A stretch of DNA of 64,000 nucleotides from Betaproteobacteria bacterium (GTDB taxonomy: Bacteria > Pseudomonadota > Gammaproteobacteria > Burkholderiales > Casimicrobiaceae), in NCBI GenBank assembly GCA_027492485.1, contig JAPUER010000053.1:106159-170158 (forward strand). The letters run 5' to 3'. The notes below the pieces were generated by a model. It was not told the DNA's origin. It worked only from the letters and a program-made list of their open reading frames with translations, and ran no database searches. Each line of letters starts with the position of its first letter. The stretch's first letter is position 1. The position numbers and the translations under genes were made by a program. This document shows, piece by piece, positions 1-64,000 of this stretch.

Positions 1-414
1 GGGGTGTGTGGCGCGGGCTGGACCGCGCCCAGGGGGGGCGGGCGCGGACACGCCCGCGCCTACAGGACGCTCCACGCGACGGGACTGGGCGAACCACGCC
101 GTGAAGGCGCAGGCCAGCATCGGATACAGCGCCAGAAACGCACAGAACAGGAAGGCCGAGAACCACGCCAGCGGCAACGGCATGCCGCCGAACTCGTTCA
201 TGCTCACCCGCACCCAGGACACGCCGGCGAGGAAGTAGGCGAGCCCGAACGCGAAGCCGAGCAACGCGCCGCGCCGTACCGTTGGCGCACGCGCGATCAG
301 CGCGGCAAGCGCCGCGAAGCCAAGGTAAGGAAACCACCACCAGCCCATCGGCGCAAAGCCGAGCCAGGCGGTGAGTGCGCCAGAAGCCGCAGCCGACAAC
401 AAGGAAACGATCAA
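1..414 (-). CDS. lnt: Apolipoprotein N-acyltransferase, N-terminal part (cut by window edge)
   Basis: Lnt is an inner-membrane enzyme that adds the third acyl chain to lipoproteins. Only about the first 138 residues are present. They form hydrophobic segments, with a stretch reading FAFGLAYFLAGVSWVRVS followed by MNEFGGMP that matches the conserved N-terminal membrane region of Lnt. The likely start is TTG at 414-412, overlapping the corC stop (TTGA), which implies translational coupling; no ATG lies near. The last residues before the edge (GAGVSAPAPPGRGPAR) are encoded by a GC-rich hairpin and are not typical of Lnt. The corC-lnt order is the usual one in proteobacteria. Identity is secure from the motif and context; the start codon is less certain. 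Confidence 0.85.
   Translation of the reverse strand, partial: MIVSLLSAAASGALTAWLGFAPMGWWWFPYLGFAALAALIARAPTVRRGALLGFAFGLAYFLAGVSWVRVSMNEFGGMPLPLAWFSAFLFCAFLALYPMLACAFTAWFAQSRRVERPVGAGVSAPAPPGRGPARATHP
7..64. repeat. GC-rich inverted repeat inside the lnt reading frame
   Basis: Two nested pairs of complementary arms are visible. TGTGGCGCGGGC (7-18) pairs with GCCCGCGCCTACA (52-64) with one bulged base, and CCGCGCCC (23-30) pairs with GGGCGCGG (40-47), around a G-rich loop. The hairpin lies within lnt codons and keeps the frame open. On the minus strand its outer end reads TGTAGG, like the REP-like pairs in the liu cluster, so it may be a divergent relative; that link is inference. Confidence 0.6.
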
Positions 415-1238
415 ACCCGCTCCACCGTCAGCAGCCACACGCGGCGGCCGTCGGCACGCAGTACGGTGAACTTCAAACTGCTGAGCGTGATGCTTTCGCC
501 GCGATGCGGCACGCGGGCGAATTCCTGCATCAGCAGGCCGCCGACGGTGCCGGATTCGTCATCGCTGAACGCGGTGCCGAATTTCTCGTTGAAGGCGTCG
601 ATCTCGGTGGAGGCCTTGACCCGCCACTTGGTGGCGGATTCGGCGACGATGTTGTCGGCCTCTTCGTCGTAGTCGTATTCGTCGATGATTTCGCCGACGA
701 TCTGCTCCAGCACGTCTTCCAGCGTGACGAGGCCGGCGACCGAGCCATGCTCGTCGATCACGATGGCCATGTGGTTGCGCTGCGAGCGGAACTCGCGCAA
801 CAGCACGTTGAGCCGCTTGGTTTCGGGCACGAACACCGGCGGCCGCGCCACGGCGTGCAGCGAAAACGCGTCGGGATTGACCAGATAGGCGAGCAGATCC
901 TTGGCCAGCAGGATTCCGACCACTTCGTCGCGGTTGTCGCCGATCACCGGGTAACGCGAGTGGCGCGTCGCGACCATCTCGGCGATCACTTCGGCCGGCG
1001 CATCGTCGATCTCGATCACGTCCATCTGCGAGCGCGGCACCATGACGTCGCTGACCGTCATCTCGGCGACTTCGAGCGCGCCCTCGAAGATGGACAGCGC
1101 ATCGGCGTCGAGCAGTTTGCGTTCGTGCGCGTCGCGCAGCATGTCGAGCAAGTCGTCGCGGTCCTCCGGCGCACCGGAGAGCATGGTCGACAGCCGCTCG
1201 AAGAAGCCCGGCTTGGGGCGCGGTTCGCTATCGCTCAT
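411..1238 (-). CDS. corC: CorC/YbeX-type CBS-domain protein
   Basis: The 275-residue protein has a CBS-domain pair (about residues 60-195, containing VSDVMVPRSQM and GLVTLEDVLEQIVGEI) followed by a C-terminal CorC_HlyC domain. Family members are linked to magnesium/cobalt efflux and, as soluble forms like this one, sit between ybeY and lnt. No membrane segment is visible, so it is the short cytoplasmic type. The ATG at 1238 is the only good start. Its stop overlaps the lnt start. A 116-bp palindromic element fills the gap to ybeY upstream. The molecular role of this family is still debated. Confidence 0.9.
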   Translation of the reverse strand: MSDSEPRPKPGFFERLSTMLSGAPEDRDDLLDMLRDAHERKLLDADALSIFEGALEVAEMTVSDVMVPRSQMDVIEIDDAPAEVIAEMVATRHSRYPVIGDNRDEVVGILLAKDLLAYLVNPDAFSLHAVARPPVFVPETKRLNVLLREFRSQRNHMAIVIDEHGSVAGLVTLEDVLEQIVGEIIDEYDYDEEADNIVAESATKWRVKASTEIDAFNEKFGTAFSDDESGTVGGLLMQEFARVPHRGESITLSSLKFTVLRADGRRVWLLTVERV

Positions 1239-1265
1239 GACTGTCCGGCCGTGACCATCGCAGAT

Positions 1266-1381
1266 CGGCTTTTCGGGGAAATGGCGTCGGCATTGGGCTC
1301 CGCGGCGGAAATCTCCAAAAGTCGACTATTGGCGAAATCACGCGTCATGCCCAGTGAAATCGCGCTTTTCTCGAAAAGCTG
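1266..1381. repeat. Palindromic element, copy A (116 bp)
   Basis: Two 58-nt arms meet at GTC|GAC (1321-1326). The plus-strand arm begins CGGCTTTTCG and the minus-strand arm begins CAGCTTTTCG; each has GGGC about 25 nt before the centre. Counting by eye, about 37 of 58 positions agree between the arms. The element fills most of the 171-nt ybeY-corC gap. It shares its length, ends, centre and inner blocks with five other copies in the window (10731, 16348, 25584, 43540, 54007). Confidence 0.85.
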
Positions 1382-1409
1382 TTGCGCCGGATCGGCGTGC
1401 CGCACAAGG

Positions 1410-1901
1410 CTACTCGGTCTCATACGGATTTTTTATACGAAATCGGCGCAGCACTGCTATCTCGATCGCTTCCATCGCCTCGGCCTCGGTGGCGTCCTCG
1501 TGATCCAGTCCCTGCGCATGCAGCATGCCATGCACCACCATGTGGGCGTGATGATCGTGCAGCGTCTTCCCCTGCCCGCGCGCCTCGCGGGCGATCACCG
1601 GGGCGCAGATGGCGATGTCGGCTTGGTATGGCTGCGCCGACTTCCCCCTCCCTGGCCCTCCCCCGCTGGGGGAGGGAAGCCGTGCGTGCACGAAGGTGAG
1701 CACATTGGTGGCGTAGTCCTTGCCGCGGAAGTCGCGGTTCAGCGCGCGGCCTTCTTTCTCGTCGACGTAGCGGATGGTCACCACGCCGTCGCACGCGCCT
1801 GCATTGCCCGCATGCGCGGCCAGCGCCCAGCGGCGCACCTGTGCGCGGGAGGGCAGGTGCATCGCCGTTGAAGCGAATTGAACGCTGAGGTGTAGCGTCA
1901 T
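1410..1901 (-). CDS. ybeY: Endoribonuclease YbeY with a repeat-derived insertion
   Basis: YbeY is a zinc-dependent RNase needed for 16S rRNA 3'-end maturation and ribosome quality control. The metal site is intact near the C-terminus: HGMLHAQGLDH holds the three histidines. The conserved NVLTF block is at residues 66-70. Between it and the next conserved strand (ADIAICAPV) there are about 22 extra residues (VHARLPSPSGGGPGRGKSAQ and neighbours), encoded by a CCCTCCCCC/GGGGGAGGG palindrome. Most YbeY proteins have a shorter loop there. The insertion is in frame and far from the metal ligands, so the protein is probably active. The gene lies downstream of phoH, as usual. Confidence 0.93.
   Translation of the reverse strand: MTLHLSVQFASTAMHLPSRAQVRRWALAAHAGNAGACDGVVTIRYVDEKEGRALNRDFRGKDYATNVLTFVHARLPSPSGGGPGRGKSAQPYQADIAICAPVIAREARGQGKTLHDHHAHMVVHGMLHAQGLDHEDATEAEAMEAIEIAVLRRFRIKNPYETE
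1641..1680. repeat. G/C-run palindrome inside ybeY
   Basis: CCCTCCCCC (1656-1664), a GCT loop, then GGGGGAGGG (1668-1676), with further pyrimidine and purine runs on either side. It lies wholly in ybeY codons and encodes a Gly/Pro/Ser-rich loop. Palindromes of this kind are common intergenic repeats in betaproteobacteria; here it is exonic. Confidence 0.75.
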
Positions 1902-1920
1902 GGCTGGGTCGCCTTCGCCG

Positions 1921-2022
1921 CGCTGCGGCGAGGACGAAAGACGAGGGACGAGTGACGAAAAGCACCCTCTGTCCGCTTTGCCCCAGTTCCGTCATTCGTC
2001 ATTGGTCATTCGTCCTGCGGCG
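1921..2022. repeat. Long inverted repeat in the phoH-ybeY gap
   Basis: The left arm (about 1921-1962) contains AGGACGAAAGACGAGGGACG. The right arm (about 1986-2022), read in reverse complement, contains AGGACGAATGACCAATGACG. The arms agree at roughly 24 of 31 positions and carry a GACGA(A/G)TGAC-like heptad rhythm. They are separated by about 24 nt and fill the gap between two genes that are normally tightly linked. Confidence 0.75.
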
Positions 2023-2032
2023 CTCCGCGCCG

Positions 2033-3061
2033 CTAACTGTTATCCCGCGCGCTCTGCCGTTCGTAGGCGTTGACGATCTTTTGCACCAGCGGATGGCGCA
2101 CCACGTCGACGCTGGTGAAGCGGGTGAAGGCGATGCCCTTGACGCCGCCGAGCACATGCTGGGCGTCGATCAGACCGCTCTTCTGGTTCTTCTGCAGATC
2201 GATCTGGGTCGGGTCGCCGGTGACCACCGTTTTGGTGCCGAAGCCGATGCGGGTCAGGAACATCTTCATCTGCTCGGGCGTGGTGTTCTGTGCCTCGTCG
2301 AGGATGATGAAGGCGCCGTTCAACGTGCGCCCGCGCATGAAGGCAAGCGGCGCCACCTCGATGGTGCCGCGTTCCATGAGCTTGGTCGTCTTCTCGAAAC
2401 CCATCAGGTCGAACAGCGCGTCGTACAGCGGGCGCAGATACGGGTCCACCTTCTGGATCAGGTCGCCCGGCAGAAAGCCCAGCCGCTCGCCCGCCTCCAC
2501 CGCCGGCCGCACCAGCACGATGCGCTTGATCAGGTCGCGCTCGAAAGCGTCCACCGCGCAGGCCACCGCGAGGTAAGTCTTGCCGGTGCCGGCGGGGCCG
2601 ATGCCGAAGGTGATGTCGTGATCGCGGATGTTTTGCAGGTAGGTCAACTGCGTCGGCGTGCGCGCGGTGAGATCGGCACGCTTGACCTTGAGCGGGATGG
2701 CGCCCGCGGCGGCCTCCAGCGCGGCGAACTCTTCGGCAAGCTTGGCCTTGGCCGCCGCTTCATCGGCATCGTCGCCGGCCGCGATCGGCAAGCGCAGTTC
2801 GGTCAGCGTGAGTTCGATATCGCTGTCGTCGAGGTCGCGCTTGCCGCCGCGTGCGATGTAGCGAAAGCGCTCGATCGCCTTTTTGGCCGCCTGCGCGGAT
2901 GCCGTTTCGCCGCTGATGCTGAACTGCGCCATGCGCCGCCGGATGCTGACCGCAAAAGCCGCCTCGATGCGACGGAGATGATCGTCCATCGCACCGCAAA
3001 CAGTGGCGAGCGTGGCGTTGTCGATGGGCTCGAGCGACAGATCGAGCGTGGAGGTAGTCAA
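2033..3061 (-). CDS. phoH: PhoH-like ATPase (YbeZ)
   Basis: A P-loop ATPase of the PhoH/YbeZ family, partner of YbeY in rRNA and RNA metabolism. The Walker A motif is GIGPAGTGKTYLAVACA and the Walker B region is GAFIILDEAQNTTPEQMKMF. The reading frame stays open much further upstream, but that part is low-complexity Arg-rich sequence overlapping the pilB-like gene, so I place the start at TTG 3061 (LTTSTLDLSLEP). This gives 342 residues, close to the usual size. The gene heads phoH-ybeY-corC-lnt. The start codon is the only real uncertainty. Confidence 0.9.
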   Translation of the reverse strand: MTTSTLDLSLEPIDNATLATVCGAMDDHLRRIEAAFAVSIRRRMAQFSISGETASAQAAKKAIERFRYIARGGKRDLDDSDIELTLTELRLPIAAGDDADEAAAKAKLAEEFAALEAAAGAIPLKVKRADLTARTPTQLTYLQNIRDHDITFGIGPAGTGKTYLAVACAVDAFERDLIKRIVLVRPAVEAGERLGFLPGDLIQKVDPYLRPLYDALFDLMGFEKTTKLMERGTIEVAPLAFMRGRTLNGAFIILDEAQNTTPEQMKMFLTRIGFGTKTVVTGDPTQIDLQKNQKSGLIDAQHVLGGVKGIAFTRFTSVDVVRHPLVQKIVNAYERQSARDNS

Positions 3062-3135
3062 GGCGTGGCGATGCGGTCGGAAAGCCGCGTATTTTCGGGG
3101 TTTTGCGTCATTGCCGCAAATGGCCGGCGCGGCCG

Positions 3136-4947
<1,812 letters not shown>

Positions 4948-4983
4948 GACGGGAGCATGGCCGGCTGACCGGCGTCAAGCAGG

Positions 4984-5013
4984 CAACAAAACGCTGGAGC
5001 GTTTGCTCCAGCG
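4984..5013 (-). terminator. Rho-independent terminator of ppc
   Basis: On the minus strand CGCTGGAG-CAAACG-CTCCAGCG is followed by TTTTGTTG. The stem is a perfect 8 bp and begins 2-3 nt after the ppc stop. It separates ppc from the pilB-like gene. Confidence 0.85.
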
Positions 5014-5015
5014 GA

Positions 5016-7775
5016 CTAACCGGTATTGCGCAGGCCCGCCGCCAGGCCGTTGATGCTGAGATGCAGCGCCCGCTGGGTGCGCTCCTCGACGTCGCCCGAG
5101 CGCACCCGGCGGATCAGCTCGATCTGCAGGTGGTTGAGCGGATCGAGATAGGGGAAGCGGTTGCGGATCGAGCGCGCCAGCGTCGGGTTGTCTGCCAGCG
5201 GCGCGGCGCCGACGATCTCGCGATAGGCTGCCTGGGTGCGCTCCCATTCGACATGGATGGCATTCCAGATGCGCTCGCGGATCGCGCGATCCTGCACCAG
5301 CGTGCCGTAGGCGGCGCCGATCTGCATGTCGGTCTTCGACAGCACCATGCCGAGGTTCGACAGCACGGCGGCGAAGAACGGCCAGTCGCGTGCCATCGCA
5401 CGCAGGTCGTCCATCGCGTCGGGCGTCTCGTCGATCAGCCGCGCCACGGCGCTGCCGAAGCCATACCAGCCGGGCAAGGCGACCCGCGCCTGCGCCCAAC
5501 TGAACACCCAGGGAATGGCGCGCAAATCCTCGATGCGGGCGCCGGCCTTGCGCGAGGCCGGGCGCGAGCCGATGTTCAGCTCGGCGATCTCCTTGATCGG
5601 CGTGCTTTCGCGGAAATAGGTCACGAAACCGTCGTCGCCATAGACCAGCGCGCGATAGGCGGCGTAGGCGTGTCCGCTCAGTTTTTCGGCCACCGCTTCG
5701 AACCGCGTCTGACGCGCGGTGTCGCCGACAACGTTCGGCAGCAGCGTGCTTTCCAGCACGGCGGCCAGCAAGGTCTCCAGATTACGTTGCGCGAGCTCGG
5801 GGTCGCCATACTTGCTGGAGATGATTTCGCCCTGTTCGGTGAGCCGCAGAAAGCCGTTCACCGCGCCCGCCGGCTGCGCGCGGATCGCCTCGTAACTCGG
5901 GCCGCCGCCGCGACCGACGCTGCCGCCACGACCGTGGAACAGGCAGAGCCGCACACCGTGCTGCGCGAAGCAGTCGACCAGCGCCCGTTGCGCGCGGTAG
6001 AGCGACCAGTTGGCGGTGAAATAGCCGCCATCCTTGTTGCTGTCGCTGTAGCCGAGCATGATTTCCTGGGCATCGCCCTGCGCCTTGATCCAGCGCCGAT
6101 AGAGCGGATGCGCGAAGACCGCGGCCATCACCGTCGGCGCGTTGTGCAAGTCCTCGATGGTCTCGAACAGCGGCACGATGGCCACCGCCAGATGCGGCAC
6201 CTCGCCGCCACGGGCGAGACCGACCTCCTTGCACAGCGTGGCGACTTCGAGCAGATCGGACACCGATTCGCCCTTGGAGATGATCATGCGTGGCAGCGCC
6301 GCGGCGCCGAAACGGGCGTGCACCTCGGCGGCGCGGCGGAAAATCGCCAGTTCCGACAGCGCGCTCTCCGACAGTCGCGTATATGGCGAGGCCAGCAAGC
6401 GCGGGCTTTCCAGCTCGCGGCTCAGCAACGCCACCTTGTCGGCTTCCGGCAGCGCCGCGTAGTCGGCGCAGACGCCGCAACCGGCCAGCAGCTCGGCGAC
6501 CACCGCCTCGTGCACGGCCGAGTTCTGCCGCAAATCGACCGGCGCCAGATGAAAGCCGAAGGTTTCCACCGCCCGCTTCAGCGGCAGCACCCGCGCATCG
6601 GCGATCACGCCCGAGCCGTGGCCGGCGAGCGATTCGGCGATGGTGTCGAGGTCGTCGGCCAGTTCGTCCGCCGTGGCATAGGGCGCGGCGTCGGCGTGGT
6701 GCGGGGCGCGGGCTGGCGCCTGACCGGTCAGGCTGCGGTAACTGGCGGCGAGGCGACTGTAAATGCCGACCAGCGCACGGCGATAGGGCTCGTCGACGCG
6801 GAAGCGGGAATCGTCGCCGGCACGATCGGCGAGATCGTTCAGCGCTGGCGTCACCGCCACCAGCCGGCTCGACATCGCCAGCTCCGCCCCCAGCGCGTGC
6901 AGTTCGCGCAGATAGTGCGCAAGCGCGAGTTCGCACTGGGTATCGATCACATAGCCGAGGGTGTCGGCGTTGACGAAGGGGTTGCCGTCGCGATCGCCGC
7001 CGATCCACATGCCGACCTTGAAGAACGGAGGCAATTCGGCCACCGTGCGGTCGTGCGCGGCGAGGTGCTGCAACGTGTTGCCGAGCAGGCGCGGCACTTC
7101 CGACAGGAAGCTGGCGCGGAAGTACGACAGCGCGTTGTCGATCTCGTCGCGCACGCGCAGCTTGGTCAGGCGCAGCATCGCCGTCTGCCAGAGCTGGAGC
7201 ACGAGGCGGTGCAGGTCGGCATCGCGGCTGTCGTCGTCGCTGCTCAGCGCCAGCGCGATGTGGCGCTCGGCATCGAGCGTGCTCTGCCGCTTGATCTCGG
7301 TCGGGTGCGCGGTCAACGTCGGGCTGATCAGCGCCCGCGCCAGGCAATGCCAGATTTCGTTGCCGGACACGTCGGCCGCTTGCAGATGGGCGAACGCGGC
7401 CGCCAGCGAGCCGGGCTGCGCCGCCGAGCCGCTGCGCTTGTGGTGGCGCCGGCGGCGGTTCTGCTGCACATCCTCGGCGATATTGGCAAGGTGCGAGAAG
7501 TAGGTGAAAGCGCGTACCACGTCGAGCGATTCTTCGATCGACAGGTCGGCCAGCATCGCCTCCAGCGGCCGGTGCGACGCGCCTTCGCGATGAAAGCGCA
7601 CCGATTCCTGGCGGATGGTTTCGATCTTGGCGAACGTCTGCTCGCCGCGCTGCGAGCGGATCACCTCGCCGAGCAGGCGGCCCAGCAACCGGGTATCGGC
7701 CTTCAGCGGCGCGTCCTTGTCGGATTCGGTGGCGGCTTGCGTGGCGGCGTTTGCCGGGGCGTTGGCGGCGTTCAT
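5016..7775 (-). CDS. ppc: Phosphoenolpyruvate carboxylase
   Basis: Cytosolic anaplerotic enzyme: PEP + bicarbonate gives oxaloacetate + phosphate. Length is 919 residues from ATG 7775, normal for bacterial Ppc; a TTG six codons upstream is possible but less likely. Signatures are all present: the catalytic His region LTAHPTEIKRQS, GYSDSNKDGG, the glycine-rich loop FHGRGGSVGRGGGP, and the conserved C-terminal tail ending RNTG. It is transcribed alone, with a terminator after the stop and a 20-bp inverted repeat upstream of the start. Confidence 0.97.
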   Translation of the reverse strand: MNAANAPANAATQAATESDKDAPLKADTRLLGRLLGEVIRSQRGEQTFAKIETIRQESVRFHREGASHRPLEAMLADLSIEESLDVVRAFTYFSHLANIAEDVQQNRRRRHHKRSGSAAQPGSLAAAFAHLQAADVSGNEIWHCLARALISPTLTAHPTEIKRQSTLDAERHIALALSSDDDSRDADLHRLVLQLWQTAMLRLTKLRVRDEIDNALSYFRASFLSEVPRLLGNTLQHLAAHDRTVAELPPFFKVGMWIGGDRDGNPFVNADTLGYVIDTQCELALAHYLRELHALGAELAMSSRLVAVTPALNDLADRAGDDSRFRVDEPYRRALVGIYSRLAASYRSLTGQAPARAPHHADAAPYATADELADDLDTIAESLAGHGSGVIADARVLPLKRAVETFGFHLAPVDLRQNSAVHEAVVAELLAGCGVCADYAALPEADKVALLSRELESPRLLASPYTRLSESALSELAIFRRAAEVHARFGAAALPRMIISKGESVSDLLEVATLCKEVGLARGGEVPHLAVAIVPLFETIEDLHNAPTVMAAVFAHPLYRRWIKAQGDAQEIMLGYSDSNKDGGYFTANWSLYRAQRALVDCFAQHGVRLCLFHGRGGSVGRGGGPSYEAIRAQPAGAVNGFLRLTEQGEIISSKYGDPELAQRNLETLLAAVLESTLLPNVVGDTARQTRFEAVAEKLSGHAYAAYRALVYGDDGFVTYFRESTPIKEIAELNIGSRPASRKAGARIEDLRAIPWVFSWAQARVALPGWYGFGSAVARLIDETPDAMDDLRAMARDWPFFAAVLSNLGMVLSKTDMQIGAAYGTLVQDRAIRERIWNAIHVEWERTQAAYREIVGAAPLADNPTLARSIRNRFPYLDPLNHLQIELIRRVRSGDVEERTQRALHLSINGLAAGLRNTG

Positions 7776-7819
7776 GCGGCGATTATGCTGCAACGCACAA
7801 CTACTGCAAACTACCTTTC

Positions 7820-7922
7820 ATTCCACTTCCAAATCAATAGGAGACTAGGCGCGACGACGCAGACAGTGCGTGAGCACGGCAAGGAGGAGCAACAACGTAT
7901 CGTATTGATTTGGAAGTGGAAT
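7820..7922. repeat. Perfect 20-bp inverted repeat around a 63-nt segment
   Basis: ATTCCACTTCCAAATCAATA (7820-7839) is exactly mirrored at 7903-7922. The 63 nt between holds a small hairpin (ACGCA-GACAG-TGCGT) and no gene. It lies between the ppc start and the stop of the delta-60 repeat gene, so any ppc promoter lies in or next to it. The arms are AT-richer than the surroundings. Confidence 0.9.
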
Positions 7923-7930
7923 CAAGGTCG

Positions 7931-9493
7931 CTACGGCAGCGCCATGCCGCACTGGTTGACCAGATAGTCGCGCACCGCCGCCCACGAGGTGCGGCTGGCT
8001 TCGGGCGGGAAGCCGATGCCGGCGGTCACCGCGCTGCCGGTCATGCCCAACGCGATGCGGGCCAGCAGCAGCGCATCGGTGCTCGCCAGCACCCGGCCGT
8101 CGCCGTCGAGATCGTTGCCGCAGGCGCGATAGCCGAACGGGCCGCCGTCGTAGCGGACCGAGCAAAAGTCGTAGTCGCCGTTACCACCGGGGCAGGAGCT
8201 ACCGACGACGATGCGGCCGTCGGGATAAAGCGCGACGCCGGGCTTCGGCGAGTAGAGGAAGTAGAAGCCGCCGCTGCCGATCGGCGTGATGGCGTAGCCG
8301 GTGCCGTTGAACGTGGTGTCGAGCGCGCCTTCCGCCGTGAACCGCTGCACGCAGATGTCGGCGGCGCTGTTGTTGCCGCCGTTGCCGCAACTGCCGGCAA
8401 CCACGATGCGGCCATCCGGCTGCACGGCGATGGCATACGCCATATTGCCGTAGTTGCCGACCGTCGTCAGCACCTGCCCGCCGCTGCCAAACCCGGTGTC
8501 CATGGCGCCGTTGGCGGCAAGGCGCAGCAGGCAGAAATCGCCCTTGAGGAACATGCCGACCGTATGTGCACACTGCCCCGCCAGCAGCAGCTTGCCGTCG
8601 GGCTGGATCGCCACCGCCTGCACGCTGCCGGACGCGGTTGCCAGCACCTTGCCGGACTGGCCGAATCCGGTGTCGACGCTGCCGTTGGCCAGCAGCCGCA
8701 ACGCGCAATAGAGATACACACCGCCATTGCCGCAGGCACCGGCAAGCACAATCTTGCCGTCGCTCTGCACCAGCGCCGCGCTGCCAAAGTCGGCATTCGC
8801 GTTCATGTCGGTCACCAGGCTGCCGCTCGCGCTGCCGTTGAATGTGGTGTCGATGGCGCCGTCGGCGGTGAAGCGCTGCACGCAGAAGTCGTAGGTCGCG
8901 GCGCCCTGGCAACTGCCGACCACGATGATCTTGCCGTCCGGCTGCAAGGTCATGTTGTAAGGCTGCGTGCTGCCGCTGCCGAGCGCACCACCGAGGGCGA
9001 CGCCGGCCGCACCGAAGCCGCTGTCGAGCGCGCCGCTACCGGTGTAGCGCAACAGGCAGAACTGCGCTGTGGCAGCCGCCGTACAGCGACCGGCCACGAC
9101 CAGTTTGCCGTCGCTGCGCAGGGCGGCGCCGACCGGTGCAAATTCCGGTGCGGCAACGTAGGTTGTCCTGATCTGGCCGGTCGCGTTGAAACTGGTGTCA
9201 AGCGCCCCGGTCGGCAGGAAGCGGGCGATGCAGACACTCAACACACTGCCGTTGGTGCTGGCGTTGCAGTGACCGACCTGAATGACTTTGCCGTCGGGCT
9301 GCAGGAGCAGCGCAATCGCCACATCGTTGCTGTTGCCAAACGAGGTGAGCAGTTTGCCGGCGCCTTGCGCGCTCAGCGTCGCCCACGACGCGTCGAGCGT
9401 GCCGGGCTGGCCGGGGGTGGCGGCCGCCAGCGCGGCGATGCCGGCGCAGAGCGCGGCCGCGGTGTATTTGAGTGCGTTCGATGGTGTCGACAT
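7931..9493 (-). CDS. Secreted delta-60 repeat protein with dockerin-like C-terminus
   Basis: A 520-residue protein with an N-terminal signal peptide (ALKYTAAALCAGIAALAAAT). About seven tandem repeats of roughly 55-60 residues follow, each with a (P/S)DGK(I/V)-hydrophobic-G core and an LDT(S/T)F motif, the pattern of the delta-60 family (predicted beta-propeller). The last ~60 residues (beginning DLDGDGR, then TDALLLARIALGMTG) form a separate Ca-binding, dockerin-like module also found at the end of the subtilase at 20956. Cysteines recur in pairs through the repeats. Function is unknown; a cell-surface or secreted binding protein is the reasonable guess. The start is ATG 9493. Confidence 0.82.
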   Translation of the reverse strand: MSTPSNALKYTAAALCAGIAALAAATPGQPGTLDASWATLSAQGAGKLLTSFGNSNDVAIALLLQPDGKVIQVGHCNASTNGSVLSVCIARFLPTGALDTSFNATGQIRTTYVAAPEFAPVGAALRSDGKLVVAGRCTAAATAQFCLLRYTGSGALDSGFGAAGVALGGALGSGSTQPYNMTLQPDGKIIVVGSCQGAATYDFCVQRFTADGAIDTTFNGSASGSLVTDMNANADFGSAALVQSDGKIVLAGACGNGGVYLYCALRLLANGSVDTGFGQSGKVLATASGSVQAVAIQPDGKLLLAGQCAHTVGMFLKGDFCLLRLAANGAMDTGFGSGGQVLTTVGNYGNMAYAIAVQPDGRIVVAGSCGNGGNNSAADICVQRFTAEGALDTTFNGTGYAITPIGSGGFYFLYSPKPGVALYPDGRIVVGSSCPGGNGDYDFCSVRYDGGPFGYRACGNDLDGDGRVLASTDALLLARIALGMTGSAVTAGIGFPPEASRTSWAAVRDYLVNQCGMALP

Positions 9494-9576
9494 CCGGTGT
9501 GCTCCTCGCGGACCGGCAACGGCGAATGCGGTTGCCGGGTGCGTTCAAGTATTAGCGCAACGCGGCGGAATCCGGC

Positions 9577-10551
9577 TCATCGTGCTGCGCCGCTCGCCGC
9601 TGCGGGCTTGCGCGCCTGCCGCGCCGTCTTTGCCCGTAAGGCGCCGGTGAAGCCCTTGCTTTGTTTGAATATCTTGCCGAGTTCGGCGATCTCCTCGCGG
9701 CGGGCGCTGGTCTTGCGGAAAGCAAAGGCAATGGTGCGCGCCGGACCGCGCGGTGCGAAGCGGCGCGCGTAGAGGGCGGAGCCGGACAGCACGCCGCCGG
9801 CGATGGCCAGCTCCGGCAAAAGCGTATGACCGAGACCGCTTTCGACCATATGCGTCAGCGTGATCAGGCTGGTCGCCGACAGCGTGCGATTGGTCTGCGC
9901 GCTTTTCAGGCCGCAGGCAGCGATGGCGTGCTCGCGCAGGCAGTGACCGTCTTCCAGCAGCAGCAGTTGTTCCGGCTCGATCTTGTCGATCGGCAGCGGC
10001 GACTGCGCCGAGCCGAGCTTGGCGTCGGCGGTGACGAACAGGAATTCGTCGTCGTACAGCGGCAGCGTGTCGACGCCCGCCGGCAGCTCGTAGGGCAGCG
10101 CGATCAGTGCCGCGTCCAGCGCGCTGGCGAGCAGACGGTCGAGGCAGACATCGGTCAGGTCTTCGCGCAGAAACAGCTTGAGCTTCGGATATTGCAGGCG
10201 TAGCGTCGCCAGCGACGACGGCAGCGCGAACGGCGCGATGGTCGGGATCACGCCGAGCCGGAAATTGCCGGTCAGCGGATGGCGTGCGCTGGCGCACAGC
10301 TCAACCAGGTCGTTGGCCTGCGCCACCAGATCGCGCGCCCGCGCCACCACCGCTTCGCCCACGGCGGTGAACGCGACGTGCCGGCGATCGCGTTCGACCA
10401 GCGTCACGTCGAGCGTGCTTTCGAGGTCGCGCAGACTGGCCGAAAGCGTGCTCTGGGTGATGAAGCTACGCTCCGCCGCGCGGCCGAAGTGCTGCTCTTC
10501 GTGCAGGGCGATCAGGTAGCGCAGTTGTTGCAGGGAGGGCAGTGCAGACAT
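9577..10551 (-). CDS. oxyR: OxyR, LysR-type peroxide sensor
   Basis: A 324-residue LysR-family activator: an N-terminal winged HTH (FGRAAERSFITQSTLSASLR) and a periplasmic-binding-like effector domain. Both OxyR redox cysteines are present with the exact spacing, C-x8-C in GHCLREHAIAAC (about residues 201 and 210), followed by LSATSLITLTHMVESG as in OxyR. This favours OxyR over a generic LysR regulator. The C-terminal tail is Ala/Lys/Arg-rich and extended. No catalase or peroxiredoxin gene is adjacent, so the targets are elsewhere. The 5' region holds palindromic element copy B. Confidence 0.9.
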   Translation of the reverse strand: MSALPSLQQLRYLIALHEEQHFGRAAERSFITQSTLSASLRDLESTLDVTLVERDRRHVAFTAVGEAVVARARDLVAQANDLVELCASARHPLTGNFRLGVIPTIAPFALPSSLATLRLQYPKLKLFLREDLTDVCLDRLLASALDAALIALPYELPAGVDTLPLYDDEFLFVTADAKLGSAQSPLPIDKIEPEQLLLLEDGHCLREHAIAACGLKSAQTNRTLSATSLITLTHMVESGLGHTLLPELAIAGGVLSGSALYARRFAPRGPARTIAFAFRKTSARREEIAELGKIFKQSKGFTGALRAKTARQARKPAAASGAAR

Positions 10552-10730
10552 GGGTGGGTGGGATTGCGGTGTAACGCGAAAGCAGCCGGGCGGTGATCGG
10601 TCGGTCGGACGACGATTGGTTGCGTCGATTACCGCCGCGATTTTAATTTGCCGCGCAAATCAGTGCCAACCTCCCCGTCATCCCCTTGGTGGCCGCCGCG
10701 CCATCGTCCGCGCCGGTCAGTTTAAGCCAG

Positions 10731-10848
10731 CAGCTTCTCATGAAAAACGCCATTCAGTAAGGGAATGGATGCGAAAAACGTTATAAGTCGACTTCACATC
10801 AAAGAAACAAAAAGCCCGCATACAGCGGGCGTTTTTACCGGAAAAACA
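10731..10848. repeat. Palindromic element, copy B (118 bp)
   Basis: The left arm starts CAGCTTCTCA, has AAAACGCCATTC and GGG at 10761, and reaches the centre GTC|GAC at 10787-10792. The right arm contains the cytochrome c' terminator and ends in a TTTTTCC/GGAAAAA block. It lies in the 315-nt gap between oxyR and the cytochrome c' gene, the only other feature in that gap being the terminator. Confidence 0.75.
10808..10837 (-). terminator. Terminator of the marR-cytochrome operon
   Basis: Minus strand: GCCCGC-TGTAT-GCGGGC followed by TTTTTG, with an A-run on the other side, so it could work in both directions. It lies about 30 nt after the cytochrome c' stop and inside the right arm of palindromic element B. 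Confidence 0.85.
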
Positions 10849-10866
10849 GCCGAAGCTGTTGCCGTT

Positions 10867-11319
10867 TTACTGTTTGCGGAAGTCGTCGTGGCAGGCTTTG
10901 CAGCTGCCGCCGACAGCGCCGAACTGCTTCTTGAAGCCGGCTTCGTCGCCGGCGTTGGCCAGTTGCGCCAGCTTGGCGACTTCGGCCTGCATGTTTTCAC
11001 CGGCTTTCTTGAATTCCGCCGGCTTCGACCAGACTTCCGGCTTCGCCTTCGTGTTGCCGACGTTTTCGGTGCCGGCAACGAAGCCTTCCCACGGCATTTT
11101 CGACAGCACGACCAGATTGCTCGTGGCGCGCACGGCTTCGTCCTTGTTGAAAGGACGCTCGCCCTTGGCGACAGCGCCGAGCGGGCTGAAATACCAGCCG
11201 ATCAGCGCCAGCGCCGACTGCCGCTGCTTGACGAACTGCTCCGGTTTCGGTTGCGCCATCGCCGTGGTGGCGAGGGCAGCGGCGCCGGCGGCGATGGCGA
11301 TTTTGGTCAGGATTTTCAT
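10867..11319 (-). CDS. Cytochrome c' (periplasmic monohaem cytochrome)
   Basis: A 150-residue protein with a cleavable signal peptide (MKILTKIAIAAGAAALATTA, cleaved after AMA). The single haem motif CKACH is near the C-terminus, and the four-helix pattern fits cytochrome c'/c-556. I chose ATG 11319 (a good GGAG lies 5 nt upstream) over a GTG two codons earlier. Proteins of this family bind NO or carry electrons. It follows the cytochrome b561 gene, so the pair probably forms a membrane-to-periplasm electron path. Confidence 0.9.
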   Translation of the reverse strand: MKILTKIAIAAGAAALATTAMAQPKPEQFVKQRQSALALIGWYFSPLGAVAKGERPFNKDEAVRATSNLVVLSKMPWEGFVAGTENVGNTKAKPEVWSKPAEFKKAGENMQAEVAKLAQLANAGDEAGFKKQFGAVGGSCKACHDDFRKQ

Positions 11320-11351
11320 GGGCACTCCAGTAGTGGTTGGGGGTATGTAAC

Positions 11352-12056
11352 TCAGGACTTGAACAATGCGGGCCAGTTGACGGCGATCGCCACCGCGGCG
11401 ACCGCCAGCGAAAACAGGATGAATCCGAGCGGCATCGAGGCCTTGCGCGAGCCTTCCGCCTCGCGGGCGAGCTCGGGCGGCAAGTCCTTGCGGCCGTGCA
11501 GCATCGCGCGCACCAGGTTTTCTTTCTTCACGAACAGGTGGAACAGCACGGCGGCAATGTGCACGCCGGCCAGGATCAGCAGCAGGTCGCCGATCAGCCG
11601 GTGGCGGCCCATCAGCTTGATCGAGGCTTCGTCGCTGATGTAGCGCGCCAGCGGGCCGGTGGTGGCGATTTCGTCGTTGCTGAACAGGCCGAGCACGGCT
11701 TGCGTCGCCAGCAGCAGCAACAGCGCCAGCACCATCCAGCCGCCCAGCGGGTTGTGGCCGACAACGTATTCATGCGTCTTGCCGAGCATGCCTTTGGCGT
11801 AGCCGAGCGTGCGGCCCGGCCCGGCCAGGAACGAGCCGTAGCGCGCATATTCGCCGCCGACGAAGCCCCACAGGATGCGAAACAGCACCAGCGCCAGAAT
11901 CGCGTAACCGCTCCACATATGCCATTGCACGGCGTTGCCGCCGACCTTGCCGGTGATCACCGAGACGACGAACAGCGTCACCAGCGCCCAGTGAAAGACG
12001 CGGACGAAGCCGTCCCACACCGGGGCGGAGATCAAATCGGTGGCGGGCTTGGTCAT
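11352..12056 (-). CDS. Cytochrome b561-family membrane protein
   Basis: A 234-residue membrane protein with about four to five helices. Histidines suited to haem ligation occur in FHWALVT, WHMWSGY, RHRLIG and HIAAVLFHLF. It matches the bacterial di-haem b561/CybB class that passes electrons from quinol. The ATG at 12056 overlaps the marR stop by 4 nt (ATGA), and cytochrome c' follows. A MarR-controlled b561/c' pair suggests an electron sink or redox defence role; that is inference. Confidence 0.88.
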   Translation of the reverse strand: MTKPATDLISAPVWDGFVRVFHWALVTLFVVSVITGKVGGNAVQWHMWSGYAILALVLFRILWGFVGGEYARYGSFLAGPGRTLGYAKGMLGKTHEYVVGHNPLGGWMVLALLLLLATQAVLGLFSNDEIATTGPLARYISDEASIKLMGRHRLIGDLLLILAGVHIAAVLFHLFVKKENLVRAMLHGRKDLPPELAREAEGSRKASMPLGFILFSLAVAAVAIAVNWPALFKS

Positions 12057-12505
12057 CGTGCGTGTTCCTTCTCAAAGGCGTCCTGAAGCTGGCTCAGACT
12101 CTCGCGCAGGTGTTTCAGTTCACTCTCGCTCAGGCGCCCGAAGGCGCGTTGTAAATGCTGCAGATGCGCCGGAAACACATCCTCGAACAGCAACGTCCCC
12201 TTGCGCGTCAGCGACACATGGGCGCGCCGGGCGTCGCTGGCATCGACGCGCCGCGCAATCAGCCCGCGCGCCTCCATCCGGTCCAGCACGCCGGTGAGCG
12301 TGCCCTTGGTGATCAGCGTGCGCTCGCCCAGCTCCTTGCAGGTCATGCCCGGCGTGTTGCCGAGCGTGGCGATGACGTCGAACTGCGATTCGGTCAACCC
12401 CATCTGGCGCACGTGGGCGCCCGAATAGCGCTCGAACGCCTGGGTGCAACGGATGAGCTGGCGCAAGGTGTACAAAAACTCCGGCTTTGGCTGGCTGCGG
12501 TACAT
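12053..12505 (-). CDS. MarR-family transcriptional regulator
   Basis: A 150-residue winged-helix repressor. The DNA-binding part reads MTCKELGERTLITKGTLTGV followed by a DxRxxxVxLT wing (DARRAHVSLT). It heads a three-gene operon with cytochrome b561 and cytochrome c'. A palindromic GTTC-N6-GAAC sequence sits 2-3 nt upstream of its ATG, suggesting autorepression and possibly control of divergent dacB. The ligand is unknown. Confidence 0.9.
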   Translation of the reverse strand: MYRSQPKPEFLYTLRQLIRCTQAFERYSGAHVRQMGLTESQFDVIATLGNTPGMTCKELGERTLITKGTLTGVLDRMEARGLIARRVDASDARRAHVSLTRKGTLLFEDVFPAHLQHLQRAFGRLSESELKHLRESLSQLQDAFEKEHAR

Positions 12506-12507
12506 TA

Positions 12508-12521
12508 GTTCGCATTAGAAC
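12508..12521. promoter_or_regulatory. Probable MarR operator
   Basis: GTTCGCATTAGAAC: 4-bp inverted arms with a 6-nt spacer, inside TTAGTTCG...GAACAATT. It nearly touches the marR start codon and lies between marR and dacB. It resembles TAGTTCGnnnGCGAACTA-type MarR sites known in proteobacteria. Assignment is by position and symmetry. Confidence 0.6.
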
Positions 12522-12571
12522 AATTTTTTCTGCGCGCGGCAAGCACGTTTCCGCGCGTCGATAATTGATCC

Positions 12572-14059
12572 ATGGCAACAAGTAACCCCGCACGCTACTG
12601 CTGGCGTGCTGTTTCGCGCAGCGCCGAAGTCTTGCTCGCGGCGCTGATCGCCGCCGTGGCGGCACCGTCGCTGGCCGCCATCCCGGAACCCGTCGCCCAG
12701 GCGTTGCGCGAGGCGGGGGTGCCGCCGGCGGCCGCCAGCCTCTATGTGCGCGAGGTCGGCCACGAACAGCCGCTGCTGTCGCACCGCGCCAATATGCCGA
12801 TGAATCCGGCGTCGACGATGAAGATCGTCACCACGCTGGTCGGCCTTGACGTGCTCGGCCCGCAATACGCGTGGCAAACCGTTTTCGCCAGCAACGGCCG
12901 TGTGCAGGGCGGCGTGCTGCAGGGCGCGCTCTACGTCAAGGGCAGCGGTGATCCGAAATTCACCAGCGAAAGCCTGCAGACCGTGATTGCAGCGCTACAC
13001 GCCCGCGGCGTTCGCGAGATTCGCGGCGATCTGGTCATCGACCGCAGTCGCTTCGCCCGCATCGTGCACGATGCCGCCGCCTTCGACGGCTTGCCGCTGC
13101 GGCCCTACAACGTCGGCCCGGACGCGCTGCTGTTCAACTTCAAGTCGGTGGGCTTTCGCCTGACACCGCAGGCGGACGGCACGGTGCGGGTGGTGACCGA
13201 CGGCGTCGCGCCGGATGGCCTGAGCATCGTCAACACGCTGCGCACCGCGACCGGTGCCTGCCCACAGGACTGGCGCTCGCGCACGCTGCCGGTGTTCGAT
13301 GACCGCGGCAACGCGGTGACCGCTACCTTCGCCGGCGCCTACGCCACCGACTGCGGCGAGCGCGACTGGTATGTCAGCCTGTTCGATCACAACGGCCTGT
13401 TTGCCGGCATGTTCGCGCGCCTGTGGCGCGACGCTGGCGGCACCTGGACCGGCAGCGCCCGCGAAGGCGCCATACCGCGCAATGCCCGCGCCCTGCACAC
13501 GCACGTGTCGCCACCGCTGGCGACGATGGTCACCGACATCAACAAGTTCAGCAACAACGTGATGGCGCGACAATTGCTGCTGACCATCGACGCCGAGCTG
13601 AGCAAGCGCCCGGCGCAGGCCAAGCGCGGCGGCCGCAGCATTCGCGACTGGGCGCAGGCGCGCGGCTTCGACCTGTCCGATTTGGTGATCGAAAATGGCT
13701 CCGGCCTGTCGCGGGTGGAGCGTATCTCGGCGCAAAGCCTTGCCGGCTTGCTGGAATATGGCCTCACTGCGCCATTTGCCAGCGATTTTCTGTCGTCGCT
13801 GCCGCTCGCGGCCACCGACGGCACGCTGGCCAAACGTTTCGTCAATCAGCTCGCGGAAGGCAACGCCTACCTGAAAACCGGCACCCTGACCGGCGTCAAG
13901 GCGCTGGCGGGCTATCTGCTGCTGCCCGACGGCCGGCGCCTGCTGTTCGTCGGCATGGTCAACCACGGCAATGCCGAAGCGGCGCAGAAGGCGCTAGATA
14001 CCGCAGTCGACTGGGTGTACCTCAGCGAAGCGGCGAAGCTGAAGGCGCTGACGCGTTAA
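12572..14059 (+). CDS. dacB: D-alanyl-D-alanine carboxypeptidase/endopeptidase (PBP4 family)
   Basis: A periplasmic penicillin-binding protein of class C (peptidase S13) that trims or cleaves peptidoglycan peptides. The three active-site motifs are visible: SxxK in NPASTMKIVT, SxN in FSNNVMA, and KTG in YLKTGTLTGVKALAGY. An N-terminal signal segment ends near PSLAAIPEPV. Length (495 aa) fits DacB with its inserted domain between SxxK and SxN. It is monocistronic and divergent from marR. Confidence 0.95.
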   Translation: MATSNPARYCWRAVSRSAEVLLAALIAAVAAPSLAAIPEPVAQALREAGVPPAAASLYVREVGHEQPLLSHRANMPMNPASTMKIVTTLVGLDVLGPQYAWQTVFASNGRVQGGVLQGALYVKGSGDPKFTSESLQTVIAALHARGVREIRGDLVIDRSRFARIVHDAAAFDGLPLRPYNVGPDALLFNFKSVGFRLTPQADGTVRVVTDGVAPDGLSIVNTLRTATGACPQDWRSRTLPVFDDRGNAVTATFAGAYATDCGERDWYVSLFDHNGLFAGMFARLWRDAGGTWTGSAREGAIPRNARALHTHVSPPLATMVTDINKFSNNVMARQLLLTIDAELSKRPAQAKRGGRSIRDWAQARGFDLSDLVIENGSGLSRVERISAQSLAGLLEYGLTAPFASDFLSSLPLAATDGTLAKRFVNQLAEGNAYLKTGTLTGVKALAGYLLLPDGRRLLFVGMVNHGNAEAAQKALDTAVDWVYLSEAAKLKALTR

Positions 14060-14141
14060 TACCTTGTCACGCCGGTGCGGCAACGGAAGCGCGCCGCGGC
14101 GATGGTCGCCGGCGGCGCGTTGGCGAGCGGATCAAACTTCG

Positions 14142-14504
14142 CTAGTTGATCTCACGCTTCTCGGTCAGGCGCAGCCAGCCCTTGATGATGCGATAGACCC
14201 ACCAGATCCACACCACGCCGAGAATCAGGAAGCCCACCGCCACCAGCGCCAGCACGATGCCGATGCTGGTCCACAGCACGCCCCACCAGAAGGTGCGGAT
14301 CAGCCACGAGTAGTGGCTCGCCAGATAGGTGCCGACGGCGTCGTCGCGCTTGATATAGGCAACGATCAGCCCGGCGATCGCGAAGATGCCGGTCACCAGC
14401 CCGAGCGCATAGAGCGCATAGGTGATGTGGGTGATCTGGATGGTGGATTCGTTCGGCGTGGGGCCGGACGGCGAGGCATTCGCAATCGAGGGAACATCGG
14501 ACAT
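14142..14504 (-). CDS. Small membrane protein, DUF4870/COG3671-like
   Basis: A 120-residue protein with a polar N-terminus and three predicted membrane helices, including YALYALGLVTGIFAIAGLIV and IGIVLALVAVGFLILGVVWI, ending WWVYRIIKGWLRL. The pattern matches small proteobacterial membrane proteins of the DUF4870 type. The start ATG 14504 has GGGAG 9 nt upstream; a longer frame upstream has no such support. Function is not known. Confidence 0.8.
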   Translation of the reverse strand: MSDVPSIANASPSGPTPNESTIQITHITYALYALGLVTGIFAIAGLIVAYIKRDDAVGTYLASHYSWLIRTFWWGVLWTSIGIVLALVAVGFLILGVVWIWWVYRIIKGWLRLTEKREIN

Positions 14505-14678
14505 TTCTTTTTCTCCCGGTGTAGCAGTGTGGGTGTCGAGTCGCCGCCCAGGGTGCTGGCCGGCATCGCTTGTCGGCAATATCGCTATGATTTCCTCCAA
14601 TTGCAAGCGCCGCTGCTTGCCTGTGCGACAGGAGGCTGCGGCGAACGACAGAACGAACCAGGCCACGACGGAGGGCAG

Positions 14679-15011
14679 ATGTCAGCGCGCATACCGGACG
14701 AACAGGACGCCAACCGAATCGTCATCCTCGAAGGCTCGCCTCTGGGCACCCCGATGGCGAAGTCGTTTACCAACATCGATGAGGCGGAAGCCTTCGTGCT
14801 GACCCGCGTGCGTGCCAACGCCGCGGTCAACCTGCGCGAACGCATGGAAAAGGCAATTGCCGAGCGCATCGTCAGCGAGGACGGCATCGCCGCCGTGTCC
14901 GAAGTCATCGGCGGCAAGCTGGCGTTTTTGCGCGGGCTGGCGCAGGCCTATGCGCCGCGCGTCACCATCGTGCTGCGCCGCTGGGACGACGATGACGACG
15001 CGCGCCGCTAG
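14679..15011 (+). CDS. Small protein of unknown function
   Basis: I do not recognise this 110-residue protein. It is soluble and charged, with a helical middle (NLRERMEKAIAERIVSED) and an acidic run DDDDD near the end. The start ATG 14679 has a strong GGAGG 5 nt upstream. Its last 20 nt overlap the start of the S41-like lipoprotein gene, so the two are likely co-translated and may work together. A role in envelope biology is only a guess from that coupling. Confidence 0.7.
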   Translation: MSARIPDEQDANRIVILEGSPLGTPMAKSFTNIDEAEAFVLTRVRANAAVNLRERMEKAIAERIVSEDGIAAVSEVIGGKLAFLRGLAQAYAPRVTIVLRRWDDDDDARR

Positions 15012-16347
15012 CGCGCTGCTGCTCGTTTCGCTCGCCTTCGCCGGCTGCGCCAGCTTCGACCCGCACAACGTGCTCGGACGCATGATGAAGGCGACCGAGC
15101 CACTGCCCGAGCCGCTGCCCGCCGGCATGCGGGCCGCCGCACTGGACGCGGTGTGGCACACGATCAACGAGCGCTACTACCGCGCCGATCTGAACGGCGT
15201 CGACTGGCGTGCGGCGCGCGAGCGCTGGCAGCCGGAAATTCTGGGTGCAGCGAGCGACAACGAATTCTGGAAGTTGCTCGACAAAATGACCGGCGAGCTG
15301 GCGGATTCGCACACGCGCGTCGAATCGCCCACCATGTTGGAGCGGCAACGCATGATGCGCACGCCGTCGCTCGGTCTCAACTTGCGCCTGCTCGACGGGC
15401 GCCTGACTGTGCTCGGCGTACACCCCGAATCCGAAGCCTGGTGGGCGGGCGTTCGCCCAGGCATGTCGGTGGTGCGGATCGACGGCAAGGATGCGCTCGG
15501 GCAATGGCGCATATGGGCTGAGGATGCACGCAAGGCCTCTTCGGCGCAGGCGGCGCTGCGGCTGCCCAACCGCGCACTGAACGAACTGGCCGCGCAGCGC
15601 AGCTATCGCAAACACGCCACCAAGCCGACACTCGACGGTCTGGCGATGGCGTTCGAGCGCGACGACGGCACGCGCATCGAGACGAGCCTCAAGGCGTGGG
15701 GGCTGAGCACCGCGCCGAGCGTGAGCCATCGCACATTGCCCAGCGGCATTGGCTACATTCGCCTCACCTCGTTCAGCGAGGCGCTCAAGGCACCGCTGTT
15801 CGCCGCGCTGGCGACGCATGCGGACACACCGGCGCTGATTCTCGATCTGCGCGGCAATGGTGGTGGCTCGGGTGACATGGCCAACACGCTGGTCGGCGCA
15901 TTTTTGAAACATAAGACCGCGCTTGGCGAGGTGGTCACGCGCACCGGGCAGCCGGTGACGCTGGGCTTTGGCGCCTACAAGGTGATCGAACTCGAGCGCG
16001 TGGCGCCGGGCCGCGCTGACGCCTACGCCGGCAAGCTCGCCATCCTGATCGACCACGACAGCGCGAGCGCGTCCGAGCTGACCGCTGCAGCACTGCAATC
16101 GGTGGGCCGCGCCACCGTGGTGGGCGAGGTGTCCTGCGGCTGTCTGCTCGGTTTTCTGGGTTATGCCGCGCTGCCGGGCGGCGGCGCACTGGCGTACAGC
16201 GAGATCGGGTTCCGCACCGCCAAGGGCGACGTCGTCGAGGGCCGCGGCGTGCTGCCGGACATCGTCGTCGAACGCAACCTGCGCGACTTGCGCCTCGGCC
16301 GCGACCGGACACTGGAAGCCGCGCAGACAGAGTTGCTCAAACCTTAG
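14992..16347 (+). CDS. S41-family peptidase-like lipoprotein lacking the usual lysine
   Basis: A 451-residue protein with a lipobox (SLAFAGCAS), hence probably anchored in a membrane. It has a PDZ-like middle (GVHPESEAWWAGVRPGMSVV) and an S41 core: LILDLRGNGGGSG and DHDSASASELTAAALQSVGR (nucleophile Ser near residue 356). About 25 residues later, where tail-specific proteases carry lysine in TFGKG, the sequence is VSCGC. It may use another base or be non-catalytic. ATG 14992 was chosen because only that start gives a signal peptide. It overlaps the preceding gene, and palindromic element C starts right after its stop. Confidence 0.83.
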   Translation: MTTRAASALLLVSLAFAGCASFDPHNVLGRMMKATEPLPEPLPAGMRAAALDAVWHTINERYYRADLNGVDWRAARERWQPEILGAASDNEFWKLLDKMTGELADSHTRVESPTMLERQRMMRTPSLGLNLRLLDGRLTVLGVHPESEAWWAGVRPGMSVVRIDGKDALGQWRIWAEDARKASSAQAALRLPNRALNELAAQRSYRKHATKPTLDGLAMAFERDDGTRIETSLKAWGLSTAPSVSHRTLPSGIGYIRLTSFSEALKAPLFAALATHADTPALILDLRGNGGGSGDMANTLVGAFLKHKTALGEVVTRTGQPVTLGFGAYKVIELERVAPGRADAYAGKLAILIDHDSASASELTAAALQSVGRATVVGEVSCGCLLGFLGYAALPGGGALAYSEIGFRTAKGDVVEGRGVLPDIVVERNLRDLRLGRDRTLEAAQTELLKP

Positions 16348-16465
16348 CAGCTTTCCGATGTCATGCGCTAACCAGTGGTTGTTTCCGAGCGATTTAATAG
16401 ATAGTCGACTTTTAATAAATTCATGCTGTATCGACCGCCATTCGGTCGTTGCACGCAAAAAGCCG
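16348..16465. repeat. Palindromic element, copy C (118 bp)
   Basis: Starts CAGCTTTCCG on the base after the S41 stop codon, has its centre AGTC|GACT at 16403-16410 and ends AAAAAGCCG. Both arms are 59 nt. It is the most AT-rich and most diverged copy, but end and centre spacing match the others. The rest of the 198-nt gap before the aminotransferase shows nothing else. Confidence 0.75.
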
Positions 16466-16545
16466 ATGCATCGATAGCTGCCCGATGGCCGCAATGAATC
16501 AGGCTAGCATCGCCCAGAATCCCGCAACATCACGTCTCCGCCACC

Positions 16546-17733
16546 ATGCAATTCGCCGACCGCCTCCAGAACGTCGAAACCTCCGCCATCCGCGAGCTGT
16601 TCAAGCTGCTCGGCAAACCCGGCATCATCAGTTTTGCCGGCGGCTTCCCCGACCCGGCGCTGTTCGACGTCGAAGGCGTGCGCATGGCCACCGAGGCCGC
16701 GCTCGCCGACAACCCCGGCGCCGTGCTGCAATACGGCGCCACCGAAGGCTTCGGCCCGATGCGCGAGGCGGCGGCTGCCTTCATGCGCAACAAGGGCGCC
16801 AGCGTCACGCCCGAGCAATTGATCGTCACCACCGGCAGCCAGCAGGCGCTCGACCTGATCGGCAAGACCATGATCTCGCCCGGCGACAAAGTGATCGTGG
16901 AGGCGCCGACCTTCCTCGCAACCATCCAGTGCTTCAAGCTCTACGGCGCCGAGCTGATCACCGCGCCGATCGACGCCGACGGCGTGCAGGCCGACAAGCT
17001 CGAGGCACTGATCGACGAACACAAGCCGAAGTTCGTCTACCTGATCCCGACCTTCGGCAACCCGAGCGGCGCCATGCTCTCGCTGGAACGCCGCAAACGC
17101 ATCCTCGAAGTCGCCGCGCGCACCCAAACGCTGATTGTTGAGGACGACCCCTACGGCGAGCTTTACTTCGGCGCTCCGCCGCCACCGTCGATGCTGGCGC
17201 TGAGTGATGGCGTGCCCGGCAGCCGCGACTGGCTTGCGCACTGCGGCAGCATGAGCAAGATCCTGTCGCCGGGCCTGCGCGTCGGCTTCCTGATCGCGCC
17301 GCCGGAACTGCTCGCCAAAGCCACCATGTGCAAGCAGTTCAGCGACGCCCACACCAGCAACCTCACGCAGGCCACCGCCGCCAAATATCTCGGCCTCGGC
17401 CGCCTCGACGGCGCGCTCGCCAAAGTGCGCGCCACCTATGCCGAGCGCGCCCGCGTGATGGGCGAATGCCTGCGCAAGGAGTTGGGTGACGCGATCGAAT
17501 TCAACGCCCCGCACGGCGGCATGTTCGTCTGGGCCAGACTCACCGGCGCCGGCGGCAAGGAAAAGAACGCCAACGAATTCGCCAAACGCGCAATCGACAA
17601 GCTCGTCGCCTTTGTGCCGGGCGCACCGTTCTTTGCGCGCGATGCCGATGTGTCGACATTGCGGCTATCGTTCGCCACCGCCGATCTGGCGAAGATTGAA
17701 GAGGGGATTGCGCGGCTGGGGAAGGCGCTGTAA
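16546..17733 (+). CDS. PLP-dependent aminotransferase (2-aminoadipate transaminase-like)
   Basis: A 395-residue fold-type I aminotransferase. The PLP lysine lies in CGSMSKILSPGLRVGF. Other landmarks are TTGSQQALDLIGK, PTFGNPSG (Asn contacting PLP), EDDPYGEL and the C-terminal LRLSFA arginine. The sequence belongs to the LysN/KAT II group, which uses 2-aminoadipate, kynurenine or branched/aromatic amino acids; the exact substrate cannot be told. The ATG lies after element C with no clear operon partner. Confidence 0.88.
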   Translation: MQFADRLQNVETSAIRELFKLLGKPGIISFAGGFPDPALFDVEGVRMATEAALADNPGAVLQYGATEGFGPMREAAAAFMRNKGASVTPEQLIVTTGSQQALDLIGKTMISPGDKVIVEAPTFLATIQCFKLYGAELITAPIDADGVQADKLEALIDEHKPKFVYLIPTFGNPSGAMLSLERRKRILEVAARTQTLIVEDDPYGELYFGAPPPPSMLALSDGVPGSRDWLAHCGSMSKILSPGLRVGFLIAPPELLAKATMCKQFSDAHTSNLTQATAAKYLGLGRLDGALAKVRATYAERARVMGECLRKELGDAIEFNAPHGGMFVWARLTGAGGKEKNANEFAKRAIDKLVAFVPGAPFFARDADVSTLRLSFATADLAKIEEGIARLGKAL

Positions 17734-17752
17734 GACGACGCATTGAATTGCT

Positions 17753-17771
17753 CGTATAGTGATACCATACG
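17753..17771. promoter_or_regulatory. Probable HigA operator and -10 region of higBA
   Basis: CGTAT-AGTGATACC-ATACG is an inverted repeat ending 7 nt before the toxin start codon. It includes TATAGT, a reasonable -10 hexamer. A HigA-like antitoxin would be expected to bind such a site and repress its own operon. Confidence 0.5.
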
Positions 17772-17777
17772 TCGAAA

Positions 17778-18056
17778 ATGGTCGTCTCGTTCGCGCACAA
17801 AGGCCTGGAGCGTTACTTCCGGACTGGCAGTAAGTCTGGCATCCAGCCCACTCACGCCGCGCGACTGACGCTTATTCTTTCCTTGCTCGACGTGGCGAAG
17901 TCTGCCGACGACCTGAATGTTCCCGGCTTCGGATTGCATCCACTGAAGGGTGACATGAAGGGCTACTTCGCGGTCAAAGTGAGCGGCAACTGGCGACTCA
18001 TCTTCAAGCAAAAGGGCGACGACATGGAACTCGTCGACTATCTGGACTACCACTGA
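17778..18056 (+). CDS. higB: HigB-like toxin (RelE superfamily)
   Basis: A 92-residue ribosome-dependent mRNA interferase. Family landmarks are in order: FAHKGLERYF near the start, HPLKGDMKGYFAVKVSGNWR in the middle, and the C-terminal VDYLDYH. The toxin gene comes before its antitoxin, the order typical of higBA. The spacing to higA is 18 nt. Confidence 0.9.
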   Translation: MVVSFAHKGLERYFRTGSKSGIQPTHAARLTLILSLLDVAKSADDLNVPGFGLHPLKGDMKGYFAVKVSGNWRLIFKQKGDDMELVDYLDYH

Positions 18057-18074
18057 ATTTGACGGAGGCACGCG

Positions 18075-18371
18075 ATGTCGATGCACAACCCCGGTCACCC
18101 CGGCGAACTATTGCGCACCTGGATCGAAGGTGCAAATTTGACCGTGACGCAACTCGCTGATCACATTGGCGTAACCCGTGCAACTTTGTCCCGCATCATC
18201 AACGGCCATGCGGGTGTGACCGCAGAGATGGACTTGCGCCTGCATCAGGCGCTTGGTACGCGCGAAGGTTTGTGGCTTGACTTGCAGAAACAACGGGATT
18301 TGTGGGTTGCCAAGCAAGCGAAGACGCCGCGCATTAAGAGGCTAGTGATGGCTGAAACTGTGGTGGCCTGA
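18075..18371 (+). CDS. higA: HigA-like antitoxin (XRE-family HTH)
   Basis: A 98-residue protein with an HTH: LTVTQLADHIGVTRATLSRI followed by INGHAGVT. The N-terminal HPGELLRTW motif is typical of HigA/VapI antitoxins. It should neutralise HigB and repress the operon. GGAGGC lies upstream of the ATG. Confidence 0.9.
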   Translation: MSMHNPGHPGELLRTWIEGANLTVTQLADHIGVTRATLSRIINGHAGVTAEMDLRLHQALGTREGLWLDLQKQRDLWVAKQAKTPRIKRLVMAETVVA

Positions 18372-18397
18372 AAATCGCGGGACCGGCGTGAATCAAT

Positions 18398-18456
18398 CTG
18401 CTAACCAATTCCTGGAAGGCGGATTGCGTTCACATCTGAATCGAGCCGGTTAGCAG
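18398..18456. repeat. Inverted repeat between the two TA modules
   Basis: CTGCTAACC (18398-18406) is mirrored perfectly by GGTTAGCAG (18448-18456) with a 41-nt loop, in the gap between convergent higA and the RelE-like toxin. No T-run follows, so it is not a clear terminator. Confidence 0.5.
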
Positions 18457-18482
18457 CCGAAAGCAGTACGAAGGCGTCTTAC

Positions 18483-18764
18483 TCACCGCCTCGACGCCAC
18501 CTCATACATGGCATTCCGCTCGCGCGTTCCAACAGCGACGACGATCACAATGACTTCGGCGTCGCGAACTTCGTAGACGAGACGGTACCCGACGCTGCGC
18601 AGTTTGATCTTGTAGCGGTCTTTGCTGTCGCTCAGCTTGGCGGCGGGTACTCGGGGATTGTTGAGACGTTCGCTGAGCTTGGCTTTGAATTGCTCGCGCG
18701 TGTGATTGTCCAGTTTGCGCCATTCCTTGAGCGCGTCCTCAAGAAAACCTAGTTCGTAGCGCAT
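18483..18764 (-). CDS. relE: RelE/ParE-family toxin
   Basis: A 93-residue protein with the RelE layout: YELGFLEDALKEWRKLD at the start, then RYKIKLRSVGYRLVYEV (basic residues on the RNA-cleaving face) and a C-terminal VVAVGTRERNAMY. It lies 15 nt downstream of an antitoxin gene of the Phd/RelB type. Cleavage of mRNA at the ribosome is the family activity. Confidence 0.88.
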   Translation of the reverse strand: MRYELGFLEDALKEWRKLDNHTREQFKAKLSERLNNPRVPAAKLSDSKDRYKIKLRSVGYRLVYEVRDAEVIVIVVAVGTRERNAMYEVASRR

Positions 18765-18779
18765 GCGCCGTCCGTTTGT

Positions 18780-19016
18780 TTACAGGTCGTCGAGCGCTAC
18801 TTTTACGACGCGCTGCCCCTTACGCGTGTCGGCAATCGCGTTCAACTCGGCGTCTTCGAGCCGTTCAAGCATCACGGCGTAGGCCTTGGCAGGCACACAA
18901 TAGAACGCCGGCTCATTGCGATTGAGGATCGCAACCGGAAAGCCTTCAAATGCGCGATCAAAGCGGGCAACCCTCGTAGCCGCGATGAGTGACTGACGCC
19001 CACCGGCGCCCGCCAT
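18780..19016 (-). CDS. relB: Phd/RelB-type antitoxin
   Basis: A 78-residue protein whose FPVAILNRNEPAFYCVPAKA core is the hallmark of antitoxins paired with RelE-like toxins. The tail (KVALDDL) matches the toxin-binding end of these proteins. The first 12 or so residues are less typical; the start is taken as ATG 19016. It precedes its toxin, the usual order for this type, and is divergent from the M50 protease gene. Confidence 0.83.
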   Translation of the reverse strand: MAGAGGRQSLIAATRVARFDRAFEGFPVAILNRNEPAFYCVPAKAYAVMLERLEDAELNAIADTRKGQRVVKVALDDL

Positions 19017-19190
19017 GTTGGCGACCGTAAAAAAATAGTGGTAGTGCTTGCCAAGCGGACCGCCCAGCCGCCCGCAGTTCGCCTGGGTGCTGACCGTTCG
19101 CGATTCGACGGGCATACTGCGAACGAAACGATGCGGGCGGGTGGCGGGTTGCGCCGCGCGCAGCACGAACCATTCACAGATACCGCGACA

Positions 19191-19922
19191 ATGACCAAAC
19201 TCCTGCTGCTGCTTTTCTCCGGTCTCAAGTTCGGCAAGATCTTCACCACCGCCGGCACCATGCTGATCTCGGTGGTGGCCTATGCCTTCATCTTCGGCTG
19301 GGGCTACGCCGTTGGTTTCGTGGCGTTGATCTTCGTGCATGAGATGGGGCATTACTTCGCGGCACGACATCGTGGTCTCGACGTCGGTGCGCCGACCTTC
19401 ATTCCCTTCGTTGGCGCCTGGGTGATGCTGAAGGATCTGCCGCACAACGCCGAGACCGAGGCGTTCGTGGGGCTTGGCGGTCCGCTGATCGGCACCGTCG
19501 GCGCGCTGGTGGTGTACTTTCTTGCGCGCAGCTACGACAGCACGCTGCTACTGGCGATTTCGTATTCGGGCTTCTTTCTCAATCTGTTCAACATGATTCC
19601 GCTGTCGCCGTTCGATGGCGGGCGCATCACGGCGGTGCTGTCGCCGCGCATCTGGTTCCTAGGTGTGCCGGTGCTGCTGGGCTTGTTCGTCTGGCGGCCG
19701 AGCCCGATGCTGATCCTGATCGCGCTGATGGCGGCGCCGCAGCTCTGGAAAGCCTGGCAGTACCGCAGCGACAGCGAGGAGGCGCAGACCTACTACGCCG
19801 TCTCCGGCGCCACGCGGCTGCAATACGCGACCTACTACATCGTGCTGCTTGCTTTCCTCGCAGTCATGACACACGATGTGCACGAGATGGTGCAGGCAGC
19901 GCGCGCGGCAAAAGGCATCTGA
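19191..19922 (+). CDS. M50 (site-2 protease-like) membrane metalloprotease
   Basis: A 243-residue membrane protein with HEMGH (zinc ligands and catalytic Glu) in an early helix and a second metal motif in NMIPLSPFDGGR. It lacks the PDZ domain of RseP, so it resembles the compact M50 group found in many bacteria whose substrates are unknown. ATG 19191 gives a sensible hydrophobic start (MTKLLLLLFSGLKFGK). Upstream extension of the frame has no support. Confidence 0.85.
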   Translation: MTKLLLLLFSGLKFGKIFTTAGTMLISVVAYAFIFGWGYAVGFVALIFVHEMGHYFAARHRGLDVGAPTFIPFVGAWVMLKDLPHNAETEAFVGLGGPLIGTVGALVVYFLARSYDSTLLLAISYSGFFLNLFNMIPLSPFDGGRITAVLSPRIWFLGVPVLLGLFVWRPSPMLILIALMAAPQLWKAWQYRSDSEEAQTYYAVSGATRLQYATYYIVLLAFLAVMTHDVHEMVQAARAAKGI

Positions 19923-19976
19923 CCACGCCCGCGCTGCGTTTGCCGCCGCGTCGTCGCTGCACTATGCTCGCAACCG

Positions 19977-20285
19977 ATGCAACGCGTTGCCCATGCTCCC
20001 AATCTCGCCATCGCCACGCTGTGGCTCGATGTGCTGACCAGCGACGGCATCGCGGCGACAGTGCAGCGGCAATACCTCGGCGGCGGCATTGGCGAACTGC
20101 CGCCGCATCAATGCCTGCCCGAAATCTGGGTAAGCGACGACGCCCAGGCGGCGCGCGCGAAGGGGCTGTTGCGCGATTTGCAAAACCTGCCGCAACGGCG
20201 CTGGGCCTGCCGCGCCTGTCACGAAATCGTCGAAGGCGGCTTCGAGTCCTGCTGGAACTGCGGCGCCCCGATGCCGCTGCCGTGA
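19977..20285 (+). CDS. DUF2007 domain protein with zinc ribbon
   Basis: A 102-residue protein. The N-terminal half (LWLDVLTSDGIAATVQRQYL through LPEIWVSDD) matches DUF2007, a PII-like signal domain. The C-terminal half is a two-CxxC zinc ribbon (CRACHE and CWNCGAP). Role unknown. It converges with the exonuclease gene with a 1-nt gap. Confidence 0.82.
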   Translation: MQRVAHAPNLAIATLWLDVLTSDGIAATVQRQYLGGGIGELPPHQCLPEIWVSDDAQAARAKGLLRDLQNLPQRRWACRACHEIVEGGFESCWNCGAPMPLP

Positions 20286-20286
20286 A

Positions 20287-20934
20287 TCAGTCCGGGTCGT
20301 CGAGGCCGGTGATCGGCCAGTGCGCCTGCGCGCCCGCCGCACCGGCGTTGAGCGCGTCGAACACCGCGATGGCGCCGTAGGCATCGTTGGCCGCGTAGCT
20401 CTGCTGCGCGATGGACAGCGTGGGTAGCGACCAGTTCGATGTGCTCATCCGTTTCGATTTGCTGAACTGCCGCCCGAGCACGATGGCGACCGCGGTCTTG
20501 ACGCCCACTTCATTGCGGTAGCCCTGCTCGCGAAACCACGCAGTCAGATCGAGCACCGCGCGCAGCGGCGTACCCAGCCGGGCACGGATGTGGCTGCGGT
20601 CGGACTTCAGGCCGAAGCCGACCTTCACCGTTGTGCGGCTGCCGAGCAGCGTGGCGATGGCCGTGCGCGATGCCGGGTTGTTCACCTGAAACAGCCATGC
20701 CCGATCCGCAGTGGCGAACTGCACGACGTGGGGCCCGGTCGATGCCTCGCCTTTCAGGAAGGTTGGCTTCGATTCGGTGTCGAAACCAACATAGGCGTGT
20801 CGCGCAATCTCGGTCGCTGCCTGTGCGCATTCGTCGGCCGTTGCCGGCACCTGAATGCATGCCGGTGCAAGCGGCGCGAACGGCGGCAGTGTCGCGATGT
20901 GCTCGGCGGTGGGCGGGAAGGGGCGCGGGCGCAT
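20287..20934 (-). CDS. 3'-5' exonuclease (DnaQ/RNase D superfamily)
   Basis: A 215-residue DEDDy exonuclease domain. Exo I is VGFDTESKP (D and E), Exo II lies in VGFGLKSDRSHI, and Exo III is QQSYAANDAYGA (Tyr-x3-Asp). It is a single-domain protein without the HRDC of RNase D, like small WRN-exonuclease-type proteins. The substrate (RNA or DNA) cannot be told. Confidence 0.85.
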   Translation of the reverse strand: MRPRPFPPTAEHIATLPPFAPLAPACIQVPATADECAQAATEIARHAYVGFDTESKPTFLKGEASTGPHVVQFATADRAWLFQVNNPASRTAIATLLGSRTTVKVGFGLKSDRSHIRARLGTPLRAVLDLTAWFREQGYRNEVGVKTAVAIVLGRQFSKSKRMSTSNWSLPTLSIAQQSYAANDAYGAIAVFDALNAGAAGAQAHWPITGLDDPD

Positions 20935-20955
20935 GATGATCGGCCGGGCGCTGCG

Positions 20956-22848
20956 CTAAGGCACCAGCAATTGCAGGTATGCCTCGATGTCCGGCGCGCT
21001 GCTGCGCGCCGCGCCGCCGGCCACGGCACCTGCGACCAGCGCGCCGCCGCGCAGGCCGAGCAGGTAACGCAGGATCAGCACGCCATCGGTGCCGAAGCGA
21101 TATTGCCCGTCGCCGTCAATGTCGAGCGCCGGGCGGATGCTGTCGAGCCGCGCCTTCACCGCTGCCGGATCGATGAGGGTGGCATCGACGGAAAGCGTGT
21201 CGGCGATCAGCGCGTTGCCAGTGAAACCCGCCAGATAGCGGGCGACCAGCAGGCCGTCGGTGGCGGCGTTGTAGATATTTGTTGGAGTGCTTTTGTCGAC
21301 GTTGAGCGTGGCACCCGGTGCGCCGTCATAGGCGGCCTTCACGTCAATGCGGCCCCAGCCGTAGGTGTTGTTGGGCACCGTGGTGGCAAGGTTGCCGCAA
21401 TTCACGGCTGCTGAGCGCCGCACGGCGGTCCGCATCAACGCCCGTTTGATTGCGTCGGGATCGCCAATCAAGTCCGGCCGTGCGGACATGAGCAGCGCGG
21501 CGGCTCCTGCGACATGCGGTCCAGCCATCGAGGTGCCGCTCGACGAACCGTAGCTGGTGTCGGATGTCCGGGTACTGGAGCGGACCGACACCCCGGGCGC
21601 CGAGACATCCGGTTTCAGGCGGCCACTGCCGTCAACCGTGACCGGACCACGGCTCGAGAAGGAAGCGATGGCGTCGCTGGCGCTGGCTCCGTCGGTGGCG
21701 CCAACCGACAACACGGCCTCGTAGATTGCTGCCGGGTCGAGCACCGTTGAGCATGCCGCCCCAGCGTTGCCCGCGCTCACCACCACCAGGATGCCGGCCG
21801 CCCGTACGCTCTCGACCACCGACTTCAATACGTTGACGTCGGTGCAGCCCTCCGATGGCGGACATCCCCACGAATTGTTGATGACGTGCGGCGCTTTCGA
21901 CGGATCCGGGTTGGCGTTGGCGAGGTCGGTGGGCGCAATGAACCACTGGAAGCATTCGGCGTAGGTGGCGGGCGTGCCGTTGCCCTGATCCATGTTGCGG
22001 CAGCCGATCCATCTAGCGCCCGGCGCGACGCCCACTTGATTGCTGCCGCCGTCGTCGCCAACCATGGTGCCCATCGTGTGGGTGCCATGCCCCTGGTCGT
22101 CACACGGTACAACCGAGTTCGCACCACAGGAACCGCCGCCGGAGTGAATGGCGTCGTGCCAGTGGTAGTTGTGATTGGCGGCGATGCCATCCCAGCCGCG
22201 ATACTTGCCTTTGAGTGCGCTATGGGTCCACCGGTAGCCGGTGTCCTGACCGCCGACGACAATGCCTTGACCGGTGAACCCGGCAGTCCACATTTCGCTG
22301 GCGCGAACCCTGGTCACGCCCTGTTCGACAGCAGCGACGGCGGTCGGTGATTCGGCACGCTTCCGGGCCAGGAGCTCTTGCGCCGGCTGCTTCAGCTTCA
22401 CCGTCGGATTGGCCGACAACCGCGCCACGTCAGCTCGTGCCGCCAGCGCCTCTGCCGTCAACGCGTCCGCCTGCACCAGAATCATGTTGGTGACCCAGAA
22501 CGACTGATGCAGCACGCCACGCGACGTGAGCCAGCTGCGAAGGTCAGCTTGTGTGGTCTCGGCGTGTTTGCGCAGCGTCTCGTACACCCAGCGACCGCGC
22601 TCGGTCTTGTCGGCGATGTCTGCCGCTCCGGAAAGATCGGCCTGCGTCGGCATCTGCACCAGCACCGGCACCGTCGTTTTGTCGAGCAACTGATCGACTA
22701 CCCAGCCGTCGGCTTTGCCGCGCAGTTGCGGCGATGCAGTGAAGGTAGCGGCCAGCAGCGGTGCGGCAGCCGCCGTTGCCAGCAGCGAGCCGAGCAGGCG
22801 CGCGATGCCGGCACGGCACTGCAATCGGATCAATGGCGTATTCAACAT
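20956..22848 (-). CDS. Secreted subtilisin-like serine protease (S8) with dockerin-like tail
   Basis: A 630-residue preproprotease. The signal peptide ends near AAAAPLLAATF. An I9-like propeptide covers about residues 35-160. The catalytic triad is present: Asp in GGQDTGYRW (about 199), His in GHGTHTMGT (about 251), Ser in GTSMAGPHVAGA (about 437). The C-terminal ~110 residues hold two dockerin-like units (TDGLLVARYLAGFTG and LDIDGDGQYRFGTDGVLILR), related to the end of the delta-60 protein at 7931. I chose ATG 22848 because it alone begins a signal peptide. Confidence 0.92.
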   Translation of the reverse strand: MLNTPLIRLQCRAGIARLLGSLLATAAAAPLLAATFTASPQLRGKADGWVVDQLLDKTTVPVLVQMPTQADLSGAADIADKTERGRWVYETLRKHAETTQADLRSWLTSRGVLHQSFWVTNMILVQADALTAEALAARADVARLSANPTVKLKQPAQELLARKRAESPTAVAAVEQGVTRVRASEMWTAGFTGQGIVVGGQDTGYRWTHSALKGKYRGWDGIAANHNYHWHDAIHSGGGSCGANSVVPCDDQGHGTHTMGTMVGDDGGSNQVGVAPGARWIGCRNMDQGNGTPATYAECFQWFIAPTDLANANPDPSKAPHVINNSWGCPPSEGCTDVNVLKSVVESVRAAGILVVVSAGNAGAACSTVLDPAAIYEAVLSVGATDGASASDAIASFSSRGPVTVDGSGRLKPDVSAPGVSVRSSTRTSDTSYGSSSGTSMAGPHVAGAAALLMSARPDLIGDPDAIKRALMRTAVRRSAAVNCGNLATTVPNNTYGWGRIDVKAAYDGAPGATLNVDKSTPTNIYNAATDGLLVARYLAGFTGNALIADTLSVDATLIDPAAVKARLDSIRPALDIDGDGQYRFGTDGVLILRYLLGLRGGALVAGAVAGGAARSSAPDIEAYLQLLVP

Positions 22849-22912
22849 GGGAGCGACGGCTGTGTGCAATGCGTTCGACGCGCGGGTGCGGTGTGAGGTT
22901 GGCGGAAAGAAA

Positions 22913-23674
22913 TCAGCTGCGAACGTCGGCGACCGGTTCATCGCCAAAGTCAGGCCGCTCAAGATAGCGCAACACGCGAGCCGCCGCGTCGTCGATGCTC
23001 AGTAATTGCCCGCTGCGGTGGTACTCCACAAAACGTGCGTGATCGGGAAATGCGTCGGCGTCGGTACCGCGCAGGTGCGTCTGCATGTCGGTGTCGATGA
23101 TGCCGGGGGCCAGCGAGCAGATTCTGGCGCCGTTCGGATGCGCCGCTTCCTCCAGCGCCACGCAGCGCGAGAAGTGGTCCATGCCCGCCTTGGCGGCGCT
23201 GTAGAGCGATTGCGACGCCATCGCGCGGCGGCCGTTGCCGGACGAAATGTTGAGCACGCGGCGCCTGCCCGGCCATCTTGCCGTGCATTGCAGGAACGCA
23301 GCCGTCAACTGCATCGGCGCTTCGAGCCCGACCCGAAGCACCAGCGGCACGTCGGCGGCGCGGGTGTCGGCAAGCGGTGCAATGGCCGGCAGCACCGCCG
23401 CGTTGTTGATCAGCGTGGCGGTGGCGAACGCCTGGCCGTCGGCCCCGTGCAGCCACTTCCGCAGCCGCGCGGCCGCGACCAGGCCGCCGTCGGCAAAGTC
23501 CTGCGACCATTGTTCGAGCGAACACGCCGGTGTGGCGGCGGCAAGGGCCGCGAGGTCGTGGTTGCCGTTGCGCGCGATGCAAACCAGCGAGTGGCCGGGT
23601 TGCACCAGTTGTCGCGCCATGCCGAGCCCAAGTCCGCGCGAGGCGCCGGTGATGATGTAGAGGTGATGCCGCAT
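22913..23674 (-). CDS. Short-chain dehydrogenase/reductase
   Basis: A 253-residue SDR with the NADP-binding TGASRGLGLGMA, NNAAVLP, catalytic Ser in NISSGNGRR and YSAAK. The pattern resembles benzil/sepiapterin reductases, but the substrate is unknown. It lies head to tail with the subtilase gene, 64 nt upstream of that gene's start. Confidence 0.87.
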   Translation of the reverse strand: MRHHLYIITGASRGLGLGMARQLVQPGHSLVCIARNGNHDLAALAAATPACSLEQWSQDFADGGLVAAARLRKWLHGADGQAFATATLINNAAVLPAIAPLADTRAADVPLVLRVGLEAPMQLTAAFLQCTARWPGRRRVLNISSGNGRRAMASQSLYSAAKAGMDHFSRCVALEEAAHPNGARICSLAPGIIDTDMQTHLRGTDADAFPDHARFVEYHRSGQLLSIDDAAARVLRYLERPDFGDEPVADVRS

Positions 23675-23797
23675 CGCAGAATGGTAGCGTCAGCCGCCGG
23701 CCACCGGGTTGGTAACCGGCTACCGATAAGAGTTTGCACTGGAATTCCGCGCGCCACAATGCACAGCCATCGCACCTCATCTCTCCCGGAGCCGGCA

Positions 23798-24051
23798 ATG
23801 GAATTCCAATGCGCTCACCGCTGGGTGTTTAGCAGTTGGGGCGGAACGCCTGCCGAGCAGGAAGACGCGCTCGCATCGGCGGTCGGTCACGAGGTGACCA
23901 TCCGCGTGACGCACTGCGGCATGTGCCACTCCGATCTGCACCTGCAGGCCGGTGGCTTCGGCATGGGCGGCGGCCGCTGGCGTCGGTCAATCGGGCGCTG
24001 GACGATCTCGCGCATGGCCGCGTGGTGGGCCGGCTAGTATTGCAGCCGTAG
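23798..24051 (+). pseudogene. Zinc alcohol dehydrogenase remnant with internal deletion
   Basis: The first ~55 codons encode the N-terminus of a zinc ADH, including VTHCGMCHSDLHLQAGGFGMG with the catalytic-zinc cysteine. After about 23970 the frame shifts, and a second frame ends with VNRALDDLAHGRVVGRLVLQ, the classic C-terminus of the same family. The ~260 middle residues are missing. Two ends of one gene joined across a deletion explain this best. Confidence 0.8.
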
Positions 24052-24731
24052 TGTTTCGGCATTGGCCGCCACTGCGGTCGGCAAATACGGCGTTGGGCAT
24101 TTCGGCGAGGCGCAATTTTCTCGGTGCATTGCTGGCGGCATCGCTGCTACCGGCCTGCGGGCGCAAGCGCGTCGTCGGTCGCCGCATCGCGGCGGGCGCC
24201 ACCGTGCTGGCGCTTGGCGATTCGCTCACCTTCGGCACCGGCGCTGCGCCGGAGAGCAGCTATCCGAGCGTGCTGGCGCGGCTGACCGGCTGGAACGTGA
24301 TCAATGCCGGCGTTCCCGGCGACACCTCGGCGCAGGAGCTGGCCCGCTTGCCGGCGCTGATGCAGGAACATTCGCCGCAGCTCGTGCTGGTCAGCATCGG
24401 TGGCAACGATTTTCTGCGCCGGATGAACGACGGTGACACCCGCGCCAACATTCGCCGCATCTGCGAGCAAGCGCAGGCCGGCGGCGCCCAGGTGCTGCTG
24501 ATCGCGGTGCCGGCGTTGAGCGCGGCGGCGCTGCTCGCCGGTTCGCTGTCCGATCACCCGCTGTACGAAGAAATCGCCGATTCGCTGCGCCTGCCGCTGC
24601 ATGCGAAAGGCTGGTCGACGGTGCTCGCCAATGCCGCGCTGCGCTCCGACCAGATTCACTCCAACGCGCAGGGCTACGAACTGTTTGCCCGTGGCCTGGC
24701 CGATGCGGCGCGGACGGCGCAGTTGCTGTGA
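24051..24731 (+). CDS. tesA: TesA-like SGNH esterase/lysophospholipase, probable lipoprotein
   Basis: An SGNH hydrolase with block I GDSLTFGTGA (nucleophile Ser), block II NAGVPGDTS, block III IGGNDFLR and block V DQIHSNAQGY (Asp and His). The N-terminus has an ARRNFLGALLAASLLPAC segment, which looks like a twin-arginine-type signal joined to a lipobox. There is no ATG; GTG 24051 or TTG 24093 could start it. The GTG overlaps the ADH remnant stop. Substrate range (thioester, ester or lysolipid) is unknown. Confidence 0.82.
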   Translation: MFRHWPPLRSANTALGISARRNFLGALLAASLLPACGRKRVVGRRIAAGATVLALGDSLTFGTGAAPESSYPSVLARLTGWNVINAGVPGDTSAQELARLPALMQEHSPQLVLVSIGGNDFLRRMNDGDTRANIRRICEQAQAGGAQVLLIAVPALSAAALLAGSLSDHPLYEEIADSLRLPLHAKGWSTVLANAALRSDQIHSNAQGYELFARGLADAARTAQLL

Positions 24732-24779
24732 ATGGGACGCGCGTGCGTTGTGTTTGCGGGAAGCACGGAACAAGGCCCC

Positions 24780-24856
24780 GTTCACCCTGAACGCAGTGAA
24801 GGGTTCGACGATTGGATGCGAGTTTCAAACCCTTCGCCTTCGGCTCAGGGCGAACG
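24780..24856. repeat. Inverted repeat after tesA
   Basis: CGTTCACCCTGAACGCAGTG followed by AAGGGTTCGA (24780-24809) is mirrored by 24822-24856 (AACCCTTCGCCTTCGGCTCA then GGGCGAACGG). It is of the common CCCTGAGC...GAAGGG repeat class seen in many proteobacteria, and fills the convergent gap between tesA and the Mrr-like gene. Confidence 0.75.
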
Positions 24857-24881
24857 GTTCACGCTTATGTTCAGCGCTTCC

Positions 24882-25514
24882 CTAACCGGGCCGTTTGCCT
24901 GCATCGCCAGCCGTGCCGATCGTCGCCTGCGTCAGCAGCGCCAGTTCGCTGCCGGTGACGATGCGGATGCTGTTCTTTGCCGCGAATTGGCGGGCGGCAT
25001 CGCTCGGCGCGTTGAGCGCGATGTAGAGGCCCTGACCGGCGTCGTCGCCAGCGGCCGAGGTCAGGGCCGCCGCCAGTTCGCGCAGCGGTTCGACGCCGTG
25101 GCTGGCGGCCTTCCAGCGTTGGTGGCTGAGCAGCGCGCTGCGCCCGCCCTTGCTGACGATCCAGTCGGCGCCCTTGCCGCTGAACCGCGCCACGCTGTAG
25201 CCGTCGGCTACATACGCCCGTTCGAGAGTGCCGACGAAATCGCGTCCGGACAGCGCGGCGAGGCGTTGCAGCGTGGCCTCGACCTTGGCCGGGCTGGGCG
25301 CCTGCCATTGCCGCCACGCCGCGATCATGCCGATCACGGCGAACGGCAGCCCGGACACTGCGCCAACGGCGGCATAGCGGGCCGGGAACAGGCTGTAACA
25401 GGCAAACCCCACCACCGCCGCCACCGCGAAACTGATCCACCACGGCGAGCGCAGCAGCACTGCGAACAGCGAGCGGTCGGACATCTTGGGAAGCGAGAAC
25501 TGCACAGCGGGCAT
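24882..25514 (-). CDS. Membrane protein with Mrr-like restriction endonuclease domain
   Basis: A 210-residue protein. Two hydrophobic segments (residues ~18-60, including WWISFAVAAVVGFACYSLF) precede a domain with GRDFVGTLERAYVADGYSV, GADWIVSKGG and LLSHQRWKA, the layout of the Mrr_cat nuclease fold. The usual Q-x-K is read here as SHQRWK. Such membrane-tethered Mrr-like proteins are common and mostly unstudied. ATG 25514 is preferred over an upstream extension. Confidence 0.75.
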   Translation of the reverse strand: MPAVQFSLPKMSDRSLFAVLLRSPWWISFAVAAVVGFACYSLFPARYAAVGAVSGLPFAVIGMIAAWRQWQAPSPAKVEATLQRLAALSGRDFVGTLERAYVADGYSVARFSGKGADWIVSKGGRSALLSHQRWKAASHGVEPLRELAAALTSAAGDDAGQGLYIALNAPSDAARQFAAKNSIRIVTGSELALLTQATIGTAGDAGKRPG

Positions 25515-25583
25515 CCGGTGGTGGGTGGGGAGCGTGTTTGTAGCACGCGGCAGGGGCGTGGCCGGGTCGGGTCGGCTGACTAT

Positions 25584-25701
25584 TGGCTTTTTGCTGAAAG
25601 CGCCATTCAAATTGGGCTAAGAACGCGATTTGACGAGAAGTCGACTTTAGGCACTATCTGCCTTCGAGCCCTTATTGGATGGCGTTCATGCCAGAAAGCC
25701 A
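25584..25701. repeat. Palindromic element, copy D (118 bp)
   Basis: The arms run 25584-25642 and 25643-25701, centred on AAGTC|GACTT. Both arms start TGGCTTT and share CGCCAT(T/C)CAA and GGGCT at the same offsets; about 34 of 59 positions agree between arms. The element ends 25 nt upstream of the groESL -35 box. Confidence 0.88.
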
Positions 25702-25726
25702 TTACCTCTGTTTCCCCGGTTCCGGG

Positions 25727-25754
25727 TTGAAAGTGGGCTATCGCTACCTATAAT
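25727..25754 (+). promoter_or_regulatory. Sigma-70 type promoter of groESL
   Basis: TTGAAA (25727-25732), a 16-nt spacer and a perfect TATAAT (25749-25754). The CIRCE operator begins on the last base of the -10 box, so HrcA would block initiation here. Confidence 0.88.
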
Positions 25755-25780
25755 TAGCACTCATCAGGGGCGAGTGCTAA
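25754..25780. promoter_or_regulatory. CIRCE operator (HrcA site)
   Basis: TTAGCACTC-N9-GAGTGCTAA, an exact match to the CIRCE consensus. It shows that groESL is under HrcA repression and heat induction; hrcA itself is not in the window. Confidence 0.97.
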
Positions 25781-25914
25781 CAATCGGAATTTCCGCAGTT
25801 AGCGCTCGCTACGGTTGCAACCTTCATGCTGGTTGCAAATCGTCCGCCAAGGCCCGATGCGGCTGGCGGATGCCTCCGTTTTCAAAACCGAGAATTGTTC
25901 AAGGAGAACTCTTC

Positions 25915-26211
25915 ATGTCACTGAAACTTCGCCCCCTGCACGATCGCGTGATCGTCAAGCGCCTCGAAGAAGAGCGCAAAACCGCCTCCGGCATCGTGAT
26001 CCCGGACACCGCCACCGAGAAGCCCGATCAGGGTGAAGTGCTCGCCGTCGGCCCCGGCAAGCGCGACGACAGCGGCAAGCAAAACGCGCCGGACGTGAAA
26101 GTCGGCGACAAGGTGCTGTTCGGCAAGTACGCCGGGCAGACGGTCAAGGTCGATGGCGATGAACTCTTGGTTATGCGCGAAGAGGACATCATGGCGGTAG
26201 TCACCAAGTAA
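25915..26211 (+). CDS. groS: Co-chaperonin GroES
   Basis: A 98-residue Gro[22 protein letters not shown] and the mobile loop that binds GroEL are clear, followed by [19 protein letters not shown] and the EDIMAVV end. AAGGAG lies about 9 nt before the ATG at 25915. First gene of the CIRCE-controlled groES-groEL operon. Confidence 0.98.
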
Positions 26212-26253
26212 CGCAGACGTCCAAGAGCGCACAGCGCGATTGGCAACGACTGC

Positions 26254-26280
26254 GTCATCCCGGCGGAGGCCGGGATCCAG
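26254..26280. repeat. REP-type palindrome between groES and groEL
   Basis: GTCATCCCGGCGGAGGCCGG followed by GATCCAG: CCCGG/CCGGG arms. It belongs to the same GTCATnCCGGC...GCCGGnATCCAG class as the repeats around the GIY-YIG gene at 52538. It may affect the groES/groEL mRNA ratio. Confidence 0.8.
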
Positions 26281-26307
26281 TGCGTAGACCACGCGCAGCG
26301 CATTTGA

Positions 26308-27981
<1,674 letters not shown>

Positions 27982-28013
27982 GAACGCGAACATAGCGAGC
28001 GTCTGCCGCGTTG

Positions 28014-28053
28014 CTTTGCGGCTCGTGTACGTTAAGTACACGTCGCCACAAAG
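28014..28053. repeat. Long hairpin downstream of groEL
   Basis: CTTTGCGGCTCGTGTAC pairs with GTACACGTCGCCACAAAG around a GTTAA loop, with few mismatches. No T-run follows, so it may protect the groESL mRNA 3' end or be another repeat; the real terminator lies further on. Confidence 0.7.
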
Positions 28054-28113
28054 CGCCTTGCATCCATCTCGTTCTGTTCGGTTCTGGTTTGTTCCAGCGA
28101 TCCGTACCAAAAC

Positions 28114-28142
28114 AAAGGCACCTTCGGGTGCCTTTTGTTTTC
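28114..28142 (+). terminator. Terminator of groESL
   Basis: AAAGGCACC-TTCG-GGTGCCTTT followed by TGTTTT. A 9-bp stem with a stable UUCG loop and a T-rich tail. The 246 nt from here to the next gene show no further feature. Confidence 0.92.
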
Positions 28143-28388
28143 CCGTCGTCAGCCAAACATAGCCCTGGCCGGGCTAAACTGGGGCGTACTTCCGCCTCCC
28201 GCCGACGCTGCCTCATTCCTTGTCGCTTCGCTCATTGTTGGTGTCGCTCGCGGCGACCTGCGGCTTGCTGCCGGCGGCGTTTTCTGTTCCGGTCCGTGTT
28301 GGCAATTACCCCCGCCAACCACGGCGGCCGCCGGTGGCAGTACGAAACGCAACAAGCAAGCCGTTTACCCACAACGTACACTCGATAG

Positions 28389-30011
28389 ATGCGCAGGCAG
28401 AAGTCACCCCCTCGTCGGCATGCCGAGACAGAGCTCGCGGCGCTGCGGGCCGCGCCGCAGTTGCTCAGCGTCGCCGCGCTGGAGCGTGGCGAGGCCTTGC
28501 TGACGGCGTATCACGGCGAATTGTCGGTCGACGAGACCCTCTATGTGCTGCGTCTCTGTGCGTCCGGCTGTCAGGCCGCCGGTCGCTGGCTCGAAGGCTT
28601 GCAGTTCGCCCGTCGCGGGATCGATCTGGCGACGCGTGAGCACAAGAGTCGCGACAAGATTCCGCTGCTCGCCATTAGCGGCAATATTCACCTGTTCCTG
28701 CACAACTTCCACCTGGCGATCCGCGCCCTGCGCGAGGCAATCGCCATTGCCGAGCAGGAGCAGTTGATCGACGAGCAGGCGAAACTGCTGCAAAGCCTCG
28801 GGCCGGTCTATGCCCAACTCGATCTGCACGAAACAGCGCTGGCGTTGTTTCAGCGGGCGCGCACGATGGCGACCGGCAAACCGCTGGCCGCGGTGCGCAT
28901 TGCTGCGCTCAACAACATGGCGCGCGAATACTGCGCACTGGGCCAATTGGCGGAGGCGGTTGCCGGCATCGATGAGGCGATGGCCGTTGCGCAGACGCCG
29001 GGCGCGCACGAATGGATGCCCAATTTGCTGCACACCCGCGCCGAGATTGCGGCCCGCCAGGGCCGCTTCGTGGATGCGTTGGCCGATGCCGACGCGGCCG
29101 CGGCACAGTTGCGCAGCCGCCGCAACGTGCATTCCCTGCTGCGGGTGCTGGTCGATAGCGCGTGCTGGCTGGCAGCGTTGCAGCGCTACGACGAGGCTCG
29201 CGCCCGCCTCGACGAAGCGGCAATGCTGCCCGCCGATCCCTCGCTGCACACCTTGCGCGAAGGCGCTGCGCTCGCCCGCCTGCAGCTCGAGTACGACAGC
29301 GGCGACGCCGGCCGTGCGATGGCCGCGTTGACCGATTTCCTCGCCGCCCGCGCCGATGCCCGGCAGGTGGAGCTGGCAAGCCAGCGCATCGCGGTGCAGT
29401 TCGTCGAGGAGGTGGAGCGCACCGAAGCGCGCGGTCGCCGCGAGTCGGCTGCCGTCAACGAACTGACCTTGCGCCTGATCGAAACCCAGGCCGAGGCGCA
29501 GAAGATGGCGCGGCAGGTAGCGCGCGACCCGTTGACCGGCGCGCTCAATCGTGCCGCCTTCGAGGCGGCAATGGGAAAGGTCGCCGGCGGTCCGCAGCAA
29601 CCGGTCGCGCTGATCATGATCGATGTCGACGACTTCCGGGTCATCAACACCGAGCGTGGTCATCTGGCTGGCGACGCGGTGCTGGAGGGCGTGGTCGAGC
29701 GGTTGCGGCAGGCATTGCGCGTCAACGATTTGATGGGACGTGCCGGCGATGACGAATTCCTCGTACTGTGTCCCGGCGTTGGTCCGCGCATCGCCGCGGC
29801 GATTGCCGCACGGGTACTGGCGAAAGTGGCTGAAAATCCTATCGTTCACGATGGCAACGCGATTGCGGCAACGGTCAGTGTTGGCGTTGCCTGCGCGCAC
29901 AGCAAGGCGCTGGGCTTGATGCCCTATCTGCTGAAGCGCGTCGAGGCGGCATTGCGGCGGGCCAAACAGGCCGGCAAGAACCGCGCGGTGACGGTGCGGG
30001 TCAACGACTGA
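28389..30011 (+). CDS. TPR-GGDEF protein with altered GGDEF motif
   Basis: A 540-residue cytoplasmic protein. Residues ~40-330 are tetratricopeptide-like helical repeats, then a short coiled coil (ELTLRLIETQAEAQKMARQV) leads into a GGDEF domain starting DPLTGALNRAAFE. The signature is GDDEF (in GRAGDDEFLVL) instead of GGDEF, while the I-site RxxD (RVND) stands five residues before it. The Gly-to-Asp change may weaken or abolish diguanylate cyclase activity, leaving a c-di-GMP- or GTP-sensing role; not proven. No EAL domain. Confidence 0.88.
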   Translation: MRRQKSPPRRHAETELAALRAAPQLLSVAALERGEALLTAYHGELSVDETLYVLRLCASGCQAAGRWLEGLQFARRGIDLATREHKSRDKIPLLAISGNIHLFLHNFHLAIRALREAIAIAEQEQLIDEQAKLLQSLGPVYAQLDLHETALALFQRARTMATGKPLAAVRIAALNNMAREYCALGQLAEAVAGIDEAMAVAQTPGAHEWMPNLLHTRAEIAARQGRFVDALADADAAAAQLRSRRNVHSLLRVLVDSACWLAALQRYDEARARLDEAAMLPADPSLHTLREGAALARLQLEYDSGDAGRAMAALTDFLAARADARQVELASQRIAVQFVEEVERTEARGRRESAAVNELTLRLIETQAEAQKMARQVARDPLTGALNRAAFEAAMGKVAGGPQQPVALIMIDVDDFRVINTERGHLAGDAVLEGVVERLRQALRVNDLMGRAGDDEFLVLCPGVGPRIAAAIAARVLAKVAENPIVHDGNAIAATVSVGVACAHSKALGLMPYLLKRVEAALRRAKQAGKNRAVTVRVND

Positions 30012-30136
30012 TCGGTAGCGTCCGCAGTGGCAGCCGCATGTGCTTGCGCTACAGCTACATGTAGCATGCTCCGTTCCATCAAGCCCTACCTCATCGCTGG
30101 CGCCGCCGTGCCGCTGCCCGACCCGCCCTGACTGCC

Positions 30137-31540
30137 ATGTCTGACCAAAACCCGCTGCGGCCGCTGGTCGTGGATCTCGACGGCACACTCTGTCGCACCG
30201 ACACGCTGTGGGAGAACTTCTTCGCGGCCTGGCGGTCGTGCTGGTGGCTGCCGCTGGTGGTGCCGCTTTGGCTGTTCGGCGGACGAGCCGCATTCAAGCG
30301 GCGCCTGTCCGCGATCGCATTGCCGGATATGGCCAGTTTGCCGTGGAACGTGGCCGTCGCCGATGCCCTGCGATCGGCTCGCGCCGCAGGCCGCATGACT
30401 GTGCTGGCAACGGCAGCCGACGAGCGAATTGCCCAGGCCTGCGCGCGTGAGCTTGGCCTGTTCGGCCGGGTGATCGCATCGGACGGCGAACGCAACATGA
30501 AGGCCGGCGCCAAGGCGGAACAACTGGTGGCCGCGTTCGGCGAACAAGGGTTCGACTACGTGGGCGATTCGCGCGCCGATCTGTCGGTCTGGCCGCATGC
30601 AGCGCAGCGCTATTCGGTGTCGTCACTGTTGCCGGCAGGTGGGCAGCGCCTGGCGGGATCGGAGTCTGCGGGCGGCGCCGGGCGTTGGCTGAAGCTGCTG
30701 CGGGTGCGGCACTGGGTGAAGAACGTGCTGGTATTCGTGGCTCCGCTTGCCGCGCACCAGTGGGCGTCGACAGCGGCCTGGCAGGCAACGCTGCTGACAT
30801 TCGCGGCGTTCTGCGCGGTATGTTCGTCGATCTATGTGGTGAACGACCTGTTCGATCTCGCGTCCGACCGGATGCACCCGAGCAAGCGGCGGCGGCCGCT
30901 GGCCGCAGGCGACTTGCAGCTGGCGCCGGCCGCGCTGGTGTCCGCCGTGCTGCTGGTCGCCGGGTTCGCGCTGGCGTGGCTGGCCGGCTGGCCCGCCGTT
31001 ATGGTGATAGCGGCTTATGTGCTGGTGAATGCGGTCTACACCAGCCGCCTGAAACGCCTGCCGGTGTATGACGTGTTCTGTCTCGCCGGACTCTACACGC
31101 TGCGCATCGTTGCCGGCGCAGTAGCCGTCGGCGTGCCGCTGTCGGCGTGGCTGGCGGCGTTTTCGGTGTTTGCGTTCCTGAGTCTCGCGTTGCTCAAACG
31201 CGCGGCCGACATCGACCGTCTGGCACCCGACGAAGTGCTGCCCGGTCGCGGTTACAGCGGCCGCGATGCTGCGTTTGTCAATGGCTTCGGCGTCGGCTCC
31301 GCAATCGCTGCCTGCCTGGTGCTGGCGCTTTACGTGGCCAGCGACCAGGTCAGCACGCTCTACGGCGATCCGCTGTGGCTGTGGGGCGTGGTGGGCGTCG
31401 TACTGCTCTGGCTGGCGCGCATGTGGCGAATGGCAATGGCGGGACTGATGGACGATGACCCGGTGTTGTTCGCCACCCGCGACGTGATATCGTGGGCCTG
31501 CGCGCTGGCGACGGGCCTCTGCGTATTGTTGGCGATCTGA
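30137..31540 (+). CDS. HAD-UbiA fusion: prenyltransferase with haloacid dehalogenase-like domain
   Basis: A 467-residue protein. Residues 1-190 form a HAD-like domain (VVDLDGTLCRTDT holds the nucleophile Asp; YVGDSRADLSVW the metal Asp). From about 195 on it is a polytopic UbiA-type domain with NDLFDLASDRMHPSKRRRPL, the first Asp-rich motif near residue 235, and a second Asp-rich motif DIDRLAPDE. It is like bacterial decaprenyl-phosphate phosphoribosyltransferase-type proteins fused to a phosphatase, so it may make and dephosphorylate a polyprenyl-linked sugar. The product is not certain. Confidence 0.85.
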   Translation: MSDQNPLRPLVVDLDGTLCRTDTLWENFFAAWRSCWWLPLVVPLWLFGGRAAFKRRLSAIALPDMASLPWNVAVADALRSARAAGRMTVLATAADERIAQACARELGLFGRVIASDGERNMKAGAKAEQLVAAFGEQGFDYVGDSRADLSVWPHAAQRYSVSSLLPAGGQRLAGSESAGGAGRWLKLLRVRHWVKNVLVFVAPLAAHQWASTAAWQATLLTFAAFCAVCSSIYVVNDLFDLASDRMHPSKRRRPLAAGDLQLAPAALVSAVLLVAGFALAWLAGWPAVMVIAAYVLVNAVYTSRLKRLPVYDVFCLAGLYTLRIVAGAVAVGVPLSAWLAAFSVFAFLSLALLKRAADIDRLAPDEVLPGRGYSGRDAAFVNGFGVGSAIAACLVLALYVASDQVSTLYGDPLWLWGVVGVVLLWLARMWRMAMAGLMDDDPVLFATRDVISWACALATGLCVLLAI

Positions 31541-31552
31541 AACGTCGTCACG

Positions 31553-32578
31553 CTAATGCACCGTTCGCGCAGTGAAGAAACTGGCGCGATCAATGCTGCG
31601 CACCGTCAGCGCCAATTCCTCGCTGCCCCGTTTCACTTTCAGCGGCACGCGGACACCCGCTTCGCCGCGCGACCACACGGCACGGTAGAACTCCGCCAGC
31701 GTTCGCACGCCGACGAGCCCGACCGCGGCGATGATGTCGCCGCGCTCCAGGCCGGCCTGCTCGCCCGGGCCACCGGCTGACAACCGGCCGACGTTGACGC
31801 CATCCTCATCCTCGAACGTGGTGATGCCAAGCCAGGGTCGCTGCGCGCCCTTGCGATGCCCGGTTGCGATGAGCTCGTCGAGGATCGGCTGCAGAATGTC
31901 CACCGGCACGAACATGTTGCCCGGCACGCCCTTGCCTTTGCCGTCGGCATCACGCACAAACAGCGAGCCGACGCCGACCAGCTTGCCGGAGGGGTCGATC
32001 AACGCCGCGCCACCCCAGTCCGCAATCGGCGGAAAGGTGAAAATCGCGCGGTCGAGCAGATATTCCCAGCCTCCCGTGAACTCGCGGCGCGAGGTGACGA
32101 AAGCCGGTGCGACGTTGCCGTGTGCGCCGGCGGCAAGCACTGCATCCTTCTCCTTGAGCGCCCCGGCATCGCCAAGCGCGAACGGCTCGCCCTGCGCCGG
32201 CGCCAGCAAGCGCACCAGACCGAAACCGGTCTCCTGATCGAAGCCGGCCATTTTGCCGGGCAGTTTGCGGCCTTTGTGATCGGTAATTTCCACTTCATCG
32301 GCCTCCATGACCAGATAGCCGATGGTGAGCACGAGGCGCGGCGACAACAGCACGCCGTTGCCCTCGCGCTCGGCGCCGAGTGTGGCGTTGCTGCGGGCGC
32401 CCGGGGCCGCCAGCGTGCGCAGCTTGACGACACCGGAGAGCGCTTTCTCGATGACTTCGGCACTCATCCGATCGGAGAATTTTTCGCCGGCGGCGGCAGT
32501 TTGCGCCACGGCGACGGGGCTGGCGAATGCCAGCACCATCGCGGCCGCGGCGGCGATCAAAGCGGCAAATCGGCGCAT
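31553..32578 (-). CDS. Trypsin/DegP-like periplasmic protein without catalytic His and Ser
   Basis: A 341-residue secreted protein: signal peptide (FAALIAAAAAMVLAFASPVA), a chymotrypsin-like fold and a C-terminal PDZ domain (WLGITTFEDEDG through AGLERGDIIAAVG). Where DegP-like enzymes have the catalytic His the sequence is VLTIGYLVM (residues ~83-91). Where GNSGG holds the Ser it is ADWGGAAL (about 188). The Asp region (FDQETGFGLVRL) is kept. It is therefore probably a non-catalytic scaffold or substrate-binding protein. Start ATG 32578 gives the signal peptide. Confidence 0.82.
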   Translation of the reverse strand: MRRFAALIAAAAAMVLAFASPVAVAQTAAAGEKFSDRMSAEVIEKALSGVVKLRTLAAPGARSNATLGAEREGNGVLLSPRLVLTIGYLVMEADEVEITDHKGRKLPGKMAGFDQETGFGLVRLLAPAQGEPFALGDAGALKEKDAVLAAGAHGNVAPAFVTSRREFTGGWEYLLDRAIFTFPPIADWGGAALIDPSGKLVGVGSLFVRDADGKGKGVPGNMFVPVDILQPILDELIATGHRKGAQRPWLGITTFEDEDGVNVGRLSAGGPGEQAGLERGDIIAAVGLVGVRTLAEFYRAVWSRGEAGVRVPLKVKRGSEELALTVRSIDRASFFTARTVH

Positions 32579-32682
32579 CGTGTCACTCCTTGCGGCAGAT
32601 GAAAGAGGAAGTCGGGCCGCGGCTTCGGTGCCGCAGGTCCGGTTGTACCCTTCGCGGCGTTCCGCCTGCCTAAAATACTCGC

Positions 32683-33729
32683 ATGAATCAGGCCAACCCC
32701 GCAACCACCCCGGCGCCGAGCACGCCTGGCACGCTCGCCGCGCCGGATGTCGCGCGGCAGCCGCGCACGCTGCCGTTCTCGCTATCGCGCGAAGGCAAAC
32801 GTCTGCGCAACGTCGTCGGCGCCGCCGTCACCGACTTTGGCATGATTGAGGAAGGCGACCGCATCATGGTCTGCCTGTCGGGCGGCAAGGACAGCTATAC
32901 GCTGCTCGATCTGCTGCTTGCGCTACAGGTCGTGGCGCCGGTCAATTTCGAACTGATTGCCGTCAATCTCGACCAGAAGCAGCCTGACTTTCCGGCCGCG
33001 GTGCTGCCGCAATATCTCGAACGCCTGGGCGTCAATTTCCGCATCGTCGAATCCGACACCTACAGCATCGTCAAGCGTGTGCTGGCGGAAGGCAAGACCA
33101 TGTGCTCGCTGTGTTCGCGTTTGCGCCGCGGCATCCTCTATCGCACGGCGAAAGAGCTTGGCTGCACGAAGATCGCGCTGGGACATCATCGCGAAGACAT
33201 CCTCGAAACCTTCTTTCTGAACTTCTTCTATGGCGGCAAGCTCAAGGCGATGCCGCCCAAGCTTGTCTCCGACAACGGCGAGCACATCGTGATCCGTCCG
33301 CTTGCCTACGTTCGTGAGAAAGACATCGTGAAATACGCTCGGGAGCGCGAGTTTCCGATCATCCCGTGCAACCTCTGCGGCTCGCAGCCGAATCTGCAGC
33401 GCGCCGTCGTTGGCCGCATGATCGAGGACTGGGACAAGAAGTTTCCCGGTCGCGTCGAGACCATGTTTCGCAGCCTGCAGAATGTCGTACCGTCGCATCT
33501 GGCAGACTCGAAGCTGTTTGATTTTCAGGGGCTGCAAGGCGGCGTCCACGGTCAATCTCCCACCCTTCGTGGCGAGGCGGTCGTTCCCCATGTGCTGGCC
33601 CGGTTCGACGGCGGCGATATCGCGTTCGACGTCGACAGCGAGATCGAGACGGCAATGCAGCGCGACGCGGCGGCCGCCACCGCCGGTGCGGCGCTGCCAG
33701 TGACACTGCACGGCGTACGCGGCGCATGA
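32683..33729 (+). CDS. ttcA: tRNA 2-thiocytidine(32) synthetase TtcA
   Basis: A 348-residue PP-loop ATPase that thiolates C32 in tRNA. The PP-loop is [15 protein letters not shown]. The Fe-S cysteines are in [12 protein letters not shown] and PCNLCGSQ, and [20 protein letters not shown] is typical of the family. The C-terminus is extended by ~35 residues over E. coli TtcA. Its stop overlaps the start of the next gene by 4 nt (ATGA). Confidence 0.96.
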
Positions 33730-35813
33730 GCGCGACCGGCACCAATGTCCGTATCGTGAAAGGTGCCTGTCCGCACGACTGCCCTGACACCTGTGCCCTC
33801 GAGTATCACGTCGCCGACGGCAAGCTCATCGAAGTCAAGGGCTCGGCGGCGCACAGCGTGACGGCTGGGGTGCTTTGCACCAAGGTCGCCAAATATCCCC
33901 TGCGCACTTACCACCCGGCGCGCATCAGGACGCCGCTCCTGCGCGTCGGCGCCAAAGGCGAGGCGAAGTTCGAGCCGATTTCCTGGGACCGGGCGCTGAC
34001 CACGATTGCGGCGAAATTCAGAAGCATCATCGCCGAATACGGCGCCGAGGCGATCCTGCCGTACAGCTACGCCGGCAATATGGGCATGCTGCAGTATGGC
34101 TCGATGGATCGGCGCTTCTTTCACGCGATCGGCGCCTCCCAGCTCGACCGCACGATCTGCGCCAGCGCCGGTGCGGCCGGTCTGACGGCGAGCCTCGGTT
34201 CGCGCCTCGGCACCGATGTCGAAGCCTTCGCGTACAGCGAGCTGATCATCCTCTGGGGCAGCAACCCGATCACGTCCAACCTGCACCTCTGGAACCGCTG
34301 CCAGGAGGCGAAGCGTCGCGGCGCGAAGCTGATCGCAATCGATCCCTATCGCTCGCTGTCGGCCGAAAAGTGCCATCAGTGGCTACCCATCAAACCGGGC
34401 ACTGACGGTGCGCTGGCGCTGGCGATGATGCACGTGCTGATTCGCGACGACCTGCTGGACCACGAGTACATTGCGCGCCACACGCTTGGCTTCGCGCCAC
34501 TCAGGGAGCGTGTGCTCGACTGGACCCCGGAACGTGCATCGGCGATTTGCGGCATTGCCACCGCGGACATCGAAGCCCTCGCCCGTACCTACGGCCGAAC
34601 GAAGAAGGCCGCGATCCGTCTGAACTATGGCATGCAGCGGCACGGCGGTGGCGGCATGGCCACACGCACCATCGCCTGCCTGCCGGCGCTGACGGGCGCC
34701 TGGCGTGAGGCCAGCGGCGGATTGCAACTGTCCACCTCGGGCGCCTATCCGATGAATCTCGCTTATCTCGAGCGACCGGATCTGATGCCGGTCGTCGCCG
34801 GCAGGCTGCCACGCGTGGTGAACATGAATCGGCTCGGCGAAGCACTCGTCACGCGAAATGATCCACCGGTCAAAGCGCTGTTCGTCTACAACTCCAATCC
34901 CGGCGCCGTGGCACCGGACGGCAACATGGTGCTGAAGGGGCTTGCGCGCAACGATCTGTTCACCGTCGTGCATGATGTTTTCGTCACCGACACTGCGCGC
35001 TACGCCGACGTTGTGCTGCCCGCGACCACGGCGCCCGAGCACGACGACATCAATCGCAGTTACGGTCACTACGACCTGGTCCTCAACCGCCGCGCCATCG
35101 ATCCGGTGGGCGAGGGCCTGCCCAACACCGAGGTCTTCCGCCGGCTGGCCAGGACGATGGCGCTGAGCGACCCCTGTTTCGATGAAGACGACGAGTCACT
35201 GATTCGTCACGCCTTCGACTGGACCCATCCTTCGCTTGCCGGTCAATCCTTCGATGCGCTCGAACGTGATGGCTTTCTGCGCCTGAACTACCCGAAGAAG
35301 GACGGCTTCGTGACACCGTTTGCCGACGGCGGTTTCGGCACGCCATCGGGCAAGTGCGAGTTCTATTCGGAGACGCTGGCGAAACGTGGCCTCGACCCGC
35401 TGCCGGCCTACGTGCCACCGCACGAAGGCGATGCCAGCGAAATCGCCAGGGAGTTTCCGCTGGCGCTGAACACGCCACCCTTGCGCAATGCCATGAACTC
35501 CACCTTCGGCAACATCGACGAACTGATGGCCGGCTACGGTCCACCGACGGTGCAACTGCATCCGCGCGATGCGGCGGCCCGGTCGCTCGCCGACGGGCAA
35601 CGGGTCCGGGTATGGAACCGCCGCGGCAGCATGCAGCTCGCCACCAGAGTCAGCGAGCACACCCGGCCCGGCGTGGCGACCATCATGTGGGGGCACTGGC
35701 GCGATCATCCCGATGTCGACGGCTTCGTCAACGATCTCACCAGCCAGGCGCTGGCCGACATGGGCGGCGGCGCCACGTTCTACGATTGCCGGGTGGAGGT
35801 GGCTGCGCTATAA
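33726..35813 (+). CDS. Molybdopterin-dependent oxidoreductase with N-terminal 4Fe-4S site
   Basis: A 695-residue protein of the DMSO-reductase superfamily. The N-terminal cluster site is CPHDCPDTC followed by C about 27 residues later ([12 protein letters not shown]). Cofactor-binding parts include [13 protein letters not shown], and a C-terminal molydopterin dinucleotide-binding domain ([16 protein letters not shown]) is present. No Tat signal is visible, so it is probably cytoplasmic. The family includes thiosulfate/polysulfide-type and uncharacterised anaerobic-type enzymes; the substrate is unknown. It is translationally coupled to ttcA. Confidence 0.88.
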
Positions 35814-35855
35814 ACGCGTTCACCCTCCCCGTTACCCTTCCCGCCGAGTCTTCGC

Positions 35856-36599
35856 ATGCCCTACGCCGCCGCCGGCCTGCATCTGGTCATCGCCATCTTT
35901 TTCGCCACTCATGCGATACGCACCGGCCGCCCGTGGTATTGGGTGATGATTCTGCTCTCGTTTCCGCTGCTTGGCAGTCTGTTCTATTTCGTTACCGAGT
36001 ACCTGCCGGAGATGCGTTATTCGCGCGGTGGCCGCAAGGTGCTGCGTGCAGTGGAGGCGGCGGTCGACCCCAATCGCGCAATCCGCGAAACGGAAACCGA
36101 ATTCGAGCGTTCGCCCACGGCAGCGAACCGTGCGGCACTCGCCGCTGCCCTGTCGGCAGCCGGTCGCTACGACGAGGCCATTAAACACTACGAGCAATGC
36201 GCCAGCGGCAGCTACGTGAAGGACGTGCACTTTGTGCGCAGTCTCGCCGCCACCAATTTGCTGGCCGAACGGTGGTCGGCGGCACGGGTCGGCTATGAAC
36301 GGCTGTTTGCTCTGGGCATGGATGTGCGGCAGCCGGACGACGACCTTGGTTATGCCTTCGCACTGGCGCGATTGGGCGACAGCGGCGCTGACGCGGCATT
36401 TCGACACGCCGTGACGACGGCCAATGGACCGGTTGCGCGCTGCCGCTATGCGCAGTACCTTGACGACGCCGGCCGCCGCGGCGAGGCGCGCAAGCTGTAC
36501 GAGGAAGTGATCAAGGAGGGTCGCCTCGCGCCGGCGCATACGCGCGATCTGCACAAGGCCTGGTACAAACTTGCGGCCGACGCATTGAAGACGCCGTAA
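35856..36599 (+). CDS. Membrane-anchored TPR protein
   Basis: A 247-residue protein. Two hydrophobic segments at the N-terminus (residues ~4-20 and 28-48) resemble the PLDc_N-type anchor, followed by TPR-like helical pairs ([20 protein letters not shown], then [20 protein letters not shown]). It is probably a periplasmic or cytoplasmic scaffold. Orthologues are widespread in betaproteobacteria without known function. Confidence 0.78.
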
Positions 36600-36655
36600 G
36601 GATCGGCGCTGCCGTAGCCACCAACGTCGGCAACCGCAACAGCAGGAGCAGCAGC

Positions 36656-37057
36656 ATGGAAAAAGTCATCAAGAGCGACGCCGAGTGGCGCGCTCAACTC
36701 ACGCCGGAGCAGTACCGGATCACCCGCACGCACGGCACCGAGCCCGCGTTTTGCGGTGGCTTCTGGGACCACGACCGGACAGGCACCTACCATTGCGTGT
36801 GCTGCGATCTGCCGCTCTTCGCCAGCGACAGCAAGTTCGATTCCGGCACCGGCTGGCCGAGCTATTTCCGCCCGGTGATTGCCGACCACGTCGCGACGAA
36901 GGAAGACAGCAGTTTCGGCATGCGACGCACCGAAGTGCTGTGTGCGCGCTGCGATGCCCACCTCGGCCACGTTTTTCCGGACGGCCCGAAGCCGACCGGG
37001 TTGCGCTACTGCATCAATTCGGAAGCGTTGCGCTTTGTCGACGACGGAGTGAACTGA
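36656..37057 (+). CDS. msrB: Peptide methionine-(R)-S-oxide reductase MsrB
   Basis: A 133-residue MsrB. The structural zinc is bound by two CxxC motifs ([11 protein letters not shown] and [11 protein letters not shown]). The catalytic Cys lies in [11 protein letters not shown], and GTGWPSYF is the methionine-sulfoxide pocket. It repairs oxidised methionine in the cytosol. GCAGGAGC precedes the start. Confidence 0.96.
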
Positions 37058-37063
37058 CGTCGG

Positions 37064-38134
37064 TCAGGCAGCCGCGAGCCCGAAGCGGATGCGCCCATCC
37101 TCGCCGACCTGGCGGGTGAGCCGTCCGATGCGCCAGCCGTGATTGACGTGGGCGACCGCCTCGGCGATGGCGAAGAAGAGCTGGTGATTGTCGAGCTGAC
37201 GACGGAACAGCGTGGGGATCAGTTCGGCCGCCGTCTTCGGGCCTGCCGCGACCGCGCCGTAAAGCTCGTTCATGCGGTCTTCATGGTGCGTCTCCAGCGC
37301 CTCGACACGCGCCGCGATGCCACGGAACGGAAGTCCGTGCGACGGCAGCACCAGGGTGTCGGGCTCGCAATACTTGAATGCCTGCAACGAGTTCACGTAA
37401 TCGGTCACCGGGTCTGCCAGCGGCGTGACCGGCCAGACATTGATGTTGGTGGAAATCTTCGGCAACAGCATGTCGCCGCTGATCAGCACTTTCAGTTCCT
37501 CGCAGTAAAAACTCAGGTGCTCGGTGGTGTGGCCGTAACCGCCAATCGCCGACCAGAATTTGCCGCCCATTTCGACGGTGTCGCCCGGCGCAATACGATC
37601 GCAGCAGGGCGGACGCGTCGGCACGCCGAAGCTGTAGGTGTTGCCGCGGTTGGCGGTGACATCGATCTGCTCCTCGGTCAGTCCGTGCGCGCGGAAAAAC
37701 GCCGCCAGATTGCTGCGCTGATAGGCGCCGCTGCCTTCGGCCACGCTGTGCGCAGCGAGCAGTTCGGTCAGGCTCATCTCGACGATGATTGCACCCTGGC
37801 TGGTCGCGAAATGCTCCGCCAGCCATTGCGCATTGCCCAGATGATCGGGATGATAGTGAGTGACCACAATACGCTTGAGCGGCTTGCCGCCCATCGTTTG
37901 CGCGAAATGCTGCTGCCACAGCGCCCGGGTCGCCTCGACACCAAAGCCGGTATCGACCACTGTCCAGCCATCGCGCGGATCGTCCGCGGTCGCCGGCTCC
38001 TCGATCAGCCACAGATTGATGTGATCCAGCGCGAACGGCAGTGGCATGCGGATCCACTTGATGCCGGGCGCAATGTCGATGAATTCGCCCGGCGCCGGCG
38101 GCGTGGCGTGCGGGAAGGTGAGTGCAGCAGTCAT
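37064..38134 (-). CDS. Metallo-beta-lactamase-fold hydrolase
   Basis: A 356-residue enzyme of the MBL superfamily with THYHPDHLGN (HxHxDH motif), a GGYGHTTEHLSFYC histidine, LISGDMLLPKI (metal Asp) and LPSHGLPFRG. A C-terminal winged-helix-like region, as in LACTB2-type proteins, follows. It is divergent from liuR with a perfect LiuR-type operator between them, so it is probably part of the LiuR regulon, perhaps as a thioester hydrolase. Start ATG 38134. Confidence 0.85.
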   Translation of the reverse strand: MTAALTFPHATPPAPGEFIDIAPGIKWIRMPLPFALDHINLWLIEEPATADDPRDGWTVVDTGFGVEATRALWQQHFAQTMGGKPLKRIVVTHYHPDHLGNAQWLAEHFATSQGAIIVEMSLTELLAAHSVAEGSGAYQRSNLAAFFRAHGLTEEQIDVTANRGNTYSFGVPTRPPCCDRIAPGDTVEMGGKFWSAIGGYGHTTEHLSFYCEELKVLISGDMLLPKISTNINVWPVTPLADPVTDYVNSLQAFKYCEPDTLVLPSHGLPFRGIAARVEALETHHEDRMNELYGAVAAGPKTAAELIPTLFRRQLDNHQLFFAIAEAVAHVNHGWRIGRLTRQVGEDGRIRFGLAAA

Positions 38135-38164
38135 GTGACCGATAGTAGCTGAATCGCGTGTCAA

Positions 38165-38180
38165 TTGACGTTAACGTCAA
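38165..38180. promoter_or_regulatory. LiuR operator between liuR and the MBL gene
   Basis: TTGACGTTAACGTCAA, a perfect 16-bp palindrome 43 nt upstream of liuR and 31 nt upstream of the divergent MBL gene. It matches the operator upstream of the thioesterase gene at 38701 in 15 of 16 positions and the TTnACGTnAACGTnAA pattern known for LiuR-type MerR regulators. Confidence 0.85.
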
Positions 38181-38222
38181 CTTATCGCGGCACGGCGGGG
38201 TTGCTTGCCATAAACTTCGTCC

Positions 38223-38648
38223 ATGCCCGAACCCATTGCCGCCGCGCCCGGTGCGCCCACCGCCTCCCGCCGCGAAACCTTCACCATCACCGAGCTCGCC
38301 GACGAGTTTGCGCTGACCACACGCGCGATCCGCTTTTACGAAGATCAGGGCCTGCTTTCGCCCGAGCGGCGCGGCACCCGGCGCATTTACACGCTGCGCG
38401 AACGTGTCCGGCTGAAGCTGATCCTGCGCGGCAAACGGCTTGGCATGAGCCTCGCCGACATTGCGGAAATCCTCGATCTGTACGACGTTGGCGACAGCGA
38501 GCGCCCGCAGTTGCTCAAGTTCCTCGAAGTGCTGGCAGCCCGCCGCACGCTGCTCGAACAGCAGCGCGAGGACATCGACGTGGTGCTGGAAGAAATCGGC
38601 GCCATCGAGCGCGACTGCCGCAAGCGGCTCAAGAATTCGACCCGATAG
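38223..38648 (+). CDS. liuR: LiuR, MerR-family regulator of leucine/isovalerate degradation
   Basis: A 141-residue MerR-type regulator. The HTH (TITELADEFALTTRAIRFYE, then DQGLLSPERRG) is followed by a second helix pair (LKLILRGKRLGMSLADI) and a dimerising coiled coil. The short effector part lacks metal-binding cysteines. Its position at the head of a complete liu gene set and the two perfect palindromes around it identify it as LiuR. About 15 extra residues precede the HTH. Confidence 0.92.
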   Translation: MPEPIAAAPGAPTASRRETFTITELADEFALTTRAIRFYEDQGLLSPERRGTRRIYTLRERVRLKLILRGKRLGMSLADIAEILDLYDVGDSERPQLLKFLEVLAARRTLLEQQREDIDVVLEEIGAIERDCRKRLKNSTR

Positions 38649-38649
38649 T

Positions 38650-38666
38650 TACCGTCGATAACGGTA
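38650..38666. repeat. Palindrome after liuR
   Basis: TACCGT-CGATA-ACGGTA, perfect 6-bp arms starting 1 nt after the liuR stop. It could be a regulator site or a weak hairpin; there is no T-run. Confidence 0.5.
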
Positions 38667-38700
38667 TGTAGCGGTGCACGGGTAAATTCAATTGCTTACG

Positions 38701-38731
38701 TTGACGTAAACGTCAACTTGCGCGCTACAAT
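38701..38731 (+). promoter_or_regulatory. LiuR-controlled promoter of the liu operon
   Basis: A perfect palindrome TTGACGTAAACGTCAA (38701-38716) contains the -35-like TTGACG. The -10 TACAAT (38726-38731) follows after a 19-nt spacer. A 19-nt spacer with an operator between the boxes is the classic layout of MerR-family promoters, which are twisted into activity by the regulator. Confidence 0.8.
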
Positions 38732-38739
38732 CCGGTGCC

Positions 38740-39165
38740 ATGATCTCGCCGCAAAAGACCGCCGACATCCTGAACATCTTCAACGCGCAGGGCGCGATGA
38801 AGCTGCTGGGCGCGCGGCTGACCGAGATCGACGAAGGCGTTGCCGAGTTCGAGCTGGATTTCCGGCCCGAGCTGTCGCAGCAGAACGGCTTCTTCCATGC
38901 CGGTATCGTGTCGACGCTGGTCGATACCGCCGGCGGTTGCGCCGGCAACACCCTGATGGCCGCCGGCAGTGGCGTGCTGACCGTCGAGTTCAAGTTGAAC
39001 CTGATGGCGCCGGGCGACGGCGAACGGCTGCGCGCCCGCGGCGAGGTGATCAAGGCGGGCCGCACGCTGACGATCACCCAGGGCAAGGTTTGGGTCATGA
39101 AAGGCGGCAAGGAGACGCTCTGCGCGCTGATGCAGCAGACGCTGATTGCGATGCCACAGAAGTAG
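38740..39165 (+). CDS. PaaI-family hotdog thioesterase
   Basis: A 141-residue hotdog-fold protein with QNGFFHAGIVSTLVDTAGG, the active-site helix of the PaaI/YiiD group. It probably hydrolyses short acyl-CoA esters to free CoA when intermediates build up. First gene after the LiuR promoter. A REP-like pair follows its stop. Confidence 0.88.
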   Translation: MISPQKTADILNIFNAQGAMKLLGARLTEIDEGVAEFELDFRPELSQQNGFFHAGIVSTLVDTAGGCAGNTLMAAGSGVLTVEFKLNLMAPGDGERLRARGEVIKAGRTLTITQGKVWVMKGGKETLCALMQQTLIAMPQK

Positions 39166-39170
39166 CACCT

Positions 39171-39236
39171 TGTAGGAGCGGCTTGCCGCGACCTGCTCGT
39201 CCGCCATGATGCCGGTCGCGGCGAGCCGCTCCTACA
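39171..39236. repeat. REP-like inverted pair 1
   Basis: TGTAGGAGCGGCTTGCCGCG followed by ACC (39171-39193) is mirrored at 39214-39236 with one mismatch; a 20-nt loop separates the arms. It lies between the thioesterase and liuA, and the liuA ribosome-binding site (AGGAGG) begins at its right edge. Confidence 0.92.
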
Positions 39237-39246
39237 GGAGGCCACC

Positions 39247-40410
39247 ATGCAATTTCCGCAACTCAAATTCAACCTTGGCGAAGACATCGACATGCTGCGC
39301 GACAGCGTGCATGCATTCGCGCAGGCCGAGATCGCGCCGCGTGCAGGCGAAATCGATCGCAACAACCAGTTCCCGATGGATCTGTGGAAGAAGATGGGCG
39401 ATCTCGGCATTCTCGGCATTACGGTGCCCGAGGAGTACGGCGGCGCCGGTCTCGGCTATCTGGCGCACGTGGTGGCGATGGAGGAGATCAGCCGCGCCAG
39501 CGGATCGGTCGGCCTCTCCTACGGTGCGCACTCCAATCTGTGCATCAATCAGTTGAAGCTCAATGGCAGCGACGCGCAGAAGAAAAAGTACCTGCCGAAA
39601 CTGATTTCGGGCGAACATGTGGGTGCGCTCGCGATGAGCGAGCCGGGATCGGGCTCGGACGTGGTGAGCATGAAGCTGCGCGCCGATCACAAGGGCGACC
39701 ACTATGTGCTGAACGGCAACAAGATGTGGATCACCAACGGCCCGGATGCCGACACGCTGGTCGTCTACGCCAAGACCGATCCGGGCCTCGGTCCGCGCGG
39801 CATCACCGCTTTCATCATCGAGAAAAGTTTCCAGGGCTTCTCGACGGCGCAGAAACTCGACAAGCTCGGCATGCGCGGCAGCAACACTTGCGAATTGGTG
39901 TTCCAGGATTGCATCGTGCCCGCCGAAAACGTGCTCAAGGAGGTCGGCCGCGGCGTCAACGTGCTCATGAGCGGCCTCGATTACGAGCGCGCGGTGCTCG
40001 CCGGCGGCTCGGTCGGCCTGATGGCGGCGGCGCTCGACGTGGTCATTCCCTACGTGCACGAGCGCAAGCAGTTCAACCAGTCGATCGGCGAGTTCCAGCT
40101 GATGCAGGGCAAGCTGGCCGACATGTATTCGACCTATTCGATGTGCCGTGCCTACCTGTATGCAGTCGCGCAGGCCTGCGACCGCAACGAGGTCACGCGC
40201 AAGGATGCGGCGGGCGTCATCCTGCAATGCGCCGAAAAAGCCACCTGGATGGCCGGCGAAGCCATTCAGGCGCTGGGCGGCAACGGCTACATCAACGAAT
40301 ACCCCACCGGTCGCATCTGGCGCGATGCCAAGCTCTACGAAATCGGCGCCGGCACCAGCGAAATCCGTCGCATGCTGATTGGGCGCGAGCTCTATAACGA
40401 GACAAAATAG
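39247..40410 (+). CDS. liuA: Isovaleryl-CoA dehydrogenase
   Basis: A 387-residue FAD-dependent acyl-CoA dehydrogenase: isovaleryl-CoA to 3-methylcrotonyl-CoA. The catalytic base is placed as in isovaleryl-CoA dehydrogenases, in the internal [12 protein letters not shown] (Glu about 248), rather than in the usual C-terminal position, where GAGTSEIRR stands. [12 protein letters not shown] binds FAD. The next steps are encoded by liuB, liuD, liuC and liuE downstream. Confidence 0.95.
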
Positions 40411-40450
40411 CGTTTCCAACCGTTTCGACGACCGCCAAGTCGCCCGCGCC

Positions 40451-41155
40451 GTGCCCGCACCGCATTCCCTTGCCCAGCTCTTTGCCAACAACCGTGCCTG
40501 GGTAGACGGCGTCCTGCGCGACGATCCCATGTTTTTCGAGCGCCTGAAGCATCAGCAGGCACCGGAATACCTGTGGATCGGCTGTTCCGATTCGCGGGTA
40601 CCGGCCAACCAGATCATCGGCCTGCCGCCGGGCGACGTGTTCGTGCATCGCAATGTCGCCAACGTGGTGGCGCACAGCGATCTGAATTGCCTCTCGGTGC
40701 TGCATTTCGCCATCGAAATCCTGAAGGTCAAGCACGTGCTGCTGGTCGGGCACTATGGCTGCGGCGGCATCGCGGCGGCCTTCGACGGACTGCGTCTGGG
40801 CGTGTCGGACAACTGGCTGCAACATGTGCGCGACACCATCGAGGCGCATCGCGCCAGCCTGCACGCCATTGCCGACCGCGATGCCAAACTGCGCCGGCTC
40901 TGCGAGCTGCACGTCGCCGAACAGGTGGTGCATGTGGCACGTACCACCGTGGTGCAGGATGCCTGGCTGCGCGGGCAGACGCTGACCATCCATGGCTGCG
41001 TCTACGGCATCGAAGACGGCCTGTTGCGCACGCTGGACATCGATTTGTCGGGCCCGGCGGACGTCGACGTGGTGTCGGCGCGGGCGCTGGACGCCATCGA
41101 GTCCCGTGCCGGCGAAGCAATCGCACCCGGCGCGCCGACGCGGGGTGCGGCATGA
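40451..41155 (+). CDS. Beta-carbonic anhydrase
   Basis: A 234-residue beta-class enzyme that hydrates CO2. Zinc ligands are in GCSDSRVPA and GHYGCGGIAAA, with FVHRNVANVV between. The start is taken as GTG 40451 (VPAPHSLAQLF); a longer TTG start overlaps liuA. In this cluster it could supply bicarbonate to the biotin-dependent methylcrotonyl-CoA carboxylase (LiuB/LiuD), a plausible but unproven link. Confidence 0.93.
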   Translation: MPAPHSLAQLFANNRAWVDGVLRDDPMFFERLKHQQAPEYLWIGCSDSRVPANQIIGLPPGDVFVHRNVANVVAHSDLNCLSVLHFAIEILKVKHVLLVGHYGCGGIAAAFDGLRLGVSDNWLQHVRDTIEAHRASLHAIADRDAKLRRLCELHVAEQVVHVARTTVVQDAWLRGQTLTIHGCVYGIEDGLLRTLDIDLSGPADVDVVSARALDAIESRAGEAIAPGAPTRGAA

Positions 41156-41475
41156 CGCGCAACCACTGGATGCTGTTCGGCTTTTTTCTCGCCATCGCCG
41201 GCATGGCCGTCTACGCCGTGGCGCCGCTCGCCGGGCGCTTGCTGGTGTGGCTGGGCGCGGTGCTGGCCTGGCTGGGCATCGCTATCGCCATCGAGCGCAA
41301 GCCGTGGCCCGCAGCGGGCCGGCAGTTGTTGCAAGCCATTGTCGGCGCGGCAGCGGTGGCCATTGCGATGAGCGCGACGCGGTTTTCGCTGGCCGGCGTG
41401 GGCATCGCCACGTTGCTCGGCGCCGTGATCGGCGCCTTGGCGCCGCGCTGGACGCGATTCTTCATCAAATCATGA
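41152..41475 (+). CDS. Small membrane protein of unknown function
   Basis: A 107-residue protein with three hydrophobic stretches (WMLFGFFLAIAGMAVYAVAP, LLVWLGAVLAWLGIAIAI and LLQAIVGAAAVAIAM) and a basic C-terminus. Its ATG overlaps the carbonic anhydrase stop (ATGA), so the two are coupled. I do not recognise a family. Confidence 0.7.
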   Translation: MTRNHWMLFGFFLAIAGMAVYAVAPLAGRLLVWLGAVLAWLGIAIAIERKPWPAAGRQLLQAIVGAAAVAIAMSATRFSLAGVGIATLLGAVIGALAPRWTRFFIKS

Positions 41476-41484
41476 TCTATCTCT

Positions 41485-41551
41485 TGTAGGAGCGGCTTGC
41501 CGCGACCGCATTTGCATTGGCAGCCGGTGGTCGCGGCAAGCCGCTCCTACA
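41485..41551. repeat. REP-like inverted pair 2
   Basis: Two perfect 23-nt arms (41485-41507 and 41529-41551), TGTAGGAGCGGCTTGCCGCG + ACC and its exact mirror, with a 21-nt loop. It lies 24 nt upstream of the thiolase start. Confidence 0.95.
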
Positions 41552-41575
41552 GTGAAACCAACAGGAGTAAGCACC

Positions 41576-42757
41576 ATGTCCGATCCCATCGTCATTGTTA
41601 GCGCCGCCCGCACGCCGATGGGCGGCATGCTGGGCGATTTCGCCGCGCTGTCGGCCAGCGATCTCGGCGCTGTCGCGGTGAAGGCGGCCGTCGAGCGTGC
41701 CGGATTGAAGCCCGAGCAGGTGGAGGAGGTGATTCTCGGCAACTGCCTGATGGCCGGGCAGGGACAGGCGCCGGCGCGGCAGGCCACGCTGAAGGCGGGG
41801 TTGCCGAAAGAAGTGGGCGCGGTGACGCTGACCAAGATGTGCGGCTCGGGCATGAAAGCGGTGATGCTGGCGCATGACGCCATCGTCGCCGGCTCGCGCG
41901 AGGTGGTGCTCGCCGGCGGCATGGAATCGATGACCAACGCGCCCTACCTGCTCGCCAAGGGCCGCCAGGGCTATCGCTACGGCCACGCCACGGTGTACGA
42001 CCACATGGCGCAGGACGGGCTGGAAGACGCCTACGAGCGCGGCAAGGCGATGGGCGTGTTCGCCGAGAGCTGCGCAGCGAAGTACGGTTTCACGCGCGAG
42101 CAGCAGGATGCCTACGCCATCGAGTCGCTCAAGCGGGCGCAGGCGGCGATCAACGACGGCTCGTTCAAGTGGGAAATAGCCGCAGTCACGGTGAAGGGCA
42201 AGGCGGGCGATACCGAAATCGGCAGCGACGAGCAGCCGCCGAAGGCGAAGCTGGACAAGATCCCGACGCTGAAACCGGCGTTCATCAAGGATGGCACCAT
42301 CACCGCGGCCAACGCATCGAGCATCTCCGACGGCGCCGCCGCGCTGGTGCTGATGAAGGCGTCGAAGGCCGCGGCGCTGGGCCTGAAGCCGCTGGCGCGC
42401 ATCGTGGCGCACGCCGAGCACGCGCAGGAGCCGGCGTGGTTTGCCACCGCCCCGGCCGGCGCGATGAAGAAAGTGTTCGCCAAGGCCGGCTGGACGCCTG
42501 CCGAGGTCGATCTCTACGAAATCAACGAGGCCTTCGCCAACGTGACGATGGCGGCGATGAAGGAATTCGACCTGCCGCGCGACAAGGTGAACATTCATGG
42601 CGGCGCCTGTGCGCTGGGGCATCCGATTGGCGCCTCCGGCGCCCGCATTCTGGTGACGCTGATCGGCGCGCTGCGCAAGACCGGCGGCAAGAAGGGCGTG
42701 GCGTCGCTCTGCATTGGCGGCGGCGAAGCCACGGCCGTTGCAATCGAAATGCTCTAG
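41576..42757 (+). CDS. atoB: Acetyl-CoA C-acetyltransferase (thiolase)
   Basis: A 393-residue thiolase II. The acyl-accepting Cys lies in TKMCGSGMKA (about 89), and the catalytic His and Cys lie in GHPIGASG (about 348) and SLCIGGGEA (about 379). It converts acetoacetyl-CoA to acetyl-CoA, which fits the end products of leucine breakdown. A good AGGAG precedes ATG 41576. Confidence 0.93.
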   Translation: MSDPIVIVSAARTPMGGMLGDFAALSASDLGAVAVKAAVERAGLKPEQVEEVILGNCLMAGQGQAPARQATLKAGLPKEVGAVTLTKMCGSGMKAVMLAHDAIVAGSREVVLAGGMESMTNAPYLLAKGRQGYRYGHATVYDHMAQDGLEDAYERGKAMGVFAESCAAKYGFTREQQDAYAIESLKRAQAAINDGSFKWEIAAVTVKGKAGDTEIGSDEQPPKAKLDKIPTLKPAFIKDGTITAANASSISDGAAALVLMKASKAAALGLKPLARIVAHAEHAQEPAWFATAPAGAMKKVFAKAGWTPAEVDLYEINEAFANVTMAAMKEFDLPRDKVNIHGGACALGHPIGASGARILVTLIGALRKTGGKKGVASLCIGGGEATAVAIEML

Positions 42758-42839
42758 GGAGAAATTCGCGGCACAATGCGGTTTACACCCTCCTCGCGAG
42801 GGAAAACCTCAGTCCGCTCACTCCTCACGCCCTCCCATC

Positions 42840-43514
42840 ATGGCCAAAACAGTCCTCATCGTCGGCGCCAATCGCGGCCTCGGTCTCGAATTCGCCAAAC
42901 AGTACGCAGCCGACGGCTGCAATGTCATCGCCACCTGCCGTCGCCCGGCCGAGGCGGCCGAGTTGCGCCGCGTCGGCGTGACCATCGAAGCGCTCGACAC
43001 CAGCACCGCGTCGTCGATCGAGGCGCTGGCGAAGAAATTGGCCGACGAATCGATCGACGTCATGATCTGCAACGCCGGCGTCTACGGCCCGCGCAGCGAC
43101 GGCCTGACCGACATGCCGACGGAAGATTTCGATCTGGTGATGCGCACCAACGTGCTTGGCCCGCTGCGGCTGACGCTTGCCTTTGCGCATAACGTGGCGC
43201 GGGCGCGCGGCGCGATGGTCTTCCTGTCGTCGCGCATGGGCTCGATCGGCACCATGAGTTCGTCGTCCGGCATCGCCTACCGCGCCAGCAAGGCGGCGCT
43301 GAACGCGGTGGTGAAAGCGACCTCGCTGGAGCTTGGCAAGAAGGGCGTGCGCGTGATGGCGCTGCATCCGGGCTGGGTGCGCACCGACATGGGCGGGCCG
43401 CAGGCGTCGCTGACGCCGACCGAGAGTGTCGCCGGCATGCGTCACGTGATCGAGAACGCATCCGACAAGCACGGCGGCTTCTTCGACAACACCGGCGCGA
43501 CGATTCCCTGGTAG
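42840..43514 (+). CDS. Short-chain dehydrogenase/reductase
   Basis: A 224-residue SDR of the CsgA-like (sniffer) type: VGANRGLGLEFAKQ, CNAGVYGP, catalytic Ser in VFLSSRMGS, and YRASKAALN. The substrate is unknown. It ends the first block of liu-linked genes; element E and then an acyl-CoA dehydrogenase follow. Confidence 0.88.
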   Translation: MAKTVLIVGANRGLGLEFAKQYAADGCNVIATCRRPAEAAELRRVGVTIEALDTSTASSIEALAKKLADESIDVMICNAGVYGPRSDGLTDMPTEDFDLVMRTNVLGPLRLTLAFAHNVARARGAMVFLSSRMGSIGTMSSSSGIAYRASKAALNAVVKATSLELGKKGVRVMALHPGWVRTDMGGPQASLTPTESVAGMRHVIENASDKHGGFFDNTGATIPW

Positions 43515-43539
43515 CACCGAAATGGCAGTTCGATAGTGT

Positions 43540-43657
43540 CAGCTTTTCGCGGAAAACGTTGTTTCTATTGGGTTAGCAGCGTATTTTTATTGAAGGTCGA
43601 CTTTTGGCTTTTTCATGGCTATGCCCAGATGGAATAAGGCATACAGCAAAAAGGCGT
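43540..43657. repeat. Palindromic element, copy E (118 bp)
   Basis: The left arm starts CAGCTTTTCGCGGAAAACG, has TTGGG at 43568-43572, and reaches GTC|GAC at 43596-43601. The right arm contains TTTTGGC and ends AAAAAGGCG. The 208-nt gap between the SDR and the acyl-CoA dehydrogenase holds nothing else clear. Confidence 0.8.
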
Positions 43658-43722
43658 TACCCGTAGCGATGATGACCGAAGCGCCGAACGGCGAACGCCG
43701 CAGATGATGGATAGACCGGTAA

Positions 43723-44871
43723 ATGCAGCTTAACGAAGACCAGCGCATGGTGCGCGACAGTGTGCGCGCGTTCGTGCAGGAGCGCATCGCGCCCAAAGCA
43801 GCGTTGTGGGACAAGTCACACGAGTTCCCCGCTGCCGAACTGAAAGGCCTGGCCGACCTCGGCTGCTACGGCATCGCCGTGCCCGACGAATACGGCGGCG
43901 CGGGCCTCGACTACACGACGCTCGCGATCATCCTCGAAGAAATCGCGGCGGGTGACGGCGGAACAAGCACGGTCGTCTCCGTCAACAACTGCCCCGTCTG
44001 CTCAATCATGATGAGCTTCGCGAGCGAGGCGCAGAAGCAAGAGTGGCTGGTGCCGCTGGCGCGCGGCGAGATGCTCGGCGCGTTCTGCCTGACCGAGCCG
44101 CACGTCGGCTCCGATGCCTCGGGCCTGCGCACGACGGCGACGCAGGACGGCGATCACTACGTGCTGAACGGCGTCAAGCAGTTCATCACCTCCGGCAAGA
44201 ACGCCGACGTCGCCATCGTGATGGCGGTGACCGACAAGACGGCCGGCAAGCGCGGCATCAGCGCCTTCATCGTACCGACGAAGACGCCGGGCTACACCGT
44301 CGCGCGCATCGAGGACAAGCTCGGCCAGCATTCGAGCGATACCGCGCAGATCCTGTTCGACAACTGCCGCGTGCCGGCCAGCCTGATGATCGGCGAGCCC
44401 GGTGCCGGTTACAAGATCGCGCTCGCGGGGCTCGAAGGTGGCCGCATCGGCATCGCCTCGCAAAGCGTGGGCATGGCGCGCGCCGCGTTCGAAGCCGCGC
44501 TGCGCTACGCGAAAGAGCGCGAAGCGTTCGGCAAGCCGATCTTCGAACATCAGTCAGTACAGTTCAAGCTCGCCGATATGGCCACGCAAATAGAGGCCGC
44601 GCGCCAACTGATCCATCACGCCGCCAGCCTCAAGGACGCCGGCGTGCCCTGCCTCACACAGGCCGCGATGGCCAAGCTCTTCGCCAGCGAAATGGCCGAG
44701 CGCGTCTGCTCCGACGCGATCCAGATTCATGGCGGCTACGGCTACGTCACCGATTTCCCGGTCGAGCGCATCTACCGCGACGTGCGCGTCTGCCAGATCT
44801 ACGAAGGCACCAGCGACATCCAGAAGATTTTGATCGGGCGCGGGTTGGCGTCGGGCGCGCTCGACGCTTGA
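43723..44871 (+). CDS. Acyl-CoA dehydrogenase (short/branched-chain type)
   Basis: A 382-residue FAD enzyme. The catalytic base sits in the usual C-terminal place (CQIYEGTSDIQ), unlike liuA. FCLTEPHVGSDASG and HGGYGYVTDFPVERIYRD are typical of short-chain or 2-methyl-branched acyl-CoA dehydrogenases. In this cluster it may act on butyryl-CoA or isobutyryl/2-methylbutyryl-CoA. Confidence 0.9.
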   Translation: MQLNEDQRMVRDSVRAFVQERIAPKAALWDKSHEFPAAELKGLADLGCYGIAVPDEYGGAGLDYTTLAIILEEIAAGDGGTSTVVSVNNCPVCSIMMSFASEAQKQEWLVPLARGEMLGAFCLTEPHVGSDASGLRTTATQDGDHYVLNGVKQFITSGKNADVAIVMAVTDKTAGKRGISAFIVPTKTPGYTVARIEDKLGQHSSDTAQILFDNCRVPASLMIGEPGAGYKIALAGLEGGRIGIASQSVGMARAAFEAALRYAKEREAFGKPIFEHQSVQFKLADMATQIEAARQLIHHAASLKDAGVPCLTQAAMAKLFASEMAERVCSDAIQIHGGYGYVTDFPVERIYRDVRVCQIYEGTSDIQKILIGRGLASGALDA

Positions 44872-44897
44872 ACGCCTTGCGCAGGTTGATGCCCAGC

Positions 44898-45050
44898 TTT
44901 TGGACGAAGATTGCCGCAGATTTCACGCAGATGACCGCAGATTTTCGTGTGAAATTTTCTAGCGGACACCGCTTCTGGTCACTACCTGTTGCCAAAAAAA
45001 TCTACGCAAATCCGCGTGAAATCTGCGGTAATCTGCGTCAAAGAAAACGA
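44898..45050. repeat. Inverted repeat cassette without a gene (GxxExxY-associated type)
   Basis: The left arm (44898-44947) reads GATTGCCGCAGATTTCACGC + AGATGACCGCAGATTTT. The right arm (44994-45050), read in reverse, gives TTTGACGCAGATTACCGCAG + ATTTCACGCGGATTT. Only ~45 nt lie between. The same arms enclose the GxxExxY gene at 48127, so this looks like an empty version of that cassette. Confidence 0.85.
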
Positions 45051-45070
45051 CTACTTGCACAGCCAATCTC

Positions 45071-45679
45071 ATGACAAGCCCGATCGACTTCTACTTCGAC
45101 TTCTCGTCCCCCTACGGCTACCTCGCGGCCGAAATGATCGAGGAACTCGGTCAGCGCTGCGGGCGCGCGGTGAACTGGCATCCGATCCTGCTCGGCGTCG
45201 TGTTCAAGGCGACCGGCGGGCAGCCGTTGACGATGGCGCCGATGAAGGGGCCTTATTCGGAGAAGGACTTCCGGCGCAGCGCGGCGTTTTACGGCATCCC
45301 GTACAACGCGCCCAGCGTGTTCCCGATTGCCGGGCAGAACCCGTCGCGCGCCGTGCTCTGGATGCAGAAGAACCATCCCGCCCACGCCAGGAAGTTCACG
45401 CTCGAACTGTATCGCGCGTTCTTCCGTGGCGACCGCGACATCAGCAAGCTCGACGTCGTCGGCGACATCGCTGCCGGCCTCGGTTACAGCGCCGACGAGG
45501 TGATCGCTGCGACGCAAACCGACGAGATCAAGAACCAGCTCAAGGCCAACGTCGAAGCCGCGATTGCGCGCGGCGTGTTCGGTTCGCCGTTCTTCATCGT
45601 CGACGGCGAACCGTTCTGGGGAGCCGATCGATTGCCGATGCTGGAGCAGTGGATCAAACGCGGCGGATGGAAATACTAG
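45071..45679 (+). CDS. DsbA-family isomerase (2-hydroxychromene-2-carboxylate isomerase-like)
   Basis: A 202-residue thioredoxin-fold protein of the HCCA isomerase / kappa-GST group: FYFDFSSPYGYLAAEMIEEL with Ser in place of the CxxC of DsbA, and GVFGSPFFIVDGEPFWGADR near the end. Such proteins use glutathione for isomerisation. It sits between an acyl-CoA dehydrogenase and liuB; its part in acyl-CoA catabolism is unclear. Confidence 0.87.
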   Translation: MTSPIDFYFDFSSPYGYLAAEMIEELGQRCGRAVNWHPILLGVVFKATGGQPLTMAPMKGPYSEKDFRRSAAFYGIPYNAPSVFPIAGQNPSRAVLWMQKNHPAHARKFTLELYRAFFRGDRDISKLDVVGDIAAGLGYSADEVIAATQTDEIKNQLKANVEAAIARGVFGSPFFIVDGEPFWGADRLPMLEQWIKRGGWKY

Positions 45680-45688
45680 GGTCAGCGC

Positions 45689-47296
45689 ATGCCAGTCATC
45701 GAATCGAAACTCAATCCACGCGACGCTGCAACGCTCGCATCGACCGTCGCGATGCAAGCACTCGTCGACGACCTGCGCGCCAAGCACGCGGCGGCGGCCC
45801 TTGGCGGCGGCGAAGGGCCGCGTGCCAAACACACCTCACGCGGCAAGTTGCTGCCGCGTGATCGCGTCAAGCATTTGCTCGATCCGGGTTCGCCGTTCCT
45901 CGAGTTCTCTGCGCTTGCGGCGCATGAGATGTACAACAACGAGTCGCCGGGCGCGGGCATCATTACGGGCATCGGCCGCGTGAGCGGCCGCGAGTGCGTG
46001 ATCGTCGCCAACGATGCGACCGTCAAGGGCGGCACCTACTACCCGATGACGGTCAAGAAGCATCTGCGCGCGCAGGAGATTGCCGCGCAGAACCGCCTGC
46101 CGTGCATCTACCTCGTCGATTCCGGCGGCGCCAACCTGCCCAACCAGGACGAAGTGTTCCCCGACCGCGAGCACTTCGGCCGCATCTTCTACAACCAGGC
46201 CACCATGAGCGCGCAGGGCATCGCGCAGATCGCCGTGGTGATGGGCTCATGCACGGCCGGCGGCGCCTATGTGCCCGCGATGAGCGACGAGTCGATCATC
46301 GTCAAGAATCAGGGTACGATTTTCCTGGCCGGTCCGCCTCTGGTGAAGGCTGCGACCGGCGAAGTCGTGAGCGCCGAGGACCTCGGCGGCGGCGACGTGC
46401 ACACGCGGCTGTCGGGCGTCGCCGACCAACTCGCGCAGAACGATCCGCACGCACTGGGCATGGCGCGTCAGGTGGTTGGCCATCTCAACACGGTCAAGCC
46501 ACAACAGCTCGCGATTACCGAAAGCGTGGAGCCGCTATACGATCCGCATGAACTCTATGGCGTGATCCCCACCGACACCCGCAAGCCCTTCGATGTGCGC
46601 GAGGTCATCGCGCGCGTCGTCGACGGCAGCGAGTTCGACGAATTCAAGCCGCGCTACGGCACGACGCTCGTCACCGGCTTTGCGCGCATCTACGGCATGC
46701 CGGTCGGCATCATCGCCAACAACGGCGTGCTGTTCTCCGAGTCCGCCCTCAAGGGCGCGCACTTCATCGAGCTTTGTTGTCAGCGCAAGATTCCGCTCGT
46801 GTTCCTGCAGAACATCACGGGCTTCATGGTCGGTCGCAAGTACGAGAACGAAGGCATCGCGCGCAACGGCGCCAAGATGGTCACGGCCGTCGCCTGCGCC
46901 CAGGTGCCCAAGTTCACGGTAATCATCGGCGGCAGCTTCGGTGCCGGCAACTACGGCATGTGCGGCCGCGCCTATTCGCCGCGCTTCCTCTGGATGTGGC
47001 CCAACGCGCGCATCAGCGTGATGGGCGGCGAACAGGCCGCGAGCGTGCTCTCGACCGTGCGCCGCGACAACATCGAGGCCAAGGGCGGTAGTTGGCCGAA
47101 AGACGAGGAAGAAGCGTTCAAGGCGCCGATCCGCGACAAGTACGAGCGCGAAGGCCATCCGTACTACGCCACCGCACGCCTGTGGGACGATGGCATCATC
47201 GACCCGGCCGACACCCGCCGCGTGCTGGGTCTGGGCCTTTCCGCCAGCTTGAATGCCCCGATTGAAGACACGCGCTTTGGCGTGTTCAGGATGTAG
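45689..47296 (+). CDS. liuB: Methylcrotonoyl-CoA carboxylase, beta (carboxyltransferase) subunit
   Basis: A 535-residue biotin-dependent carboxyltransferase. [19 protein letters not shown]-like sequence ([19 protein letters not shown]) and [16 protein letters not shown] are hallmarks of 3-methylcrotonyl-CoA carboxylases. It moves CO2 from LiuD biotin to 3-methylcrotonyl-CoA, giving 3-methylglutaconyl-CoA. Starts 9 nt after the previous stop. Confidence 0.96.
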
Positions 47297-47302
47297 TAGC
47301 AA

Positions 47303-48091
47303 ATGCAGACACTGAAGATCGAACGCGATGGGCGTGGTGTGGCGATGGTGGTATTCAACCGCCCCGAAGTGCACAACGCTTTTGATGAAACGATGATCCG
47401 TGAGGTGATCGAAGCGTTCCGCGATCTCGGCGACGACGAATCGGTACGCGTGATCATCGTGGCGGCCGAGGGCAAGAGCTTCTGCGCGGGTGCCGACCTC
47501 AACTGGATGAAGCGCGCGTCCGAGTACGACGAGGATCAGAACCGCGAGGATGCAGGGGAATTGGCGCTGATGTTGAACGCCATCTACGCCTGCCCGAAGC
47601 CGGTGATTGCCCGTGTGCAGGGCAATGCGTTCGGCGGCGGCGTCGGCGTTGTGGCGGCGGCCGACATCGCGATCGGCGTGTCCGACGTGCAGTTCGCGCT
47701 GTCCGAGGTGAAGCTGGGCATCATCCCGGCTGTGATCAGCCCCTACGTGATCGAAGCGATCGGTGCGCGCTATGCGCATCGCTACTTCATCACGGCCGAG
47801 CGTTTCAGCGGCTCGGAGGCGTATCGCATCGGCCTGCTGCACGATCTCGCCTCGTCCGTCGAGGCGATGGACGAGATGATCGCCGGCCTTTGCACGACGC
47901 TGCTCGCCAACGGGCCAAAGGCAATCACGGCGGCAAAGAATCTCATTCAGGCCGTGGCGCAAAAACCCATCGACGACGAGCTGATGGAAGACACCATCGA
48001 ACGCATCGCCCAGATCCGCTCGACGCCGGAGGCGAAGGAAGGCATCGGGGCCTTCCTGCAAAAGCGCCGACCGACGTGGGTCAAAGACTAA
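47303..48091 (+). CDS. liuC: Enoyl-CoA hydratase family, 3-methylglutaconyl-CoA hydratase
   Basis: A 262-residue crotonase-fold protein. The oxyanion hole lies in KSFCAGADLNWMKR and GNAFGGGVGVVAAADIAIGV. The position between liuB and liuD identifies it as the 3-methylglutaconyl-CoA hydratase making HMG-CoA. The C-terminus ends a few nt before the inserted repeat cassette. Confidence 0.94.
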   Translation: MQTLKIERDGRGVAMVVFNRPEVHNAFDETMIREVIEAFRDLGDDESVRVIIVAAEGKSFCAGADLNWMKRASEYDEDQNREDAGELALMLNAIYACPKPVIARVQGNAFGGGVGVVAAADIAIGVSDVQFALSEVKLGIIPAVISPYVIEAIGARYAHRYFITAERFSGSEAYRIGLLHDLASSVEAMDEMIAGLCTTLLANGPKAITAAKNLIQAVAQKPIDDELMEDTIERIAQIRSTPEAKEGIGAFLQKRRPTWVKD

Positions 48092-48095
48092 TTTC

Positions 48096-48540
48096 TTTGA
48101 CGCAGATTAGCGCAGATTTGACACAGATGAGCGCAGATTCAAACCTGACCGAGATTGTGATCGGTGCTGCGTATTCGGTCCACAATGAACTCGGTAACGG
48201 GTTTCTGGAAAGTGTCTATCAACGCGCTCTTGCGGTTGAGTTGCAGCGCTTGAGCGTTGAGGTTGAGCTTGAAGTGCCCTTGACGGTGTTCTACCGCGGA
48301 ATCAACGTGGGGGACTATCGAGCTGATTTACTGGTCGCGAAAGATCTGATCGTTGAAGTGAAGGCAACCGATGCGATTTCGCCTGTTCATGAGCAGCAGT
48401 TATTGCACTATCTGTACGCAACTGGGCACCCGCTCGGTCTTCTCGTCAACTTTGGTCGCAGCGTCACGGTGCGGCGAAAACTAGTCTCAAAAAATCTGCG
48501 GCAATCTGCGTCAAATCTGCGCTAATCTGCGTCAAAGAAA
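48096..48540. mobile_element. Inverted-repeat cassette carrying a GxxExxY gene
   Basis: The left end (TTTGACGCAGATTAGCGCAG + ATTTGACACAGATGAGCGC, 48105 onward) is mirrored at 48490-48540, the last copy ending CTGCGTCAAAGAAA right against the liuD ATG. The arms are tandem (T/C)GACGCAGATT-type units. The whole 445-bp block is inserted between liuC and liuD, which are otherwise usually adjacent. Confidence 0.8.
48127..48525 (+). CDS. GxxExxY protein, PD-(D/E)xK-like
   Basis: A 132-residue protein with the name-giving motif in GNGFLESVYQRALAVEL and a nuclease-like DYRADLLVAKDLIVEVKA (Asp, then Glu-x-Lys). Its first codons and its last ones (LVSKNLRQSASNLR) are encoded by the repeat arms. The start is taken as ATG 48127, inside the left arm. 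GxxExxY proteins are widespread and of unknown role; nuclease action on the flanking repeats is an attractive but untested idea. AT-richer than its neighbours. Confidence 0.88.
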   Translation: MSADSNLTEIVIGAAYSVHNELGNGFLESVYQRALAVELQRLSVEVELEVPLTVFYRGINVGDYRADLLVAKDLIVEVKATDAISPVHEQQLLHYLYATGHPLGLLVNFGRSVTVRRKLVSKNLRQSASNLR

Positions 48541-50548
<2,008 letters not shown>

Positions 50549-50553
<5 letters not shown>

Positions 50554-50615
50554 GAGCGGCTTGCCGCGACCCCACGTGACTGCACGGAGAGTTGTCGCGG
50601 CAAGCCGCTCCTGCA
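50549..50615. repeat. REP-like inverted pair 3, overlapping the liuD stop
   Basis: TGTAGGAGCGGCTTGCCGCG + ACC (50549-50571) and its mirror at 50593-50615 (two mismatches at the outer and inner ends), loop 21 nt. The TAG at 50551-50553 is the liuD stop, so the element edge defines the end of LiuD. Confidence 0.93.
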
Positions 50616-50627
50616 ATTAATTTGAAT

Positions 50628-51554
50628 ATGAAGATCCTCGTCCAATCCACCGGCCTCGACATCGTGCCCGGCATCATCGCCGAGCTGCGCAAGCTTCAAC
50701 CGGACTGGGACTACGTTGCCTGGCCGTCCGACGAAGCCTGCGACTATGTCGTGGGCTGGAAGCCGCCGACCGAGCTGTTCGCACGGCAGCCGAAACTCAA
50801 GGCCGTCATCAACTACGGTGCCGGTGTCGACGCGATCCTCGCGATGGGCGCCGTGCCGCCGCATCTGCCGATCGTGCGGCTCGAGGACGCGGGTATGGCG
50901 CAGCAGATGGCCGAGTACGCCGTCTACGGCGTGATCCATCATCAGCGCCACATGCAGATCTATCTCGAGCAGCAGCGCAGCAAACACTGGCAGCAGCGCG
51001 AAGATCGCGGCAACGTTCGCCGTCCAACGGTCGGCGTGTTGGGCCTTGGCGAGATGGGCGGCACCGTTGCCGCACGACTTTCGGTGTTTGGCTACACGGT
51101 GCAGGGCTGGTCGCGTTCGAAACGCGAGGTCGCGGGCGTCAAGACCTTCGCGGGCAGCGCCGAACTGCCGGCCTTCCTCGCGGGCACCGATGTGCTCGTG
51201 TCGATGCTGCCGCTGACCGAGTCGACGCGAGGCCTGATCAACGCCGCGACGCTCGCGCAGCTGCCGCGCGGCGCCTTTCTCGTCAATGCGGGACGCGGCG
51301 GCCATCTGGTCGATGCCGATGTCGTCGCGGCGCTCGACAGCGGCCAGCTCGGCGGCGCCCTGCTCGATGTCTTTCACGAGGAGCCGTTGCCGAAGGATCA
51401 TCCGTACTGGTCGCACCCCAAGGTGATTGTGACCCCACACATCGCGGCGACGACGCCGATCAAGGACGCCTGCGCCCAGATCGTCGCCAAGATCACGGTC
51501 ATGGAGCGCGGCGAGCTTGTGTCGGGCATCGTCGATCCCAAAGTGGGCTATTGA
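50628..51554 (+). CDS. D-2-hydroxyacid dehydrogenase (GhrA-like)
   Basis: A 308-residue NAD(P)-dependent reductase. The Rossmann motif is GLGEMGGTVAARL, the substrate Arg is in NAGRGGHLVD, and the His is in TPHIAATTP. It is of the glyoxylate/hydroxypyruvate reductase A type. Role in the liu cluster is not clear; it may be a rider. The start ATG 50628 lies 12 nt after the REP-like pair. Confidence 0.88.
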   Translation: MKILVQSTGLDIVPGIIAELRKLQPDWDYVAWPSDEACDYVVGWKPPTELFARQPKLKAVINYGAGVDAILAMGAVPPHLPIVRLEDAGMAQQMAEYAVYGVIHHQRHMQIYLEQQRSKHWQQREDRGNVRRPTVGVLGLGEMGGTVAARLSVFGYTVQGWSRSKREVAGVKTFAGSAELPAFLAGTDVLVSMLPLTESTRGLINAATLAQLPRGAFLVNAGRGGHLVDADVVAALDSGQLGGALLDVFHEEPLPKDHPYWSHPKVIVTPHIAATTPIKDACAQIVAKITVMERGELVSGIVDPKVGY

Positions 51555-51573
51555 CCAGACAAGCGAGGACCGC

Positions 51574-52482
51574 ATGAAATATCCAAGCCGCGTCAGCATC
51601 GTCGAAGTCGGCGCCCGCGACGGCCTGCAGAACGAGAAGCAGGAAGTCACAGCCGCGGTCAAGATTGAGCTCGTCAATCGCCTGAGCGAAGCCGGGTTCC
51701 GCAACGTCGAGGCTGGCTCCTTCGTGTCGCCCAAGTGGGTGCCGCAGATGGCGACCTCGGCCGAGGTCATGGCCGGTATCGCGCGCAAGCCGGGCGTCAT
51801 CTATTCGGTGCTGACGCCCAACCTGAAGGGCTTCGAGGGTGCGCTGGCGGCGAAAGCCGACGAGGTCGTCATCTTCGGCGCTGCGTCCGAGGCGTTCTCG
51901 CAGAAGAACATCAACTGTTCGATTGCCGAGAGCATCGAGCGCTTCCGTCCGGTCGCCGAGGCGGCCAAGGCGCACGGCATGCGCGTGCGCGCGGCAGTGT
52001 CCTGCGCGCTCGGCTGCCCGTACCAGGGCGAGGTATCCATCGAGTCGGTCGTCGACTGCGTCAAACGCTTCGCTGACCTCGGCTGCGACGACATCGGCAT
52101 CGCCGACACCATCGGCGTCGGTACGCCGGCACGCGCCTCGGCCGTGTTCGAAGCCGCCGCCAAGGTTTATCCGCTCAGCCAGATCTCGGGACATTTCCAC
52201 GACACCTACGGCCAGGCCTGTGCCAACGTGCTCGCCTGTCTCGAACTCGGCGTCAGCACCTTCGACACCTCGGTCGCGGGCCTCGGCGGCTGCCCCTACG
52301 CCAAAGGCGCGACCGGCAACGTCGCGACCGAAGACGTGCTCTACATGCTGCACGGCATGGGCATCGAGACCGGCATCGACCTCGACCTTGTCTGCGACGC
52401 CGGCCAGTTCATCTCGCAGGCCCTGGGCCGCGCGCCGCACTCGCGCGTAAACCGCGCGCTGGCGGCGAAGCGGGCGGGGTAG
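51574..52482 (+). CDS. liuE: Hydroxymethylglutaryl-CoA lyase
   Basis: A 302-residue TIM-barrel lyase cleaving HMG-CoA to acetyl-CoA and acetoacetate, the last step of leucine breakdown. EVGARDGLQNE holds the catalytic Arg-Asp, HFHDTYGQACAN the metal His pair, and GLGGCPYAKGATGN the mobile-loop Cys. The ATG lies 19 nt after the preceding stop. Confidence 0.97.
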   Translation: MKYPSRVSIVEVGARDGLQNEKQEVTAAVKIELVNRLSEAGFRNVEAGSFVSPKWVPQMATSAEVMAGIARKPGVIYSVLTPNLKGFEGALAAKADEVVIFGAASEAFSQKNINCSIAESIERFRPVAEAAKAHGMRVRAAVSCALGCPYQGEVSIESVVDCVKRFADLGCDDIGIADTIGVGTPARASAVFEAAAKVYPLSQISGHFHDTYGQACANVLACLELGVSTFDTSVAGLGGCPYAKGATGNVATEDVLYMLHGMGIETGIDLDLVCDAGQFISQALGRAPHSRVNRALAAKRAG

Positions 52483-52504
52483 CTTCCGGGCGCCACCCAC
52501 TACT

Positions 52505-52534
52505 GACGTCATTCCGGCGAAAGCCGGAATCCAG
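52505..52534. repeat. Left flanking repeat of the GIY-YIG gene
   Basis: GACGTCATTCCGGCGAAAGC + CGGAATCCAG: ATTCCGGC-GAAA-GCCGGAAT is itself a perfect hairpin. It ends 3 nt before the GIY-YIG start codon. Confidence 0.92.
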
Positions 52535-52537
52535 AAC

Positions 52538-52828
52538 GTGCCCAAACAACCGTGTGTCTATCTGCTCACAAGCGGCCAAAATGGCACGCTCTACACCGGT
52601 GTCACCGCGGATCTCGTCGCACGTGTATATCAGCATCGCGAGGGGCTAGTCGACGGATTCAGCAAGCGCTATCGCGTGAGCCGACTCGTCTGGTACGAGA
52701 TGCATGCCGACATGCCGGCCGCGATTGCCCGCGAGAAGGCCATAAAGGAATGGAAGCGAGCCTGGAAGGTCGAACTCATCGAGACAAGCAATCAGTTCTG
52801 GCGGGACTTGTACGATGATCTGGTTTAG
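52538..52828 (+). CDS. GIY-YIG nuclease domain protein
   Basis: A 96-residue single-domain GIY-YIG protein. VYLLTSGQNGTLYTGVT carries the two-strand motif (VYL/YTG variant), the catalytic Arg lies in DLVARVYQHREG, and the metal Glu in REKAIKEWKRAWK. The start is GTG 52538. It is enclosed by two inverted copies of the same palindromic repeat, with 3 nt on the left and 7 nt on the right. Structurally like UPF0213/YhbQ proteins; a role in moving or cutting the repeat is inferred, not shown. Confidence 0.9.
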   Translation: MPKQPCVYLLTSGQNGTLYTGVTADLVARVYQHREGLVDGFSKRYRVSRLVWYEMHADMPAAIAREKAIKEWKRAWKVELIETSNQFWRDLYDDLV

Positions 52829-52835
52829 CCACCCT

Positions 52836-52863
52836 CTGGATACCGGCTTTCGCCGGTATGACG
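52836..52863. repeat. Right flanking repeat of the GIY-YIG gene
   Basis: CTGGATACCGGCTTTCGCCG + GTATGACG, the inverted counterpart of the left repeat with compensating changes (TACCGGC/GCCGGTA), so the hairpin is kept. Confidence 0.92.
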
Positions 52864-52890
52864 CCCTCGGTTAAGTTTCTGCAAACACTC

Positions 52891-53694
52891 ATGTGGATCG
52901 ACAGCCATTGCCACCTCGACGCCCATGACTTCGACGCCGACCGCGACGAGGTCGTGGCGCAGTCGCGCGCAGCGGGCGTCGAGGCGATCGTCAATCTGCC
53001 GGGACACGTCGATCACTTCGAACAGGCGAAGGCCACGCGCGAGCGCTATGGTTGCCTGACCGGCTATGGCATTCATCCGATGTGGGTAGCCGGCCCGTCG
53101 GGACATTCGACGCGCGACGACATCGGAGTGCTGCGCGCTTGGGTCGAGCGCGAGAAGCCCGATCTGATCGGCGAGATCGGGCTCGATTTCTTCATCCCGG
53201 ACTTCGATCAACCCGAGCAGGAGTGGTTCTTTGCCGAGCAGCTGAAAATCGCTCGCGACTTCGACCTGCCGGTATCACTGCATGTGCGGCGTAGTCAGGA
53301 TCAGATTCTCAAGCACCTGCGCCGCGTCCGCGTGCGCGGCGGATTCGCGCATGCCTTCAACGGCAGCGCGCAGCAGGCGGCGGAATTCGTGAAGCTCGGT
53401 TTCTGTCTGGGCTTTGGCGGCACCGCGACCTTCCCGCAAGCACAGCGCGTGCGCGCGCTGCTGCGCGAGGTGCCGCTCGACAATGTCGTCGTCGAAACCG
53501 ATGCGCCGGACCTGCCGCCGTCGTTTCTGGGAACGATGGGCTCGCGGGTGCGGAACAGTCCGGCATTTCTGCCGCGCATCGGGGAGCTTCTGGCCGCAGT
53601 GCGCGGGATAGCGGTCGATGAATTTGCCGCCAGGACCACGGCGAATGTGTGGCGAACACTGGGCGCCACGGCTGGCAGAGGCGGGGGAGGGTGA
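52891..53694 (+). CDS. TatD-family metal-dependent hydrolase
   Basis: A 267-residue TatD-type nuclease. MWIDSHCHLD (metal HxH), GEIGLDFF, SLHVRRSQDQ, GFAHAFNGS and VVETDAPDLPP follow in family order. TatD proteins are 3'-5' DNases with a role in repair of oxidised DNA. Starts at ATG 52891, just after the right GIY-YIG repeat. Confidence 0.93.
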   Translation: MWIDSHCHLDAHDFDADRDEVVAQSRAAGVEAIVNLPGHVDHFEQAKATRERYGCLTGYGIHPMWVAGPSGHSTRDDIGVLRAWVEREKPDLIGEIGLDFFIPDFDQPEQEWFFAEQLKIARDFDLPVSLHVRRSQDQILKHLRRVRVRGGFAHAFNGSAQQAAEFVKLGFCLGFGGTATFPQAQRVRALLREVPLDNVVVETDAPDLPPSFLGTMGSRVRNSPAFLPRIGELLAAVRGIAVDEFAARTTANVWRTLGATAGRGGGG

Positions 53695-53695
53695 G

Positions 53696-53905
53696 GTGAG
53701 CTTCCGGCATCTGCTGACGCCCGGCGAACCGCAGCCCGTGGAGTCGCCCTGCGTGAAGATATGCGTGATCGAAGACGATGGCTTGTGCGTTGGCTGCGCC
53801 CGCACGCTCGACGAAATTGCCCGTTGGTCGCAGATGACGCCGCAGGAACGCCGAACGCTGATGGCGCAATTGCCCGCACGGCGAAGGGAACGCGGGCGTC
53901 TGTGA
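53696..53905 (+). CDS. DUF1289 small cysteine-rich protein
   Basis: A 69-residue protein with SPCVKICVIEDDGLCVGCAR + TLDEIARW, the DUF1289 signature (four cysteines, likely metal-binding). GTG 53696 is preceded by GGGAGGGTGAG and lies 1 nt after the TatD stop, so the two are co-translated. Function unknown. Confidence 0.87.
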   Translation: MSFRHLLTPGEPQPVESPCVKICVIEDDGLCVGCARTLDEIARWSQMTPQERRTLMAQLPARRRERGRL

Positions 53906-54006
53906 CTTCTCCGGGCAAAGGGTTCGCTCGCCTCCCTTAGTAAGGTGCCAAAGCCGACGGCAGCAGCCTGTCGAGGCGCCGTGCCGTGTTATGACTGTAC
54001 GCACAT

Positions 54007-54124
54007 CAGCTTTTGCGTCTGAACGACCGTTCAAAGCGGGCGATAGGCTGATTTCCATGAAAGTCGACTTAGCCAAAAAACTGGCGCTGACCAGCTACTG
54101 AACTGCGCAGAGGCGCCAAAGCTG
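54007..54124. repeat. Palindromic element, copy F (118 bp)
   Basis: The left arm starts CAGCTTTTGC, and the right arm read in reverse starts CAGCTTTGGC. Each is 59 nt, meeting at AAGTC|GACTT (54061-54070). It lies in the 304-nt convergent gap between the DUF1289 gene and the porin, next to a terminator; nothing else is seen in this gap. Confidence 0.82.
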
Positions 54125-54167
54125 TACGTCGCTTCGTGTCGCGTCGATCGCGCAGATTCGGGAAATA

Positions 54168-54193
54168 AAAAAGGGCGCCAAAGCGCCCTTTTT
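54168..54193. terminator. Bidirectional terminator after the first porin
   Basis: AAAAAGGGCGC-CAAA-GCGCCCTTTTT: an 11-bp perfect stem with A- and T-runs, suited to ending both the minus-strand porin and plus-strand readthrough. Confidence 0.93.
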
Positions 54194-54209
54194 CGATCGA
54201 TCGATTCGG

Positions 54210-55370
54210 TTAGAAGCGATGGATCAGGCCGATGGCCGGGGTGTTGAGCTTGCCGCCGGTTTCGTTCTTCATCGACGAGAAGTACGCGTAGAACTGCGTG
54301 CGCTTCGAGAAGGTGTAGTCGTAAACGAGCGAAACGTGCTTGCCGCCACCGATCGACCAGCGGCTCACGAGTTGAGCAGCCGTCGGTGCCGTGTAGCCAA
54401 CCGGCGGGGTCCAAGCCCAAGCAGCGCCATTGTCGCGCTGGCTGTACTGAACGCCGATGTTGTGCGCGCCCAGCGGAACCTGAGCAGCGACGTCGAAGTA
54501 CTTCATCTTCAACGTGCCGGTCGACAGTTTGTAGCTGGACACATCGTAGGAGCCGTCGATGCGAGCGACGCCGAAGTTGTAACGACCGTAAACGCGGAAC
54601 GCGTTTTGGTCATGCGCACCGGTCGTGACGCCAGCGAGACCGCCGAAGTCTTTATGCAGCGCGTAGGTTGCGCCCAAGGTGACCGGACCGTTCGAATAGA
54701 TGACAGCCGTGTCCCACAAACGTGCCTTCGGCGACGCTGCCTGCTCTTCGATCATCGAGTACATGGTGCGCAGCGTGAAACCGCCGAGATTCGGGGTTGC
54801 ATAGCTGACGGCATTGGCCGAACGCGCATCGAAGTGACCGGTGTTGTTAGCGCCCGAGACGCCGCCGCGACCGTAGTTGGTGAACAGTTGGTTGAAGCCG
54901 AAGCCAGGACCACCCGACACACCGTTGTTGCGGTTTTGCGCACCGGTCGAACCGATGTTCTGGTGAGCCAGACCAAGCACGTCGTCGTACGGCGTCAGAC
55001 CGTAGCCGAACTTGATTTCACCCCAGCCCGGGTTACCGAGGCCCACCCACGATTCGCGTCCCCACATCACGCCGCCACCGAGGCTGCCGTCGTCGGAGCC
55101 GAAGCTGTTTTCGAGCAGGAACATGGCGTACAAACCGCCGCCCAGTTCCTCGCGACCACGGAAACCGAAGCGCGACGAGTTGGCAGTCATGCGATTGATC
55201 GTCGCACCGCTACCGCCTTTGCCGATAGCCGTGTTCGGGTCTTGCGTGCCGCGGTTCGATTCGATCGACGTGTTGATGTAGCCGTACAGCGTGACGTTTG
55301 CCGTCTGCGCTTGGGCGGCAGCAGCTGCGCACGCAGCGGCTACAGCAAGAGCGGTTTTCGAAAATTTCAT
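54210..55370 (-). CDS. Gram-negative porin
   Basis: A 386-residue outer-membrane beta-barrel. The signal peptide is MKFSKTALAVAAACAAAAAQ, and the mature start QTANVTLYGYINTSIE is typical of betaproteobacterial trimeric porins. The barrel ends in the aromatic LIHRF. Tyr/Gly-rich strands alternate throughout. AAGGG precedes ATG 55370. It is one of two adjacent porins. Confidence 0.93.
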   Translation of the reverse strand: MKFSKTALAVAAACAAAAAQAQTANVTLYGYINTSIESNRGTQDPNTAIGKGGSGATINRMTANSSRFGFRGREELGGGLYAMFLLENSFGSDDGSLGGGVMWGRESWVGLGNPGWGEIKFGYGLTPYDDVLGLAHQNIGSTGAQNRNNGVSGGPGFGFNQLFTNYGRGGVSGANNTGHFDARSANAVSYATPNLGGFTLRTMYSMIEEQAASPKARLWDTAVIYSNGPVTLGATYALHKDFGGLAGVTTGAHDQNAFRVYGRYNFGVARIDGSYDVSSYKLSTGTLKMKYFDVAAQVPLGAHNIGVQYSQRDNGAAWAWTPPVGYTAPTAAQLVSRWSIGGGKHVSLVYDYTFSKRTQFYAYFSSMKNETGGKLNTPAIGLIHRF

Positions 55371-55474
55371 GAAATTACCCTTACGAATATTTGGTGTTGA
55401 ACTCGGCGATCTCACACGAGCAGCGATGGTGTTGCCACCGCCGCTCTAGTCAGATCGCGGTTACAACGAGGCGA

Positions 55475-56521
55475 TTAGAACTTGTGCTTGACGCCAACGC
55501 CGAGCAGGCTGGCGGTCATGCCGTTCGCCGCTGCGGTCGACCACGAAGTGTTACCGTCAGCTACGCAGACCAAGCCCTTGTTCTTGCACTGGTAGTAAAC
55601 GCCGTAGACTTCGGTGCGCTTCGAGAAGTCGTATTCGCCCAACAGACCAAAGGCCTGGGCCTTGGCGCTGCCCGACTTGCTTTGAGCCAGTTGCAGACCA
55701 ACGCGAGCCGAGCCGAAGGGAACCGTCACGCTGCCGACCAACGGCTTCGTCTTGACGCCGGCGGCCGACTTGTTCTCGATGTAGGTCAGACCAGCGTAGG
55801 CAACGCCGAAGTTGTAGGTAGCGCCGACGATGAACTGCTTGTCCGACGCGGAGGCGGCCGCGTTCTTCTGATCGCTGAAGCCGACGCCAACGTACACCGG
55901 GCCGTTTTTGTACTCGATGTTGCCGCCAAGCGTGCGGCCGCCCGACGACGTACCGGCAACCTCACCCAGCGCCCAGGCGAGCGATGCGGTCAGGCCGCCC
56001 ATGTTCGGGGTTTTGTAGTAAACCTGATTGTTCTGGCGCAGCGTGTTGGCGTAGAAACCGCCCATGTTGGCAACCGCCGACCAGCCGTTCAGGCAGCCGC
56101 CGAACGAGTCGTCCGAGTTGCACATCACCCAGAAGTTCGGCGAGTAGTCGCGACCCATCTGGATCGAGCCGAAGCCGCCGGACAGGCCGACGTAGGCACG
56201 ACGACCGAACAGCAGACCGCCTTGACCCAGCGAACCGTTGTCAACGTTGAAGCCGTTTTCGAGGTTGAAGAAGGCGTTCAGTCCGCCGCCAAGGCTTTCC
56301 GAGCCACGCAGGCCCCAACGCGAACCAGAGATACCGCCCGACACGAGGCCCGCGGTGGAAACCTTGTTGGCAGCCGCTGCCGCCGTGGTGGTACCTTGGC
56401 TGCCGCGCTCCGACGCCAGATAGGTGTCGATGATGCCGTACAGCGTGACGTTCGCGGTTTGCGCCGAAGCGGCACCGGCTGCGATCGCGCTCACTGCCAA
56501 AGCAACGAGTTTCTTGTTCAT
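55475..56521 (-). CDS. Gram-negative porin
   Basis: A 348-residue porin with signal MNKKLVALAVSAIAAGAASA, then QTANVTLYGIIDTYLASERG, the conserved loop-3 region (GRRAYVGLSGGFGSIQMGR) and the C-terminal GVGVKHKF. Cys pairs (SDDSFGGCLNG) suggest a disulfide in an outer loop. AGGAGA precedes the ATG. It is a diverged paralogue of the porin downstream. The 267 nt upstream are AT-rich and probably hold its promoter; no clear boxes were assigned. Confidence 0.93.
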   Translation of the reverse strand: MNKKLVALAVSAIAAGAASAQTANVTLYGIIDTYLASERGSQGTTTAAAAANKVSTAGLVSGGISGSRWGLRGSESLGGGLNAFFNLENGFNVDNGSLGQGGLLFGRRAYVGLSGGFGSIQMGRDYSPNFWVMCNSDDSFGGCLNGWSAVANMGGFYANTLRQNNQVYYKTPNMGGLTASLAWALGEVAGTSSGGRTLGGNIEYKNGPVYVGVGFSDQKNAAASASDKQFIVGATYNFGVAYAGLTYIENKSAAGVKTKPLVGSVTVPFGSARVGLQLAQSKSGSAKAQAFGLLGEYDFSKRTEVYGVYYQCKNKGLVCVADGNTSWSTAAANGMTASLLGVGVKHKF

Positions 56522-56788
56522 AAGAGTCTCTCCTCAGATATTGACGGTCGACATCGCATCTCGCCGCACATTCATGCTTGAGGAATTGATGCCAACAATT
56601 TTTCTTCCAACGTAATCTCGGAAGCTGCTTTAATTCTGCCAAATTGGCTGGTTTCGACCAACCTTCTGACCGGTCGTGCGGTATTTCGCCATGGCCGAAA
56701 TGTTGTCAATTTGCAACAAGGCGACGCCGCGACGCCGACGCGGCCCGACGTCTCTCATTGCTCGAATTTTACTTCGTAAATTATTGAA

Positions 56789-59635
56789 TTGAAAGAGCTT
56801 TTCTTGTCTCTGCCCGTCATCGCCACCGCCTGTTCCGGACTCGCATTTGCGATCTGCATGGCGATATTGCACGGCCGCGTGACGAGCCCCTACAGCGTTC
56901 CGGGTGAGCGCTCACTTCATGGCCGGCCGGTCGCACGAGGGGGCGGGTTGGGCATCGCGGCCGCAACGCTCTTCGGGCTGGTCAGCCTCGCCGCCCCTTG
57001 GCAGGCGACGGTTGCCGTTATGTTGGTGTGGATGGTTTCTGCTTGGGACGATTGGAGCGACGCGTCGCCGGGATTGCGTCTTGCGATCCATGCATTGGCG
57101 GCCACCCTCGTTGCGGTCGCTTGGGGCGACCAGGAACTATCGCTAATTGCAACAATTTTTCTCGTAATTGCGTCGATTTGGTCGATAAATTTGTTCAATT
57201 TTATGGACGGAGCCGATGGGTTGGCAGCCACGGCCGCGGTCATTGGCGGGCTTGCACTGGCGACATTTGCGGCCTTCCTGCCGTTGCCAGACCGAATCGC
57301 GACTGTTCTGTTGGTGGGTCTGGGCGTCGTTGTCGCCGCCTCCGCCTTGGGCTTCCTGCCGATGAATTTGCCGCCGGCCCGTCTTTTCATGGGCGACGGT
57401 GGCTCGACGGTGCTGGGGTTGACGCTTGCAGCGGCAAGCATCAAGGGCATCACGGAGGGGGTGTGGACCGTTGCATTGCCTCTCGCGGTTTTCATGCCGC
57501 TATGGGCCGACGCAACCTACACGCTGCTGCGGCGCCTGATGACGGGGCACAACCCATTGCGCCCGCACCGGGAACATCTGTATCAGCGTTTGACCCTGGC
57601 CGGGCTGGGGCATCGCGGCGTGCTGCTATGGATCATCGGATGGATGTTGCTTTCGGTGGCCGTTGCTTATTTCGCCCACCGGATGCCGCGTTCGCTGGCA
57701 GTCGTTGCCGTACTCGCGTACGGCTGCTTCTACCTGGTTCTCACCGAGTGGACGTTGCGGCGACAGCCGAATCTGTTGATGAACCCCCGCGCCTTCCTCG
57801 CGTTACTATATGACGTGGCGGCCGCAGCCAGTGCCTGGGCGCTGTTGTTCTGGGCAAGGTTCAACTTCAACATCGACAGCGCGGAATTCACCGCAGGCGA
57901 CGTTGTGCGCAGCCTTGCCTTTGTGATCCCGGTGCATGCGCTGGTGTTTGTCGGCCTTGGTCTGTATGAAGGGCTGTGGCGTTTCGCCAGCATGGCCGAC
58001 CTGCGGCGGATTGTGCTCGGTGCCTTCACCGCCGCCGCCTGCACGGCGGTGCTGTTCGTTATCGTGCGACCGGACAGCTTCATCTGGCCGCGCTCCGTGC
58101 TGTTGCTGCAGCCGGCGTTGCTGATTCTGTTGATGGGCGGCGCGCGTTTCGCCTACCGCAGCTGGAAAGAGCACCGCCTGTACGGGCTCGCCGCCGCGCA
58201 GGGCGAGCCGGTGCTGGTGCTCGGCGCCGGCGCGGCGGGTGCCCGACTGGTTAGCGAGCTGGCGCGATCTGATACCTGGCAGGTCGTTGCCCTGCTCGAC
58301 GACGACATGACCAAAGTTGGCGCGCGAGTGCATGACACGCCGGTCGTCGGCCGGCTGGCGCAGGCGGAGGACGTTGCCCGCCGCTTTGGCGCACGCCACG
58401 CCATCATTGCGATGCCGAACACGACGCACGAAGCGCGGCGCCGCGCCGTCGAGATCGCGGCAAGCGCCGGGCTCAGCGTGCTGACGGTGCCGTCATACGA
58501 CGAGTTACTGTCTGATGAGTCACCGCTCGGCAAGCTGCGCGCAATCGAACTCGAAGACTTGCTGGGACGCGACCCGGTGGTGCTGGACAACACCGGTCTG
58601 GCGGGCTGGATTTCGGGGCGTACCGTACTGGTCACCGGCGCCGGCGGCTCGATCGGGACCGAACTGTGCAACCAGGTCGCGCGTTTCCATCCGGGGCGCC
58701 TGGTGATGGTGGACATCTCGGAATTCGCCTCGCACGTGGTCAGCGAACACATCGCGGCCAAACTGCCGCGCGAACGTATCGAGGTGTATGTCGGCAACGC
58801 CCGCAATCGCGACCGCATGCTGGAGATTTTCGAGCGCGAGCGCCCGCATATCGTCTTTCACGCCGCCGCCTACAAGCATGTGCCGCTCACCGAATCGGTC
58901 AATGCGTGGGAAGCCGTGCGCAACAACGTGCTCGGGACGTTGGTGACTGCGGAGTGCGCCCGCGCGGTGGCGACCGAAAAATTTGTGCTCGTCTCGACGG
59001 ACAAGGCGGTGCGGCCGTCGAGCATCATGGGGGCAAGCAAACGCCTGGCAGAGCTGGCGATCATGAGCCTGCCGGAAACACCGACGCAATTTGTGGGTGT
59101 GCGATTCGGCAACGTGCTCGGCAGCAACGGCAGCGTCATCCCGAAGTTCCGCGAACAGATTGCAAACGGCGGCCCGGTGACCGTCACCCATCCGGAAATG
59201 ACGCGCTATTTCATGTCCATTCCGGAGGCCGCACAGCTCGTGCTCCAGGCCGGGCTCATGGCAGAACCGCGGTCCTTGTTTGTGCTTGACATGGGGCAAC
59301 CGGTCCTGATTGTCGACCTCGCGCGTGAACTGATCCGCCTGGCGCGGGGCGCGACCCACGCCATACCGATCGTGTTTACCGGCCTGCGGCCTGGCGAAAA
59401 GATGCACGAGGAACTGACCGGCGACGGCGAGCACTTTCTTCCCACCGCGCATGCCAAAGTGCGCCGTGTGGTCGCGGGACAGGCCGCCGCCGTCGACGTC
59501 GACAGTCTGCTGCGATGGCTCGATCAGCCTACGCCGGATGATGTTCGCGGCGAATTGAAGCGCTGGGTGGTCGACTTCAACCCGCCTGCGCCGCCAGCAG
59601 TTTCGAATACGCCCCACCCGCAGTCGCCAGTGTGA
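56789..59635 (+). CDS. Fused initiating glycosyltransferase (WbpL/WecA type) and UDP-sugar dehydratase (WbpM/CapD type)
   Basis: A 948-residue protein. Residues 1-325 are a polyprenyl-phosphate glycosyltransferase of the GT4/WecA superfamily with NLFNFMDGADGLAAT (about 136) and RLFMGDGGST (about 200). From about 328 on it is a complete WbpM/CapD-like protein: membrane helices, a first Rossmann fold (VLVLGAGAAGARL, 474), a second one (VLVTGAGGSIGTELC, 612) and a STDKAV...MGASK active site (736-751) with Met in place of Tyr. In Pseudomonas wbpL and wbpM are separate neighbours. The fusion would make and load the first sugar of an O-antigen. Start TTG 56789 is uncertain. Confidence 0.9.
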   Translation: MKELFLSLPVIATACSGLAFAICMAILHGRVTSPYSVPGERSLHGRPVARGGGLGIAAATLFGLVSLAAPWQATVAVMLVWMVSAWDDWSDASPGLRLAIHALAATLVAVAWGDQELSLIATIFLVIASIWSINLFNFMDGADGLAATAAVIGGLALATFAAFLPLPDRIATVLLVGLGVVVAASALGFLPMNLPPARLFMGDGGSTVLGLTLAAASIKGITEGVWTVALPLAVFMPLWADATYTLLRRLMTGHNPLRPHREHLYQRLTLAGLGHRGVLLWIIGWMLLSVAVAYFAHRMPRSLAVVAVLAYGCFYLVLTEWTLRRQPNLLMNPRAFLALLYDVAAAASAWALLFWARFNFNIDSAEFTAGDVVRSLAFVIPVHALVFVGLGLYEGLWRFASMADLRRIVLGAFTAAACTAVLFVIVRPDSFIWPRSVLLLQPALLILLMGGARFAYRSWKEHRLYGLAAAQGEPVLVLGAGAAGARLVSELARSDTWQVVALLDDDMTKVGARVHDTPVVGRLAQAEDVARRFGARHAIIAMPNTTHEARRRAVEIAASAGLSVLTVPSYDELLSDESPLGKLRAIELEDLLGRDPVVLDNTGLAGWISGRTVLVTGAGGSIGTELCNQVARFHPGRLVMVDISEFASHVVSEHIAAKLPRERIEVYVGNARNRDRMLEIFERERPHIVFHAAAYKHVPLTESVNAWEAVRNNVLGTLVTAECARAVATEKFVLVSTDKAVRPSSIMGASKRLAELAIMSLPETPTQFVGVRFGNVLGSNGSVIPKFREQIANGGPVTVTHPEMTRYFMSIPEAAQLVLQAGLMAEPRSLFVLDMGQPVLIVDLARELIRLARGATHAIPIVFTGLRPGEKMHEELTGDGEHFLPTAHAKVRRVVAGQAAAVDVDSLLRWLDQPTPDDVRGELKRWVVDFNPPAPPAVSNTPHPQSPV

Positions 59636-61406
59636 GGTGACTGCCGCGTTCGACGACGCGCCCGTTTTCGAACACAAAAATTTCATCGGCGTCACGAATG
59701 CTGCTGAGCCGATGCGCCACCTGCACGACGGTGTGCCCGTCGCCAAGCACCCGCAGCGAATCTTGCACCGTCTTCTCCGACTCGCTGTCGAGTGCGGAGG
59801 TCGCCTCGTCAAAAAGAATGATCGCGGCCTGCTTGTACAGCGCCCGGGCGATGGCGATGCGCTGGCGTTGCCCGCCCGACAGCAACCCGCCGCCTTCGCC
59901 GACCTGCGTCTCGTAGCCAGCGGGCAGCTGATTGACAAAGACATCGGCGCCGGCCGCCGTGGCCGCCCAATGCACACGGCTGTTGTCCACGGCAGCGGGT
60001 TCGACGCCGAAAGCGACGTTGGCGGTGACGGAGTCGTTGACCAGCAAAACGTCCTGCGATACCAGCGCCAGGTTGTCGCGCACTGAGCGCAAACCGAGCG
60101 CGGCCAGCGGCTGGTCATCGATCAGCACGGCTCCTGCCTGCGGCGCGTAAAAGCCGGCGAGCAACGCCATCGCCGTGCTCTTGCCGCTCCCCGAGGCGCC
60201 GACAAAGGCGACTCGTCGGCCTGCCTCGATGTGAAATGAAGCGTCGGTCAGTGCGTCCGTGTCGCGCCCCGGATAACGCAGCGTCACCGCATCAAAGCGG
60301 ATGTCGCCACGCAGCCGCGGCGACTGGCCGCGCGCTGCCAGCGACTCCGCCGGTTGATCGAGCACGGAAAAGACGCTGGCCGCCGCCGCGAGGCCGCGCT
60401 GTAACACCGCGTTGACCGAGGACAGGCTTTTGACCGGCGGCAGCAGCGAAAGCAGCGCTGTAAAAAACACGAAAAAATCGCCGGCCGTCATCGCCTGACG
60501 CTGACCCTCCTGAATGGCCAGCGCCACGATCCCGGCAATGGCGACCGACACCACGACGTGCATCAGCGGCGCACTCGCTGCGTTGGCGGTTTCCTGCTTC
60601 ATGATGGTGCGGCGCACGGCGTTGGCGCGCAGCGAAAACGCGCGCAGCACCTGTTCGAACGCCGAGTAGATCTTGATCGAACGTTGATTGCTCAGGCCCT
60701 CGTCGGTAAAGCGAGCCAGCTCTCCCATCTGCGATTGCAGCGCGACGCTTGCCGCGCGCAGGCGGCGGGTCATGGCGCGCACGACGACGGCGACCACCGG
60801 AGCAATGACAAAGACGCCAAGTGTCAGCTTCCAGCTTACCGACGCCATCATGGTCACCGCCACGATCAGCTTCAGCGAATCCTGCACCAGCGTGGTCAGC
60901 GCCTGACTGGTGACGGCGCCGATCTGCTGCGTGTCATAGGTGATCTTCGAGGTCAACTCAGCCGACGAATGACGGTCAAAGAAGCCGACCGGCAGCCGCA
61001 GCAGATGGGCGAAGGTGGTCTGGCGCAGATCGAACACTACGCGGCTGGCCACCCAGTGCAGCGCGAGATCGCCGACAAAGTTGGCGACGCTACGCACGGC
61101 GAACAGCGCCACCAGCAGCGCAGGGAACCAGAGAATGGGGATGGCCTGCAAGGTTGCGGTGACCGGACTCAGGAACCCCTTCGCCAGTGCGCTCTGGCTC
61201 ACCAGGCCGGTCGCGGCGTTTGCCGTGGCAGCGGTGTCGACGACGAAGGCGCGGTCGAGAATCTGCGAAAAGGCGACCTGGATCAGGGGCTCCACCAGCG
61301 ACACCGCCGCCAGCATCAGCATGCCGGCCAGCAGGCGGCCGCGGTAGGGGCGCGCATACGACAGCAGCCGTCGGTAGCGCTGCCAGTCGGAGTGGTTCGA
61401 CGTCAT
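59577..61406 (-). CDS. msbA: MsbA-like ABC exporter
   Basis: A 609-residue half-transporter: six membrane helices, then an ATPase with Walker A VGASGSGKST, signature LLSGGQRQRIAIARAL and Walker B AIILFDEATSALDSESE. It fits MsbA, which flips lipid A-core, though other lipid exporters are possible. ATG 61406 was chosen over a TTG two codons earlier. Its 3' end overlaps the convergent glycosyltransferase fusion by 59 nt. Confidence 0.88.
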   Translation of the reverse strand: MTSNHSDWQRYRRLLSYARPYRGRLLAGMLMLAAVSLVEPLIQVAFSQILDRAFVVDTAATANAATGLVSQSALAKGFLSPVTATLQAIPILWFPALLVALFAVRSVANFVGDLALHWVASRVVFDLRQTTFAHLLRLPVGFFDRHSSAELTSKITYDTQQIGAVTSQALTTLVQDSLKLIVAVTMMASVSWKLTLGVFVIAPVVAVVVRAMTRRLRAASVALQSQMGELARFTDEGLSNQRSIKIYSAFEQVLRAFSLRANAVRRTIMKQETANAASAPLMHVVVSVAIAGIVALAIQEGQRQAMTAGDFFVFFTALLSLLPPVKSLSSVNAVLQRGLAAAASVFSVLDQPAESLAARGQSPRLRGDIRFDAVTLRYPGRDTDALTDASFHIEAGRRVAFVGASGSGKSTAMALLAGFYAPQAGAVLIDDQPLAALGLRSVRDNLALVSQDVLLVNDSVTANVAFGVEPAAVDNSRVHWAATAAGADVFVNQLPAGYETQVGEGGGLLSGGQRQRIAIARALYKQAAIILFDEATSALDSESEKTVQDSLRVLGDGHTVVQVAHRLSSIRDADEIFVFENGRVVERGSHLTLATAGGAYSKLLAAQAG

Positions 61407-61449
61407 GGGCAAATTGTTGCATGCCGCTGATAAACTGAGCGCCGAAGCA

Positions 61450-61670
61450 AGGTTCTCGCTGGCCGGCGGATTTCGCAGCCGCCATCGGGTGAAACGGGAA
61501 AGCGGTGAATCGTGTCAGTCACGAACAACCCGCTACTGCCCCCGCAACGGTAAGTCGCATCAAAGCCGGTTGTCTTGACGGGTCGAATCCGATCCGGCGA
61601 CGCCACTGGGAGTCCGCTCCCGGGAAGGCACAACCACAAAGCGGCGACGAGTCCGGAGACCGGCCTGGCT
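61450..61670 (+). ncRNA. Cobalamin riboswitch
   Basis: The conserved blocks follow in order: GGGTGAAACGGGAA (61487-61500), GCTACTGCCCCCGCAACGGT + AA (61532-61553), GCCACTG (61602-61608), GGGAAGGC (61622-61629) and GACGAGTCCGGAGACCGGCC (61646-61665). A GGCCGG/CCGGCC pair closes the P1 stem. It lies upstream of btuB. A GGGCCTCC/GGAGGCCC-type hairpin further down (61787-61812) may be the expression platform that hides the start region. Confidence 0.95.
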
Positions 61671-61832
61671 TTGCCGTCGCCTCCCTCGGGTGGCGGATCG
61701 TTGCCCACTGTGCGGGGATGCGCGGTGCCGGGCGCAAGCACCGTCATCGACGATCGCCTGACCCGTGCCACCTGAACCTCGCGAGCGGGCCTCCAATTGC
61801 CCAGGCGGAGGGCCTGGCTGGTCAGGATCGTC

Positions 61833-63713
61833 ATGCAATCAGAAACTCACTCACCCACAGCCGTTGGCGCCGTCGCGACCAGTGGTCGCCGCGCAACACC
61901 GCTCGCGCTGGCCACCGGATTGGCGCTCGGCGCCATCGTGGCGCCAGCCACCACTGCCAGCGCCCAGTCTGCCCCGCAACCGCAGAGCAAGCTGGATCGC
62001 GTCGTCGTCACCGCCACGCGGATGCCCGAGGACATCGTCGCCACGATGCGCGACATCTCGGTGCTGGACGGCGCCAGCCTGCGCGAGGCCGGTGTGGTCG
62101 ACTTGCCGGATGCACTGCGCCTGTTGCCCGGCGTCGAGATGTCGACGACCGGCCCTGGCGCCACGCCCTCCATCTTTTTGCGCGGCGCCAATAGCAACCA
62201 GACGCTGCTGCTGGTCGACGGCCAGCGCGTTTCCTCGTCCTTCAGCGGACTCTCGGCGCTACAGCACATCAGTGTCGACCAGATCGAGCGCATCGAAGTG
62301 CTGCGCGGCCCGGCGGCCAGCCTGTATGGCGCCGATGCGGTAGGCGGTGTGATCCAGATTTTCACCCGCCGCGACCGTGGCGTGGGCGTGCGCGCGGCGG
62401 CCGGAGAATGGCGGTCGCACCAGTTGAGCGTCAATGCCGGTCTTGGCGATGCCGGCAATGGGCTGACCGTGACGGCGGCACAGAGTGCGAGCCGGGGCTA
62501 CAACGCGATCGTCAATACGGCCGACTACAGCTACAACCCGGACCGCGACGGCTATCGCTTCAACACCGTTCAACTTGGCGGCAACTGGTCCCCCACCGCG
62601 GCGCTGAAGTTCGGGCTGAGCGCCCTCGAGACTCGCGGCAATGCCCAGTACGATGGCGACGCGAGCCACGACGATCGCATCCGTTCGGTGCTCAACAACG
62701 TCGCGGCGACCGCCGAGTTTTCGCCGTCGACGCAGTGGTCAAGTTTGTTGCGACTCGGCGTAGCGACCGACAAATCCCGTTTCGACTCTGCTTATCCGGG
62801 TGACTACCGAACGCGCAACGAGCAGTTCGGCTGGCAGAACAACTTTCGAGTCGGCGCCGGCTTCAACCTGCTGGGTGCGCTTGAGTGGCGCCGCGAGGCG
62901 GTCCGCGGCAGCGATCTGCTGCCGGTCACGACCCGGCGGACAACCAGCGTATTGCTCGGCGGCGACTGGTCCGCCGATGCCCTGCGCGCCAACGCCACGG
63001 TACGCGTCGACGACAGCAGTCAATATGGCACCCGCAGCACCGTCAGCGGCAGCGTCGGCTATCGCCTGACGCCGCAGTGGCGGGCGGTGCTGAGCGCCGG
63101 CAACAGTTTCAAGGCGCCGACATTCAACGATCTGTATTACCCCGGATATGCCAATCCCCATCTCAAACCGGAGCGTGGCCAGAACGTCGAGCTTGCGTTG
63201 CGCTGGTCGGCCGCCGGGTCGAGCGCCTCGCTGACGGCGTACCAGAACAACGTCCGCGACCTGATCCAGTTCGAGTGCGATGCAAATTACAACTGTGCAC
63301 CGCAAAATGTGGCGAAGGCGCGGCTGCGCGGCGTCACGATTGCCGGCGCGATGCCGCTTGGCCCGCTTCGTGTCGATGGCAATGTCGATATTGCCGATCC
63401 GCGCAACACATCGAGCGACGGCCTGCTGGCTCGCCGCGCCCGCGAGCATGGTGCCTTGAAGCTGAGCGGCGCCGTCCTTGGTGTCACGGCTGGGGTGGAA
63501 CTGCTCGCCTCCGGCAAGCGTTTCGACAACGCTGCCAACAGTCGCGTGCTGCCTGGCTACGCCGTGCTCAACCTGTACGCATCGAAGCCGGTGTGGCCTG
63601 GCGTGCGTCTGGGGGTGCGGATCGAAAATGCGACCGACCGTGATTACCAGTTGGCTTACGGCTACGCGACTGGCGGTCGTCGTGCCTGGCTGACGCTCGC
63701 GGTCGACCGCTAG
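61833..63713 (+). CDS. btuB: TonB-dependent vitamin B12 receptor BtuB
   Basis: A 626-residue outer-membrane receptor. A signal peptide (ending near TTASAQS) is followed by a TonB box (LDRVVVTATR), a plug domain (LPDALRLLPGVEM, IFLRGANSNQTLLLVDGQRV, IERIEVLRGPAASLYGADAV) and a 22-strand barrel with the closing YGYATGGRRAWLTLAV. The riboswitch upstream identifies the cargo as cobalamin. ATG 61833 has AGGA upstream. Confidence 0.94.
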   Translation: MQSETHSPTAVGAVATSGRRATPLALATGLALGAIVAPATTASAQSAPQPQSKLDRVVVTATRMPEDIVATMRDISVLDGASLREAGVVDLPDALRLLPGVEMSTTGPGATPSIFLRGANSNQTLLLVDGQRVSSSFSGLSALQHISVDQIERIEVLRGPAASLYGADAVGGVIQIFTRRDRGVGVRAAAGEWRSHQLSVNAGLGDAGNGLTVTAAQSASRGYNAIVNTADYSYNPDRDGYRFNTVQLGGNWSPTAALKFGLSALETRGNAQYDGDASHDDRIRSVLNNVAATAEFSPSTQWSSLLRLGVATDKSRFDSAYPGDYRTRNEQFGWQNNFRVGAGFNLLGALEWRREAVRGSDLLPVTTRRTTSVLLGGDWSADALRANATVRVDDSSQYGTRSTVSGSVGYRLTPQWRAVLSAGNSFKAPTFNDLYYPGYANPHLKPERGQNVELALRWSAAGSSASLTAYQNNVRDLIQFECDANYNCAPQNVAKARLRGVTIAGAMPLGPLRVDGNVDIADPRNTSSDGLLARRAREHGALKLSGAVLGVTAGVELLASGKRFDNAANSRVLPGYAVLNLYASKPVWPGVRLGVRIENATDRDYQLAYGYATGGRRAWLTLAVDR

Positions 63714-63726
63714 CCGGCGAACGCGC

Positions 63727-64000
63727 ATGCACGCCAACGGGCGACTCACCGGTGTCATGGCGGCTGCGCTGCGCGGCCTTGCCTGCATTGCCATGACGGT
63801 TGCTGCGCTCGCCTGCGCCGGCACGCCGCAACGTATCGTCAGTTTGGCGCCGCATGCCACCGAGCTGCTGTTCGCTGCCGGGGCGGGCGACCGCGTCGTC
63901 GCGGTGAGCGAATCGTGCGACTTCCCCGAGGCGGCGCGACGTCTGCCGAAAGTCAGCGGTTATCGCGGCACCAATGTCGAGGCGGTGATCGCGCTCAAGC
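63727..64000 (+). CDS. btuF: BtuF-like periplasmic cobalamin-binding protein, N-terminal part
   Basis: About 91 residues before the window ends. A signal segment (LRGLACIAMTVAALACAG) is followed by RIVSLAPHATELLFAAGAGD, VVAVSESCDFPEAARRLP and GYRGTNVEAVIALK, the N-lobe pattern of BtuF/FhuD-type binding proteins. It is 13 nt after the btuB stop, in the same riboswitch-controlled operon. Start ATG 63727; an inner ATG is possible. Confidence 0.88.
   Translation, partial: MHANGRLTGVMAAALRGLACIAMTVAALACAGTPQRIVSLAPHATELLFAAGAGDRVVAVSESCDFPEAARRLPKVSGYRGTNVEAVIALK

What the first reader, a model, noticed from the sequence alone, without database searches (positions are those of the whole stretch)
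25584..25701. A new family of 116-118 bp palindromic elements, six copies in 64 kb
Six intergenic copies (1266-1381, 10731-10848, 16348-16465, 25584-25701, 43540-43657, 54007-54124) share one design: two arms of 58-59 nt meeting at AGTC|GACT, arm ends CAGCTTTTCG or CGGCTTTTCG, a CGCCATT-like block, GGGC 25-26 nt from the centre, and GATTT about 10 nt from it. The arms diverge (about 34 of 59 positions agree in copy D, about 37 of 58 in copy A by my count), but length, symmetry, centre and end positions barely change. That argues for selection on structure or binding, or for steady recent mobility, rather than chance. I do not recognise it as a known REP, ERIC or MITE family.
Basis: partly seen in the sequence, partly recalled or inferred. 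Interest (0 to 1): 0.9.

Follow-up and report, generated by a model that had tools for sequence, protein, structure and literature searches.

The report
Evenly spaced 118-bp chromosome sites
A genus of uncultured Burkholderiales bacteria carries, about every 11,000 bases and between genes, a 118-base two-fold symmetric DNA site that mostly stays in place between species while its sequence changes species-wide, which points to an unknown protein that organises the chromosome.

Summary
The six elements are real and belong to a sharply defined class: 52 copies in the 578.5 kb of own genome that I read (about 370 extrapolated), scoring 43.7-118.7 bits; the only other positive peak is 8.4. They are intergenic, favour convergent gene ends, and are more evenly spaced than random intergenic choice (1 of 93 spacings under 3 kb, about 18 expected). 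I saw no sign of transposition. In gaps of similar size in six congeners (pooled gap-by-species observations), 25 of 27 element gaps keep an element and 0 of 332 free gaps have one. Yet letters are species-wide dialects: 215 of 253 copies fit their own species' model best. Each arm's inner dyad stays centred at -34 in 8 of 8 species sets with different letters, with little or no copy-by-copy covariation. That suggests a dimeric protein of drifting specificity, not a hairpin. The element is confined to one genus: 16 of 17 held genomes, 0 of 47 others of its family. Best reading: chromosome-organising protein sites, binder unknown. Element gaps are also hot spots of DNA gain (11 of 20 versus 4 of 60), so recombination is not excluded. 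Nothing was tested experimentally.

The parts
1265..1382 (.). element copy 1 (centre 1323/1324), between CorC/HlyC-type and YbeY-type genes
   Evidence: profile 82.0 bits; orthologous copies in G005 and G012; neighbours by Pfam
10731..10848 (.). element copy 2 (centre 10789/10790); right arm holds a terminator-like hairpin; one end of the 63-kb inversion relative to G005
   Evidence: 52.4 bits; terminator-like 10814-10830
16348..16465 (.). element copy 3 (centre 16406/16407)
   Evidence: 60.9 bits; element at the orthologous gap in G005 and G013; elements beside the orthologous left gene also in G006 and G015
25584..25701 (.). element copy 4, the named finding (centre 25642/25643), between an Mrr-type gene and groES
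   Evidence: 114.3 bits; element found beside groES in 9 other genus members: G005, G012, G013, G015, G004, G001, G008, G011, and with a weak score (20, after refit 32) in G007
25599..25619 (.). left inner dyad of copy 4 (positions -44 to -24, centre -34)
   Evidence: -34.0 is the strongest arm dyad in 8 of 8 species sets, narrowly in own and G005
25640..25645 (.). central dyad GTCGAC of copy 4 (positions -3 to +3)
   Evidence: TC|GA is the central part best kept across species
25666..25686 (.). right inner dyad of copy 4 (positions +24 to +44)
43540..43657 (.). element copy 5 (centre 43598/43599)
   Evidence: 91.2 bits; orthologous copy in G005
54007..54124 (.). element copy 6 (centre 54065/54066), convergent gap
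   Evidence: 64.9 bits; orthologous copy in G005

Best explanation
The 118-bp element is a binding site for an unidentified, genus-specific DNA-binding protein that is at least dimeric and sits on several dyads (strongest inside each arm at -34 and +34, plus the centre, weaker at about -49/+49). About 370 such sites (extrapolated), one per about 11 kb, between genes and preferentially at convergent gene ends, mark the chromosome at near-regular intervals, most likely as domain boundaries or anchoring points of the nucleoid. Shown by computation: the class, its intergenic and even placement, its conservation in place, species-wide sequence dialects, and dyads with little or no copy-level covariation. 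Inferred: that a protein reads it and that the role is chromosome organisation.
For: Sharp class with no decay series: 52 copies at 43.7 bits or more, one other positive peak at 8.4. Base-level constraint: information varies from 2.5 bits to near 0 by position at fixed spacing, about 77 bits per site (the centre is somewhat inflated because the profile was seeded on it); identity of 15 own/G005 orthologue pairs follows information content (Spearman 0.79). 0 of 110 copies have their centre more than 60 bp inside a predicted gene; convergent gaps hold an element in 17/35 (own) and 21/43 (G005), tandem 24/132 and 27/172, divergent 11/60 and 10/73. Even spacing: normalised sd 0.52 versus null 0.93, 1 of 93 spacings under 3 kb versus 18-19 expected, 0 of 4000 random choices, also with gap-orientation-matched choices; separately C16 p=0.0026, C53 p=0.029, G005 p<0.0002 and p=0.0012. 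Kept in place: G005 15 of 15 element gaps, 0 of 164 free gaps; pooled over six congeners 25 of 27 and 0 of 332. Dialects: 215 of 253 copies best fit their own species' model. Dyad centre -34.0 tops 8 of 8 species sets with different letters; within-copy covariation z -0.1 to 1.7 in 7 sets. Genus-restricted: 16 of 17 versus 0 of 47; 5 of 200 sampled genomes of the order, all of this genus.
Against: No binding protein was found. ParB_N, tyrosine recombinases and Y1 transposases show no matching presence pattern; no gene-content profile was run. About 77 bits per site is far more than the roughly 13 bits needed to place 370 sites in 4.1 Mb, so simple site recognition does not explain it all. How hundreds of sites change in step is unexplained. 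G016 of the same genus has no match. Positions do turn over: 2 of 27 orthologous element gaps of similar size lack it, 5 of 13 enlarged ones lack it, 1 of 10 enlarged free gaps has one, and own copies C16 120623 and 131810 lie in segments missing from G012 and G013 (131810 also from G011, G007), where no element is found. Weak hairpin signals exist (G007 15 of 400 permutations as high). Own and G005 share ancestry, so their spacing tests are not independent.
Confidence: 0.5

Rival explanations
1. The element is a DNA recombination site: DNA breaks and rejoins at the central dyad, so element-bounded blocks can be inverted, gained or lost; the outer dyads bind accessory subunits.
For: Own gaps with an element show an insert of 1 kb or more in at least one congener in 11 of 20 cases, element-free gaps of 118 bp or more in 4 of 60 (p=1.3e-5). 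Four inserts (2.5-12 kb; one in G012, three in G015) carry an element at both ends, at distances from the flanking genes near those of the single own element (161/57 vs 159/72; 128/273 vs 81/289; 75/77 vs 61/77; 980/76 vs 974/170). A 63-kb segment is inverted between own and G005 with both breakpoints in element gaps, each of the four junctions holding an element.
Against: No tyrosine recombinase tracks the element: G009 (bearer) has three PF00589 hits in all, G016 (non-bearer) two, and two strong ones in each are presumably XerC and XerD (recalled; no tree built). A third synteny break (C16 near 114.55 kb) has no element. Nine of the 13 insert observations at element gaps have no element or one. 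Operon boundaries may tolerate insertions anyway. Arms were too diverged to locate the crossover. Serine recombinases were not searched.
Confidence: 0.2
2. The element descends from an ancient palindromic MITE or REP-type repeat that spread in the genus ancestor, lost mobility and was kept for a host function.
For: Many copies share about 77 bits, more than independent origin would easily give; the family appears abruptly in one genus; inverted-repeat ends are typical of such repeats (review passages).
Against: No clear target duplication; no near-identical copies among 42; no element in 332 free-gap observations of similar size; Y1 transposase absent from bearer G009. It is an account of origin and would not exclude the best explanation.
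Confidence: 0.15
3. The element is a strong DNA gyrase (or topoisomerase IV) site that absorbs transcription supercoils.
For: Similar length and symmetry to the 130-bp E. coli gyrase motif (PMC6379681, passages); preference for convergent gaps; even spacing; a 4-base stagger at TCGA would fit (inference).
Against: The flank A+T period is 7.25-7.5 bp in four species sets and weaker at 10.75, where the gyrase motif has 10.75 bp; in G007 power at 10.5 is close behind (5.0 versus 5.9). Gyrase is universal while the element is genus-restricted with changing letters.
Confidence: 0.08
4. The element acts as RNA: a bidirectional terminator or mRNA 3'-end stabiliser.
For: Often close to gene ends; a few arms contain terminator-like hairpins, conserved in G005 (window 10814-10830; C53 82692 and C16 127150 by eye). 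Slight hairpin enrichment (z -2.0 to -2.8 for the inner dyad in three of four tests; stems longer than permuted, p 0.01 and 0 of 300).
Against: No clear per-copy covariation between arms or within the inner dyad; RNAalifold on arms finds no structure; of three elements in window 10000-29999 one contains terminator-like stems and one is abutted by another (where 22 hits compare with 18.2 in shuffles); 11 of 52 own copies lie in divergent gaps; even spacing is unexplained.
Confidence: 0.05

Closest known systems
ERIC / MITE-type intergenic palindromes
   Same: Imperfect palindrome of 100-170 bp, intergenic, many copies
   Different: Here no clear target duplication, copies mostly kept at orthologous gaps between species, even spacing, species dialects, no pairing arms
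REP / BIME / REPIN with RAYT
   Same: Extragenic, symmetric doublets, preference for gene 3' ends
   Different: 118-bp fixed unit, no clear hairpin covariation, Y1 transposase not required (G009), not randomly spread
Dispersed sites of nucleoid or segregation proteins (matS/MatP, NBS/Noc, parS/ParB; recalled, not searched)
   Same: Many symmetric sites read by a dimeric protein and distributed over the chromosome
   Different: Those sites are 13-16 bp and regional (recalled); this is 118 bp, multi-dyad, spread over the sampled contigs and near-regular; no ParB paralogue pattern
Gyrase motif / strong gyrase sites
   Same: Long symmetric site with alternating A+T and G+C blocks
   Different: Different main period, strict base readout, genus-restricted, dialects

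Membership tests
MITE / ERIC-type repeat | Terminal inverted repeats | tested here: met
   Consensus ends CAGCTTTT..AAAAGCTG
MITE / ERIC-type repeat | Target site duplication | tested here: not met
   42 copies; the best of 1152 length/offset combinations exceeds the between-copy level by 0.43 base of 9, with no exact repeat
MITE / ERIC-type repeat | Filled and empty sites between relatives (mobility) | tested here: not met
   In gaps of similar size 25 of 27 kept, 0 of 332 free gaps filled; elements do differ where larger segments are gained or lost
REP / REPIN | Hairpin-forming arms | tested here: not met
   Arms match no better within than between copies (p=0.057; 313 and 514 of 2000 permutations as high)
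REP / REPIN | RAYT (Y1) transposase in the genome | tested here: not met
   15 of 16 bearers have a PF01797 hit, bearer G009 none; non-bearer G016 none; most other genera have it
DNA gyrase strong site | Symmetric pattern of about 130 bp around a centre | tested here: met
   118-122 bp symmetric A+T profile
DNA gyrase strong site | 10.75-bp G+C period in the flanks | tested here: not met
   7.25-7.5 bp is strongest in four sets
DNA gyrase strong site | Cleavage by gyrase in vivo | not testable with these tools
   Needs Topo-Seq
Tyrosine-recombinase att/dif site | A cognate recombinase found in bearers only | tested here: not met
   PF00589 hits in 10 genomes; no tree built; XerC/XerD themselves not excluded
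Intrinsic terminator | GC stem followed by T run | tested here: not met
   Only 1 of 3 elements in window 10000-29999 contains such stems
Known structured RNA | Match to an Rfam family | tested here: not met
   At gathering threshold only a cobalamin riboswitch elsewhere in the window
Dispersed protein-binding site | Dyad with constrained positions, conserved by site and not by pairing | tested here: met
Dispersed protein-binding site | Cognate protein | tested here: inconclusive
   ParB_N paralogue pattern absent; no systematic gene-content profile could be run

The most novel reading that the evidence does not exclude
The elements divide the whole chromosome into blocks of about 11 kb and are also the joints at which blocks are inverted, inserted and removed by element-to-element recombination: a chromosome-wide modular system with a species-specific site dialect read by an unknown factor.
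Probability: 0.18. Interest if true: 0.95.

Novelty: new variant of a known kind. Interest (0 to 1): 0.85.

Why it matters
If the reading holds, these bacteria write their chromosome-organising sites visibly into the sequence: long, near-regular, conserved in place, and changed in step species by species. That makes two open questions testable from sequence: whether bacterial chromosome domains have fixed, selected boundaries, and how a DNA-binding protein and hundreds of its sites can change specificity together.

Tried and rejected
Long cruciform or RNA hairpin: within-copy arm identity 27.8 versus 26.7 of 59, 27.7 versus 27.1 and 27.8 versus 27.5 on larger sets; RNAalifold empty. Small arm hairpins: slight enrichment (inner dyad, own top strand z -2.0, bottom -2.5; other genomes top -0.1, bottom -2.8; stems p 0.01 and 0 of 300), but pair-wise covariation in 7 species sets is weak (z -0.1 to 1.7; G007 15 of 400). 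In one search a mixed set labelled G013 (it also held copies of JANXNO and CALDYQ) gave z 3.1 and G007 gave 2.1; with SZAS-69 copies only it was 1.4. On the mixed-species alignment the inner dyad pairs in 55.6% of cells against 28.6-45.0% when slid and 51.5% when shuffled, as species differences alone would give.

Transposon: no clear target duplication, Y1 transposase not tracking. Gyrase: main period differs. ParB paralogue and tyrosine recombinase not tracking. Viral contigs: 0 exact matches to the GGGC..centre..GCCC pattern; that pattern matches only 7 of 42 own copies, so this is weak.

Faster-than-neutral spacers: low-information columns of own/G005 orthologues are 35% identical (non-orthologous 28%) against 60.6% at fourfold sites (chance 37.7%). 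I do not claim hypermutation, because one-base shifts inside arms lower a fixed-register count; aligned, elements are 67%, element flanks 74% and free gaps 75% identical, unrelated partners 61%.

Crossover point of the inversion: arms too diverged to tell. Literature searches (listings only; passages of PMC6379681, PMC12393610, PMC2229807 and PMC3116915) gave no description of this family that I recognised; most subscription papers are not in that library. Of the 80 papers holding AAGTCGACTT only 5 were listed.

Rows and limits: of the 50 loci, 48 hold a profile hit; L033 (JALGYY, -54 bits) was dropped as chance and L053 (CALDYQ) scores only 7.6 with the own profile but 31 with that of G009. 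One search used 41 of 42 copies. One search used 86 of the 99 copies listed. Model searches score only the best candidates per genome (at most 91, 150, 57 or 18), so their match counts saturate and are not copy numbers; searches over 40 genomes used stricter filters; matches in G002, G003, G010 and G014 were not examined copy by copy beyond the loci printed (none printed for G003), where the G010 loci looked like chance. G007 and G011 stretches were chosen because they held hits, so their densities are biased. Gene calls come from my own simple finder.

Full report
Observation. The centre AAGTCGACTT occurs 130 times in the 4.12-Mb genome against 0 for the reversed control. A symmetric profile seeded with 27 such sites converged at once on 42 copies in 456 kb, all at 43.7 bits or more, with no hit above 8 bits in two Markov-resampled sets. 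In 578.5 kb it finds 52 copies and only one other positive peak, at 8.4 bits; ten of the 52 were not in the training set, nine of them on C53 outside the window. The family is therefore real and sharply bounded, without a tail of decaying copies. At one per about 11 kb the genome should hold about 370 (extrapolated).

Anatomy. Each arm, read inward, carries AGCTTTT (-58 to -52), an AAA block (-45 to -43), an inner dyad centred at -34, an A/T block (-15 to -12) and the central AAGTC|GACTT, at fixed spacing. Information varies from 2.5 bits to almost none by position, about 77 bits in all. Left and right arms of one copy are hardly more alike than arms of different copies (27.8 versus 26.7 of 59, p=0.057; 313 and 514 of 2000 permutations as high with 52 and 58 copies), so the arms are not kept as pairing strands. 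No two of the 42 copies agree at more than 80 of 118 positions.

Placement. None of 110 copies (52 own, 58 in G005) has its centre more than 60 bp inside a predicted gene. Convergent gaps hold an element far more often (17/35 own, 21/43 G005) than tandem (24/132, 27/172) or divergent ones (11/60, 10/73) (gaps of 100 bp or more or with an element; gene calls by my own simple codon-usage finder, coding fraction 0.86). Spacing is much more even than random choices of intergenic gaps: pooled normalised sd 0.52 against 0.93, 1 of 93 spacings under 3 kb against 18-19 expected, no random set of 4000 as even, also when gap orientation is matched and only gaps of 118 bp or more are used. It holds separately in own C16 (p=0.0026), own C53 (p=0.029) and two G005 stretches (p<0.0002 and 0.0012). 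G005 and the own genome are related, so these are not four independent tests.

Conservation in place. Between the own genome and G005 (orthologues about 90% identical), 15 of 15 adjacent-gene gaps with an element have one in both, and 164 of 164 without have none. Starting from the 50 pattern loci (35 of them from SZAS-69 = G013), 7 conserved gaps hold an element in both genomes, 20 in neither, none in one only. Pooled over six congeners, observations of gaps of similar size give 25 kept, 2 lost and 0 present in 332 free gaps. Larger changes do alter the set: of gaps enlarged by 1 kb or more, 5 of 13 with an own element have none and 1 of 10 without has one; own copies C16 120623 and 131810 lie in segments absent from G012 and G013 (131810 also from G011 and G007), where no element is found. 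The copy upstream of groES (Cpn10) is found beside groES in nine other genus members, in G007 only with a weak score. Letters nevertheless diverge: 15 own/G005 orthologue pairs agree at 52-83 of 118 positions, and agreement follows information content (Spearman 0.79; 76% identity at high-information, 35% at low-information columns).

Species dialects. Profiles re-fitted per species keep the layout but change the letters: the inner dyad reads roughly CCCAT..ATTGGG (own), CGACCG..CGGTCG (G012), GCC.TAT..ATAaGGC (G011), CCAATT..AATTGG (G007), GCCC..GGGC (G009); the centre changes from AAGTC|GACTT to about TTTTC|GAAAA in G011. In leave-one-out tests 215 of 253 copies fit their own species' model best (32/52 own, 46/58 G005, 46/47 G013, 12/13 G012, 15/18 G015, 31/32 G011, 33/33 G007). 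In 8 of 8 sets -34.0 is the strongest dyad inside the arm, narrowly in own and G005, so both halves changed together between species, yet within a species copy-level covariation is weak or absent (z -0.1 to 1.7, G007 15 of 400; weak hairpin enrichment). A hairpin should covary copy by copy; a site for a homodimer whose specificity drifted would do what is seen.

Range. The generic model hits 16 of 17 held genomes of the genus and 0 of 47 genomes of six other genera of the family, and 5 of 200 sampled genomes across 108 genera of the order, all of this genus. A strict pattern over 84,980 species genomes returned 50 loci: 49 in three Burkholderiales/Proteobacteria MAGs (35 JAFEDD, 9 JANXNO, 5 CALDYQ) and one chance hit; 48 of the 50 also match the own-genome profile. 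G016 of the genus has no match.

Rearrangements. Own gaps with an element carry an insert of 1 kb or more in at least one congener in 11 of 20 cases, against 4 of 60 element-free gaps of 118 bp or more (p=1.3e-5). Of 13 such observations four (one in G012, three in G015) have an element at both ends of the insert, with gene-to-element distances near those of the single own element; four have one element, five none. The four inserts hold ordinary-looking operons judged from predicted genes (no family search). A 63-kb segment is inverted between own and G005 with both breakpoints in element gaps; a third break has no element. This is suggestive of recombination at elements but also fits insertion-tolerant boundaries.

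Interpretation. Mobility, hairpin function, termination and a gyrase wrap each fail at least one tested expectation. A chromosome-organising protein site explains selection, symmetry, dialects, even spacing and conservation in place; the protein is missing from the evidence. The single largest weakness is that no experiment and no binder supports it. ParB_N shows a single hit in 10 of 16 bearers. A tyrosine recombinase common to the seven bearers searched is unlikely beyond the presumed Xer pair, since G009 has three PF00589 hits in all and the third has a longer match of a kind with no hit above 100 bits in the own genome or G013 (family naming by length and score is recalled).

Novelty. Interspersed palindromes (ERIC, REP/REPIN) and dispersed protein sites are known kinds; I found no described family with this length, placement and dialect behaviour in the searches named in Tried and rejected.

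Noticed in passing
61433-61682: Cobalamin riboswitch (RF00174, 93.9 bits).
   Followed up: no
25727-25780: Strong sigma-70-like promoter (25727-25754) next to a CIRCE-like TTAGCACTC/GAGTGCTAA inverted repeat (named from memory) between element copy 4 and groES.
   Followed up: no
10750-10830: Element copy 2 overlaps terminator-like hairpins on both strands; the right-arm hairpin is conserved in G005.
   Followed up: partly
24882-25514: Mrr-type restriction endonuclease-like gene beside element copy 4, found near it in many genus members but faster evolving (50-83% identity) than groES beside it (92-100%). No test of a link to the element.
   Followed up: no
L011:2719-2824 (own C16 about 122719-122824): A second, unrelated repeat of about 105 bp with many copies (roughly 74-87% identical over most of its length) in G007 and G011.
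   Followed up: no
L010:14510-14620 (own C16 near 114.55 kb): Synteny break against G005 without an element; a 31-bp stretch there recurs elsewhere in G005.
   Followed up: partly
L206, L207 (G012 C15); L172, L220-L222 (G015): Inserts of 2.5-12 kb bounded by an element at each end where the own genome has one element.
   Followed up: partly
L246, L250-L254 (PF00589 hits of G009, G012, G017, G005, G011, G007): Tyrosine recombinases with a match of about 570-600 nt against about 500-540 in most of the strongest hits, perhaps integron integrases (from memory); no such hit above 100 bits in the own genome or G013.
   Followed up: no
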